This document shows, piece after piece, positions 1-42,581 of a stretch of DNA of 42,581 nucleotides. Source of the stretch: Limnohabitans sp. Rim8. Lineage in GTDB: Bacteria; Pseudomonadota; Gammaproteobacteria; Burkholderiales; Burkholderiaceae_C. Where the stretch lies: assembly GCF_945869175.1 (NCBI RefSeq), contig NZ_CAMBNZ010000014.1:1-42581 (forward strand), written 5' to 3'. The stretch's first letter is position 1, and every line of letters starts with the position of its first letter. The notes below the pieces were generated by a model that saw only the letters and a list, made by a program, of their open reading frames with translations, did not search any database and had not been told where the DNA came from. Position numbers and translations under genes: made by a program.

Positions 1-711
1 TTGCGCGCTTACCTGAAAAGCAAAGGCGTGGCTGACAAAGACATCGACGAAAAATACACCCCGTTTGGCCACAGCGATTACCAAACCATCGTGGCCGATG
101 TGAAGAAATTCTCTGCCGGCGGCAAGACCGCGGTGGTGTCCACCATCAATGGTGACTCCAACGTGCCTTTCTACAAAGAGTTGGGCAATGCGGGCCTGAA
201 GGCCAAAGACGTTCCAGTGGTGGCTTTCTCGGTGGGTGAAGAAGAATTGCGCGGCGTGGACACCAAGCCTTTGGTTGGTCACTTGGCCGCATGGAACTAT
301 TTCATGTCGATCAAGAACCCCGCCAACGACGAGTTCACCAAAAAGTGGGCGACCTATGCCAAGGCCAAAAACATCGCCGGTCACAAAGACAAGCCTTTGA
401 CCAACGACCCGATGGAAGCCACTTACATCGGCATCAACATGTGGAAGCAGGCGGTTGAAAAAGCCAAGTCCACCGACACCGACAAAGTGATCGCGGCCAT
501 GGCCGGCCAGACCTTCAAGGCACCGAGCGGCATCACCAGCAAGATGGACGAGAAGAACCACCACTTGCACAAGTCGGTGTTCATTGGCGAGATCAAGGCC
601 GATGGCCAGTTCAACGTGGTGTGGAAGACACCTGGCCCCGTCAAAGCCAAGCCATGGAGCCCCTTCATTCCTGGCAACGACGTCAAACCTGACGAACCCG
701 CCAAGAAGTGA
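1..711 (+). CDS. urtA: UrtA, urea ABC transporter substrate-binding protein (C-terminal part)
   Basis: This is the C-terminal 236 residues of the periplasmic urea-binding protein of the UrtABCDE importer. The family is usually a little over 400 residues, so roughly the first 40% lies outside the window, and the in-frame TTG at base 1 is not the real start. The frame is open from base 1 to a TGA. The tail (PGNDVKPDEPAKK) and the segment with NDPMEATYIGINMWKQAVEKA are typical of the amide-binding branch of periplasmic binding proteins. It is followed by urtB, urtC, urtD and urtE in the standard order, which makes the assignment firm. The 100-base gap to urtB holds a terminator-like hairpin, so this gene is probably expressed above the rest of the operon. 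Confidence 0.93.
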   Translation: MRAYLKSKGVADKDIDEKYTPFGHSDYQTIVADVKKFSAGGKTAVVSTINGDSNVPFYKELGNAGLKAKDVPVVAFSVGEEELRGVDTKPLVGHLAAWNYFMSIKNPANDEFTKKWATYAKAKNIAGHKDKPLTNDPMEATYIGINMWKQAVEKAKSTDTDKVIAAMAGQTFKAPSGITSKMDEKNHHLHKSVFIGEIKADGQFNVVWKTPGPVKAKPWSPFIPGNDVKPDEPAKK

Positions 712-734
712 TCGTTTGAATCCGTTCTGAAAAA

Positions 735-764
735 GGGGAGGGCGTGGTCCCTCCCTATTTTTTT
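735..764 (+). terminator. Intrinsic terminator or attenuator between urtA and urtB
   Basis: A perfect 7-bp stem GGGAGGG (736-742) / CCCTCCC (749-755) with a 6-base loop is followed by TATTTTTTT. This is the form of a rho-independent terminator. Its place between a binding-protein gene and its permease genes suggests partial termination that leaves urtA in excess; that role is inference. Confidence 0.8.
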
Positions 765-813
765 GAAAGTTGACCGAAGGGGCCGCCGTGTGCCCGACCA
801 AGAGATGTTCAAG

Positions 814-2397
814 ATGAAACGATGGATTTTGAAAGCCGCGTGGATGGCCGGTGCTTTGTGGGGCCTGACGGCCGCACACGCGTTGACCATGGACGAGGCG
901 CTGGCGATTTCAGTGGGCGAAAGCGATGCGCGTGTGCAGGCTTTGGCGCAGGCCGTGGCCCAAGGCAATGAGAAGACCGCCGCATTTTTGCAAGCGCTGG
1001 CCGATGATGTGGTCAAGGTGGCCAAAGACCAGGTGCTGGTGGTGCGCGATGGGCAAGGCCTGAATCCTGTGACCGGACAAGCGGTGACCGTGCCCGCAGA
1101 CGCCGAAGATGTGATGCTGAACAACCGCCTGCGAGGCGAACTGGACACCGCCCTGGCGGCCTTGAAGTTGTTCAGTCCTGAAGTGAAGGTGCGCCGGTTG
1201 GCGGCCTTGTCGCTGCTCAAAGAGCCTGACGCCAGCCGCAAACCGCTGCTGGAAAAAGCCTTGGCGGCTGAAAAAGACCCGCAAGTGCAAAGCCTGGTGC
1301 GACAAGCGCGTGCCGCAGCCCTGCTCGGCAGCGAGGTGCCCAACGACCGTTTGCTGGCCGCGCGCGAACTGGCCGACAGCCAACAACCCGAAACCTTGCT
1401 GCTGCTGAACCAGCAACTGGCCCAAGAGCAAGAGCCTTCGGTAAAAAAACAAATTCAGAGCTCTTTGGCCACCGTGCAAGAGAGCTTGCGCTGGGGTGAA
1501 CGCTTGGGCACTTTGTTCACCGGCGCCAGTCTGGGTTCCATCTTGCTGCTGGTGGCTCTGGGTTTGGCCATCACGTATGGCCTGATGGGTGTGATCAACA
1601 TGGCGCACGGCGAGTTGATGATGATCGGTGCCTATGCCACCTATGTGGTGCAAGCCTTGTTCCGCCAATACATGCCAGGCGCATTCGATGTGTACTTGGC
1701 GGTGGCGATCCCCGTGTCCTTCCTCACCGCCGCTTTGGTGGGCGCTGTCATGGAGCGCACCGTGCTCAAACATTTGTATGGCCGCCCGCTGGAGACCTTG
1801 CTGGCCACCTGGGGCATCAGCTTGGTGCTCATGCAAGGCGTGCGCAGCTTGTTTGGTGCGCAAAACGTGGGTGTGGAAAACCCCTCCTGGATGAGCGGCT
1901 CGCTGCAGCTCTTGCCCAATCTGCAACTGCCTTGGAACCGTGTGCTCATCATCGTCTTTGCGGCAGCGGTGCTCATCGGTATGGCGCTGTTGATCGGCAA
2001 AACACGTCTGGGTCTGTTTGTGCGTGGTGTGACCCAAAACCGATCCATGGCCTCGTGCATGGGCGTGAACACGGCCCGCATCGACACCTATGCGTTTGCC
2101 TTGGGCTCTGGCATTGCCGGTTTGGCCGGCTGCGCCTTGAGCCAAGTGGGTAACGTCGGCCCTGATTTGGGCCAGAGCTACATCGTGGACTCGTTCAGGG
2201 GGGTGGTGCTGGGCGGCGTGGGGCAGCTGGCCGGTACGGTTTATGCGGCTTTGGGCCTGGGCTTGGCCAACAAATTGCTCGAGGGTTGGACCGGTGCGGT
2301 GCTGGCCAAGATTGCGGTGTTGGTGTTCATCATCGTCTTCATCCAGAAGCGCCCGCAAGGCATCTTCGCGATGAAGGGTCGCAGCGCTGAAGCGTGA
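814..2397 (+). CDS. urtB: UrtB, urea ABC transporter permease
   Basis: UrtB is one of two membrane permease subunits of the urea importer, 527 residues from the chosen start. It begins with a signal-peptide-like segment (MKRWILKAAWMAGALWGLTAAHA). A soluble, helical, presumably periplasmic region of about 220 residues follows, and then the LivH-type membrane domain from about residue 230. That domain contains ITYGLMGVINMAHGELMMIGAY, the hallmark of branched-chain-amino-acid/urea permeases. The long N-terminal region is known in proteobacterial UrtB. I chose ATG 814 because AAGAGA sits just upstream and the signal peptide then starts directly; ATG 805 or TTG 763 would add short stretches without signal character. 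The stop codon almost touches urtC. Confidence 0.92.
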   Translation: MKRWILKAAWMAGALWGLTAAHALTMDEALAISVGESDARVQALAQAVAQGNEKTAAFLQALADDVVKVAKDQVLVVRDGQGLNPVTGQAVTVPADAEDVMLNNRLRGELDTALAALKLFSPEVKVRRLAALSLLKEPDASRKPLLEKALAAEKDPQVQSLVRQARAAALLGSEVPNDRLLAARELADSQQPETLLLLNQQLAQEQEPSVKKQIQSSLATVQESLRWGERLGTLFTGASLGSILLLVALGLAITYGLMGVINMAHGELMMIGAYATYVVQALFRQYMPGAFDVYLAVAIPVSFLTAALVGAVMERTVLKHLYGRPLETLLATWGISLVLMQGVRSLFGAQNVGVENPSWMSGSLQLLPNLQLPWNRVLIIVFAAAVLIGMALLIGKTRLGLFVRGVTQNRSMASCMGVNTARIDTYAFALGSGIAGLAGCALSQVGNVGPDLGQSYIVDSFRGVVLGGVGQLAGTVYAALGLGLANKLLEGWTGAVLAKIAVLVFIIVFIQKRPQGIFAMKGRSAEA

Positions 2398-2411
2398 ACA
2401 GGGGCATGAAC

Positions 2412-3524
2412 ATGAACAAATTCGAACTTCCAACCCATGCGCCTTTGCTCGGCAGAAAAGCCTGGACGGCGTTCCTCTTGGCGCTCATCGTGGTGGGCGT
2501 GCTGGCCCCGGTGCTGAACTTGTGGGTGCCTGCAGGCAGCCCCTTGCACATGAGCGACTTTGCGGTGTCCTTGATCGGCAAGATCATGTGCTACGCCATC
2601 TGTGCGCTGGCCATGGACCTGATCTGGGGCTACACCGGCATTTTGTCGCTGGGCCATGGCCTGTTCTTTGCCTTGGGCGGCTACGTCATGGGCATGTACC
2701 TGATGCGCCAGATCGGCCAGGACGGCAACTACAAAAGCGAGCTGCCCGACTTCATGGTGTTTCTGGACTGGAAGGAGCTGCCTTGGCATTGGACGCTCTC
2801 GGACAGCTTCATCGCCACATTGCTGCTGGTGGTGCTGGTGCCGGGTTTGATCGCCTTTGTGTTCGGGTACTTTGCCTTCCGTTCGCGCATCAAAGGGGTG
2901 TACTTTTCCATCATCACCCAGGCCATGACTTATGCGGCCATGCTCTTGTTCTTCCGCAACGAGACCGGGTTTGGTGGCAACAACGGCTTCACCGATTTCA
3001 AGCGGATTTTGGACTTGCCCATCGCCACGCCCAGCATGCGCATGACGCTGTTTGTGCTGACAGGTTTGACGCTGTTGGGCTTCTTTTTGTTCTCACGCTG
3101 GTTGGTGGGCAGCAAATATGGCCGGGTGTTGATGGCGATTCGCGATGCCGAAACGCGGGTCATGTTTTCGGGCTATTCGCCACTGCCGTACAAGCTGAGC
3201 ATTTGGGTGATTTCGGCGGTGATGTGCGGCATTGCGGGCGCTTTGTATGTGCCTCAGGTGGGCATCATCAACCCCGGTGAGATGAGCGCGGCCAACTCGA
3301 TCGAGATGGCGGTTTGGGCGGCGGTGGGTGGGCGTGGCACCTTGATCGGCCCGATCGTCGGGGCTTTCTTGGTCAATGGCGCCAAAAGCTGGCTCACCGT
3401 CACCGCGCCCGAGTTTTGGTTGTACTTTTTGGGTGCGTTGTTCATTGCCGTGACTTTGTATTTGCCGAACGGGGTGGTCGGCTTGCTCGCGAAATTCAAA
3501 AACAAGAAAGGCGGTGCGGCATGA
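2412..3524 (+). CDS. urtC: UrtC, urea ABC transporter permease
   Basis: UrtC is the second permease subunit of the urea importer (LivM type), about 370 residues with around ten hydrophobic segments. Recognisable family stretches include LIWGYTGILSLGHGLFFALGGY near residue 75 and the loop RDAETRVMFSGYSPLPYKL, the coupling region that contacts the ATPases. Start choice: GTG 2394, ATG 2406 and ATG 2412 are all in frame. Only ATG 2412 has a purine-rich ribosome site (AGGGG, 2400-2404) at normal spacing. The end overlaps the urtD start by four bases (ATGA), indicating translational coupling. Confidence 0.92.
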   Translation: MNKFELPTHAPLLGRKAWTAFLLALIVVGVLAPVLNLWVPAGSPLHMSDFAVSLIGKIMCYAICALAMDLIWGYTGILSLGHGLFFALGGYVMGMYLMRQIGQDGNYKSELPDFMVFLDWKELPWHWTLSDSFIATLLLVVLVPGLIAFVFGYFAFRSRIKGVYFSIITQAMTYAAMLLFFRNETGFGGNNGFTDFKRILDLPIATPSMRMTLFVLTGLTLLGFFLFSRWLVGSKYGRVLMAIRDAETRVMFSGYSPLPYKLSIWVISAVMCGIAGALYVPQVGIINPGEMSAANSIEMAVWAAVGGRGTLIGPIVGAFLVNGAKSWLTVTAPEFWLYFLGALFIAVTLYLPNGVVGLLAKFKNKKGGAA

Positions 3525-4396
3525 CGCCCGATCTGCTGAAACAAGGCGCTGAGCGTGTGGCCCGTTTGGCCCAGCAGCGCGTGGAATCCACAGAATCCGG
3601 TGGCCGCAATGCGGGTTACGGCCGTGTGGTGCAAGACACTTCCGAAGTGGATGTGACGCATGGCCGTATTTTGTACCTCGAAGACGTGAGCGTGAGCTTT
3701 GATGGCTTCAAGGCCATCAACAAGCTGTCCCTGGACATCGCGCCGGGTGAGTTGCGTTGCATCATCGGCCCCAACGGCGCGGGCAAAACGACGATGATGG
3801 ACATCATCACCGGCAAGACCCGACCCGATGAAGGGACGGTGTTCTTCGGCAGCACCATCGACTTGCTGCGCCACAACGAGCCCGAAATCGCACAGTTGGG
3901 AATCGGTCGCAAGTTTCAAAAGCCGACGGTGTTCGAGCACTTGAGCGTGTTTGAAAACCTGGAACTCGCCTTGAAGACCCCCAAAGGCGTGAAAGCCTCC
4001 ATGCTCTTCAAGCTGGATTCTCGCCAAAGTGACCGCTTGGCCGAGGTGCTGCACACCATCCACCTGGCCGACAGCGTTCGGGTGCAGGCGGGAACGCTGA
4101 GCCACGGCCAAAAGCAGTGGCTTGAGATCGGGATGCTGCTGATGCAAGACCCCAAACTCCTGCTGCTCGACGAACCGGTGGCCGGCATGACCGACCAGGA
4201 AACCGAACGCACCGCCGAGTTGTTCCTCACGCTCAAAGGCAAGCACTCGCTGATGGTGGTGGAGCACGACATGGGTTTCATCCGCACCATCTCCGACATT
4301 GTCACCGTGCTGTGTGACGGCTCGGTTCTGGCCCAGGGCACGCTCGATCAGGTGCAAGCCGACGAGCGTGTGATCGAAGTGTATTTGGGGCGTTGA
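3521..4396 (+). CDS. urtD: UrtD, urea ABC transporter ATP-binding protein
   Basis: UrtD is an ATPase subunit of the urea importer, 291 residues. It has Walker A (GPNGAGKTT), a signature motif (LSHGQKQWLEIGM) and Walker B (LLLLDEPVAG), with the LivG/UrtD-type ending VIEVYLGR. About 50 residues precede the ABC fold, which begins near LYLEDVSVSFDGFKAIN; this leader is polar and longer than in many homologues. The start ATG overlaps the urtC stop, so I prefer it over earlier in-frame starts that would run through urtC. The next gene, urtE, begins two bases after the stop. Confidence 0.93.
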   Translation: MTPDLLKQGAERVARLAQQRVESTESGGRNAGYGRVVQDTSEVDVTHGRILYLEDVSVSFDGFKAINKLSLDIAPGELRCIIGPNGAGKTTMMDIITGKTRPDEGTVFFGSTIDLLRHNEPEIAQLGIGRKFQKPTVFEHLSVFENLELALKTPKGVKASMLFKLDSRQSDRLAEVLHTIHLADSVRVQAGTLSHGQKQWLEIGMLLMQDPKLLLLDEPVAGMTDQETERTAELFLTLKGKHSLMVVEHDMGFIRTISDIVTVLCDGSVLAQGTLDQVQADERVIEVYLGR

Positions 4397-4398
4397 AG

Positions 4399-5103
4399 AT
4401 GCTTGAAGTAAAGAACATCCATCAGTACTACGGCGGCTCGCACATCCTGCGTGATGTGAGCCTGAGCGCCGAACAAGGTCAGGTCACGGTGCTGCTCGGG
4501 CGCAATGGCGTGGGCAAAACCACCTTGCTCAAATCGCTCATGGGCTTGGTGCCCATCAAAAGCGGCAGCGTCACGCACAGTGGACGTGACCTGACGGTAG
4601 CCAAGCCTTACGAACGCGCGGCAGCCGGTATCGGCTACGTGCCGCAAGGCCGAGAAATATTTGCGCGGTTGACGGTGGAAGACAACTTGCGCATGGGCTT
4701 GGCGACGCAGCCTGGCGGCACCCCGATTCCCACTGAGTTGTTTGAGTTGTTCCCTGTGCTCAAGCAAATGCTGCACCGCCGGGGCGGTGACTTGTCGGGC
4801 GGCCAGCAGCAGCAACTGGCGATTGCCCGTGCCTTGGCCGCCAAGCCGCGTTTACTCATCTTGGACGAGCCCACCGAAGGCATTCAGCCGAGCATCATCA
4901 AAGACATTGGCCGCGTGATTCGCCAACTGGCCGATGTGGGCCTGCAGGGCCAACGCATGGCGGTATTGTTGTGCGAGCAGTACTACGACTTTGCCGAAGA
5001 GCTGGCCGACCAGTACCTGGTGATGGAGCGTGGCGAGGTGATCGCACGCGGTCCGGGCAGCGAGATGAAGGAAAAGAACATTCAGCAGTTGGTGGCGATT
5101 TGA
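4399..5103 (+). CDS. urtE: UrtE, urea ABC transporter ATP-binding protein
   Basis: UrtE is the second ATPase of the urea importer (LivF type), 234 residues. It has Walker A (GRNGVGKTT), the signature LSGGQQQQLAIARAL and Walker B (LLILDEPTEG), and ends with the family-typical block QQLVAI. ATG 4399 starts two bases after the urtD stop; TTG 4393 is a possible start two codons earlier. It is the last gene of the urt operon: the next gene, ureD, lies on the other strand, with only 19 bases between the two stop codons and no obvious bidirectional terminator there. Confidence 0.93.
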   Translation: MLEVKNIHQYYGGSHILRDVSLSAEQGQVTVLLGRNGVGKTTLLKSLMGLVPIKSGSVTHSGRDLTVAKPYERAAAGIGYVPQGREIFARLTVEDNLRMGLATQPGGTPIPTELFELFPVLKQMLHRRGGDLSGGQQQQLAIARALAAKPRLLILDEPTEGIQPSIIKDIGRVIRQLADVGLQGQRMAVLLCEQYYDFAEELADQYLVMERGEVIARGPGSEMKEKNIQQLVAI

Positions 5104-5122
5104 TTCTTTAGGAGCGACGCGC

Positions 5123-5953
5123 CTACAGATTCCACAAGCGGGGCAAGGTTCCACCCAGGCCCCACATCTCATGCCGCCAAGCCGCCCACACTTGCCTGAG
5201 TAATTGCATTGCAGGTTCGGTCACCGGTGAGAGTGCGCGCATCACAATGACTTGCTTGTGCGGTGAGGTGACCCCTGCCGTCAAACGCAAAGGGGATGCC
5301 TCCAAAAGCTCGCGCGCGCAAGCCAAAGCCCGTTCGCTGCGTTCTGGCGCAATCGCGCTGCCCGCTGCAAACACCAGCGTGGCCATGCAGCGCTGGCCGG
5401 CCAGGCCCAGTGGGCTGTTCATCAGCCGGGTGTCGGTGGCGCTGAGGGTGCCGCGTTCCAGCCACACGCCGGGAATCTCCAGGTGCTGGCGAAACGTGCC
5501 TTGTGCAAAAGGCATGTCGGCTGCAGGCAGGCCCAGTGCCGTGATGTCCCAGGTCATCATTTCGCTGCCCGGGGCCAAATCAAACACGGCGCGGTTCAGG
5601 CCATCGCAGCCGTTGTAGGCAATCGCTTCCAGCGGCAACCATTCCAGCCGGGCATCGGCCTCCAGGCGTGCATGCACTTGTTGCGTGGCCAAGCCCGCTT
5701 CGCTTCTGTAAAAACGTGTGGCACCGGGTGTGGTCACCAAGCCGTGTGCGCAAGCGCCCACGCTGACTTGCATGTCGAGGGTGTCGCCCCCCACCAAGCC
5801 GCTGGGTGGGTGGACCAGCACGTTGTGGCAAATGGCATCGCCCTCAGGGTAGAGGCTTTGCAAGATGCGCAACGGCCCTTGGTGCAGGTAGCGGGCGACG
5901 CTGCGCTCGGACTCCAGGGTGTAGTCCAGCTTCAGACTGGCGTGCCAGGTCAT
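5123..5953 (-). CDS. ureD: UreD, urease accessory protein
   Basis: UreD (UreH) is the scaffold that binds urease apoenzyme and, with UreF and UreG, delivers nickel in the cytoplasm. At 276 residues from ATG 5953 it has normal length. Family stretches visible include GPLRILQSLYPEG, HPPSGLVGGDTL and TPGATRFYRS. I chose the start at MTWHASLKLDY, where homologues begin; the frame stays open upstream into the permease gene, but that part has no UreD character. It lies 34 bases behind the permease gene on the same strand, so it looks like the last gene of that transporter operon. Urease genes usually follow ureD, but here the next gene is the convergent urtE, so the urease subunits must be elsewhere. 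Confidence 0.88.
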   Translation of the reverse strand: MTWHASLKLDYTLESERSVARYLHQGPLRILQSLYPEGDAICHNVLVHPPSGLVGGDTLDMQVSVGACAHGLVTTPGATRFYRSEAGLATQQVHARLEADARLEWLPLEAIAYNGCDGLNRAVFDLAPGSEMMTWDITALGLPAADMPFAQGTFRQHLEIPGVWLERGTLSATDTRLMNSPLGLAGQRCMATLVFAAGSAIAPERSERALACARELLEASPLRLTAGVTSPHKQVIVMRALSPVTEPAMQLLRQVWAAWRHEMWGLGGTLPRLWNL

Positions 5954-5987
5954 GCCGTGAGCCGTGGCAACATCAATGGCGCCCAGT

Positions 5988-6755
5988 TCATTCGCCTTGA
6001 GAACCCCTGTGGGCCCAGCCAGTGGTCCGCTTTTCGATGGCGCTGAACAGTTCGTACATGGCCAGGGCCATCGCACCGACCACCACCAAGCCAGAAAACG
6101 CCAGGCCCATTTGCATGGCCGAGCCCGCCGAGATCAGCAGGTAGCCAATGCCTTCGTTCGAGGCCGTCATCTCGGACACGGTGGTGCCCACAAAAGCCAA
6201 GGTGATCGCGACTTTGAGCGAGCCGTAAAAGTAAGGCATGGAGCGGGGCAGGCCGATTTTGATCAGGACGTCCCAGCGTTTGGCGCCCAGCACGCGCAGC
6301 ACGTCTTCCAGCTCAGGCTCCAGCGTGGCCAAGCCGGTGGCGATGTTCACCATGATCGGGAAGAAGCTGATGAGAAAGGCGGTGAGGATGGCGGGCCCGA
6401 TACCGATGCCAAACCAGACCACCAAAATCGGCACGAAGGCCGCTTTGGGCAGGGCGTTGAAGGCGGTCATGAGCGGGTACACGGCGGCATAAGCCAAACG
6501 TGAGCTGCCGATGATGAAGCCCAGCAACACGCCCACCACGATGGCGATGCCAAAGCCCACCATGGTCACCCAATAGGTGCGCCAGGCGTGGCCCGCGATC
6601 ACGTCGCGGTATTCCACGGTTTGCTGTGCGATGCGCCAAGGGCTGGGGAAAACGAATTCCGACACGTTGAAGGCGCGGCACAGAACTTCCCAAAGCAGGA
6701 TGGTCAGCACCAGCAAGATCCAAGGGGACCAGGTTTCCAGTGATTTATTTTTCAT
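5988..6755 (-). CDS. ABC transporter permease, nitrate/sulfonate/NMT1 importer type
   Basis: Inner-membrane permease of 255 residues with about six hydrophobic segments. The cytoplasmic EAA-like coupling loop is seen as ELEDVLRVLGAKRWDVLIKI, followed by LPRSMPYFYGSLKVA. This is the SsuC/TauC/ThiX-like (BPD_transp_1) family. ATG 6755 is preceded by GGGAG at good spacing, which fixes the start; a longer frame upstream overlaps the ATPase gene. The gene lies 13 bases after the ATPase stop and 34 bases before ureD. The substrate cannot be read from this subunit; context points to a purine or ureide compound. Confidence 0.9.
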   Translation of the reverse strand: MKNKSLETWSPWILLVLTILLWEVLCRAFNVSEFVFPSPWRIAQQTVEYRDVIAGHAWRTYWVTMVGFGIAIVVGVLLGFIIGSSRLAYAAVYPLMTAFNALPKAAFVPILVVWFGIGIGPAILTAFLISFFPIMVNIATGLATLEPELEDVLRVLGAKRWDVLIKIGLPRSMPYFYGSLKVAITLAFVGTTVSEMTASNEGIGYLLISAGSAMQMGLAFSGLVVVGAMALAMYELFSAIEKRTTGWAHRGSQGE

Positions 6756-6768
6756 GTGCGGCTCCCGC

Positions 6769-7587
6769 TTATTGATGAATCGCCGCACCGGTCTTGCGCA
6801 TGGCACCGATGTGGCCGCGCAGCTCGTGCACGATGTTGGTGAATTCGGGGGTGTAGGTGATCTCCAGATCCCGCGGGCGCGGCAGGTCGATCTCGCGCTT
6901 GACCACAAAGCGGCCGGGGCTCTTGCTCATCACATACACCGTATCGGCCAGGAACACCGATTCGCGCAGGTCGTGCGTGACCAAAATCACGTTGAACTTT
7001 TGCTCTGTCCACAAGTCGCGCAAGATGCACCAGAGTTCTTCCCGGGTGAAGGCATCGAGTGCGCCAAAGGGCTCGTCGAGCAGCAGCATTTTGGGTTCGT
7101 GGATCAGGGCGCGGCAGATGCTGGCGCGTTGCTGCATGCCGCCCGACAGTTGCCAGGGGAACTTGTCTTCGTAGCCACCCAGGCCCACCGTGTTCAGCAG
7201 TTTGCGGGCGCGTTCCGCGTATTCGGCCTTTTTTTGTTTGAAGTTGGAGCGGTAAGGCTCGACGATTTCCAAGGGAAGCAGCACGTTGTCCAGCGTGGTT
7301 CGCCATGGCAGCAAAGACGAGGCTTGGAACGCCATGCCACTGATCTTGAGCGGACCGGTCACGGGCTGGCCGTCGACCAGAATGTGGCCTTTGCTGGGCA
7401 TCTTCAGGCCTGTGGTCAGTTTCATGAAGGTGGACTTGCCACAACCCGATGGGCCGACGATGGCGATGAATTCGCCTTGCTTGACCTGCAGGTTGATGTC
7501 TTCCACCGCAAAGTGGTTTTGAGCCAGCAACTCATCGTTGTAGGCCAGCCAGACATTTTGGAAATCAACGAATGATTCTTGGGTCAT
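6769..7587 (-). CDS. ABC transporter ATP-binding protein, NMT1-type importer
   Basis: ATPase of 272 residues pairing with the adjacent permease. It has Walker A (GPSGCGKST), the Q-loop region (MAFQASSLLPWRT), the signature LSGGMQQRASICRAL and Walker B with D-loop (MLLLDEPFGALD), the usual SsuB/TauB/nitrate-type pattern. ATG 7587 was chosen because the upstream in-frame extension would be encoded by the intergenic region that holds a putative GntR operator (7611-7630). The ribosome site is weak. The 120-base gap to the binding-protein gene, with that operator inside it, suggests that ATPase, permease and ureD may have a promoter of their own. Confidence 0.9.
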   Translation of the reverse strand: MTQESFVDFQNVWLAYNDELLAQNHFAVEDINLQVKQGEFIAIVGPSGCGKSTFMKLTTGLKMPSKGHILVDGQPVTGPLKISGMAFQASSLLPWRTTLDNVLLPLEIVEPYRSNFKQKKAEYAERARKLLNTVGLGGYEDKFPWQLSGGMQQRASICRALIHEPKMLLLDEPFGALDAFTREELWCILRDLWTEQKFNVILVTHDLRESVFLADTVYVMSKSPGRFVVKREIDLPRPRDLEITYTPEFTNIVHELRGHIGAMRKTGAAIHQ

Positions 7588-7610
7588 GTTGTGGGCTTTA
7601 AAATGGTGTT

Positions 7611-7630
7611 CGAAAGTGTATACAAATATT
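7611..7630 (-). promoter_or_regulatory. Putative GntR operator, variant copy, upstream of importer ATPase
   Basis: Read on the minus strand this contains TTGTATACACTT, the same 12 bases found at 13631-13650 and 23361-23380, centred on the palindrome TGTATACA (7617-7624). TATACA would serve as a -10 element about 30 bases before ATG 7587, so a bound repressor would block the promoter. Sequence match is seen directly; function is inferred. Confidence 0.55.
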
Positions 7631-7706
7631 CCGATTGAAAAGCCCACTGACGCAAAAGGCGTTCCCGTGGGCTTGGGCACCGGTCAAAAACCGGTCTGGG
7701 TGGAAT

Positions 7707-8741
7707 TTACTTCTTGGCCTTGGGCAAGATGTCGAGTTCTTTGGCCGTGGGCAAGAAAGCGCCACTCCAAATGTCGTCGACCTTCACGCGGGTTTTGGTG
7801 TTGAAGGCATCCGACACTTGCGAGGCCATCAGGCTCAGGCGAGGGCCGTTGACTTGACCGAAACCTTCGGCACGGGCCGATGGGCTGTTGATGACGGTGT
7901 CGATGGCCAATTGCAGGCGGCGCGTTTCCAGTGCTACGTTGATGATGCCGTCACGCGCCTTGACCGATTCGATGGCCTTGGCCGGATCGGCGATCACGTC
8001 CTTCGCGCCTTTGCTGAAGGCGGTCAAGAAGGCTTTTACGGCGGCTGGGTTTTCTTTCAGGATCTTGGGCGAGGCGATGATCGCATTGCCATAGAGCTTC
8101 ACACCAAAGTCGGGGTACTGCATCACGACCACGTCCTCGGCTTTGACGCCACGCGCTTCGATGTTGAGCAGCGAGGTGAAGGTGAAGCCAGTGATGGCGT
8201 CCACATCGCCGCGCACCAACATGGTTTCACGCAAAGGCGGGTCCATGGCAGTCCAAGCCACGTTGCCAATGTCATTGGCTTTTTGGAAGATGGGGAAAGC
8301 GCGGCGGCCTGCGTCAAACACCGGGGCACCCAGCTTTTTGCCAGCCAGGTCAGCCGGGGTCTTGATGCCGGACTTCTTCAAGGCCATCACCGAAGCGGGG
8401 GTGTTGTTGTAGACCATCATGATGGCCACGGGCTTGTTGGGGGCGTCCGGGTTGTTGGCGTGGAATTCCATCAGGGCGGCCAAGTCCGCAAAGCCCAGGT
8501 CGTAAGTGCCCGAAGCCACGCGGGTCACCGCGCCACCCGAGCCGTTGCCTGAATCGACGGTCACATCCAGTTTGGCGTCCTTGAAATAGCCCTTGGCAAC
8601 GGGCAAGAGGAAGAAGGCTGAAGGTCCCTCAAAGCGCCAGTCCATCTGGAATTTGATGGGGGTGGTTTGAGCTTGGGCAGTGCCAAAGGCAGCCGCAGCG
8701 GCCAATACGGCTGTGGCCTTGAGGAAGAAACGCTTGTTCAT
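7707..8741 (-). CDS. NMT1/THI5-like ABC transporter substrate-binding protein
   Basis: Periplasmic binding protein of 344 residues. A clear signal peptide (MNKRFFLKATAVLAAAAAFGTAQA) ends near residue 24. The mature protein opens with IKFQMDWRFEGPSAFFLLPVAKGYF, the hallmark of the NMT1/THI5 family, whose members bind pyrimidine precursors, sulfonates, nitrate or purine-related compounds. ATG 8741 has GGAG seven bases upstream. It is the first gene of an importer operon that continues with ATPase, permease and ureD. Since the flanking genes catabolise purines and ureides, uptake of xanthine, urate or an allantoin-like compound is the likeliest role. The name NMT1 does not by itself imply thiamine. 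Confidence 0.87.
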   Translation of the reverse strand: MNKRFFLKATAVLAAAAAFGTAQAQTTPIKFQMDWRFEGPSAFFLLPVAKGYFKDAKLDVTVDSGNGSGGAVTRVASGTYDLGFADLAALMEFHANNPDAPNKPVAIMMVYNNTPASVMALKKSGIKTPADLAGKKLGAPVFDAGRRAFPIFQKANDIGNVAWTAMDPPLRETMLVRGDVDAITGFTFTSLLNIEARGVKAEDVVVMQYPDFGVKLYGNAIIASPKILKENPAAVKAFLTAFSKGAKDVIADPAKAIESVKARDGIINVALETRRLQLAIDTVINSPSARAEGFGQVNGPRLSLMASQVSDAFNTKTRVKVDDIWSGAFLPTAKELDILPKAKK

Positions 8742-8880
8742 GTGGGGCTCCAGAGTCAAATAAACGGTTTAACTTGTCTAGCAAATTCGGTGCCCATTAT
8801 CGAGCACTGTTGGGTCAGTTGGCCTCAGGGGCATCCCGTAGAAAACCCCAATTTGGAGCATGTATCCAGTAATTTGTCAC
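8742..8880 (-). promoter_or_regulatory. Structured 5' leader of the NMT1 binding-protein gene
   Basis: The leader transcript can fold into a nested element. A 5-bp helix TGCCC (8833-8829) / GGGCA (8795-8791) encloses GAG (8826-8824) / CTC (8804-8802) and a hairpin ACTG (8819-8816) / CAGT (8809-8806) with a 6-base loop. A separate TGGGG (8850-8846) could pair with CCCCA (8747-8743) next to the start codon. Pairings were checked base by base; a riboswitch role is only a hypothesis. NMT1-motif (xanthine) riboswitches are known upstream of genes of this family. Confidence 0.35.
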
Positions 8881-8897
8881 CAAAATGGGGTGTGTTT

Positions 8898-10151
8898 TCA
8901 TTGCAGCAGGTCCAGCAAGGTGCGGGCGACCACCTGGGTGGCCCGGCGCAGGTCTTCAAGCACCAAGTGTTCGTCCGAACGCTTGGCGTTGGACTCGCGC
9001 ACGGTGCGCGGGCCCGCGCCGTAGATCACGCCGGGGATGCCGCGCTCCACGTACAGGCGCACGTCGGTGTAGAGCGGCGTGCCCAAGGCGGGGATGGGCT
9101 CACCAAAGACCTGATCGCCATGTTTCTGAATGGCGTCGACCAGCGGCTGGTTGCCGGGCAGGGGTTTCATGGCATTGGCCAGCAGCATGCGGCGCACGTC
9201 CACTTGCAACGCATGGCCGCCGCGTGGGGGCTTGAAGCTGGCGGCCGCCTCGGCAATGGTTTGGCGGATGGCGGCCTCCACTTCGGCCGGGTTCTCTTCG
9301 GGGATCATGCGGCGGTCGAGCTTGAAGCTGACTTTGCCGGGCACCACGTTGGTGTTGGTGCCGCCCGAGATCAGGCCCACGTTCAGATAAGGGTGGCTGA
9401 TGCCCTCGACCTTGGACGTGACTTGCAGGTATTGTGTGTTGAGGGCGTGCAGCGCGTTCAGGATGTGCACCGCGCCTTGCAGCGCGTCGGTGCCGCTGTC
9501 GGGGATGGCCGCGTGCGCCATCTCACCTTGCACCGTGACTTCCATTTGCAGGCAGCCGTTGTGCGCGGTGACCACCTGGTAGGAAAAGCCTGCGGCGATC
9601 ATCCAATCCGGTTTCGTTAGGCCTTTGGCCAGCAGCCAGCCGGGGCCCATTTCGCCACCAAATTCTTCGTCGTAGGTGAAGTGCAGTTCCACACCGCCCT
9701 TCAACGGGACATTGAGCGATTCGAGAGCGCGGGTGGCAAAGGTGAAAGTGGAAAAGTCGCACTTGCTCACGGCGGTGGCGCGGCCGTACATCGCGCCATT
9801 GTGGATTTCGCCGCCATAGGGCGGATGTGTCCAGCCTTCGCCTGGGGGAACCACATCGCCGTGGGCATTCAGGGCGATGGTTTTGCCTTCGCCATATGGG
9901 CGGCGCACGATCAGGTTGGTGATCGACTCCAGGCCGTAGGCCTTGACGTCGGCTTCGGGCACGGTGTGCTTTTCAGCGACAAAGCCCATCGGGGCCAGCA
10001 GCTCAGCGGTGCGCTCGGCGTGCGGCGCGTTGTTGCCGGGCGGGGTGTCGGTGGGCACCTGCACCAGCGCCTGCAAGAACTTGACCTGCTCGTCGAAGTG
10101 CGCGTCGATCCAAGCGTCGAGTTGCGCGTATTGTTGGGCAGTTGCAGTCAT
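8898..10151 (-). CDS. M20-family metallohydrolase (ArgE/DapE type), probable ureide or amide hydrolase
   Basis: Cytoplasmic dizinc-type amidohydrolase of 417 residues. Visible elements are the first metal site (NAHGDVVPPGEGW), the catalytic/metal glutamates (DEEFGGE), the dimerisation-domain histidine region (GEMAHAAIP) and a late metal histidine (SDEHLVLEDL). Where most relatives have GRG-x-x-D-x-K, this protein reads GRATAVSKCD, so the usual metal-bridging aspartate position is not obvious. The start ATG overlaps the stop of the uraD-allC fusion (ATGA), so the two are translationally coupled. That coupling suggests action on a product of allantoate breakdown such as ureidoglycolate or a carbamoyl amino acid; this is inference. 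It could also be a general deacylase. Confidence 0.85.
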   Translation of the reverse strand: MTATAQQYAQLDAWIDAHFDEQVKFLQALVQVPTDTPPGNNAPHAERTAELLAPMGFVAEKHTVPEADVKAYGLESITNLIVRRPYGEGKTIALNAHGDVVPPGEGWTHPPYGGEIHNGAMYGRATAVSKCDFSTFTFATRALESLNVPLKGGVELHFTYDEEFGGEMGPGWLLAKGLTKPDWMIAAGFSYQVVTAHNGCLQMEVTVQGEMAHAAIPDSGTDALQGAVHILNALHALNTQYLQVTSKVEGISHPYLNVGLISGGTNTNVVPGKVSFKLDRRMIPEENPAEVEAAIRQTIAEAAASFKPPRGGHALQVDVRRMLLANAMKPLPGNQPLVDAIQKHGDQVFGEPIPALGTPLYTDVRLYVERGIPGVIYGAGPRTVRESNAKRSDEHLVLEDLRRATQVVARTLLDLLQ

Positions 10152-11917
10152 GACAATTCCGATGCGAGTTGGTTCAAAACATGGGTGAAGGCGTCGACAC
10201 ACAGTTGCATGTCGCAGCTGGTGGTCGATTCGCGTGGGTTGTGGCTGATGCCCCCGTTTTCGCCGCGCACAAACAGCATGGCTTGCGGCATGACTTCGTG
10301 CAGTTTCATCGCGTCGTGCCCTGCACCGCTGGGCAGTTTGAACAGTGGCACACCCAAGGCGCTGACGGCGCGCTCCCAGCGGGCTTGCCATTCGGGAGCG
10401 CTGGGCGCTGCGGCGGCGCACATGGTCAGTTCGGCTTTCACGCGCACGCCACGGCGCTCGGCAATGGCTTGCAGTTGCGCCAGGATGTCGGCCACCAGCA
10501 CATCACGCTGTGCATCGGTGGGCGCACGCATGTCCAGGCTGAAGGTGCAACGACCCGGCACCACGTTGATCGAGCCGTTGGGCACTTGGAGTTGGCCCAT
10601 CGTCGCCACGCTGTCGCCGTCTTGGGCGGCGCGTTGCTCCATGTAGAGCGCGAGTTCGGCCACGGCGCAGGCGGCGTCGCGGCGGCGGTCCATGGGGGTG
10701 GTGCCCGCGTGGCTGGCGGTGCCGATGACTTCGCACAGGTAGCGCACGCTGCCGTTGATGGAGGTGACCACGCCCAGTGGGATGTTCACTTGATTGAGCA
10801 CCGGGCCTTGTTCGATGTGCACTTCGACAAAGCCGAGGTATTGCGCCGGGTCGCGCTGGATTTTGGCGATGTCGTCCACGCACAGGCCAGCGTGTTGCAT
10901 GGCCGCACGCATGGTGATGCCGTCGGCGTCTTGTTGGTCCAGCCAAGCCGGGTTGAACTGGCCAATGAGCGCACCCGAGCCCAGGAAAGTGGCTTTGTAG
11001 CGTTGGCCTTCTTCTTCGGCAAAGGCCACGACTTCGATGCCGAAGGGCAGGCGTTTGCCCTGCTGGTGCAACTGCTGCACGCAAACCATGGGCACGAAGA
11101 TGCCCAGGCGACCGTCGTACTTGCCGCCGTTGCGCACGGTGTCGTAGTGGCTGCCCGTCATCAGGTATTTTCCGCTTGAAGTGGCCGGGTGGTAGCGGCC
11201 CACCACGTTGCCCACGGCGTCGGTGTAGACCTCGTCAAAGCCGCAGTCGCGCATGTTCTGCGTGATGCCTTGGGCGCAGGCGCGGTGGGCGTCGGTCAGG
11301 TAAGTGACGGTGAGTTGGCCGAGTTCGGCAAAGCCGGGGTCCGAATGCTGGGCCAACTTTTCTTGCCAGTCCCACACCTTGTGGCCCAGCGTGGGCTCCA
11401 CGCCGAATTTGTCGTTCAGGCGGATCTCGGCGATGCGATGGATATTGCGCAGGCACTCGGCCAACTCAAAGTCGGGGTGGCCATGCAAGCGGCGCTCAAA
11501 GGCGTCGATGATTTGCCGTTTGTTGAGCCCCAAGCCACGCGGACCGCGCACGGCCAAGATGAAGGGCCAGCCGAACTTGGCGTTGTAGTCGGCGTTGAGC
11601 TTTTGGATTTTGGCGAACTCTTCGGGTGTGCAGTCGGTCAAGCCCGCCTTGGACTGTTCGTTGGTCGATTCGGCCGTCAGCGTTTTACTGACCATGGCTT
11701 TGCCCGCCAGCTCCGGGTGGGCGCGGATCAGGGCCAGCTGCGCGTCGCGTCCGGCGTGTGCCAGCACTTCGCACATGGCGTGTTTGAGGTGGGCCAGAGA
11801 TGTGAACGGACGCTCGTGGAGAGCTTGTTCGGCGATCCATGGCGAATGCTCGTACAAGCCGTCGAGCTGCTGCGCCGCTGCTTCTTGGCTGGCGCTGTTG
11901 AGTTGTTCCAAAGTCAT
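10148..11917 (-). CDS. OHCU decarboxylase-allantoate amidohydrolase fusion
   Basis: Bifunctional protein of 589 residues. Residues 1 to about 165 are a UraD domain, which decarboxylates 2-oxo-4-hydroxy-4-carboxy-5-ureidoimidazoline to S-allantoin. Its catalytic histidine is in RAHPELAGK (about His67), and the FGWPFILAVRG block is present. From about residue 175 it is an M20-type allantoate/ureidoglycolate amidohydrolase. Metal-site motifs are GSHYDTVRNGGKYDGRLG, AEEEGQRY, VEVHIEQG and a late ISHNPRE. Allantoinase, the step between the two activities, is the gene just upstream. ATG 11917 gives the family-typical start MTLEQLN; ATG 11923 is two codons earlier. It lies 8 bases after the puuE stop and overlaps the M20 gene by four bases. 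Confidence 0.93.
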   Translation of the reverse strand: MTLEQLNSASQEAAAQQLDGLYEHSPWIAEQALHERPFTSLAHLKHAMCEVLAHAGRDAQLALIRAHPELAGKAMVSKTLTAESTNEQSKAGLTDCTPEEFAKIQKLNADYNAKFGWPFILAVRGPRGLGLNKRQIIDAFERRLHGHPDFELAECLRNIHRIAEIRLNDKFGVEPTLGHKVWDWQEKLAQHSDPGFAELGQLTVTYLTDAHRACAQGITQNMRDCGFDEVYTDAVGNVVGRYHPATSSGKYLMTGSHYDTVRNGGKYDGRLGIFVPMVCVQQLHQQGKRLPFGIEVVAFAEEEGQRYKATFLGSGALIGQFNPAWLDQQDADGITMRAAMQHAGLCVDDIAKIQRDPAQYLGFVEVHIEQGPVLNQVNIPLGVVTSINGSVRYLCEVIGTASHAGTTPMDRRRDAACAVAELALYMEQRAAQDGDSVATMGQLQVPNGSINVVPGRCTFSLDMRAPTDAQRDVLVADILAQLQAIAERRGVRVKAELTMCAAAAPSAPEWQARWERAVSALGVPLFKLPSGAGHDAMKLHEVMPQAMLFVRGENGGISHNPRESTTSCDMQLCVDAFTHVLNQLASELS

Positions 11918-11925
11918 GGGCATGC

Positions 11926-12876
11926 TCAGTTCTTGTAGGGGTGTGTGGCCTTCCAGTGCCGCGCGATGTCGATGCGCCGCGCCACCCAGACCTTGTTGTG
12001 TGATTGGATGTGGTCCAAAAAGCGTTGCAGTGCGGTGATGCGGCCCGGGCGGCCGAGCAAGCGGCAGTGCATGCCGATGCTCATCATCTTGGGGGCGTTG
12101 TCGCCCTCCGGGTTGCCCTCGGCGTAGAGCGCGTCAAAGGTGTCCTTCATGTACTGGAAAAACGGATCGGCGTGAGAGTAGCCCTGCGGCAGCGCAAAGC
12201 GCATGTCGTTGCAGTCCAGCGTGTAGGGCACGATCAGTTGGGGCGCATCGCTGCCGTCTGACTTGCGCACCTTCATCCAGAAAGGCAGGTCGTCGCCGTA
12301 GTAGTCGCTGTCGTATTCAAAGCCGCCAAAGTCCGCCACCAGACGGCGCGTGTTCGGGCTGTCGCGCCCGGTGTACCAGCCCAGGGGTCGCTCACCCGTG
12401 AGCTTTTGAATGATCTCCATCGCTTCGGCCATGTGCGCGCGCTCGGTGGCTTCGTCGATGTGTTGGTAATGGATCCACTTGAGGCCATGACAGGCGATGT
12501 CGTGGCCGAGTTCCTGAAAGGCGGCGGTTAACTCGGGGTGCTTTTGCAGCGCGGTGGCCACCCCAAACACAGTGAGCGGCAGGCCGCGCTTTTCAAACTC
12601 TCGCAGGATGCGCCACACGCCCGCACGCGAGCCGTATTCGTAAATGCCTTCCATGCTGATGTGCCGCTCGGGAAAGGACGCCGGGTTGAACATTTCAGAC
12701 AGAAATTGTTCGGAACCCGCATCGCCATGCAGCACCGAGTTTTCGCCGCCTTCTTCGTAGTTCAAAACAAACTGCACCGCCACGCGGGCACCGCCTGGCC
12801 ACTGGGCGTGGGGGACGTGGCGGCCGTAGCCCTTCAGGTCACGGGGGTAGGGGAGGGTGCTGTCGTAGCTGCTCAT
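11926..12876 (-). CDS. puuE: PuuE, metal-independent allantoinase
   Basis: PuuE opens the ring of S-allantoin to give allantoate in the cytoplasm. The 316-residue protein has the NodB/polysaccharide-deacetylase fold of this allantoinase type. It starts YPRDLKGYGRHVPHAQWPGGARVAVQ and contains NYEEGGENSVLHGD, HDIACHGLKWIHYQ and GWYTGRDSPNTRRLV, all characteristic. It is unrelated to the dizinc AllB allantoinase. ATG 12876 is preceded by AGGAC at good spacing. It lies 16 bases downstream of gntR and immediately before the uraD-allC fusion, forming a gntR-puuE-uraD/allC-M20 operon. Confidence 0.93.
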   Translation of the reverse strand: MSSYDSTLPYPRDLKGYGRHVPHAQWPGGARVAVQFVLNYEEGGENSVLHGDAGSEQFLSEMFNPASFPERHISMEGIYEYGSRAGVWRILREFEKRGLPLTVFGVATALQKHPELTAAFQELGHDIACHGLKWIHYQHIDEATERAHMAEAMEIIQKLTGERPLGWYTGRDSPNTRRLVADFGGFEYDSDYYGDDLPFWMKVRKSDGSDAPQLIVPYTLDCNDMRFALPQGYSHADPFFQYMKDTFDALYAEGNPEGDNAPKMMSIGMHCRLLGRPGRITALQRFLDHIQSHNKVWVARRIDIARHWKATHPYKN

Positions 12877-12892
12877 GCTTGTCCTCAAAGGT

Positions 12893-13558
12893 TCAGGCCA
12901 GGGCCAAAGAAATGTCGTGTGTGGGCACTTTGCGGTCGAAAGTCAGGCTGGCTTCAACGTGCAGCAGGTGCTCGTGCATCAGGCGCACAGCCAGGTCCGA
13001 GTCCTGCGTTTCGAGCGCGGCCACAATGGCCACATGCTCGTCGGTGGAGTGCTCAGCCTCGTGGCGCGACTGGTACATCAGCGTGATCAGGGCGCAGCGC
13101 GAGATCAACTCGCCCAGCACCTGGGCCAGCACATCGTTGTGCATCAGTTCGGCCATGCGCACATGAAAGTCGCCCAATAACTCGGTGCGTCCCGTGATAT
13201 CGCCTTGCGTCACAGCTTCGCGCTCTTGCTTGATGTGTTCTTTCAGGGCCACGATCTGTTCTGGCTTGACCTGCTGCACAAAGGCGCGGGTCATCTCGGC
13301 TTCGAGCATGCGGCGCACGGCAAAAACCTGTTGCGCTTCTTCCACCGATGGGGCCGCCACGAACGCGCCGCGTGCCGGTTCGAGCCGGATCAGGCGGTTT
13401 TGCGAGAGCTGAAACAGCGCTTGGCGCACCAGCGTACGCGACACACCAAAGTGGTCGGCCAGCTTTTGCTCGGCCAGTTTGGAGCCCGGCAAAAGTCGGT
13501 GTTCCACGATGGCGCGGGTCAGCGATTCGACGATGTGGTGCGTGGTGGAGGTTTCCAT
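12893..13558 (-). CDS. GntR-family (FCD domain) transcriptional regulator of purine catabolism
   Basis: DNA-binding regulator of 221 residues. The N-terminal winged helix-turn-helix (LAEQKLADHFGVSRTLVRQALFQLSQ, about residues 30-55) is followed by an all-helical FCD ligand domain. That domain shows metal/ligand histidines in DFHVRMAEL, DEHVAIVAAL and MHEHL. It heads the operon with puuE and the fusion gene and diverges from uraH. The divergent region carries the palindromic site at 13631-13650, so it probably represses itself, uraH, puuD and perhaps the importer, with a purine or ureide as effector. That regulon is inferred from the repeated site; the effector cannot be read from sequence. 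Confidence 0.9.
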   Translation of the reverse strand: METSTTHHIVESLTRAIVEHRLLPGSKLAEQKLADHFGVSRTLVRQALFQLSQNRLIRLEPARGAFVAAPSVEEAQQVFAVRRMLEAEMTRAFVQQVKPEQIVALKEHIKQEREAVTQGDITGRTELLGDFHVRMAELMHNDVLAQVLGELISRCALITLMYQSRHEAEHSTDEHVAIVAALETQDSDLAVRLMHEHLLHVEASLTFDRKVPTHDISLALA

Positions 13559-13630
13559 GTCTCGCAATCCCTTGGGGCGTTTTACCCAGGTGTTTGGGTG
13601 TGGTGGATGTCCATCATAGCCATCCAAAGC

Positions 13631-13650
13631 AAAATTGTATACACTTCGGT
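13631..13650. promoter_or_regulatory. Putative GntR operator in gntR-uraH divergent promoter region
   Basis: Contains TTGTATACACTTCGGT; the whole 20-base block is identical to 23361-23380. The core TGTATACA (13636-13643) is self-complementary, so TATACA, a plausible -10 box, reads on both strands and could serve gntR (start 13558) and uraH (start 13728) at once. A second perfect palindrome CGGTCGACCG (13647-13656) adjoins it. FCD-type GntR regulators such as VanR commonly bind TTGTATACAA-like sites. Confidence 0.7.
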
Positions 13651-13727
13651 CGACCGATTTGACGGGCTTGTCAAAGCCCTGCAAAACCAATCCGTATCCC
13701 CCTTATTCAAGACAAGCGAGCAACACC

Positions 13728-14081
13728 ATGGGATTGAGCACACACGTTCTGGACACCATGCACGGCTGCCCTGCCGCGGGCATGCAGGTCGCTCTGTACA
13801 CCACGCAGGGCGACCAGGCCACTTGGGTCAAAAGCTTTACCCTGAACCACGACGGGCGCAATCCAGACGGCATGCTCTACGACCATGCCAGTCTGCGCAA
13901 GGGCACCTACCGCTTGGTTTTCAATGTGAGCGACTACTTCAAGGCCAAAGGCGTGGAGTTGCCAGAGCCGAACTTTTTGAACCAGGTGTCACTGGACTTC
14001 GGCGTCGCCCACGAAGACCAGCATTACCATGTGCCCCTTTTGGCCAGCCCCTGGAGCTATTCGACCTACCGCGGTTCATGA
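13728..14081 (+). CDS. uraH: UraH, 5-hydroxyisourate hydrolase
   Basis: UraH hydrolyses 5-hydroxyisourate, the product of urate oxidation, to OHCU. The 117-residue protein is a transthyretin-like fold with the family signatures LSTHVLDTMHGCPAAGM (with the active-site His) at the N-terminus, LRKGTYRLVF in the middle, and the diagnostic C-terminus YSTYRGS. No signal peptide is seen, so it is cytoplasmic. ATG 13728 places the conserved MGLSTHVLD at the start; the frame is open upstream through the operator region but without family similarity. It is divergent from gntR and convergent with the PPK2 gene. Confidence 0.96.
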   Translation: MGLSTHVLDTMHGCPAAGMQVALYTTQGDQATWVKSFTLNHDGRNPDGMLYDHASLRKGTYRLVFNVSDYFKAKGVELPEPNFLNQVSLDFGVAHEDQHYHVPLLASPWSYSTYRGS

Positions 14082-14141
14082 AAACCATGGGGTCCCAACC
14101 CCGGTCAAAGCACCCCAAAGACTGTTGAACTTGAAGAGGGC

Positions 14142-14960
14142 TCAAACCAGCTGGACTTTGGACAGGTCAAAAGCAGGTTGGGGTGTCTTCAGCTTCATGT
14201 TTTCCAGGGTTTGCACGATCAGCCCGGCTACAAAAATGTCCCGGTAAGACTTGTTGTCGGCGGGCACCACGTACCAGGGGGATTCGGGTGTGCTGGTGGC
14301 GCTCAGGGCCGCTTCGTAGGCCTGGGTGAATTGGGGCCACAAAGCACGGTCGTCAAAATCCGAGGGCTGCAGCTTCCAATGTTTGCGGGGGTCGTCCAGC
14401 CTTGCTTGCAAGCGTTTCTTTTGCTCGGATTTGGAAATGTGCAAGTAGCACTTCAACACGCTGATGCCCGCGTCTTGCAGCAAAGACTCAAAGTGCAAGA
14501 TGTTGTCGTACCGTTTTTGGCAGGTTTTCTCATCGATCCAACCCCGCACACGGGTGACCAGCACATCTTCGTAGTGGCTGCGGTTGAAAATCACCATTTC
14601 ACCCCGTGCAGGTGCTTTGGCGTGGATGCACCACAAAAAGTCATGGCGCGTTTCCAGCTCGGTGGGCACGCCAAAGGCCTCGGCCCGCACACCCAAGGGG
14701 CTGATGTGGGTGAAAACGCTGCGGATCACGCCGTCCTTGCCAGCGGTGTCCATGCCCTGGAACACCACCAGCAAGCCCCGGGTTTTGGCCGCGTGCAGAG
14801 TGCTTTGCAATTTGTTGAGTTTTTCGCCCAGTTCGACCAGCTGCTCCTCCAATTGGCTGCCAGAGGGCAATCCTTTTGAGGGGGGCTCGGTGTCAAAGTC
14901 CGAAAGTTGGCATTTGCTCTGGGGTGAGACATACCAAGGGGTGAAGTCTTTGGGTTGCAT
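14142..14960 (-). CDS. PPK2-family polyphosphate kinase
   Basis: Polyphosphate:nucleotide phosphotransferase of 272 residues, with a single PPK2 domain. Motifs seen: Walker A (GMDTAGKDG), the second motif IFNRSHYEDVLVTRV and a lid region with KRLQARLDDPRKHWK. The family transfers phosphate between polyphosphate and nucleoside mono- or diphosphates; the nucleotide preference cannot be told from this reading. ATG 14960 gives a normal N-terminus (MQPKDFTPWYV). It lies between uraH and xdhA on the opposite strand to both, and I see no sequence evidence that it belongs to purine degradation. Confidence 0.9.
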   Translation of the reverse strand: MQPKDFTPWYVSPQSKCQLSDFDTEPPSKGLPSGSQLEEQLVELGEKLNKLQSTLHAAKTRGLLVVFQGMDTAGKDGVIRSVFTHISPLGVRAEAFGVPTELETRHDFLWCIHAKAPARGEMVIFNRSHYEDVLVTRVRGWIDEKTCQKRYDNILHFESLLQDAGISVLKCYLHISKSEQKKRLQARLDDPRKHWKLQPSDFDDRALWPQFTQAYEAALSATSTPESPWYVVPADNKSYRDIFVAGLIVQTLENMKLKTPQPAFDLSKVQLV

Positions 14961-15022
14961 CCGGACAGTGTAGGCAATTTGTGAGTTCAGGCCTGTCTGT
15001 TGGCGCACCCATCTATTTTTTT

Positions 15023-15045
15023 GCCCAGCGGCCGGCGGGCTGGGC
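15023..15045 (+). promoter_or_regulatory. GC-rich inverted repeat upstream of xdhA
   Basis: GCCCAGC (15023-15029) and GCTGGGC (15039-15045) form a perfect 7-bp stem around a GC-rich 9-base loop, 57 bases before the xdhA start. No T-run follows on either strand, so it is not an intrinsic terminator; it could be an operator or a leader hairpin. Confidence 0.4.
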
Positions 15046-15102
15046 ATCTTGGGGCCAACTCACTAAAATCAGGCCTTACCGTTTATTTACCCCCCCCGCA
15101 CC

Positions 15103-16578
15103 ATGACCCAAGTCACCAATACTGTGCGTTTTGTGCTCGACGGCCAAATTGTCGAAGCCCAAGGCGAGCGCCGCACCACCACTGTCCTGGACTATTTGCG
15201 TGAGCAAATGCACCGCACCGGTACCAAAGAGGGTTGCGCCGAAGGCGACTGTGGTGCTTGTGTGGTCATGGTCGGCGAACTCAATGCCGCAGGCACGGGC
15301 GTGGACTATGTGGCCACCAACTCGTGCATCCAGCTGCTGCCTTCGCTGGATGGCAAATCGGTCAAGACCATCGAAAGCCTGAAAAAAGCCGACGGCACCT
15401 TGCACCCGGTGCAGGAAGAAATGATCAAGTGCCACGGCTCGCAGTGCGGCTTTTGCACCCCCGGCATCGTGATGAGCCTGGTGAATTTGGTGCAGTTGTT
15501 GCCCACGCCCAACCGCCAGCAGATCACCGATTCGCTCAGCGGCAACCTGTGCCGCTGCACGGGCTACAAACCGATCATCGAATCGGCCACCAAGGCTTGC
15601 GCCAAGCCCGATGCCCTGAAGCTCGACGACAGCGCCGATGTGCCGCTCCTCCAGGAAATCAAGCGTTCCAGCGTGCCCACACTGAGCTTGGACGGCGACA
15701 TCATCGTGCAGCCCGTGGTGCGCACGCGCAAGGGCAACGAATTCGTCTCGCCCGCCACCTTGACCGAAGTGGCCGACTATTTGCTCAAACACCCCGCCAC
15801 CACCTTGTTGGCCGGCAGCACCGAAATCGGTTTGCAAGTGAACAAGCAGTTCAGCCGACCCGAGCACATCATGTACCTGGGCAACGTCAAAGCACTGCGC
15901 CAAGTGTCCGAGACCGCCAGCGCCTGGCGCATCGGCGCGGCTGTGTCGCTCACCCAAGTCGAAGCGCTGGTGGCCAAGGCTTACCCCGACTTCACCGAAG
16001 TACTGCGCCGCTTTGGCTCTCCGCCCATCCGGTCCACCGCCACTTTGGCGGGCAACATTGCCAATGGCTCGCCCATTGGCGACTCCATGCCTTGCCTGAT
16101 GGCGCTGGGCGCCAGCGTGCTGCTGCGCCGGGGCGACAAGACCCGCAAGGTGCTGCTGGACAACTTCTACACCGGCATGAAGAAAAACGTGATGGCGCCC
16201 GGCGAGTTCATCGAAGCCGTGGAGTTGCCCAAGCCCGTGGCCGGTCAGGTGTTCCGCGCCCACAAGGTCAGCAAGCGTTTTGAACAAGACATTTCGGCCA
16301 CCTGCGCGGCCATCAGCTACACGCTGACTGGCGGCAAGCTGAGCGGCGTGAAGCTGGCCTACAACGGCTTGGCCCCATCGCCTTGCCGTGCCCCCAAGCT
16401 CGAAGCCGTGCTGGAAGGCCGTGTGCCTGCCGACGTGAAAGCGGCCGATCTGGACGCCGCGATTGCCGCCAGCTTCACCGCCCGCGACGGATTGCGCGCC
16501 ACTTGGGCTTACCGCGCTTTGGTGGCCCGCAATTTGGCTTTGGAATTCATCGAAGAAAAAACGAAAGAGGTGGCTTGA
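15103..16578 (+). CDS. xdhA: XdhA, xanthine dehydrogenase small subunit (FeS and FAD)
   Basis: XdhA passes electrons from the molybdenum subunit through two [2Fe-2S] clusters and FAD to NAD. The 491-residue protein has a plant-type ferredoxin domain (GCAEGDCGACVV) and a helical second-cluster domain (CHGSQCGFCTPG and NLCRCTGY) within about the first 165 residues. The FAD-binding domain lies from about residue 200 (TTLLAGSTEIG; RSTATLAGNIANGSPIGDS). ATG 15103 has no Shine-Dalgarno-like sequence; eight consecutive C residues lie just upstream (15090-15097). The stop is immediately followed by xdhB. The enzyme converts hypoxanthine and xanthine to urate. Confidence 0.95.
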   Translation: MTQVTNTVRFVLDGQIVEAQGERRTTTVLDYLREQMHRTGTKEGCAEGDCGACVVMVGELNAAGTGVDYVATNSCIQLLPSLDGKSVKTIESLKKADGTLHPVQEEMIKCHGSQCGFCTPGIVMSLVNLVQLLPTPNRQQITDSLSGNLCRCTGYKPIIESATKACAKPDALKLDDSADVPLLQEIKRSSVPTLSLDGDIIVQPVVRTRKGNEFVSPATLTEVADYLLKHPATTLLAGSTEIGLQVNKQFSRPEHIMYLGNVKALRQVSETASAWRIGAAVSLTQVEALVAKAYPDFTEVLRRFGSPPIRSTATLAGNIANGSPIGDSMPCLMALGASVLLRRGDKTRKVLLDNFYTGMKKNVMAPGEFIEAVELPKPVAGQVFRAHKVSKRFEQDISATCAAISYTLTGGKLSGVKLAYNGLAPSPCRAPKLEAVLEGRVPADVKAADLDAAIAASFTARDGLRATWAYRALVARNLALEFIEEKTKEVA

Positions 16579-18939
16579 ATGAACGCTCCTACCGCACTCA
16601 AAAACCTGATGCCTGTCTCAGGTGTCCAGCAGGGCAAAGAGCTGGTGCATGAATCTGCACACCTGCACGTCACCGGCTCGGCCACCTACATCGACGATAT
16701 CCCTGAGCATGCTGGCACTTTGTATGCTGCGCTCATCTTGTCGCCCGTGGCGCATGGCGAGTTGATGGGCGACGGCATCGACCGCGCAGCCATTTTGAAA
16801 GAACATGGCGTGGTAGCGGTCTACACGGCCAAAGACATTCCCGGCGAAAACAATTGCGGCCCCATCGTGCACGACGACCCGTTCCTGGCTGTGGGCAAGG
16901 TCGAGTTTGTGGGTCAGGCCGTGGCCGTGGTCGTGGCGCGTGACATGTTGTATGCCCGCGAAGCCGCCCACAAGGCCAAGGTGTTGGTCAAAGAGTTGCC
17001 TCCGATTTTGACGATCGAAGAGGCGATGGCCGCCAGCAGCTTCATCATGCCGCCCAAAGGCATCACCCGTGGCGATGCCACGGCGGCCATTGCCAGCGCA
17101 CCCCACAAAATCAAAGGCAGCACCAACACCGGCCAGCAAGAGCAGTTTTACCTTGAAGGCCAAATCACGTACGCCGTGCCCAAGGAAGACGGGCAGCTCA
17201 CGCTTTATGTGTCGACCCAGCACCCCGACGGCAACCAGCGTGAGGCTGCGCACGCGCTGAACCTGCACACCAACGATGTGGAGGTGATTTGCCGCCGCAT
17301 GGGCGGTGGCTTTGGCGGCAAAGAAGGCAACGCCAGCATCTTCAGCCAAAGCGCTGCCTTGGCCGCGTTCAAACTGCAAAAACCCGTCAAGTTGCGCGTG
17401 AACCGCGACGACGACATGACCATCACCGGCAAGCGCCACGATTTCCGGATCGATTACGAAGTGGGTTTTGACAGCAACGGCCGCGTCTTGGGCGCGGACA
17501 TCACGCTCATGTCGCGTTGCGGTTACAGCACCGATTATTCAGGCCCGGTGAATGACCGTGCGTGCTTGCACATCGACAACACCTACCACCTGCCCGCACT
17601 CAAGTTGGTCAGCCACCGCTGCAAAACCAACACGCAAAGCGCCACCGCATTTCGTGGTTTCGGCGGCCCACAAGGCATGTTCGGCATCGAGACGGTGATG
17701 GACGAGATCGCGATGACTTTGGGCAAAGACCCTTTGGATGTGCGCAAGCTCAACCTTTACAAAGATCCCGCCATCAGTGGCTCTGCGGACACCATGACCA
17801 CCCAGTACAACCAGCTCATCGAAGACTGGGTGGGGGACCAGGTGATCGACCAGGTCGAGCGCGAATCGCAATACGCCGAGCGCCGCGCTCAGGTGCAGGC
17901 CTTCAACGCCCAAAGCAAGAACCGCAAGCGCGGCATGGCGCTGGTGCCCCTGAAGTTCGGCATCAGCTTCACGGCCACGCACTTGAACCAAGGCGGCGCC
18001 TTGTTGGTGGTGTACATGGACGGCTCGGTGAGTTGCAACCACGGCGGCACCGAAATGGGACAAGGCCTGAACACCAAGATGGCGCAGGTCTGTGCCGATG
18101 GTCTGGGCATCAGCGTGGACCATGTGCGCATCACCGCCACCGACTCGCAAAAAGTGCCCAACGCTTCGGCCACATCCGCATCCAGCGGTGCCGACATCAA
18201 CGGCGCGGCCATCATGAACGCGACGATGCAAATGCGCGAGCGCCTCAAGCCTGTGGCTGCCCGTATGCTGGGTTGCGCAGAAGGCGACGTGACGTTTGCG
18301 AACAACGAAGTGCACGGTGGTGCCAAGTCGGTCAAGTGGGCCGATGTGACCAAGCAAGCGTATATGGACCGTGTGGGCTTGTCGGTCACGGGCTTTTACA
18401 TGACGCCCGAAATCAAATACGACTTCGCCACCCTGAATGGCCGTGCGTTTTACTACTACTGCTATGGCGCTGCCGTGAGCGAAGTGGAGATCGACACCCG
18501 CACAGGCGAGTGGTGGCTCAAAGCCGTGGACATCGTCCACGATGTGGGCCGCAGCATCAACCCTGCGATTGACAAAGGCCAGATCGAAGGCGCGTTTGTG
18601 CAAGGCATGGGCTGGCTCACCATGGAAGAGTGCATTTGGGACAAGAAGGGTAAATTGCTCACCCACGGCCCCAGCACCTACAAGATTCCTGTGGCGGGCG
18701 ACATTCCCGAGCACTTCAAGGTGTCCTTGTTTGAAAACCAAAACAACAAGCCCACGCCTTTCAACAGCAAGGCCACGGGCGAGCCCCCATTGATGTTGGG
18801 CCTGTCGACCTTCTTCGCCTTGCGCGATGCGGTGGCTGCCAGTGCCAACCACAAAGCCGTGGTCCACATGGACGCCCCTGCCACGCCCGAACGCATTTTG
18901 ATGGCTTGTGAAAAAGCCAAGACCACAGCAGGCCTGTGA
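16579..18939 (+). CDS. xdhB: XdhB, xanthine dehydrogenase molybdenum subunit
   Basis: Molybdopterin-binding catalytic subunit of 786 residues, the usual length. It shows the molybdopterin motif GGGFGGKEGN and the substrate-region FRGFGGPQG, whose arginine orients xanthine. Near the C-terminus GEPPLMLGLSTFFALRDA supplies the catalytic glutamate. These features separate xanthine dehydrogenase from aldehyde oxidase-like relatives. It begins directly after the xdhA stop, with GAGG in the end of xdhA as ribosome site. A small cysteine-rich gene follows at 25 bases. Maturation requires XdhC, encoded at 22533. Confidence 0.96.
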   Translation: MNAPTALKNLMPVSGVQQGKELVHESAHLHVTGSATYIDDIPEHAGTLYAALILSPVAHGELMGDGIDRAAILKEHGVVAVYTAKDIPGENNCGPIVHDDPFLAVGKVEFVGQAVAVVVARDMLYAREAAHKAKVLVKELPPILTIEEAMAASSFIMPPKGITRGDATAAIASAPHKIKGSTNTGQQEQFYLEGQITYAVPKEDGQLTLYVSTQHPDGNQREAAHALNLHTNDVEVICRRMGGGFGGKEGNASIFSQSAALAAFKLQKPVKLRVNRDDDMTITGKRHDFRIDYEVGFDSNGRVLGADITLMSRCGYSTDYSGPVNDRACLHIDNTYHLPALKLVSHRCKTNTQSATAFRGFGGPQGMFGIETVMDEIAMTLGKDPLDVRKLNLYKDPAISGSADTMTTQYNQLIEDWVGDQVIDQVERESQYAERRAQVQAFNAQSKNRKRGMALVPLKFGISFTATHLNQGGALLVVYMDGSVSCNHGGTEMGQGLNTKMAQVCADGLGISVDHVRITATDSQKVPNASATSASSGADINGAAIMNATMQMRERLKPVAARMLGCAEGDVTFANNEVHGGAKSVKWADVTKQAYMDRVGLSVTGFYMTPEIKYDFATLNGRAFYYYCYGAAVSEVEIDTRTGEWWLKAVDIVHDVGRSINPAIDKGQIEGAFVQGMGWLTMEECIWDKKGKLLTHGPSTYKIPVAGDIPEHFKVSLFENQNNKPTPFNSKATGEPPLMLGLSTFFALRDAVAASANHKAVVHMDAPATPERILMACEKAKTTAGL

Positions 18940-18963
18940 GGGTTTATCGAAAGGAAAATACCC

Positions 18964-19146
18964 ATGTCTGACGATCCACGGTGCTGCGGCACCGGCACTT
19001 GCATCATCAACGCCGAAGGCCTTTGCTGGTGCGGGCAGCGCTGGGATGGTGAGAAGATGTGTTTTGCGCCCGAGGTTGCGCCAGTGCAAGCCCAAAATCA
19101 AAACGCGGAGTCTTCCAATCAGCCTTCGCGGCTTGGGCAAGACTGA
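18964..19146 (+). CDS. Small cysteine-rich protein downstream of xdhB
   Basis: A 60-residue protein of unknown function. Six cysteines fall in its first 33 residues (C7, C8, C13, C21, C23, C33) in the pattern CC-x4-C-x7-CxC-x9-C, followed by a polar Gln/Asn-rich tail. The start has a good ribosome site (AAAGGA) and lies 25 bases after xdhB, so it is probably cotranscribed. The cysteine pattern and WCGQRWDG look like a small metal- or FeS-binding knuckle. I recognise no named family with certainty. A role in xanthine dehydrogenase assembly is only a guess from position. Confidence 0.75.
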   Translation: MSDDPRCCGTGTCIINAEGLCWCGQRWDGEKMCFAPEVAPVQAQNQNAESSNQPSRLGQD

Positions 19147-19224
19147 GCACTGCCCAGGCATGACCCGCAGCCCCTTTACGTTTGAGGTCTTGCAAAATTT
19201 GCAGCTGGGCACAAGGCCGCCACC

Positions 19225-20493
19225 TTGACCTCTTCAGCCACTCCGGCGCCATCCCCGCCCGCCATGCACTGGCGCGACTCGTTCCGGGTTCGCAGTTTTC
19301 GTTTCCAGTGGCCTGCCGATCTGGCCACGTCCTGGGCTTTTGAAATGGAGTCCATCGTGCTGGGCTGGTTCATCCTGGTCGAGTCGGGCTCGGTGATGAT
19401 GCTGGTGGTGTTTGGCGCCTTGCAGTACTTGGGTTCTTTGGTGTCGCCCATGTTTGGCGTGGTGGGCGACCGCTTGGGTTACCGCCGCATGTTGGTTCTG
19501 TCGCGTGCCCTGTATACGGCACTGGCCGCCACCTTCATGCTGCTGGCCTGGTTGCAATTCCTCACGCCCATGATCGTGCTGTTCATGGCTGCTTTGGGAG
19601 GCCTGGTACGCCCCTCGGACATGATGATGCGCAACGCCTTGATCGCGCAGACTTTACCGCCTCGGCATTTGCTGGGCACCTTGGGTATTTCGCGCATCAC
19701 CTCGGATTCGGCCCGCATTGCGGGTGCTTTGGCGGGTGTAGGCGTGGTCGCTTGGCTGGGTATGACCTGGGCCTTTGCCCTGATCACCGCGCTTTACATG
19801 CTCAGCTTTGTGCTCTCGCGCGGGGTGTCGGACGATTCCGCTCCAGCTCATGACGCCGTGCGCGTGTCACCCGTGCGCGACTTGCAGTTGGCTTTTGGCT
19901 ACGTGTGGACGCGACCGGTGCTGATGGCGGCCATGGCCTTGGCTTTCTTGGTCAACCTGCTGGCCTTTCCTTTCTCTTTGGGTTTGCTGCCTTATGTGGC
20001 CAAAAACATTTACCTGACCGACCAGACGGGTCTGGGATGGCTGGGCGCCAGCTTTGCCTTTGGGGGGTTGGTGGGCTCGGTGGTCCTGAGTTCGCACCGC
20101 TTTGCGTTTCGCGCGGCGCAAACCATGGTGTTGGCCGGGGCGGTGTGGTTTACGGTGGATGTGCTGTTCGCCTTCAGCACACATCTGGGCGTGGGCATGG
20201 CCTTGCTGTGGGTGGCGGGCCTGGCGCAAAGCCTCAGCATGACGCCCTTGGCCGCTGTGATGCTGCGCGCCACAGAACCAGCTTACCGGGGCCGGGTGAT
20301 GGGCATGCGCATGCTGGCCATCTGGGGTTTGCCTTTGGGCCTGCTTCTTTCTGGGCCGCTGATTGACCGCTGGGGCTATGCCGCCACAGCCGGGATGTAT
20401 TCGGCTCTGGGGCTGCTCTTGACCGGGGCCATGGCAGTGTACTGGCGAGCCCACATCTGGGATGCCAAAGCGCCGGCCAATGCCCCTTTGTAA
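19225..20493 (+). CDS. MFS transporter
   Basis: Inner-membrane major facilitator of 422 residues with about eleven to twelve hydrophobic segments and the motif-A-like loop GVVGDRLGYRRMLVLSR between segments two and three. It resembles the DHA3/EntS-type exporter branch. TTG 19225 is preferred since AAGG stands about 10 bases upstream; ATG 19264 is an alternative that removes 13 residues but lacks a ribosome site. The gene lies 78 bases after the small cysteine-rich gene and is followed by another MFS gene. Substrate unknown; no purine-permease signature (NCS1, NCS2) is present. Confidence 0.88.
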   Translation: MTSSATPAPSPPAMHWRDSFRVRSFRFQWPADLATSWAFEMESIVLGWFILVESGSVMMLVVFGALQYLGSLVSPMFGVVGDRLGYRRMLVLSRALYTALAATFMLLAWLQFLTPMIVLFMAALGGLVRPSDMMMRNALIAQTLPPRHLLGTLGISRITSDSARIAGALAGVGVVAWLGMTWAFALITALYMLSFVLSRGVSDDSAPAHDAVRVSPVRDLQLAFGYVWTRPVLMAAMALAFLVNLLAFPFSLGLLPYVAKNIYLTDQTGLGWLGASFAFGGLVGSVVLSSHRFAFRAAQTMVLAGAVWFTVDVLFAFSTHLGVGMALLWVAGLAQSLSMTPLAAVMLRATEPAYRGRVMGMRMLAIWGLPLGLLLSGPLIDRWGYAATAGMYSALGLLLTGAMAVYWRAHIWDAKAPANAPL

Positions 20494-20610
20494 CTTGTGT
20501 AGGATGAGCCGCCGCTGTGACCAAAGCGACAGCGTTCAATCGACCTTGGCCGCACAGTGCTGGTGCATGGCCGGGTTGACAGCAGCCTGACCTGAAAGCT
20601 CAAATTGACC

Positions 20611-21837
20611 ATGACAAACTTGACCTCTGCTGCGGCTCCTGCGCCCGAACAGCTCGCCGATCACCCCCGCATGGTGCGGGGCTTGTTGAACATCGCGCAC
20701 GCGCTGGACCATTTGTTTTTGCTGATTTTTGCGGCGGCGGTCAGCACCATGGCCGCCGACATGGGCCTGGCCCAATGGCAAGACCTGATGCCGTATGGTG
20801 CGGGGGCGTTTTTCATGTTCGGTCTGGGCGCTTTGCCAGCAGGTCGCTTGGGCGATGTGTGGGGCCGCCGCAGCATGATGCTGATCTTCTTTTTTGGCAT
20901 TGGCGCGGCGTCCATCCTCACGGCGTTCATGCAAACGCCCTGGCAGCTGGCCATCAGCCTGACCTTGATCGGCCTTTTTGCATCAATTTACCACCCGGTC
21001 GGGATTCCTATGTTGCTCGAGCGCTCGGCCAACCCGGGTGCGACGATTGGCTTCAATGGACTGGCTGGCAATCTGGGCGTGGCCGTGGCGGCCTTGCTCA
21101 CCGGATTTTTGATTCAGTGGCAAGGATGGCGTGCGGCTTTTATCATCCCCGGCGTCGTGGCATTGCTTTGCGGCTGGTTCTTTGCACGCGCTTGCCCGCA
21201 AGAGGTGTCGTCACCCGCCAAGCGAAAGGGCGGCGCCAAAGTGAATTTACCTGCCCCCTTGCTGGCCCGTGCTTTGGTGGTCATGACTGCTGCGGCCATC
21301 ACCAGCAGCGTCTTGTTCAACTTCACGACCAATGGCAATGGTCTCTTGCTGGCCGAACGCTTTCAGGGGGTGATGGAAGACCCTGTTGCTTTGGGCCTCT
21401 TGCTCGCGCTGGTCTATGCCGTGGCGTCGGTGGCCCAGGTGGTGGTGGGCCACCTCATCAACCGTTTCTCGCTCAAGCGTTTTTTCATGTTCATGGTGAT
21501 GGCGCAAATTCCCATGCTGGTGTTGGCATCGCAAGCGCAGGGTTGGTGGCTGTTTGCAGCGCTCATTGGGGTGATGGTGTTCATTTTCGGAGCCATCCCT
21601 TTCACCGACTTCATGATTGCCCGCTATGTGGATGACCGCCTGCGCTCACGCGTGTCGGGCATGCGCTTGGGGGTGTCCTTTGCAGTCAGTTCCCTGTCGG
21701 TTTGGGCCTTGGGGCCGGTGGTCAAGGCCATGGGCTTTGGCAGCTCGCTCTTGCTGCTGGCGTGTTTTTCTGTGACCACCACCTTGATTTTGACCTTGCT
21801 GCCGGGTGCCGAGCACGAACAATCGCCCGCCAGTTGA
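20611..21837 (+). CDS. MFS transporter
   Basis: A second major facilitator protein, 408 residues from ATG 20611, with about twelve hydrophobic segments and motif A as GRLGDVWGRRSMM. It is only distantly similar to the preceding MFS gene by eye, so the pair is not a recent tandem duplication. It is 117 bases downstream of the first, on the same strand. TTG 20605 two codons earlier is also in frame. The end converges with the TonB-like lipoprotein gene 21 bases away. Substrate unknown. Confidence 0.88.
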   Translation: MTNLTSAAAPAPEQLADHPRMVRGLLNIAHALDHLFLLIFAAAVSTMAADMGLAQWQDLMPYGAGAFFMFGLGALPAGRLGDVWGRRSMMLIFFFGIGAASILTAFMQTPWQLAISLTLIGLFASIYHPVGIPMLLERSANPGATIGFNGLAGNLGVAVAALLTGFLIQWQGWRAAFIIPGVVALLCGWFFARACPQEVSSPAKRKGGAKVNLPAPLLARALVVMTAAAITSSVLFNFTTNGNGLLLAERFQGVMEDPVALGLLLALVYAVASVAQVVVGHLINRFSLKRFFMFMVMAQIPMLVLASQAQGWWLFAALIGVMVFIFGAIPFTDFMIARYVDDRLRSRVSGMRLGVSFAVSSLSVWALGPVVKAMGFGSSLLLLACFSVTTTLILTLLPGAEHEQSPAS

Positions 21838-21858
21838 CAAGATGTGTTGTTGAGGACT

Positions 21859-22431
21859 TCAGTCCTGGCCTTCTGTCAAGGTGTCGAGTTGGAATTTGCC
21901 GCTCTTGTGCCACAGCCAGACGTCGGTGTAGGTCACTTGACTCAGGTGTTTGGGCACAGGGTAAGGCGCAGAGGCTTTGACCAAGCGTTCGATCTCGGCC
22001 ATGACGTGTGGTGCATGTTTGGGCGCACGCATCCAGTTCACCGCTTTGACCGAGCCTTTTTGGTCAATGTCCACATTCAAAACCCCCACGGCTTCGAGCA
22101 TGGGCGGCATGCGCCCTTTGTAGATGCGGTGTGCGTGGACGCCATACAAATGGCCCGCTGCATCCTTGCGGTATTCTTTGCTGCTGCGGGCCAGCGATGT
22201 GGGACCGCTGGGCGCTGCGATTTTTTCAGGCACTTTGGCAGCAGCCGGTTGGGGTGCCACAGGTGTGACGGTGACTGGCGCAGGCGCAAGGACAGGCGGG
22301 GGTTTCACGGGAGGGGGTTTCACGGGAGGGGGTGGGGTGCTGCAGCCACTGAGCCATGCCAAAGCCGCAGTGCCCAGGGTCAAGCCACTGCGGGTGATGG
22401 ATCTGTGAACGGTTTGCAAACGTGGTTTCAT
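21859..22431 (-). CDS. Proline-rich lipoprotein with TonB-like C-terminal domain
   Basis: Predicted lipoprotein of 190 residues. The N-terminal signal ends in the lipobox LSGC (Cys about residue 30). A proline-rich linker follows (PPPPVKPPPVKPPPVLAPAPV), then a C-terminal domain with GRMPPMLEAVGVLNVDIDQKGSVKAVN, resembling the TonB C-terminal or energy-transducer fold. Classical TonB is anchored by a transmembrane helix, so a lipid anchor is unusual. The start ATG 22431 has AAGGG upstream. It diverges from xdhC; function is unknown and it may simply be a periplasmic lipoprotein with a borrowed fold. Confidence 0.8.
   Translation of the reverse strand: MKPRLQTVHRSITRSGLTLGTAALAWLSGCSTPPPPVKPPPVKPPPVLAPAPVTVTPVAPQPAAAKVPEKIAAPSGPTSLARSSKEYRKDAAGHLYGVHAHRIYKGRMPPMLEAVGVLNVDIDQKGSVKAVNWMRAPKHAPHVMAEIERLVKASAPYPVPKHLSQVTYTDVWLWHKSGKFQLDTLTEGQD
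22301..22330. repeat. Two exact 15-base tandem repeats inside the lipoprotein gene
   Basis: The unit GGTTTCACGGGAGGG occurs twice back to back (22301-22315 and 22316-22330). On the minus strand it encodes the repeated PPPVK linker, so length variation here would change linker length without breaking the frame. Confidence 0.85.
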
Positions 22432-22532
22432 GGTGAGCCCTTGTCCTTGGCATACTCTCAGTTGGCGTTGATTGTGGCACTGCCAATGCCGGATGAGCAA
22501 GCCACTGGCATGCCTCAATTTTGAATGGATAC

Positions 22533-23336
22533 ATGAGCGTGAATTGGATCGAGCAAGCCCTCAAGCGGCTGATCACCGACAAGGCGGTGTTGGTGACTGT
22601 GCGGTCCACGCAAGGCTCTGTGCCCCGTGGACCCGGAACCCAGATGGTGGTGTTTGCCCAAGGCGAGCAGGGCACGATCGGTGGCGGACATTTGGAACTC
22701 CAAGCGCTGGCGCATGCCCGGTTTGTGTTGGCGGGGCAAAGCGAGCGCCTGGACTTGCGCCAGGTTTTGGGGCCCAGTTTGGGCCAGTGTTGCGGTGGTG
22801 CCGTGGACCTTGTTTTTGAGCGGGTGAGCCCCGAAGATCTGCCGCGCATGCGAACGCTTTTGTTGCTGCCGCGCACCCCGCTGGCCCTGTTTGGCGGCGG
22901 CCATGTGGGCAAGGCCTTGATCCATACACTGGCCCCTTTGCCGTTTGCCGTGCGCTGGATTGACAGCCGAGACGAGATTTTTCCGGCCGATGTGCCCAGT
23001 GGTGTGGATTGTGAACACTCCAATCCGGTACAAGCGGCGGTGGCCGATCTGGCCCCCGGCAGCCGGGTCCTGATCATGAGCTTCAGCCACGCCGAAGATC
23101 TGGACATCGTGATTGCATGCATGAAGCGCCAAAGATCTCAGGGCGATTTGCCCTTTGTGGGCCTGATTGGCAGCCAAACAAAATGGGCCACCTTCCGACA
23201 TCGCCTGGAAGACCGGGGCTTTTCGGCCAAGGAGATCGCCCACATCACCTGCCCCATTGGGGTGCCGGGCATTGCGGGCAAAGAGCCCGAAGTCATTGCC
23301 GTGGCTGTGGCGGCACAACTCTTGCAAATGCTTTGA
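22533..23336 (+). CDS. xdhC: XdhC, xanthine dehydrogenase accessory protein
   Basis: XdhC binds molybdenum cofactor, promotes its sulfuration and delivers it to XdhB; it is not part of the mature enzyme. The 267-residue protein has the XdhC/CoxI N-terminal domain (VRSTQGSVPRGPGTQM, then LGPSLGQCCGGAVDL with the paired cysteines). A C-terminal Rossmann domain follows (LFGGGHVGKAL; GLIGSQTKWATFRHRL; CPIGVPGIAGKEPEVIAVAVAAQLL). ATG 22533 is preferred over TTG 22521. It is separated from xdhAB by two MFS genes and the oppositely oriented lipoprotein gene, and stands about 140 bases before puuD. Confidence 0.95.
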   Translation: MSVNWIEQALKRLITDKAVLVTVRSTQGSVPRGPGTQMVVFAQGEQGTIGGGHLELQALAHARFVLAGQSERLDLRQVLGPSLGQCCGGAVDLVFERVSPEDLPRMRTLLLLPRTPLALFGGGHVGKALIHTLAPLPFAVRWIDSRDEIFPADVPSGVDCEHSNPVQAAVADLAPGSRVLIMSFSHAEDLDIVIACMKRQRSQGDLPFVGLIGSQTKWATFRHRLEDRGFSAKEIAHITCPIGVPGIAGKEPEVIAVAVAAQLLQML

Positions 23337-23360
23337 GCAGGCGGACTGGATTCGCTGGTA

Positions 23361-23380
23361 AAAATTGTATACACTTCGGT
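23361..23380 (+). promoter_or_regulatory. Putative GntR operator and promoter of puuD
   Basis: This 20-base block is identical to 13631-13650 and contains TTGTATACACTTCGGT, core TGTATACA at 23366-23373. TATACA would act as the -10 box of puuD, whose start is about 100 bases downstream, so binding here would block transcription. The identity is seen directly; the regulatory role is inferred. Confidence 0.7.
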
Positions 23381-23476
23381 GCACTGGTCGCAGCGGCGCA
23401 AGAACCCTCAGGTTCATGTTCGCGACCGAATACCCGCTCACAGGGCCCGCGGTGGTGAGCAGGTTGGAGATCCTTC

Positions 23477-24688
23477 ATGGAATCGTATTTTCTGGAATGG
23501 GCCAATCTGTTGCTCCGATGGGTGCATGTCATCACCGCCATCGCCTGGATTGGTTCTTCGTTTTACTTTGTCTTTCTGGACAACAACCTGCAAAAACCCA
23601 ACTCGCCCGACTTGCTTGAAAAAGGGGTGGGGGGTGCGATGTGGGCCGTGCACGGCGGCGGTTTTTACAACCCGCAAAAGTACATGGTGGCCCCCAAGGT
23701 CATCCACACCAAGCTGCACTGGTTTTATTGGGAAAGCTACTCCACCTGGTTGAGCGGCTTTGCCCTGTTCACGGTGCTGTACCTGTACAACGCCGGTACC
23801 TTTTTGATCGACAAATCGCTGATGGATTGGTCGCCTGTCATGGCCGGTTCGGCTGCGGTGGGGCTGCTGGTGGCTTTCTGGTTGGTCTACGACACGATCT
23901 GCCGCGTGTTCGGTTTCCGCAAAAACGGCGAGTTGATCGTCGCAGGCCTGATGATTGTCGTCGTGGCCTTTTGCGCTTGGCTGGCCAATGAACTGTTTGC
24001 CGGTCGCGCTGCCTTCATGCTGGTGGGTGCGATGATCGCCACCGCCATGAGTGCCAATGTGTTCTTCTGGATCATTCCCGGCCAGCGCAAAGTGGTGGCC
24101 GCCATGACCAGCGGCGAAACCTATGACGCCAACGCTTTGGCCATTCACGGCAAGCGGGGCAAACAGCGCAGCGTGCACAACACCTACTTCACGCTGCCCG
24201 TCATCTTTGCGATGCTGAGCAACCACTACAGCTTTTTGTACACACACGAGCACCGCTGGGTGCTGTTGTTTGTGATGATGTTGGCCGGTGCCCTCATCCG
24301 CCAGTTTTTTGTTCAGCGCCATGGCTATCACTTGGGCCGCGCGGCCAACCCTTGGCCCTTTGCGGCGGTGGGGGTGGTGATGATTTTGGGCGTGATCGTC
24401 GCCTTGAAGCCCGCAGCGCCTCAAGTCTCTGCTGGACCCGCAGCGCCCGTGAGTTTTGCCCAAGTGCAAAGTTTGGTGAGTCAGCACTGCATCAGCTGCC
24501 ATGGTGCCCAGGTGCAAATGAAAAACGTGCGCTTGGACAGCCCTGAGTTGATCAAGCAACACGCTCAAAACATGTACCAGCAGGTGGTGGTGACCAAGCA
24601 AATGCCCATGGGCAATGCGAACGGTCTGACCGAGGATGACCGCGCCATGCTGGGTCGTTGGTTCCTGGCGGGTGCCAAACTGGACTGA
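23477..24688 (+). CDS. puuD: PuuD, membrane urate oxidase with cytochrome c domain
   Basis: PuuD oxidises urate to 5-hydroxyisourate and is unrelated to soluble uricase. The 403-residue protein has an N-terminal membrane domain of about eight helices with conserved histidines (RWVHVITAIAWIGSSFYF; KVIHTKLHWFYWESYSTW). A C-terminal cytochrome c domain carries a single haem site CISCH (residues 338-342) and a likely methionine ligand in KQMPMGN. Electrons probably go to the respiratory chain rather than to oxygen with peroxide release, as described for this family. ATG 23477 has GGAGA upstream. It abuts the convergent acyltransferase gene with no bases between stop codons. Confidence 0.95.
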   Translation: MESYFLEWANLLLRWVHVITAIAWIGSSFYFVFLDNNLQKPNSPDLLEKGVGGAMWAVHGGGFYNPQKYMVAPKVIHTKLHWFYWESYSTWLSGFALFTVLYLYNAGTFLIDKSLMDWSPVMAGSAAVGLLVAFWLVYDTICRVFGFRKNGELIVAGLMIVVVAFCAWLANELFAGRAAFMLVGAMIATAMSANVFFWIIPGQRKVVAAMTSGETYDANALAIHGKRGKQRSVHNTYFTLPVIFAMLSNHYSFLYTHEHRWVLLFVMMLAGALIRQFFVQRHGYHLGRAANPWPFAAVGVVMILGVIVALKPAAPQVSAGPAAPVSFAQVQSLVSQHCISCHGAQVQMKNVRLDSPELIKQHAQNMYQQVVVTKQMPMGNANGLTEDDRAMLGRWFLAGAKLD

Positions 24689-25294
24689 TCAAGTCTGCTG
24701 GTCAGGGGGTGTTTCAAACTGGTCTGCGTTTTTCCCCTTGAAGGGGGCGTAGAAAGCTTTGATTTCGACCATGTCTTTGTCGATATCACCGGTTGGGTAA
24801 AACAAAGGTCCCAAGCCGCTGATCTTGCGGGTGTAGTCCATGTAGCCCATCACGATGGGCACCTGGGCTTGCAAGGCGATGTAGTAAAAACCGGTTTTCC
24901 AATAACGTGTTTTGCTGCGTGTGCCCTCTGGTGGGATCACCAAATGCAGGGAACCTTGAGCGTGCTTCAAGGCTTGAGCGCAACTGTCCACCATATTGGA
25001 CGCCTGTTCGCGGTTCACGGCGATGCCACCGAGCCAGCGCATGAGAGGGCCAAAAGGGGGCGAGAAAATGCTTTTCTTTCCCATCCAGTTCACATGCAGG
25101 CGCAAGTGAAATGCCACCATCAACAGATAAGGCAAATCCCAGTTGCTGGTGTGAGGGGCTGCGATCATCACGCATTTGTCGATGCCGACGGGCAAGCTGC
25201 CTTCGATCTTCCAGCCTGTGAGTTTGAGAAAAGTCTTGGAAAACGCCCGCAGGGCGGTGTTCACGATGGGCGTGTCAAAAAGCGTTCGGTGCAT
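24689..25294 (-). CDS. 1-acyl-sn-glycerol-3-phosphate acyltransferase-like protein
   Basis: PlsC-superfamily acyltransferase of 201 residues. It carries the catalytic HX4D motif as HTSNWD and the glycerophosphate-binding PEGTRS motif. It is short and lacks a strong N-terminal membrane helix, so it belongs to the small soluble or peripherally bound PlsC-like proteins whose acceptor is often unknown. ATG 25294 gives the start; the ribosome site is weak. Its stop codon directly abuts that of puuD. No functional link to purine catabolism is evident. Confidence 0.88.
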   Translation of the reverse strand: MHRTLFDTPIVNTALRAFSKTFLKLTGWKIEGSLPVGIDKCVMIAAPHTSNWDLPYLLMVAFHLRLHVNWMGKKSIFSPPFGPLMRWLGGIAVNREQASNMVDSCAQALKHAQGSLHLVIPPEGTRSKTRYWKTGFYYIALQAQVPIVMGYMDYTRKISGLGPLFYPTGDIDKDMVEIKAFYAPFKGKNADQFETPPDQQT

Positions 25295-25435
25295 GAAAAG
25301 TCGATGTGAAAATAAAAATATTCGTTTTCAAGCCGATGCCTTAATTCATCGTCAAACGAAGCGCACAGGGATTATGGCGGTCAAATGATGACCCGCTTTC
25401 CCAGTGCGTCAATGCGGCTCAACTGAATGGCTGCG

Positions 25436-26866
25436 TCAGTTTGTTCCCAGTACCAACTGCAGCGCCAGTTGGTTGTGCCGCTCGATCAACGGCCCCATAT
25501 CCACTGTCGTAATTTCGCCTTGACTCACCACCACGCGGCCATTGACGATGGTGTAGTCGGTGTTGTCGCTGGCGCACAGCAAGAGCGCACCCACGGGGTC
25601 GTGCACCGCGCCGCCTGCCATGCTCAGGGTGTCGGTTCGGAACATCGCGATGTCGGCGCAATAGCCTGCCTTGATTTGCCCGAGTTCGTTGGCGCGGCCC
25701 AGCACCTGTGCCCCACCGCGTGTGGCCAGGCGCAGCGCGTCGCGGGGCGTCATCTCGGCGGGGCCGCGGTCACAGCCGTACACCGTGCGCCCGTCTTCGA
25801 CGCGCGGTAGCTCCATGGCCCTGCCCACTCGCGCCAGCAGCATGGCTTGGCGCGCTTCGTTCAGCAGGTGCGCCGCGTCGTTGCTGGCGCTGCCGTCCAC
25901 GCCCAGACCAATCGGCACTCCGGCGTCGAGCATTTTGCGCAGGGGCAAGATGCCGCTGGCCAAGCGCATGTTGCTGCAGGGGCAGTGGGCAATGCCGGTG
26001 CGGGTGCGGGCAAACAAATACGTGCCCTCTTCGTCCAGCTTCACGCCGTGGGCGTGCCACACATCGTGGCCCACCCAGCCCAAGTCCTCGGCGTATTGCG
26101 CAGGGGTGCAGTTGAACTTTTCTTTCGTGTACGCAATGTCGTGGTCGTTTTCGGCCAAATGGGTGTGCAGGCGCACGCTGTGGGCGCGGGCTAATTTTGC
26201 AGATTCGCGCATCAAGTCCTGGCTCACGCTGAAGGGTGAGCAGGGGGCCACGGCCACATGCGTCATCGCGCCGAAGCTGGCGTCGTGCCAGGTCTCGATC
26301 AGGCGTTGCGTTTCTTTCAGGATGGCGGATTCTTTTTCGACCACGCTGTCGGGCGGCAACCCACCTTGACTTTGGCCCACGCTCATGCTGCCGCGTGTGG
26401 CGGTAAAGCGCATGCCTATGGTGTGCGCCGCTTCAATGCTGTCGTCCAGCCGCACGCCGTTGGGGTAAATGTAAAGGTGGTCACTGCTGGTGGTGCAGCC
26501 ACTCAGCAGCAGCTCGGCCATGGCCACCTGGCCCGACACACGCACCATCTCGGGCGTGAGGCCTACCCAAATCGGGTACAGGCCTTGGAGCCAAGAAAAC
26601 AGCTCGGCGTTTTGCACCCCCGGTATCGCCCGCGTGAGCGATTGGTACATGTGGTGGTGCGTGTTGATCAGGCCCGGCACCACCACATGGTGGCGCGCGT
26701 CGATCACCTCATCGACTTGCGTGAGCAGTGCGTCTGTGTTTTCGGTGGCGGGAATCAGGCGTTCGATGCGGCCGTCGCGGATCAAAAGCGAAGCGTTTTG
26801 CAGTTCAGTCTGGGCATCGTCCATCGTGGCGATGCAACGGGCGCGGTGGATGAGCAGCGTGGTCAT
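25436..26866 (-). CDS. 8-oxoguanine deaminase-like amidohydrolase
   Basis: Amidohydrolase-superfamily deaminase of 476 residues. Metal and catalytic motifs are NTHHHMYQSLTRA (HxH site), HTHLAEND, WHAHG and GLGVDGSASND. The THHHMYQSLTRA stretch and overall length fit the 8-oxoguanine deaminase group, which also contains s-triazine hydrolases of the AtzB/TrzN type. Deamination of 8-oxoguanine yields urate directly and would feed PuuD, matching the neighbourhood. Guanine deaminase or another aminohydrolase remains possible. ATG 26866 has AGGA at good spacing. It lies 110 bases downstream of the transketolase gene on the same strand. Confidence 0.85.
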   Translation of the reverse strand: MTTLLIHRARCIATMDDAQTELQNASLLIRDGRIERLIPATENTDALLTQVDEVIDARHHVVVPGLINTHHHMYQSLTRAIPGVQNAELFSWLQGLYPIWVGLTPEMVRVSGQVAMAELLLSGCTTSSDHLYIYPNGVRLDDSIEAAHTIGMRFTATRGSMSVGQSQGGLPPDSVVEKESAILKETQRLIETWHDASFGAMTHVAVAPCSPFSVSQDLMRESAKLARAHSVRLHTHLAENDHDIAYTKEKFNCTPAQYAEDLGWVGHDVWHAHGVKLDEEGTYLFARTRTGIAHCPCSNMRLASGILPLRKMLDAGVPIGLGVDGSASNDAAHLLNEARQAMLLARVGRAMELPRVEDGRTVYGCDRGPAEMTPRDALRLATRGGAQVLGRANELGQIKAGYCADIAMFRTDTLSMAGGAVHDPVGALLLCASDNTDYTIVNGRVVVSQGEITTVDMGPLIERHNQLALQLVLGTN

Positions 26867-26976
26867 GGACTTGTCCTGGGCAAGGTGTGAAACAAGTCGC
26901 GGCCGAATCCCCTGGCCCCGTAAGAGCGGGGGAGGGCGAGCACCACGTTGCCGCGCGTCCCGGGCTGTGCAGTGGG

Positions 26977-28959
26977 TCAGATTTTAAGCAGACGCCGCGC
27001 TTCGCTCACCACGGCTTCAGCCGTGATGTTGAAAAGCTTGTACAGCGCATCGGCTGAACCGCTGGCCCCAAAGCCGGTCATGCCCACAAAGCCGCCATCG
27101 AGTCCGAGATACGCGTCCCAGCCCTGGCGCACGGCGGCTTCGATGCCCACCCGAACACCGCCGCCCAAAACGCTTTGGCGGTAAGCCATATCTTGTGCAT
27201 TGAAGAGTTCCCAGCAGGGCAGGGATACCACGGCGGTTGCAATGCCCGATGATTCCAGCTGTCCCCGTGCGGTGACGGCCAGCGCCACTTCTGAGCCCGT
27301 GGCCAGCAGCGTGACCCGACGCGGGCCGCAGGTGGCTTCTTGCAGCACATAGCCTCCACGGCGGGCCAAGTTGTCGGGCGTGTGCGTGACGCGTACCAGA
27401 GGCAATGACTGACGTGCAAAGACCAGACTAACGGGGCCGGTGCGGTGGGCCAGTGCGGTTTCCCAGCATTCGGCAGCTTCCACCGCATCAGCAGGGCGCA
27501 TGACCAGCATGTTGGGCATGGCACGCAACGAGGCCAGAATTTCCACCGGCTGGTGAGTGGGTCCATTTTTCCCGATGCCAATTGAATCGTGGCTGAACAC
27601 GAATTTGACGGGCAGGCCCATGAGCGCTGCCATGCGCATGGCGGGGCGCTGGTAATCGGAAAAAGCCAGATAAGTGACCGACAGCGGTAGCACGCCGCCA
27701 TGCGCGGCCATGCCGTTGACCATGGCCCCCATCACATGCTCCCGTACGCCGCAATGCACATAGGCACCGGTTCGGTCGTCCGCGGTGAATGCCTTCAGGC
27801 CCCGCTTGTGGCTGGTGGGCGCTTCCAGATCGGCACAGCCCACCATGCGCTCAGGGATAAGGGGCGTCAGCAGGTCGTTGATTTCAGCCGAGAGGAAGAT
27901 GCCGCTCGGCGCTGTGGGGGCCTGCAGGGCTTGCTGCTTGTAGTCCAGCAACACCTGTTGCCAACCAGCGGGCAATTCGCCACGCATCACGCGTTCAAAC
28001 TCGTCGCGCTCGGCTGCAGGCAGAGCAGCCAGCCGCGCTTGCCAGACCGCGTATTCACTCAGGTGGCGCTGTCCCGCGGCGCGCCAAGCTTGCTGCACAT
28101 CGCTGGGCATTTCAAATGGGCCATGGGCCCAGCCCAGCAGTTCGCGTGCAGCTTGGGCGTCTTCGACAAACAAGCGTGCGCTGTGACCTCCGCGCTGGCC
28201 CTGCAAGCGGGCAATGCCCTTGGCGATCACGGTGCGACAGGCCAGCAAGGATGGACGTGGGTCGGCGCGTGCGGCATCCAGCGCGGCAGATACCGCTTCG
28301 ATGTCATGCCCGTCTATCTCGAGCACATGCCAGCCCGCCACACGAAAGCGCTGTGCCACGTCCTCGCTGATCGACAAGTCGGTACTGCCGTCGTCGGTGA
28401 TCTGGTTGTCGTCCCAAAGCAGCACCAGCTTGCCCAAGTGCAGGTGCCCTGCCAGCGAGATCATTTCTTGGCCCACGCCCTCTTGCAGGCAACCGTCGCC
28501 CACAAAGGCATAAGTGAAATGGTTGACCAGACCGTTGCCAAAGCGGGCGTTCAGATACGCTTCGGCCACTGCCATGCCCAAAGCATTGGCAATGCCCTGG
28601 CCCAGTGGACCCGTGGTGACTTCGATGCCGATGGCGGGGTTGCGTTCCGGGTGGCCTTCGCAATGTGAGCCCAGTTCTCGAAAGCGCTGAATTTCTTCGA
28701 TCGGAAAGCCCGGGTAGCCCGTCAAGTGCAGCAGCGCATACAACAACATCGAGCCATGTCCATTCGACAGCACCACACGGTCGCGGTCAAACCAGTCGGG
28801 CTTTGATGGGTTGAATTTGAGGTGGCGTGTGTACAGCGCAGTGGCAATATCCGCCATGCCCAAGGGCACGCCCTGGTGGCCCTCTTGGGCTTTGACGATG
28901 GCGTCGATGGACAGAAAACGGATGGCGTGGGCCAGAGCTTGTTGGGGGTGAGTGCTCAT
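26977..28959 (-). CDS. tkt: Transketolase, full length
   Basis: Thiamine-diphosphate enzyme of 660 residues carrying two-carbon ketol units between sugar phosphates in the pentose phosphate and Calvin pathways. Seen: the N-terminal pyrophosphate domain with EGHQGVPLGMADIATALY and the ThDP motif starting FVGDGCLQEGVGQE, the pyrimidine-binding domain with YVHCGVREHVMGAMVNGMA, and the C-terminal domain. The canonical SGHPGAPMG block reads EGHQGVPLG and GDGCLMEG reads GDGCLQEG, so this is a somewhat divergent copy. The start ATG has only a weak ribosome site. The regulator at 29187 is 227 bases upstream on the same strand. Confidence 0.93.
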   Translation of the reverse strand: MSTHPQQALAHAIRFLSIDAIVKAQEGHQGVPLGMADIATALYTRHLKFNPSKPDWFDRDRVVLSNGHGSMLLYALLHLTGYPGFPIEEIQRFRELGSHCEGHPERNPAIGIEVTTGPLGQGIANALGMAVAEAYLNARFGNGLVNHFTYAFVGDGCLQEGVGQEMISLAGHLHLGKLVLLWDDNQITDDGSTDLSISEDVAQRFRVAGWHVLEIDGHDIEAVSAALDAARADPRPSLLACRTVIAKGIARLQGQRGGHSARLFVEDAQAARELLGWAHGPFEMPSDVQQAWRAAGQRHLSEYAVWQARLAALPAAERDEFERVMRGELPAGWQQVLLDYKQQALQAPTAPSGIFLSAEINDLLTPLIPERMVGCADLEAPTSHKRGLKAFTADDRTGAYVHCGVREHVMGAMVNGMAAHGGVLPLSVTYLAFSDYQRPAMRMAALMGLPVKFVFSHDSIGIGKNGPTHQPVEILASLRAMPNMLVMRPADAVEAAECWETALAHRTGPVSLVFARQSLPLVRVTHTPDNLARRGGYVLQEATCGPRRVTLLATGSEVALAVTARGQLESSGIATAVVSLPCWELFNAQDMAYRQSVLGGGVRVGIEAAVRQGWDAYLGLDGGFVGMTGFGASGSADALYKLFNITAEAVVSEARRLLKI

Positions 28960-29186
28960 GCTGCGGGCGCCGGCCGCCTTGGGCCCGGTCGCCTGTCTCC
29001 TGTGTTCTTAAACGGTAGCCGAGATTTTTGCCACCTGGATGCATGAAGGCAAGCGATGAATATTCAGGGTTGCATGAAAGTGGTTCAAGTAAAGATGTGG
29101 ACAGTTGTCGGCCACGAGCAGGTGGGTAAGCACCATCTTTCTATGCGCGTTGGTCGCATCAACCGGGTATTGGGATGGCAAGACAT
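28960..29186. other. Intergenic region between transketolase and LysR genes
   Basis: A 227-base gap with no convincing gene. It holds the upstream region of the transketolase gene; I see no clear terminator or palindrome. Confidence 0.6.
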
Positions 29187-30062
29187 TCAATTTGCTGCTT
29201 CCTCCCGCAACCATTCCACAAAACTTTTAACTTCAGGGCGTGAGGCGTGTCTAGCCGGGTAGACCATGAAGTGCGCTCGCACTTGCATGCACATGTTTTC
29301 TGCAAAAACGGGTTGCAATTTGCCGCTGGCGATCAACGATTGACCGATGCTGGTACTCTCAAGGGCCACACCGAGATTTTGGACAGCAGCATCCAAGCTC
29401 ATCATGGCCCGGTCAAAGCGCAGACCCATGCGCTCTGGGCGCTGATCACCACCGAACTTTAAAAACCATTCGGGCCACTGAACCACGCTGACGCTGGACT
29501 GGATCAGTGGCACACGCAAAAGATCTTGCGGCTCATGCAGGGCTAGGGTGCGGATGAATTCTGGGCTGGCCAAAGGCAGGATGTGTTCGGTGAAGACTGG
29601 CTCAACCTCCAGGTTGGGCCAGTTGGGCAGGCCGTAGCGTATGTCGATGTCCATCTGCCCGAGCTGAAAATCAGAATGCACATGCGAGGCCGACAGCATG
29701 AGCGAGATGTTGGGGTGCCGCTCGCCAAAGCGGGCGATGCGCGGCATCAGCCACAGGCTGGCAAAACTGGGGCTGCTGTGCACATACAGCGTGTCTTGGA
29801 CGCCATGACGCAGGTCTTCGGTCGCGGTGTTGATCGCACCCAATGCGCTGGCCACACGTTGCAGGTATTGCTGACCGGCAGGGGTCAGTTCCACGCCACG
29901 GGCCGAGCGCTCAAACAAGCGTACACCGAGCAAGCTTTCCAGCTTGGCCACCTGGTGGCTCACCGCCGATGGCGTCAGATGCAATTCTTCGGCCGCCAGT
30001 GCAAAACTCTTGCGGCGGGCGATGGTTTCAAAGGCCTGCAAGGCACTGAGTGGAGGAATCAT
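29187..30062 (-). CDS. LysR-family transcriptional regulator (GcvA type)
   Basis: Regulator of 291 residues: an N-terminal winged helix-turn-helix (SFALAAEELHLTPSAVSHQVAKLE) and a periplasmic-binding-type effector domain (VHSSPSFASLWLMPRIARF; MDIDIRYGLPNWP), the pattern of the GcvA/AmpR-like branch. ATG 30062 is chosen; TTG 30077 would add five residues. It diverges from another LysR gene of the same branch across a 221-base region that contains a 15-base inverted repeat. Likely targets are the transketolase gene downstream or the cassette beyond the second regulator; neither can be shown from sequence. Confidence 0.9.
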   Translation of the reverse strand: MIPPLSALQAFETIARRKSFALAAEELHLTPSAVSHQVAKLESLLGVRLFERSARGVELTPAGQQYLQRVASALGAINTATEDLRHGVQDTLYVHSSPSFASLWLMPRIARFGERHPNISLMLSASHVHSDFQLGQMDIDIRYGLPNWPNLEVEPVFTEHILPLASPEFIRTLALHEPQDLLRVPLIQSSVSVVQWPEWFLKFGGDQRPERMGLRFDRAMMSLDAAVQNLGVALESTSIGQSLIASGKLQPVFAENMCMQVRAHFMVYPARHASRPEVKSFVEWLREEAAN

Positions 30063-30102
30063 GGTTCGAGGATTCAATTAAACAGTTACGTTGCAAGAAG
30101 CA

Positions 30103-30117
30103 TCCAATCGGATTGGA
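30103..30117. promoter_or_regulatory. Inverted repeat between divergent LysR genes
   Basis: TCCAATC-G-GATTGGA is a perfect 7-base dyad around one base, 41 bases upstream of the minus-strand LysR start. Probable regulator-binding site, possibly autoregulatory. Confidence 0.5.
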
Positions 30118-30283
30118 AAGGAGTTTAAGTGGTTTGTCATGGCTGAGAGGTTGTATGGCCAGAGGGGATAATGTTTTAACTTTCAAGCCCAGAGCAAACA
30201 GCTGGCACAACCCACAGGCTTTTCATACTGTCCAGTTGATAAAGTGACACCCTCCTCTTATTGTTCAATCCTTTTACTTTGAT

Positions 30284-31225
30284 ATGACACTTCCTCTGCG
30301 GGCGATTGCTGTATTTGATGTGGTTGCGCGTTGCTGCAGTTTGACCAAGGCCGCGGCAGAACTGTATGTCACCCCTTCTGCTGTCAGCCAGCAGATCCAT
30401 TCACTCGAGCAGCATCTCGGCACGACCTTGCTCAAAAAGGCTGGGCGTGGCGTGGCCTTGACAGAGGCGGGTGAACGTTATTTCGAGATGATTGCGGAGG
30501 ATGTGCAGCGCATCACCGAGGCGACTCAACGTATTCGGGGCTTTCGTTCCCGTTCTGCTTTGACTGTGCGCACGACACCAACGCTTGGCAGCAAATGGTT
30601 GTTGCCGCGTTTGCAAAAATTTCTGGATGCTAACCCTGATGTCGAGTTGCGTCTGAACGCCACCACTGAGCCGACCGACTTCAGCCGAGAGGCTGTAGAT
30701 GTGGAGATTCGCCATGGGGAAGGCCAGTGGCCGGGCGTTTATGTGGAGGGCCTTGCTGAGGAAAACTTTCTGCCGGTTTGCGCGCCAAGCTATGCTCCGG
30801 CAAACAGCATGGATGCGGGCGAACTGGAGCAGCACCGTTTGATTTACTCGGTGAAAGCGCAGTTGCAATGGACGCAATGGTTTGCGTCAGCGGGTGTCAC
30901 GCCCTCTGCCGAATGGACCCGCTTGCTTTTTGACCGCAGTCACATGGCCATCGACGCTGCAGCCGATGGGCTGGGGGTCGCATTGGACAGCAATTTGATG
31001 ATGTGGCGAGAACTCCGCGAGGGCACACTGGTTTGCCCCGTGCGCAATTCGCCGCAGTTCAAGCTCACCACGCAATGGGTGGTCTGCCCTTTTGACCATT
31101 TGCGTAAGGCCAAAGTCCAACTGTTTTTGGAATGGTTGCGGCAAGAACGCTCGGAATGGCAAAACGAGCAGCGCTTGTTCACATTTTCTCCAGACGGCGT
31201 GAACGAAAGCGCTGACAAGCGCTGA
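30284..31225 (+). CDS. LysR-family transcriptional regulator (GcvA type)
   Basis: Regulator of 313 residues with the helix-turn-helix SLTKAAAELYVTPSAVSQQIHSLEQ and effector domain (VRTTPTLGSKWLLPRLQKFL; VDVEIRHGEGQWPG). It is similar in layout to the divergent LysR protein, and the two may descend from a duplication. It precedes the SAF dehydrogenase-TRAP-transketolase cassette on the same strand, separated by a 458-base AT-rich region, so it is the best candidate for cassette regulator. ATG 30284 gives the family-typical start; no strong ribosome site. The C-terminal 25 residues run past the usual end of the domain. Confidence 0.9.
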   Translation: MTLPLRAIAVFDVVARCCSLTKAAAELYVTPSAVSQQIHSLEQHLGTTLLKKAGRGVALTEAGERYFEMIAEDVQRITEATQRIRGFRSRSALTVRTTPTLGSKWLLPRLQKFLDANPDVELRLNATTEPTDFSREAVDVEIRHGEGQWPGVYVEGLAEENFLPVCAPSYAPANSMDAGELEQHRLIYSVKAQLQWTQWFASAGVTPSAEWTRLLFDRSHMAIDAAADGLGVALDSNLMMWRELREGTLVCPVRNSPQFKLTTQWVVCPFDHLRKAKVQLFLEWLRQERSEWQNEQRLFTFSPDGVNESADKR

Positions 31226-31683
31226 CATAGGGACAGGCTCCAGGCCGACTCAGCCTGATTGTTGACAGCCATCCGCTGCATCTGCCTGTGCATTGACTGG
31301 CGCAGAGCGTCCACTGGCTTGACGAGCAAGCCTTGCTTTTTGGTCTTTTCAGATCGCGCTGTCTTCCCCCCCTTGCCTTGCCGACACCAATGGCTGCAGA
31401 TCGATGCCCGTACCGGGTATGGCGTTGCACCGACTATCTTTAAGTTTTTCTAAACATAAAAATAATTTAAGTCAATGGACAAGATAAAGGCTTGAAATTA
31501 ATATTAATTAAATTTCGATTTCCTTGGGAATACTTAAATTATTTAAGTGCAACTCAAGAAAATAATCTTTAAAAATATTAATTGATTATTGAGATAATTT
31601 TCAGTTAATTATTAAATTTTATTTTTGGAAATCGATAGTTTTTGATTTAAGTAATTATTCATCATTCAAGGAAATGTCATTTT
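31226..31683. promoter_or_regulatory. AT-rich regulatory region upstream of the SAF-TRAP-transketolase cassette
   Basis: A 458-base gap without a gene. From about 31440 it is strongly AT-rich: 34 G/C bases in 180 (31501-31680) by hand count, against a GC-rich background. The octamer ATTTAAGT occurs at 31465-31472, 31541-31548 and 31645-31652; the middle copy is half of a perfect 17-base palindrome ACTTAAAT-T-ATTTAAGT (31532-31548). A promoter with operator or nucleoid-protein sites is the likely content. Confidence 0.65.
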
Positions 31684-33033
31684 ATGAACCTGGCCTCATT
31701 GCTCCAAAAGCGCGCTGCAGAAGCAGGACCTGTCCGTGTGGGCATCATCGGTGCCGGTAAATTTGGCTCCATGATGCTTGCGCAAGCTCGGCACATTGCC
31801 GGTTATCACGTTGTGGGGGTGGCAGATTTGAATGTCGCCAAAGCCCGGGAATCGCTCCAACGTGTCGGTTGGGAAGAGGATCAATACAGTGCCAAAACTC
31901 TGGGCGAGGCATACAAAACAGGTAAAACATGCATTGTGGATAACGCTGCCGCTTTAACAGAGTTCGAGGGCATCGAATGCGTGATTGAGGCCACTGGCCA
32001 CCCTATCTTTGGTGTACGGCACGCATTGCTGGCCATTGACCATGGCAAGCATGTGGTCATGGTCAACGTTGAAGCCGATGTGATGTGTGGCCCCTTGTTG
32101 GCGGCGCGGGCTAAGGCGAAAGGGGTGGTGTATTCGATGGCCTATGGGGACCAACCCGCATTCATGTGTGAATTGATTGACTGGGTCAGGTCTTGTGGTT
32201 TTGAGCTGACCGCCGCCGGCAAAGGCATGAACTTTGAGCCACGGTACCGTTATTCAACGCCCGATACGGTATGGGGGTACTTTGGATGGACTGAGGCAGA
32301 AGTCAAAGCGGGTGATTTCAACGCACAAATGTACAACTCGTTCACTGACGGGACGAAGGCGGCGATTGAAATGGCAGCCGTGGCCAATGGCACTGGATTG
32401 GATTGCCCTGATGCTGGCCTGGCCTTTTTACCCGCAGGTTTACAGGACTTGGCGAATGTCTTTAAACCCGCAGCAGACGGCGGACGTTTGGCGCGCAGCG
32501 GCTTGATCGACATCGCAGCCAGTCAAGAGCCGGACGGACGCGAGGTGCTCAACAATATTCGTTACGGCATGTTTGTGACGTTCAAGGCCCCTGACGAATA
32601 CACACGTGCTTGCTTCAAGCAGTACGGATTGTTGACTGACAAATCGGGTTGGTATGCCTCCATGTGGCGGCCTTTCCACTTGATTGGTCTGGAAACCAGT
32701 GTGAGTGTGTTGTCGGCTGTTTTGAGGGGGGAGGCCACTGGTTGCTCCAAAGAGTTCCGTGCTGATGCGGTGGCCACTGCGAAAACCGATTTGAAGGCCG
32801 GAGAAATGCTGGATGGTGAGGGTGGTTTTGCGGTCTGGGCCAATGCCATCCCCGCATCCAAGAGCCTGGCCTTGGATGCCTTACCCATCGGTTTGGCTCA
32901 CAAGGTAAAACTGATCAAGCCCGTCGCAAAAGACACTCCCGTGAGTTTCTCGGATGTCGAATTGGTGGACAACCTGGATGTGGTCGAATTCCGCAAGGAA
33001 TACACACGCACGCTGTTCAACCCGACGCTTTGA
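31684..33033 (+). CDS. NAD(P)-dependent oxidoreductase with C-terminal SAF domain (homoserine dehydrogenase-like)
   Basis: Protein of 449 residues. The N-terminal Rossmann fold (VGIIGAGKFGSMMLAQA, residues about 18-34) and homoserine-dehydrogenase-like middle part (VIEATGHPIFGVRHALLAI; VMVNVEADVMCGPLL) are followed by a SAF domain from about residue 365 (DLKAGEMLDGEGGFAVW). This family is annotated as a predicted homoserine dehydrogenase with SAF domain. It is found in carbohydrate and sugar-acid catabolic loci, and its reaction is not settled in my knowledge. It is the first gene of a colinear cassette; AAGGAAA lies upstream of ATG 31684. A SAF domain suggests binding of a sugar acid; this is inference. 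Confidence 0.85.
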   Translation: MNLASLLQKRAAEAGPVRVGIIGAGKFGSMMLAQARHIAGYHVVGVADLNVAKARESLQRVGWEEDQYSAKTLGEAYKTGKTCIVDNAAALTEFEGIECVIEATGHPIFGVRHALLAIDHGKHVVMVNVEADVMCGPLLAARAKAKGVVYSMAYGDQPAFMCELIDWVRSCGFELTAAGKGMNFEPRYRYSTPDTVWGYFGWTEAEVKAGDFNAQMYNSFTDGTKAAIEMAAVANGTGLDCPDAGLAFLPAGLQDLANVFKPAADGGRLARSGLIDIAASQEPDGREVLNNIRYGMFVTFKAPDEYTRACFKQYGLLTDKSGWYASMWRPFHLIGLETSVSVLSAVLRGEATGCSKEFRADAVATAKTDLKAGEMLDGEGGFAVWANAIPASKSLALDALPIGLAHKVKLIKPVAKDTPVSFSDVELVDNLDVVEFRKEYTRTLFNPTL

Positions 33034-33049
33034 ACGGGGTGCCTGGTTC

Positions 33050-33373
33050 ATGACAAAGGATGCCCATGTTTCTCACGCACCCGATGCGTTTGTGGTGATC
33101 GCTGAGTTTGTCGTCAAAGAGGGCTTGCTGGATGCTTTTTTGTCCCATGCGATGGACGACGCCCAGCATTCTCTGTCCGACGAAGTCGACTGTCTGCAGT
33201 TTGATGTGCTGCGCACGTCTGACAGTGGCAATGGCGTTTTGTTTTACGAGGTTTACAGGTCGAAAACAGCTTTCGAGACACACCTCGAGACCCCTCATGT
33301 GCAATGGTTTAGAAGCATTTTGGCCAAACATGTGGCGGCCGAGCGACCTGTGCGGATGTTGACGCGGTCTTGA
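33050..33373 (+). CDS. ABM-fold monooxygenase/isomerase-like small protein
   Basis: A 107-residue protein of the antibiotic biosynthesis monooxygenase (ABM, dimeric alpha-beta barrel) superfamily. It is recognised from FVVIAEFVVKEGLLDAFLSHAMDDAQHSL, the block CLQFDVLRTSDSGNGVLFYEVY, then FETHLETPHVQWF. Related proteins include YgiN (quinol monooxygenase) and LsrG, an isomerase of a phosphorylated diketone sugar in autoinducer-2 breakdown. The LsrG-like role would suit a carbohydrate cassette better, but the sequence does not decide. It starts 16 bases after the SAF dehydrogenase and is followed by a 205-base gap in which I see no gene. Confidence 0.82.
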   Translation: MTKDAHVSHAPDAFVVIAEFVVKEGLLDAFLSHAMDDAQHSLSDEVDCLQFDVLRTSDSGNGVLFYEVYRSKTAFETHLETPHVQWFRSILAKHVAAERPVRMLTRS

Positions 33374-33578
33374 GTTTGTTCATTGCTGGGGAGCCCCTTG
33401 TCATTTTCTGCAACATGGAGATCGTTGAAAAAGCAGGGCCTATTTCGAGAAGTATTGCTGCAGTGCCGCATGAAAAAAACTAAAGTAGAGATGAGTTTAT
33501 GTCGCTTGTCTTCATGTTTGAAGCTCTGGAGAATCCCGCCATTCATCATCACCTGCTCGTTAATTGAAGGAGACAAAC

Positions 33579-34328
33579 ATGCTGTTAAAAAATAAGGTCG
33601 CAGTCATCACTGGAGGCGCGGGTTTAAATGGACTGGGCTTTGCCACGGCGACCATGATGGCTGAGCAAGGCGCCAAGGTGGTGATTTTGGATTTGGAGGT
33701 GGCTGACCCCAAGGCAGCCGCAGAGCGGCTGGGATCCGGCCACCTAGGCCTGGTTGCAAACGTCACCGACAAGGCTTCTTGTGAAGCGGCTGTGGCCCAG
33801 ATCAAAGCCCAATATGGTCGCATTGATATTTTGGTCAACAACGCCGGCATCACCCAACCGGTCAAGTTTCTGGACATCACCGGTCAGGACTATGACCGTG
33901 TTCTGGATGTGAGCTTACGCGGCACTTTGTATGCTTCACAAGCCGTGTTGCCAGCGATGATTGCGCAAAACAGCGGCTCTATCGTTTGCATCTCCTCAGT
34001 ATCCGCACAACGCGGTGGCGGGATCCTCGGCGGCCCGCATTATTCGGCCGCCAAAGCCGGTGTGCTGGGTTTGGCACGCGCTATGGCGCGCGAATACGGC
34101 GGCAACAACATTCGGGTGAACTGCGTGACCCCTGGTTTGATTGCCACCGACATCAACAAAGGCAAGATTCCTGAAGACAAGCGCCAAGGCATTTTGGATG
34201 GCATCCCATTGGCCCGAATTGGCGAGCCGAACGACGTGGCCGGTTGCGTGGTTTTTTTAGCAAGCGACTTGTCCAAGTATTGCACCGGCGTGACGTTGGA
34301 TGTTAACGGCGGAATGCTGATTCACTGA
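33579..34328 (+). CDS. Short-chain dehydrogenase/reductase
   Basis: Classical SDR of 249 residues. Cofactor motif TGGAGLNGLGFA (GxxxGxG-like), the aspartate after beta-2 (VVILDLEVAD) favouring NAD(H), the structural NNAG motif, and the catalytic Ser (CISSVSAQ) with YSAAK. A near-perfect ribosome site (GAAGGAGA) precedes ATG 33579 and sets the start. In this setting it most likely oxidises a hydroxyl of the imported sugar, polyol or sugar acid; a FabG-type fatty-acid role is unlikely because of the neighbours. Substrate not readable from sequence. Confidence 0.88.
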   Translation: MLLKNKVAVITGGAGLNGLGFATATMMAEQGAKVVILDLEVADPKAAAERLGSGHLGLVANVTDKASCEAAVAQIKAQYGRIDILVNNAGITQPVKFLDITGQDYDRVLDVSLRGTLYASQAVLPAMIAQNSGSIVCISSVSAQRGGGILGGPHYSAAKAGVLGLARAMAREYGGNNIRVNCVTPGLIATDINKGKIPEDKRQGILDGIPLARIGEPNDVAGCVVFLASDLSKYCTGVTLDVNGGMLIH

Positions 34329-34345
34329 TTTCGATTTCACCCACC

Positions 34346-34364
34346 ACCACGGCAGCGCCGTGGT
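34346..34364 (+). promoter_or_regulatory. Hairpin between SDR and dctP genes
   Basis: ACCACGGC (34346-34353) and GCCGTGGT (34357-34364) form a perfect 8-bp stem with a 3-base loop AGC, 22 bases before dctP. There is no long T-run, so it is more likely an mRNA-stabilising or processing hairpin protecting the abundant dctP message than a full terminator. Confidence 0.55.
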
Positions 34365-34386
34365 TCATTTCAACCAAGGAGACATC

Positions 34387-35376
34387 ATGAAAAATTCAAA
34401 TACCTTCCGTCGCAGCCTGTTGGTGGCGTCTTTGCTTTTGGCTACCTCGGCAGTCCAGGCTCAGGCGGTCAAACTCACGCTGGGACATGGCACCGCGATC
34501 GATAACCCTCGACATGTGGCCTCATTGAAGTTTGCTGAGGTGGCCAAGGCCAAAAGCAATGGCCGCATCGAAGTGACTGTGGCCCCGGCCGCCCAGTTGG
34601 GTGACGACGCCGCCATGGTGACGGCCTTGCGCACTGGTGCGCTCGACATGTCGGCCAACTCACAGGGTGCATTGGCCAATGCCGTGCCCGAGTACGCGGC
34701 ATTCGGTATGCCCTTCCTGTTTTCTAGCCAAGCTCAGGCCTGGAAGGTGATGGATGGACCCACAGGAAAAGAGTTGGCCCAAAAATCGGCCGAAAAAGGC
34801 CTGATTGTTTTGGGTTACTGGGACAACGGTATCCGCCACATGAGCAACAACAAGCGCCCACTGCTCAAGCCCGAGGATTTGAAGGGTCTGAAAATGCGCA
34901 CGCCACCGGATTCTGTGACTGTGGACATCATGCAAAGCGTGGGTGCCGAGGCACAACAGATCAAGTTTTCTGAGCTCTACGTGGCACTGCAGCAAGGGGT
35001 CGTCGACGGGCAGGAAAACCCGCTGGTCAACGTGCAAGCAGGCAAGTTGTACGAAGTGCAAAAGTACATCTCACTGACCGGGCACAAGTACGAGATGACG
35101 CCCTTCTTGATTGGCAAGCGTGCTTGGGACAAGTTGTCTGATGGCGATAAAAAGATCGTTCAGGAAGCCGCCAATGAGTCGACTGCGCTGCAACGTAAAT
35201 TGGCACAAGAAGCCGATGACAAGATGTTTGTCGAACTCAAAGCCAAAGGCGTGCAAATCGACAAAGTGGACCAAGCCCCATTTGAAAAGGCCACTGCGCC
35301 TGTGTTGGCCAAGTGGGAAGCCAGCCCTATCGGCCCGTTTGTGAAGAAAGTCGTGGCCGCTGCGCGCGCCAAATAA
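34387..35376 (+). CDS. dctP: TRAP transporter substrate-binding protein DctP
   Basis: Periplasmic solute receptor of a TRAP transporter, 329 residues. A signal peptide (MKNSNTFRRSLLVASLLLATSAVQAQA) is followed by VKLTLGHGTAIDNPRHVASLKFAEVA. The conserved arginine that grips the substrate carboxylate lies in LKGLKMRTPPD, and the family block is VVDGQENPL. The arginine implies an acid, usually a sugar acid or C4/C5 organic acid, though some members bind neutral sugars. AAGGAGA lies upstream of ATG 34387. It forms a complete transporter with dctQ and dctM; a 139-base gap to dctQ may allow higher expression. Confidence 0.93.
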   Translation: MKNSNTFRRSLLVASLLLATSAVQAQAVKLTLGHGTAIDNPRHVASLKFAEVAKAKSNGRIEVTVAPAAQLGDDAAMVTALRTGALDMSANSQGALANAVPEYAAFGMPFLFSSQAQAWKVMDGPTGKELAQKSAEKGLIVLGYWDNGIRHMSNNKRPLLKPEDLKGLKMRTPPDSVTVDIMQSVGAEAQQIKFSELYVALQQGVVDGQENPLVNVQAGKLYEVQKYISLTGHKYEMTPFLIGKRAWDKLSDGDKKIVQEAANESTALQRKLAQEADDKMFVELKAKGVQIDKVDQAPFEKATAPVLAKWEASPIGPFVKKVVAAARAK

Positions 35377-35515
35377 GCAGCATAAAAATAGTCGGCATTG
35401 TAAAAATGCGCTGACCACAAGTGCAGGATAAACGGCTGACTTCAACGCGCTATTGCCCTGTTCACGACCCGCATCGTTGCTGGCCAGCGAGGCGGGTCAT
35501 TTTGGAGATTCATTC

Positions 35516-36049
35516 ATGACCGCAGTCATAGTCGAGCGCAACGCGCTTGAACGGGCGATCGTGGTCATCTGCAGCTTCGTGCTGTGGGTGACGATGGTTT
35601 CGATTTTCTTGATCTTGGCCGCCAACACCCTGCTTCGGTATGCATTTGGCACCAGTTTGCAATGGGCCAACGAGGTTCCCGAGTTGTTGTTCCCATGGTT
35701 GGTCATGTCCGGTGTCGTACTGGCCGCCGAAAAAGGCTCGCACATCGCGACGGTGTTCCTGGTGGAGTCGGTCAGGCCTGCGGTAAAACGTGTGATTGCT
35801 ATCGTGTCCTGGAGCGCAGTCGCGGTGTTGTACGCGGTGCTGGTTCGCGCAACTTGGAACATGCTTGAAATCGTGCACGACGAGAAAACGCCCATTTTGC
35901 TCATCCCGACATCGGTGACTTACGGTTGTCTAATGGTAGGCATGGGGATGCTGGTGCTGCTGGCACTCCAATCCGCCTCCAGGGCTTGGCGTGGTGTGCG
36001 CGTGGTGCGGGACAGTTCAGAGCCAGGTGCGCAAGCCGCGCAAGGATAA
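35516..36049 (+). CDS. dctQ: TRAP transporter small permease DctQ
   Basis: Small membrane subunit of the TRAP transporter, 177 residues with four hydrophobic segments. The DctQ signature is seen as TLLRYAFGTSLQWANEVPELLFPWLVMSGVVLAAE. GGAG lies before ATG 35516. The C-terminus is a short polar tail. The dctM ribosome site (AAGGA) overlaps the end of this gene, giving tight coupling. Confidence 0.92.
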   Translation: MTAVIVERNALERAIVVICSFVLWVTMVSIFLILAANTLLRYAFGTSLQWANEVPELLFPWLVMSGVVLAAEKGSHIATVFLVESVRPAVKRVIAIVSWSAVAVLYAVLVRATWNMLEIVHDEKTPILLIPTSVTYGCLMVGMGMLVLLALQSASRAWRGVRVVRDSSEPGAQAAQG

Positions 36050-36054
36050 GCACC

Positions 36055-37314
36055 ATGACTTTATTGATTTTGATCGTATTTTTGGGTGCGGCAACATTGG
36101 CCATGCCCATTGCACACGCCATTTTGTTGGCGGCACTGGCCGCTGCGGTCAGCAGCGACCGGGTTCCGTTTGACCTGCTGGTCCAGCAAATGGTGGCACA
36201 GGTGCAAAGCTTTCCATTGATCGCCATTCCGTTTTTCATGCTCACGGGTTCGCTCATGATGGGGGGCAAACTCGGCCAGGCCATCGTGGGCACTTTGACG
36301 GTTTTGGTCGGTCGTTGGCACGGTGGGCCTGCTCAGGTCAGCGTGTTGTCGTCAACTTTGTTTGGTGGTGTGTCGGGTTCAGCGGTGGCCGATGCATCGG
36401 CCATTGGTTCCTTGGTCATGCCCTGGCACCGCAGGCTGGGTTATCCCATGCCTTTTTCGGCGGCCTCGCTGGCGTCTGCGGCCACCATCGACATCATCAT
36501 CCCACCCTCGATTCCCATGATTTTGTACGCCATGAGTGCGAACGCGTCGATCGGGGCCTTGTTTTATGCGGGTATCTTGCCTGGTCTTATTTTATGCGGC
36601 GGCTTCATGGCGGCTTGCTGGTATGTGGGCAAGCGCGATAACTTACCGCGCGAGACTGGGCCGACTGACCGTGCAGAGTTTCGGCGCAACTTGGTGTATT
36701 CGATTCCAGCCATTGCATTGCCGATATTGATCATCGTATTTTTGCGTTTCGGCATCGCCACGCCAACCGAGGTGGCCGTGTTGTCCACTCTCTTTGCCGG
36801 CTTGGTGTCGCTGGTGATTTATCGCGACTTAACGATTCGGCGTCTGCACCACGCCATCCTCGAGGCCGGTTTGGCAACGGGTGTGGTGCTGATGGTGATC
36901 ATGGCCTCAGCGGCCATTGGCTGGTTGCTGACCTTTGACCAGATGCCGCAACTCATCGTGCAGTGGGTGCAGCAAAACGTGAACGAAAAGTGGGTCGTCA
37001 TCGCGCTGATGAACGCCATGATGCTGTTCCTGGGTATGTTCATTGACCTGCCCGCTGCCGTGCTGCTGCTGACCCCCGTATTCCTGCCCTTAGCGCAAGC
37101 GATTGGCATGGACACGGTGCAACTGGGCATCATGATGGTGGTCAACTTGGCCATTGGACTTTACACCCCACCTGTGGGCACCACCTTGTTCATCGCCAGT
37201 TCGCTGGCCAGGGTCAAAGTGGGCGAAACCGTGCGTGCCATGGTGCCGTTTTATGTGGTGGCCTTCGGTGTCTTGATGCTGGTTTCATATGTTCCCGCAG
37301 TCATTTTGAAATGA
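36055..37314 (+). CDS. dctM: TRAP transporter large permease DctM
   Basis: Sodium-coupled transport subunit of the TRAP system, 419 residues with about twelve hydrophobic segments. Family motifs: IPFFMLTGSLMMGGKLG near residue 60, LFGGVSGSAVADASAIGSLVMP near residue 105, IIIPPSIPMILYAMSANASIGALF, and LYTPPVGTTLFIASSLARV near the C-terminus. ATG 36055 begins five bases after dctQ; the frame is open further upstream but would overlap dctQ. The next gene, the split transketolase N subunit, follows at 24 bases, so transporter and enzymes appear to be one operon. Confidence 0.94.
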   Translation: MTLLILIVFLGAATLAMPIAHAILLAALAAAVSSDRVPFDLLVQQMVAQVQSFPLIAIPFFMLTGSLMMGGKLGQAIVGTLTVLVGRWHGGPAQVSVLSSTLFGGVSGSAVADASAIGSLVMPWHRRLGYPMPFSAASLASAATIDIIIPPSIPMILYAMSANASIGALFYAGILPGLILCGGFMAACWYVGKRDNLPRETGPTDRAEFRRNLVYSIPAIALPILIIVFLRFGIATPTEVAVLSTLFAGLVSLVIYRDLTIRRLHHAILEAGLATGVVLMVIMASAAIGWLLTFDQMPQLIVQWVQQNVNEKWVVIALMNAMMLFLGMFIDLPAAVLLLTPVFLPLAQAIGMDTVQLGIMMVVNLAIGLYTPPVGTTLFIASSLARVKVGETVRAMVPFYVVAFGVLMLVSYVPAVILK

Positions 37315-37338
37315 CCGCATTGACCCTCCGGAGATCTC

Positions 37339-38178
37339 ATGTCAGTGACCAATGACCGTTTGTCAGAAGTGGCGCGCTGCGCTTACCGTATTCGCCGATA
37401 CGCCTTGCGCATGGGCGAGGTTCAAGGTCAGGGTTATATCGGTCAGGCTTTGGGTTATGCCGATGTATTGGCTGTGGCCTATGGCCACGCGCTGAAATTT
37501 CGCCCCGGAGAATCGGGATGGGACGGCCGGGACCGCTTCTTGTTGTCACATGGCCATTACGCCATCGCGTTTTACGCCGCTCTGATCGAAGCCCGAATCA
37601 TTGGCGAAGAGGAGCTCGAAACCTATGGCAGCGACGACAGCCGCTTGCCCATGTCGGGCATGGCCAGCTACACGCCGGGCATGGAAATGTCGGGGGGCTC
37701 TCTGGGGCAGGGCTTGCCCATTGCCGTGGGCATGGCGCTGGCCCTGCGTCACAAAAAAAATCCGGCTTTTGTCTACAACTCCATGTCGGACGGTGAGTTG
37801 GACGAGGGCTCGACTTGGGAAGGCGCCATGGCTGCCGCTCACCATGGGCTGGGCAACTTGATTTGCATCGTCGATATCAACAACCAACAAGCCGATGGGG
37901 CGTCTTCCAAAGTGTTGGGCTTTGAGCCGCTGGCCGACAAGTGGGCCTCCTTTGGCTGGCACGTGCAGCGCGTGGATGGCAACCATTTGCCCGCTGTGTT
38001 GCGCGCGTTCGACACTGCTCGCCAGTTGACTGACGCCAAACCCCGTGTGATCCTGTGCGATACGCTGATGGGCAAGGGTGTGCCCTTCCTTGAAACCCGC
38101 GAGAAGAACCACTTCATCCGCGTCGATCCACCCGAGTGGCAAGAAGCCCTGCGTGTGCTGGACGAATCCCAAAACTAA
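37339..38178 (+). CDS. Split transketolase, N-terminal (ThDP-binding) subunit
   Basis: A 279-residue protein matching the N-terminal half of transketolase. It has the SHGHYA motif, SGGSLGQGLPIAVGMALAL and the ThDP/metal motif beginning SDGELDEGSTWEGAM and ending INN, where full-length enzymes have GDGE/C. Paired subunits of this kind occur in specialised catabolic pathways and act on unusual ketoses. ATG 37339 has GGAG upstream. It needs the C subunit encoded 11 bases downstream. Substrate unknown. Confidence 0.9.
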   Translation: MSVTNDRLSEVARCAYRIRRYALRMGEVQGQGYIGQALGYADVLAVAYGHALKFRPGESGWDGRDRFLLSHGHYAIAFYAALIEARIIGEEELETYGSDDSRLPMSGMASYTPGMEMSGGSLGQGLPIAVGMALALRHKKNPAFVYNSMSDGELDEGSTWEGAMAAAHHGLGNLICIVDINNQQADGASSKVLGFEPLADKWASFGWHVQRVDGNHLPAVLRAFDTARQLTDAKPRVILCDTLMGKGVPFLETREKNHFIRVDPPEWQEALRVLDESQN

Positions 38179-38189
38179 AGGCATCCATC

Positions 38190-39194
38190 ATGAACGCCGT
38201 CATAGAAAAGAAACTCCGCCTGACCACCTCGGCCATGATCGCTTCGATTGCGTCCGATGGTCAACGTGTGCAGGCCGCTCCTTTTGGCAAGGCCTTGGTC
38301 GAATTCGCTGCAAACCGCCCCGACATCGTGGGCATGACCGCCGACTTGGGCAAGTACACTGATCTGCACCTGTTTGAGCAGGCTTTCCCTGAACGCTTTT
38401 TTCAGATGGGCATGGCCGAGCAATTGCTCATGGCTGCAGCCGGTGGCATGGCCAAGGAGGGCCTGATTCCGTTTGCCACCACCTATGCGGTGTTTGGCAC
38501 GCGCCGCGCTTATGACTTCATTCACCAGGTGATCGCCGAAGAAAACCTGAATGTCAAGATCTGCTGCGCCTTGCCCGGTCTGACCACCGGTTATGGCCCC
38601 AGCCATCAGGCCACGGAAGACTTGGCCATGATGCGCGCTATTCCCGGTCTGACCATCGTTGACCCTTGCGACGCACTGGACATTGAACAGGCTGTGCCGC
38701 AAATCGCCGAACACCAAGGCCCGGTTTACATGCGCCTGTTGCGCGGTAATGTGCCCTTGGTGCTGGACGAATACGACTACAAGTTTGAATTGGGCAAAGC
38801 CAAGATGCTGCGCGAGGGCGCGGATGTGCTGGTGATCTCCAGTGGTTTCATGACCATGCGCACCTTAGAGGTGGCCAAGCAACTTGAAGCAGACAGGGTG
38901 AGTGTGGCCGTGCTGCACTGTCCGACCATCAAACCGCTGGACGAATCCACCCTCTTGGCCGAGGTGCGTAAGCCGGGTCGTCTGGTGGTGGTGGCCGAGA
39001 ACCATTCCATCGTGGGCGGTCTGGGCGAGGCGGTGGCGAGCCTACTCATGCGCGAAGGGGTGATGCCCACCAAGTTCCGCATGTTGGCGCTGCCCGATGC
39101 TTTCTTGGATGCAGGCGCTTTGCCCACCTTGCATGACCGCTACGGCATTTCGGCTGAAAAGATGAACAGCCGCATCAAGGCTTGGCTGGCCTGA
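38190..39194 (+). CDS. Split transketolase, C-terminal subunit
   Basis: A 334-residue protein matching the C-terminal half of transketolase. The pyrimidine-binding domain contains FFQMGMAEQLLMAAAGGMAKEG, with the catalytic glutamate that activates ThDP, and FATTYAVFGTRRAYDFI. The C-terminal domain has ADVLVISSGFMTMRTLEVA and VVAENHSIVGGLGEAVA. It completes the enzyme with the preceding subunit. ATG 38190 has AAAGG upstream. Its last 20 bases overlap the 3' end of the convergent LysR gene, a real overlap of two well-supported reading frames. Confidence 0.92.
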   Translation: MNAVIEKKLRLTTSAMIASIASDGQRVQAAPFGKALVEFAANRPDIVGMTADLGKYTDLHLFEQAFPERFFQMGMAEQLLMAAAGGMAKEGLIPFATTYAVFGTRRAYDFIHQVIAEENLNVKICCALPGLTTGYGPSHQATEDLAMMRAIPGLTIVDPCDALDIEQAVPQIAEHQGPVYMRLLRGNVPLVLDEYDYKFELGKAKMLREGADVLVISSGFMTMRTLEVAKQLEADRVSVAVLHCPTIKPLDESTLLAEVRKPGRLVVVAENHSIVGGLGEAVASLLMREGVMPTKFRMLALPDAFLDAGALPTLHDRYGISAEKMNSRIKAWLA

Positions 39195-40086
39195 AGACCT
39201 CCGCCACAAAGTCCACAAAAGCCCGCACCCGTGCGGCTGATTTGTGCTGGGCCGGATAGACCGCATAAATGTCCGCATCAGGTGTGTGGTGCTGCGGCAG
39301 CAGATGCACCAGCTGGCCTTGCCGCAGCGGGTTGCGAATGTCCCACTCGGCGCGCATCAAGATGCCGTGCCCGTCCAGCGCCCATTGCACGGCGATGCTG
39401 CCGTCGTTGGTGGTCAGGTTGCCACGGGTTTTGATGGTTTCAGTTTTGCCATGGCGTCCGCGAATGAGCTTGATCACCCCATAAGCCTCGCCGCCTTGGC
39501 GGATGCTGATGAAGTTGTGCCGGGCCAGATCGGCCGTGGTTTTGGGTTCGCCGTGGCGCGCGATGTAGGCGGGCGATGCGCAAAGCAGGCGCTGGTTGCT
39601 TGCGATCTTGCGGGCAATCACCCGGGCGTCGGGTGGCGGGCCAAAGCGTATGCACACATCGAAGGCATCGTCACTCAGCGAGGGCGGGTCGACCGAGAGT
39701 TGCAATTGCACATCGACCTGCGGGTACTGCTGCGCAAAGCGGCTGATCAGCGGGCCGATGTGACTGCGCCCAAAACCCAAGGTCGCATTCACCCGCAGCA
39801 GGCCGCTGGGCGTGGAGCGGCTGGTGCCGAGTTGCTGCTCCAGGTCGGCCATTTCGGCCAGGATGCTTCGCGCGTGGCGCAGCACGGTTTCGCCTTCCAC
39901 CGTCAGGCTCATGCGCCGTGTGGTGCGGTTGACCAAGGGCAAGCCCAGCCGAGTCTCCATTTGCGACAGGCGTTTGCTGACGGCAGCCGTGGTGATGCGC
40001 AGCTCGCGGGCTGCCCCGCTCAAGCTGCCGGCCATGGCCAAAGCTGCAAAAAAGCCCAAATCGGCGGCTTGCAAGCGAGGTTCCAT
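39175..40086 (-). CDS. LysR-family transcriptional regulator
   Basis: Regulator of 303 residues, CrgA/DsdC-like branch. The helix-turn-helix is in SLSGAARELRITTAAVSKRLSQME, and the effector domain has LRVNATLGFGRSHIGPLISRF and DVCIRFGPPPDARVIARK. ATG 40086 gives the family-typical MEPRLQAADLGFF; upstream frame runs through the promoter region. It diverges from the tartrate dehydrogenase-like gene with 101 bases between, the usual arrangement for a LysR activator of that gene. Its 3' end overlaps the transketolase C-subunit gene by 20 bases. Confidence 0.92.
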   Translation of the reverse strand: MEPRLQAADLGFFAALAMAGSLSGAARELRITTAAVSKRLSQMETRLGLPLVNRTTRRMSLTVEGETVLRHARSILAEMADLEQQLGTSRSTPSGLLRVNATLGFGRSHIGPLISRFAQQYPQVDVQLQLSVDPPSLSDDAFDVCIRFGPPPDARVIARKIASNQRLLCASPAYIARHGEPKTTADLARHNFISIRQGGEAYGVIKLIRGRHGKTETIKTRGNLTTNDGSIAVQWALDGHGILMRAEWDIRNPLRQGQLVHLLPQHHTPDADIYAVYPAQHKSAARVRAFVDFVAEVFRPAKP

Positions 40087-40187
40087 TGTTGATCTCAAGT
40101 TAACAGTGAATTGAATTTTAGGGTGTTTATTGAGATGGCTGCACCGCAGAATGTAGCCATCCATTTTTAACCAAAAGCACCAAGCCC

Positions 40188-41252
40188 ATGAAAACCTACC
40201 GCATCGCCACCATTCCCGGAGACGGCATCGGCAAAGAAGTCATTCCCGCTGGCCAGCAAGTCATGGAGGTGCTGGCCAAAGCTTGTGGCAACTTTGCTTT
40301 TGAATTTGAAAACTTTGGCTGGGGCGGAGACTATTACCGTGAGCACGGCCTGATGATGCCGGCCGATGGCCTGGACGCGCTGCGCAACAAGGACGCGATT
40401 CTTTTCGGCTCAGCGGGTGACCCCCACAGCCCGGACCACATCACGCTGTGGGGCCTGCGCCTGAAGATTTGTCAAGGCTTTGACCAGTATGCCAATGTGC
40501 GCCCTACGCGCATCCTGCCCGGCATCGACGCGCCCCTCAAGCGCTGCACACCCAAAGACCTGGACTGGGTCATCGTGCGTGAGAACTCCGAAGGCGAATA
40601 TTCCGGCGTGGGTGGCCGTGTGCACCAAGGCCACCCGATCGAGGCGGCCACCGATGTGTCCATCATGACCCGCGCAGGCGTGGAGCGCATCTTGCGTTAC
40701 GCCTTCAAACTGGCGCAGTCGCGCCCACGCAAGCTGCTCACGGTGGTGACCAAGAGCAATGCCCAGCGCCACGCGATGGTGATGTGGGACGAGATCGCGT
40801 TACAGATCTCCAAAGAATTCCCTGATGTGAAGTGGGACAAAGAACTGGTCGATGCGGCCACTGCCCGCATGGTCAACCGTCCAGCAAGCCTGGACACCCT
40901 CGTTGCCACCAACTTGCATGCCGACATCTTGAGCGATTTGGCCGCGGCATTGGCGGGCAGTTTGGGCATTGCACCCACCGGCAACATTGATCCCGAGCGC
41001 CGCTACCCCAGCATGTTTGAACCCATTCATGGTTCAGCCTTTGACATCATGGGCAAGGGCCTGGCCAACCCAGTGGGCACCTTCTGGTCGGTGGTCATGC
41101 TGCTGGAGCATCTGGGCGAGCACGCCGCTGCACAGCGTTTGATGCAGGCGGTAGAGGCTGTGACGGCCAACCCGGCACTGCACACCGGTGACTTGGGCGG
41201 GAAAGCCCTAACAGTCGATGTCACCCAGGCGGTATGCAAGGCCTTGGCTTGA
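40188..41252 (+). CDS. ttuC: Tartrate dehydrogenase/D-malate dehydrogenase
   Basis: Decarboxylating beta-hydroxyacid dehydrogenase of 354 residues. NAD- and metal-dependent members oxidise tartrate to oxaloglycolate and D-malate to pyruvate. Visible: YRIATIPGDGIGKEVIPAG at the N-terminus, the substrate loop DHITLWGLRLKICQGFDQYANVRPTRILPG, VIVRENSEGEYSGVGGR, metal aspartates in NLHADILSDLAAALAG, and EPIHGSAFDIMGKGLANP. The TLWGLRLKICQGFDQYANVRP region fits tartrate/D-malate enzymes rather than LeuB or Icd. A LysR gene diverges upstream and a Bug protein and glycerate kinase gene follow, matching a tartrate/hydroxypyruvate route. Tartrate versus D-malate preference cannot be settled here. Confidence 0.9.
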   Translation: MKTYRIATIPGDGIGKEVIPAGQQVMEVLAKACGNFAFEFENFGWGGDYYREHGLMMPADGLDALRNKDAILFGSAGDPHSPDHITLWGLRLKICQGFDQYANVRPTRILPGIDAPLKRCTPKDLDWVIVRENSEGEYSGVGGRVHQGHPIEAATDVSIMTRAGVERILRYAFKLAQSRPRKLLTVVTKSNAQRHAMVMWDEIALQISKEFPDVKWDKELVDAATARMVNRPASLDTLVATNLHADILSDLAAALAGSLGIAPTGNIDPERRYPSMFEPIHGSAFDIMGKGLANPVGTFWSVVMLLEHLGEHAAAQRLMQAVEAVTANPALHTGDLGGKALTVDVTQAVCKALA

Positions 41253-41322
41253 GGCGATGATGCAGTCTGTCCATGTCCTGGCGAATGAATTTTTGATCCC
41301 CTAATCTTTGAAAGGTTTGAAC

Positions 41323-42312
41323 ATGCGTTTCCCATTTCTGCCGGTTTCCCTCGCTTGTGCTTGGCTCTTGTCAGCGAATGCCTTTGCACAAGACTACCCC
41401 GCAGCCAACAAAACCATCACCTTCGTGTTGCCTTATGCAGCAGGCGGCCCGACCGACAAAGCGGCGCGAGACTTGGCCCAGTCCATGAGCAAGGCCATGG
41501 GCGGACACAGCATCGTGATCGACAACTCGGCAGGAGCCTCTGGCTCCATCGGTGCCAACAAAGTGGCCAAGGCCAGTGCCGATGGCTACACCCTGTTGTT
41601 CACGCACATCGCCCAGGCCACCTTGCCCAGTTTTTTCCGCAATTTGCCTTACAACGTCGAGAAAGACTTTGAGTACATCGGCCTGGTCAGCGAGAACCCG
41701 ATGAACTTGATCTCTCGCCCCAATCTGCCAGCCAACAACATGACTGAGTTGGTCACCTGGATCAACGCCAACAAGGGCAAGATCAACATCGCCAACGCCG
41801 GCCCGGGCTCGGCCTCGCACCTGTGCGGCATGTTGTTCCAGTCCACCCTCAAGGTGGACATGACCTCGGTGCCCTACAAAGGCACGGCACCCGCCATGAC
41901 CGACCTGATTGGTGGCCAGGTGGATTTGATGTGCGACCAGACCACCACCACGATCCCGCAGATTGAAGGCAAGAAGGTCAAGTCGTTTGCCGTGACAACC
42001 CCCACCCGATTGACGGCAGCGGCCCTCAAAGACATGCCCACCATGCAAGAGGTCGGACTCAAAGACTTCTCGGTCACCATCTGGCAAGGCCTGTACGCCC
42101 CCAAAGGCACGCCTGCCCCGGTCTTGAAGAAACTCAATGATGCCCTCAAGGTGGCGGTCAAAGACCCCGATTTCATCCGCAAACAAGAAGGCGGTGGCGC
42201 CACCGTGATCACCGATGCACGCAATGACCCGGCTGGTCACAAAAATTTTGTGCTGTCTGAAGTGGCCAAATGGGCGCCTGTCATCAAGGCCGGCGGCGTT
42301 TACGCTGATTGA
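41323..42312 (+). CDS. Bug-family (TctC-type) tripartite tricarboxylate transporter binding protein
   Basis: Periplasmic binding protein of 329 residues with signal peptide MRFPFLPVSLACAWLLSANAFA. The mature protein has the Bug hallmarks ITFVLPYAAGGPTDKAARDLA, IDNSAGASGSIGANKVAKA and VPYKGTAPAMTDLIGGQVDLM. Such proteins bind dicarboxylates, tricarboxylates or aromatic acids and are very numerous in Burkholderiales, often without their membrane partners, as here (no tctA or tctB adjacent). Binding of tartrate or a related hydroxyacid is suggested only by the neighbours. AAAGG precedes ATG 41323; a strong terminator follows. Confidence 0.92.
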   Translation: MRFPFLPVSLACAWLLSANAFAQDYPAANKTITFVLPYAAGGPTDKAARDLAQSMSKAMGGHSIVIDNSAGASGSIGANKVAKASADGYTLLFTHIAQATLPSFFRNLPYNVEKDFEYIGLVSENPMNLISRPNLPANNMTELVTWINANKGKINIANAGPGSASHLCGMLFQSTLKVDMTSVPYKGTAPAMTDLIGGQVDLMCDQTTTTIPQIEGKKVKSFAVTTPTRLTAAALKDMPTMQEVGLKDFSVTIWQGLYAPKGTPAPVLKKLNDALKVAVKDPDFIRKQEGGGATVITDARNDPAGHKNFVLSEVAKWAPVIKAGGVYAD

Positions 42313-42329
42313 CCCCAGCTTGCAAACGA

Positions 42330-42375
42330 AAAAGGGTGCATCGGCTTCGGGGCTGGTGCACCCTTTTGGTTTTTT
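42330..42375 (+). terminator. Strong intrinsic terminator after the Bug gene
   Basis: An 11-bp perfect stem AAAAGGGTGCA (42330-42340) / TGCACCCTTTT (42357-42367) with a 16-base loop is followed by GGTTTTTT. It ends the ttuC-bug transcript 17 bases after the stop, so the next gene probably needs its own promoter or read-through. Confidence 0.9.
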
Positions 42376-42435
42376 CGGGTGTTGGTCTGCAGTGCCTTTA
42401 TCCTTGAAGCCTTTTCAGACCAAGACCTTTAGCCC

Positions 42436-42581
42436 ATGACAGATCCACAAACCTTGTTGCGCCACCTGTACAACGTGGCGGTGAAGCGAGCATTGCCCCT
42501 GCACAACACGGTGGCCCATTTGCCCCCACCGCCGAAAGGCCGCACCTTGGTGCTGGGTGCGGGCAAAGCCGGGGGGGCGAT
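42436..42581 (+). CDS. Glycerate 2-kinase / hydroxypyruvate reductase-type protein (N-terminal fragment)
   Basis: First 48 codons of a gene that runs off the window. The translation begins MTDPQTLLRHLYNVAVKRA and continues with PPPPKGRTLVLGAGKAGGA, the N-terminus of the GckA/TtuD (MOFRL) family. Members phosphorylate D-glycerate to 2-phosphoglycerate and have been annotated as hydroxypyruvate reductase in tartrate loci. With the tartrate dehydrogenase-like gene upstream it would complete conversion of tartrate-derived hydroxypyruvate or glycerate to glycolysis. The ribosome site is weak. A run of seven G lies at the window edge. Confidence 0.82.
   Translation, partial: MTDPQTLLRHLYNVAVKRALPLHNTVAHLPPPPKGRTLVLGAGKAGGA

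Follow-up and report, generated by a model that had tools for sequence, protein, structure and literature searches.

A composite locus in Limnohabitans combines a widespread split-transketolase module with an inserted DXR-II-like oxidoreductase unit

The window, 42,581 nucleotides of a Limnohabitans sp. Rim8 contig, carries eight colinear genes on the + strand (31684-39194), and a Pfam profile search confirmed that the eight genes are real and that their family types had been assigned correctly in a preliminary description (Table 1). The first gene had been called a SAF dehydrogenase there: the SAF domain is present, with a match right at the Pfam cut-off, but PF21135 and the structures 3upl and 3upy re-type the protein as a DXR-II-like oxidoreductase (DRL). 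Both LysR genes and the full-length transketolase (TK) fall outside the eight-gene interval; the divergent LysR and the full-length TK belong to the TK module, the second LysR to DRL. Counted from the chosen gene starts (some values differ slightly if counted from frame starts), the intergenic gaps are about 16 bp (DRL-ABM), about 205 bp (ABM-SDR), about 58 bp (SDR-DctP), about 139 bp (DctP-DctQ), 5 bp (DctQ-DctM), 24 bp (DctM-TKN) and 11 bp (TKN-TKC). There is no tRNA in the window and no Rfam match across 26900-42581, and both promoter-like matches (9 versus 5.1 ± 2.1 expected) and terminator-like matches (17 versus 14.3 ± 3.9 expected) are near background.

Table 1. Genes of the composite locus, with positions in the window
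Feature	Position	Strand	Family match
Full-length transketolase, dedicated paralogue	26977-28959	-	TIGR00232, above cut-off
LysR of the SDR/TK module, divergent	29187-30077	-	Pfam HTH_1 and LysR_substrate
Second LysR, goes with DRL, inserted	30284-31225	+	
DXR-II-like (DRL/DLO) oxidoreductase with SAF domain, inserted	31684-33033	+	PF21135 DRL_cat, 1.5e-53
Small ABM-domain protein, inserted with DRL	about 33050-33373	+	PF03992
SDR dehydrogenase, core of the module	33579-34328	+	PF13561
DctP, TRAP solute-binding protein	about 34387-35376	+	PF03480
DctQ, TRAP small permease	about 35516-36049	+	PF04290
DctM, TRAP large permease	about 36055-37314	+	PF06808
TKN, split transketolase N-terminal (ThDP-binding) subunit	37339-38178	+	PF00456 Transketolase_N
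TKC, split transketolase C-terminal subunit	38190-39194	+	PF02779 Transket_pyr and PF02780 Transketolase_C

The LysR-SDR-TRAP-split TK core is widespread. Among 58 typed loci, whose sampled part comprises 40 genome stretches and 16 plasmids, TKN lies near TKC in all 58, an SDR is found in 53 and a β-hydroxyacid dehydrogenase (bHAD) in the remaining five (a short ORF of 41% in one of them, L173), while a TRAP or MFS importer accompanies 51 and none was detected by the reference sequences used in the other seven. A full-length TK of the kind found here (at least 55% identity) occurs within 9 kb of TKC in 11/56 sampled loci, a count outside which the window's own copy falls because it lies more than 9 kb away; GED is changed to G[KRT]N in 13/13 aligned copies. 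Matches at E<=1e-90 were found in 24/398 phylum-wide genomes, and 194 plasmid records match, 189 of them with 60% identity or more to the window TKC, the pair being annotated only as 'transketolase' and 'transketolase family protein'. The gene grouping exceeds chance, since SDR, TRAP and TK are found together again across Pseudomonadota and the DRL part turns up repeatedly on its own.

The eight genes are, however, not one conserved pathway cassette as first proposed, and the window locus is a merger of two units. The locus of a relative from the same genus, L174, matches the window in TKT (85% identity), LysR (89%), SDR (92%), TKN (87%) and TKC (92%), but carries neither DRL nor ABM; there, about 143 bp separate LysR from SDR, with no second LysR in between. 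LysR-DRL-ABM is therefore an insertion, in keeping with the rarity of DRL of at least 60% identity near TKC (1/40 sampled genome stretches and 0/16 plasmids), and the second LysR of the window is 80% and 67% identical to the DRL-adjacent LysR of two other loci (L051 and L030). No second case of the exact eight-gene order was found among the loci examined, although one Roseococcus locus (L078) has all eight gene types in a different arrangement.

The split TK finds its best PDB matches in the C. hydrogenoformans enzyme (PMC7661550; 6yak for the N component, 6yaj/6yak for the C component), with which it shares the two-chain architecture, and the ThDP motif and catalytic Glu are kept, conserved as SDG...N (GDG with its leading Gly changed to Ser) and MAE77Q. 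The residues that orient the substrate phosphate form the motif RSFHR in canonical TK and RAFDR in SF-TK (PMC11659671), and neither motif occurs among 53 aligned split-TK sequences, which sets the window pair apart from the C. hydrogenoformans enzyme, in whose place for RSFHR it reads A29-Y56-Y99-L128-R185. Y56, L128, Y135, Y33 and S106 are invariant (53/53) at positions held by Ser, His, Glu-Asp, His and His in canonical split TK, with Tyr and Ser in place of the two His that correspond to EcTK H26 and H100; position 29, aligned by hand, is A, P, S or T in 52/53, and position 28 is K or R in 34/53. Judged from these alignments, the pair forms a class of its own, whose substrate pocket is fixed and non-canonical. 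In the sulfo-TK pathway SqwGH, likewise of two subunits, transfers a ketol unit from a non-phosphorylated ketose to GAP to give xylulose 5-P (PMC11659671), whereas the window pair lacks its RAFDR and is adjoined by an acid importer and an SDR.

None of the 58 TK loci has a match of at least 40% to the GntK and PfkB references within 9 kb, a count defined by two references at 40% identity and by the annotation, itself incomplete, of 15 plasmid loci; an annotated ribokinase on plasmid L114 belongs to another operon, some 8 kb off. Because the phosphate-orienting residues are replaced, the reference kinases are missing and the importers are of acid-sugar type, the earlier idea of a kinase-free TK acting on a non-phosphorylated ketose still appears sound. 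That a kinase might join the genes elsewhere holds for DRL, since 14/63 close DRL loci carry a GntK- or PfkB-type kinase (L065, with both kinds, counted once), but fails for the 11 that also carry TK (0 versus 2.4 expected, P 0.047). The split TK AptAB (apulose-4-phosphate transketolase) of D-apiose catabolism works after a kinase, with a sugar kinase gene adjacent; it resembles the window pair in being a catabolic split TK and differs in that the window cassette has no reference kinase. In the OtnK/OtnC tetronate pathway, a kinase and a decarboxylase act by way of a 3-oxo-tetronate intermediate; if the substrate here is C4, the two systems, as generally described, would share the kind of acid and possibly this intermediate, with a transketolase proposed in place of kinase and decarboxylase. 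The DUF1537 kinase is not encoded in the cassette, and the about 90% complete genome holds one PF07005 match, on another contig.

We favour, at a probability of about 0.58, the reading that a conserved acid-sugar catabolic module has received an inserted LysR-DRL-ABM unit that feeds its SDR/TK step. The first unit would comprise LysR, SDR, an importer (here TRAP) and the split TK, with a dedicated full-length TK at some loci. The importer would take up a small polyhydroxy acid, which the SDR would oxidise at the carbon adjoining the CH2OH end to give HOCH2-CO-CHOH-(CHOH)n-COO-; the split TK would then hand its two-carbon ketol unit on to a sugar phosphate as acceptor, for example GAP to yield xylulose 5-P, and leave an aldehyde acid (glyoxylate from C4, tartronate semialdehyde from C5, tartrate semialdehyde from C6). 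A kinase would be dispensable because the acceptor brings the phosphate, and the full-length TK may assist in recycling the acceptor. In the second unit, the DXR-II-like oxidoreductase would make or widen the supply of acid for SDR and TK. A bolder version, which we regard as distinctly unlikely, has this enzyme oxidise a sugar acid, branched (or linear), and rearrange its skeleton, whereupon the split TK would cleave the resulting non-phosphorylated ketose acid directly, giving a route from acid to xylulose 5-phosphate that needs no kinase and would be a catabolic counterpart of a MEP-pathway step. ApnO, the D-apionate oxidoisomerase of D-apiose catabolism, couples oxidation to carbon migration by its general description and offers a precedent for such a step.

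The strongest competing explanation, possible in our view but somewhat improbable, is that DRL-ABM and SDR/TK are independent acid-sugar systems that are neighbours only, with DRL outside the transketolase route. DRL and ABM were inserted together and brought their own LysR, a gap of about 205 bp parts ABM from SDR, and each part is mostly found without the other: with DRL absent from 56/69 TKC loci of the tree sample and TK absent from 52/63 close DRL loci, DRL may serve another substrate. Against independence, the DRL-TK association is recurrent: the TKC tree calls for four or more gains or losses of the link, and gene orders differ. The close DRL loci with TK also lack, in 11/11 cases, the TSR-like bHAD (a reductase) and the GntK/PfkB kinases that DRL has at other loci; the TSR-like bHAD occurs in 29/63 close DRL loci overall and 5.1 would be expected among the 11, although this exclusion weakens to P of about 0.05 once eight Rhodobacterales-type loci count as one. 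Five of the 11 do have a bHAD, one of L-threonate-dehydrogenase type (43-48%).

Within the favoured reading of a composite locus, a C4 acid (tetronate) is tentatively and only slightly preferred as the substrate. Against the L-threonate dehydrogenase model (cut-off 350), the bHADs found in four modules reach 308-335 bits, and a D-2-hydroxyacid dehydrogenase in 5/56 sampled loci scores 185-190 bits against a glyoxylate reductase model (cut-off 455), so that every C4 hint misses its curated cut-off. In a hand-counted alignment, DctP carries the Arg/Arg/Asn and acidic residue that bind carboxylate in 4p47 (Arg152, Arg173, Asn213 and acidic residue 76; PMC11668362). In this family 7bbr has KDG as its published ligand and 4x8r has glucuronate, with erythronate or pantoate for other relatives; most ligands were co-purified, as the same source cautions (PMC11668362). 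Since 7bbr and 4x8r are both within the six best DctP matches and bind C6 acids, the odds for C4 are lowered, and the DctP relatives do not favour C4 alone. The ABC sugar importer and lactonase-like gene of Rhizobium-type loci and an L-idonate-5-dehydrogenase-like gene adjoining one module suit C5 or C6 acids equally; the Rhizobium-type ABC binding protein has no PDB match at 1e-30. An acid substrate in general is favoured by the DctP carboxylate residues, by the MFS importer of Pantoea agglomerans, which scores 348 bits against the D-galactonate family TIGR00893 (cut-off 395), and by a Rhizobium-type locus whose last gene encodes an amidohydrolase of fuconolactonase-like kind (105 bits, cut-off 400).

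A C6 version, in which the SDR (or an idonate-type dehydrogenase) would form 5-ketogluconate and the split TK would cleave it to tartrate semialdehyde and a ketol unit, is rather unlikely, even though the identical cleavage has been proposed in plants (PMC11066805), an engineered E. coli TK has been reported to perform it (PMC12016104), and both the C6-binding DctP relatives and the idonate-type neighbour would fit. The SDR does match models of the gluconate 5-dehydrogenase/KduD type, but always below cut-off, the bHADs of several modules being L-threonate-dehydrogenase-like instead; the sole PDB match of the SDR at 1e-50, a chain named 3-oxoacyl-ACP reductase, is uninformative.

Very unlikely is the initial proposal that the ketol donor is hydroxypyruvate supplied by the adjacent tartrate/glycerate genes. 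A tartrate dehydrogenase does score above cut-off at 40188-41252, the C. hydrogenoformans split TK accepts hydroxypyruvate as a donor (PMC7661550) and the D-2-hydroxyacid dehydrogenases mentioned above would fit, but just 2/58 loci, those of the window and of its relative from the same genus, have a tartrate dehydrogenase close to the module, which dismisses the link as a general feature, and the conserved SDR and acid importer would be left functionless.

The inserted oxidoreductase is 29-30% identical to Brucella DXR-II, matches 3upl/3upy by sequence, and its predicted model superimposes on their fold with TM scores of 0.89 and 0.91; with DXR-II, DLO1 and DLO2 it shares the DRL catalytic domain, SAF domain and fold (PMC3847144). 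Such likeness would be expected if DRL replaced DXR in making the isoprenoid precursor, with no tie to catabolism, a role we reject because the genome carries a canonical DXR (DXR-I; PF02670) and the anchor residues are changed. Of the fosmidomycin/substrate anchors Lys191, Lys193 and Thr229 of DXR-II (PMC3847144), one of three is kept (K180) and the others become M182 and A226, both found in 13/13 close DRL relatives, while five distant relatives have Thr/Ser. The protein further differs from DXR-II in sitting in a transport/dehydrogenase cluster: 30 of the 63 close DRL loci have a DctM-type permease, besides those with the TSR-like bHAD. None of four DLOs assayed complemented a DXR mutant, according to PMC3847144. 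The genome's own second DLO has PhyH and GntR alongside, and distant DLOs elsewhere have a PLP enzyme and a fructosamine kinase as neighbours; inferring the DRL reaction from these contexts was unproductive. Equally remote is an action of ABM, SDR and TK on an AI-2-like diketose with ABM as the LsrG isomerase, for the LsrG model NF007791 is the sole NCBIfam match of ABM but reaches 30 bits against a cut-off of 135, ABM of at least 40% lies near TKC in 0/56 sampled loci and is present in just 2/11 DRL-TK loci, and the eight cassette proteins have no LsrK or LsrF family match.

A literature search of partial coverage found no published description of this gene set. The analysis sets a common TK pair, so far annotated by generic names, apart as a class with a testable role, and the locus offers a genomic handle on the function of orphan DXR-II-like oxidoreductases. 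If the favoured reading of a composite locus is true, bacteria would have a route by which small sugar acids enter the pentose phosphate pathway without a kinase.

The locus is a merger. The SDR (short-chain-type dehydrogenase), TRAP importer and split transketolase (TKN and TKC, the N- and C-terminal subunits) make up a real, conserved catabolic module with its own conserved pocket, apparently uncharacterised so far, and DRL-ABM, a DXR-II-like oxidoreductase with a small ABM-domain protein, is an inserted unit added to it. ORF and family-model searches confirmed all eight genes at the positions and in the families given by the preliminary description; its view of them as a single cassette fails, because a locus of the same genus (L174, genome G013) has no LysR-DRL-ABM between LysR and SDR, which are ~143 bp apart there. 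In the window LysR-DRL-ABM occupies this space, and since DRL is found near TKC in only 1/40 sampled genome stretches and 0/16 plasmids, its presence here is derived. The insert's LysR is 80% and its DRL 77% identical to the adjacent pair of Rubrivivax (L051), with 67% and 79%, respectively, for the pair of Herbaspirillum (L030), and the GC content of DRL (0.547) and ABM (0.524) is mildly lower than the window's (0.589). The importer, too, seems to have been replaced, because the window TRAP proteins are nearer to other genera than to G013 (DctM 78% to L113, 82% to L195); compared with L174 they are 45-65% identical versus 87-92% for the SDR/TK proteins, suggestive of an importer swapped within a conserved operon. 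Elsewhere in the window lie purine catabolism genes for xanthine dehydrogenase subunits, urate oxidase (PF06181), 8-oxoguanine deaminase and an OHCU decarboxylase fused to an M20 hydrolase.

Features of the window and its genome, with gene order, direction and protein identity in L174
Feature	Position	Direction in L174	Identity, L174 vs window (%)
Purine catabolism genes	10148-26866		
Full-length transketolase (TKT)		<	85
LysR		<	89
LysR-DRL-ABM	30284-33373		
Eight-gene set	31684-39194		
DRL	31684-33033		
SDR	33579-34328	>	92
DctP, DctQ, DctM (TRAP)	34384-37314	> > >	65, 45, 60
TKN		>	87
TKC		>	92
LysR after TKC		<	86
Tartrate dehydrogenase		>	96
Second DLO (L213)	G000:C1, 8996-11927		
Second split-TK pair (L173)	G000:C82, 94-3502		

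By tblastn we typed 58 loci, picked for spread rather than at random: 16 plasmid records out of 194 matches, 40 genome stretches from own-genome, phylum and family matches, L222 and the window. TKN lies near TKC in all 58 and an SDR (≥52% to that of the window) is present in 53, while each of the other five has a β-hydroxyacid dehydrogenase (bHAD; ≥40% to the Skermanella or Pantoea module bHADs), which in L173 is a short ORF (41%). A TRAP or MFS importer, as judged by the references used, occurs within 9 kb in 51/58. No locus has a match of ≥40% to one GntK and one PfkB reference, the only kinase families searched, and the 15 annotated plasmid loci, whose annotation is incomplete, show no sugar kinase within the TK operon; an annotated ribokinase and allose kinase of L114 belong to a separate gene run ~8 kb away. 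Module-type full-length TK was detected in 11/56 sampled loci, D-2-hydroxyacid dehydrogenase in 5/56 and tartrate dehydrogenase in 1/56 plus the window, so the proposed supply of hydroxypyruvate from tartrate/glycerate genes does not hold as a general feature. Counting the window's own genome each time, TKC relatives were found in 44/299 family and 24/398 phylum genomes (E≤1e-90) and in 2/369 class-draw genomes (E≤1e-70). The window's genome carries a second split-TK pair (TKC 87%, TKN 83%); next to it lie an integrase-core ORF and the short ORF for a bHAD.

Compared with the split TK of C. hydrogenoformans, the window-type enzyme keeps the catalytic Glu and the ThDP-binding motif, in which Ser takes the place of the first Gly, and its pocket is altered: DLSKST reads DLGKYT (Ser to Y56), THAGLTVGEDG reads ALPGLTTGY-G (His to L128, Glu-Asp to a single Y135), SGHPGG reads QGYIGQ (His to Y33) and the QGHP His is S106, all five being invariant in 53/53 aligned sequences of the respective subunit. 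In the module full-length TK, Asn replaces the GED aspartate in 13/13 aligned copies. The EcTK residue numbers follow PMC7661550 in part. In canonical TKs the motif that orients the phosphate is RSFHR, and sulfofructose TK has RAFDR instead (PMC11659671); both are absent from the alignment of the window-type family. The split TK and the module full-length TK both look specialised and may avoid phosphorylated donors. With pocket residues changed and reference kinases in 0/58 loci, the earlier idea of kinase-free ketol transfer is supported, at the level of sequence, for the TK part.

DctP and the ligands of its relatives indicate an acid, not its length. The entries 4pdd, 4p9k and 4pdh we take to be erythronate/pantoate structures. 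In the alignment, DctP matches 4p47 at its carboxylate-binding residues (Arg152, Arg173 and Asn213) and at the acidic position 76, and its six best PDB matches include 7bbr (2-keto-3-deoxygluconate) and 4x8r (glucuronate); pantoate or erythronate occupies other structures, with the caution that most ligands co-purified (PMC11668362). In Pantoea agglomerans a D-galactonate-family MFS protein, scoring 348 bits against a cut-off of 395, stands in place of TRAP. Loci of Rhizobium and Agrobacterium carry, in addition, an amidohydrolase and an ABC importer for sugars; in the single case scanned, Agrobacterium L232, the amidohydrolase matches just one NCBIfam model, L-fucono-1,5-lactonase (105 bits, cut-off 400). 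These features fit a sugar acid that is either taken up as such or formed from a sugar by way of its lactone.

The protein initially called 'SAF dehydrogenase' can be typed more closely, as a DXR-II-like (DRL/DLO) oxidoreductase: it matches Pfam DRL_cat (1.5e-53), its sole PDB sequence matches are Brucella DXR-II entries 3upl/3upy (2.6e-56), and its AlphaFold model (18-row alignment, mean pLDDT 89.6) superposes on 3upl with TM 0.89/0.91. DLO proteins are described as uncharacterised, and the four tried did not rescue a DXR mutant (PMC3847144). Lys180 (Brucella Lys191) is kept; Met182 replaces Lys193 and Ala226 replaces Thr229 in 13/13 close relatives aligned, changes that speak against a DXP-like phosphorylated substrate. 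An ordinary DXR is encoded in the window's genome. A second DLO of this genome (48%) appears to share an operon with a phytanoyl-CoA-dioxygenase-like protein and a GntR/FCD regulator, and matches about as strong occur in 14/35 other genomes of the genus searched. On a Phaeobacter plasmid (L028), a DLO (47%) is flanked by dihydroxy-acid dehydratase and SMP-30 lactonase family genes, which suggests that a further DLO works in sugar-acid metabolism.

A genome scan with the DRL alignment yielded, among the best 80 of 576 confirmed stretches, 63 close relatives (≥62%); eight of these loci are <12 kb, making the counts lower bounds. ABM accompanies DRL in at least 35, a tartronate-semialdehyde-reductase-like bHAD in at least 29, kinases in at least 14 altogether (GntK-type at least 9, PfkB-type at least 6) and split TK in at least 11. 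TK never co-occurs with this bHAD (5.1 expected; hypergeometric 0.0005, or ~0.05 when eight Rhodobacterales-type loci count as one) or with GntK/PfkB kinases (2.4 expected; 0.047). All 11 DRL-TK loci have SDR, five another bHAD of L-threonate-dehydrogenase type (43-48%), five full-length TK and two ABM. In a tree of TKC from 69 loci, chosen so that DRL loci are over-represented, well-supported branches force at least four gains or losses for the 13 DRL-linked loci. Together with the exclusions, this means that the link between the two modules is recurrent, and SDR/TK appears to take the place of the bHAD/kinase branch. The TKC of L067, a record labelled Enemella evansiae (Actinomycetota), groups with Rhodobacterales records, and the assembly is possibly mislabelled or contaminated.

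The DRL/ABM step may be either plain dehydrogenation of a C4-C6 acid or a DXR-II-like oxidation with skeletal rearrangement. For the module we infer, as the most likely route, that TRAP would take up the acid, SDR would oxidise the carbon next to its CH2OH end, and split TK would pass the ketol to a phosphorylated aldose, releasing glyoxylate, tartronate semialdehyde or tartrate semialdehyde. A C4 version rests on two weak hints, the bHADs resembling L-threonate dehydrogenase (cut-off 350; 308-335 bits in four modules and 208 in that of Pantoea) and, in a few loci, a 2-hydroxyacid dehydrogenase that also matches, at a lower score, a glyoxylate reductase model. Transketolase cleavage of 5-ketogluconate, as described in PMC11066805 and PMC12016104, is chemical precedent for a C6 version. 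The route would be of the same general kind as the sulfo-TK pathway, in which a split TK likewise transfers a ketol without a kinase.
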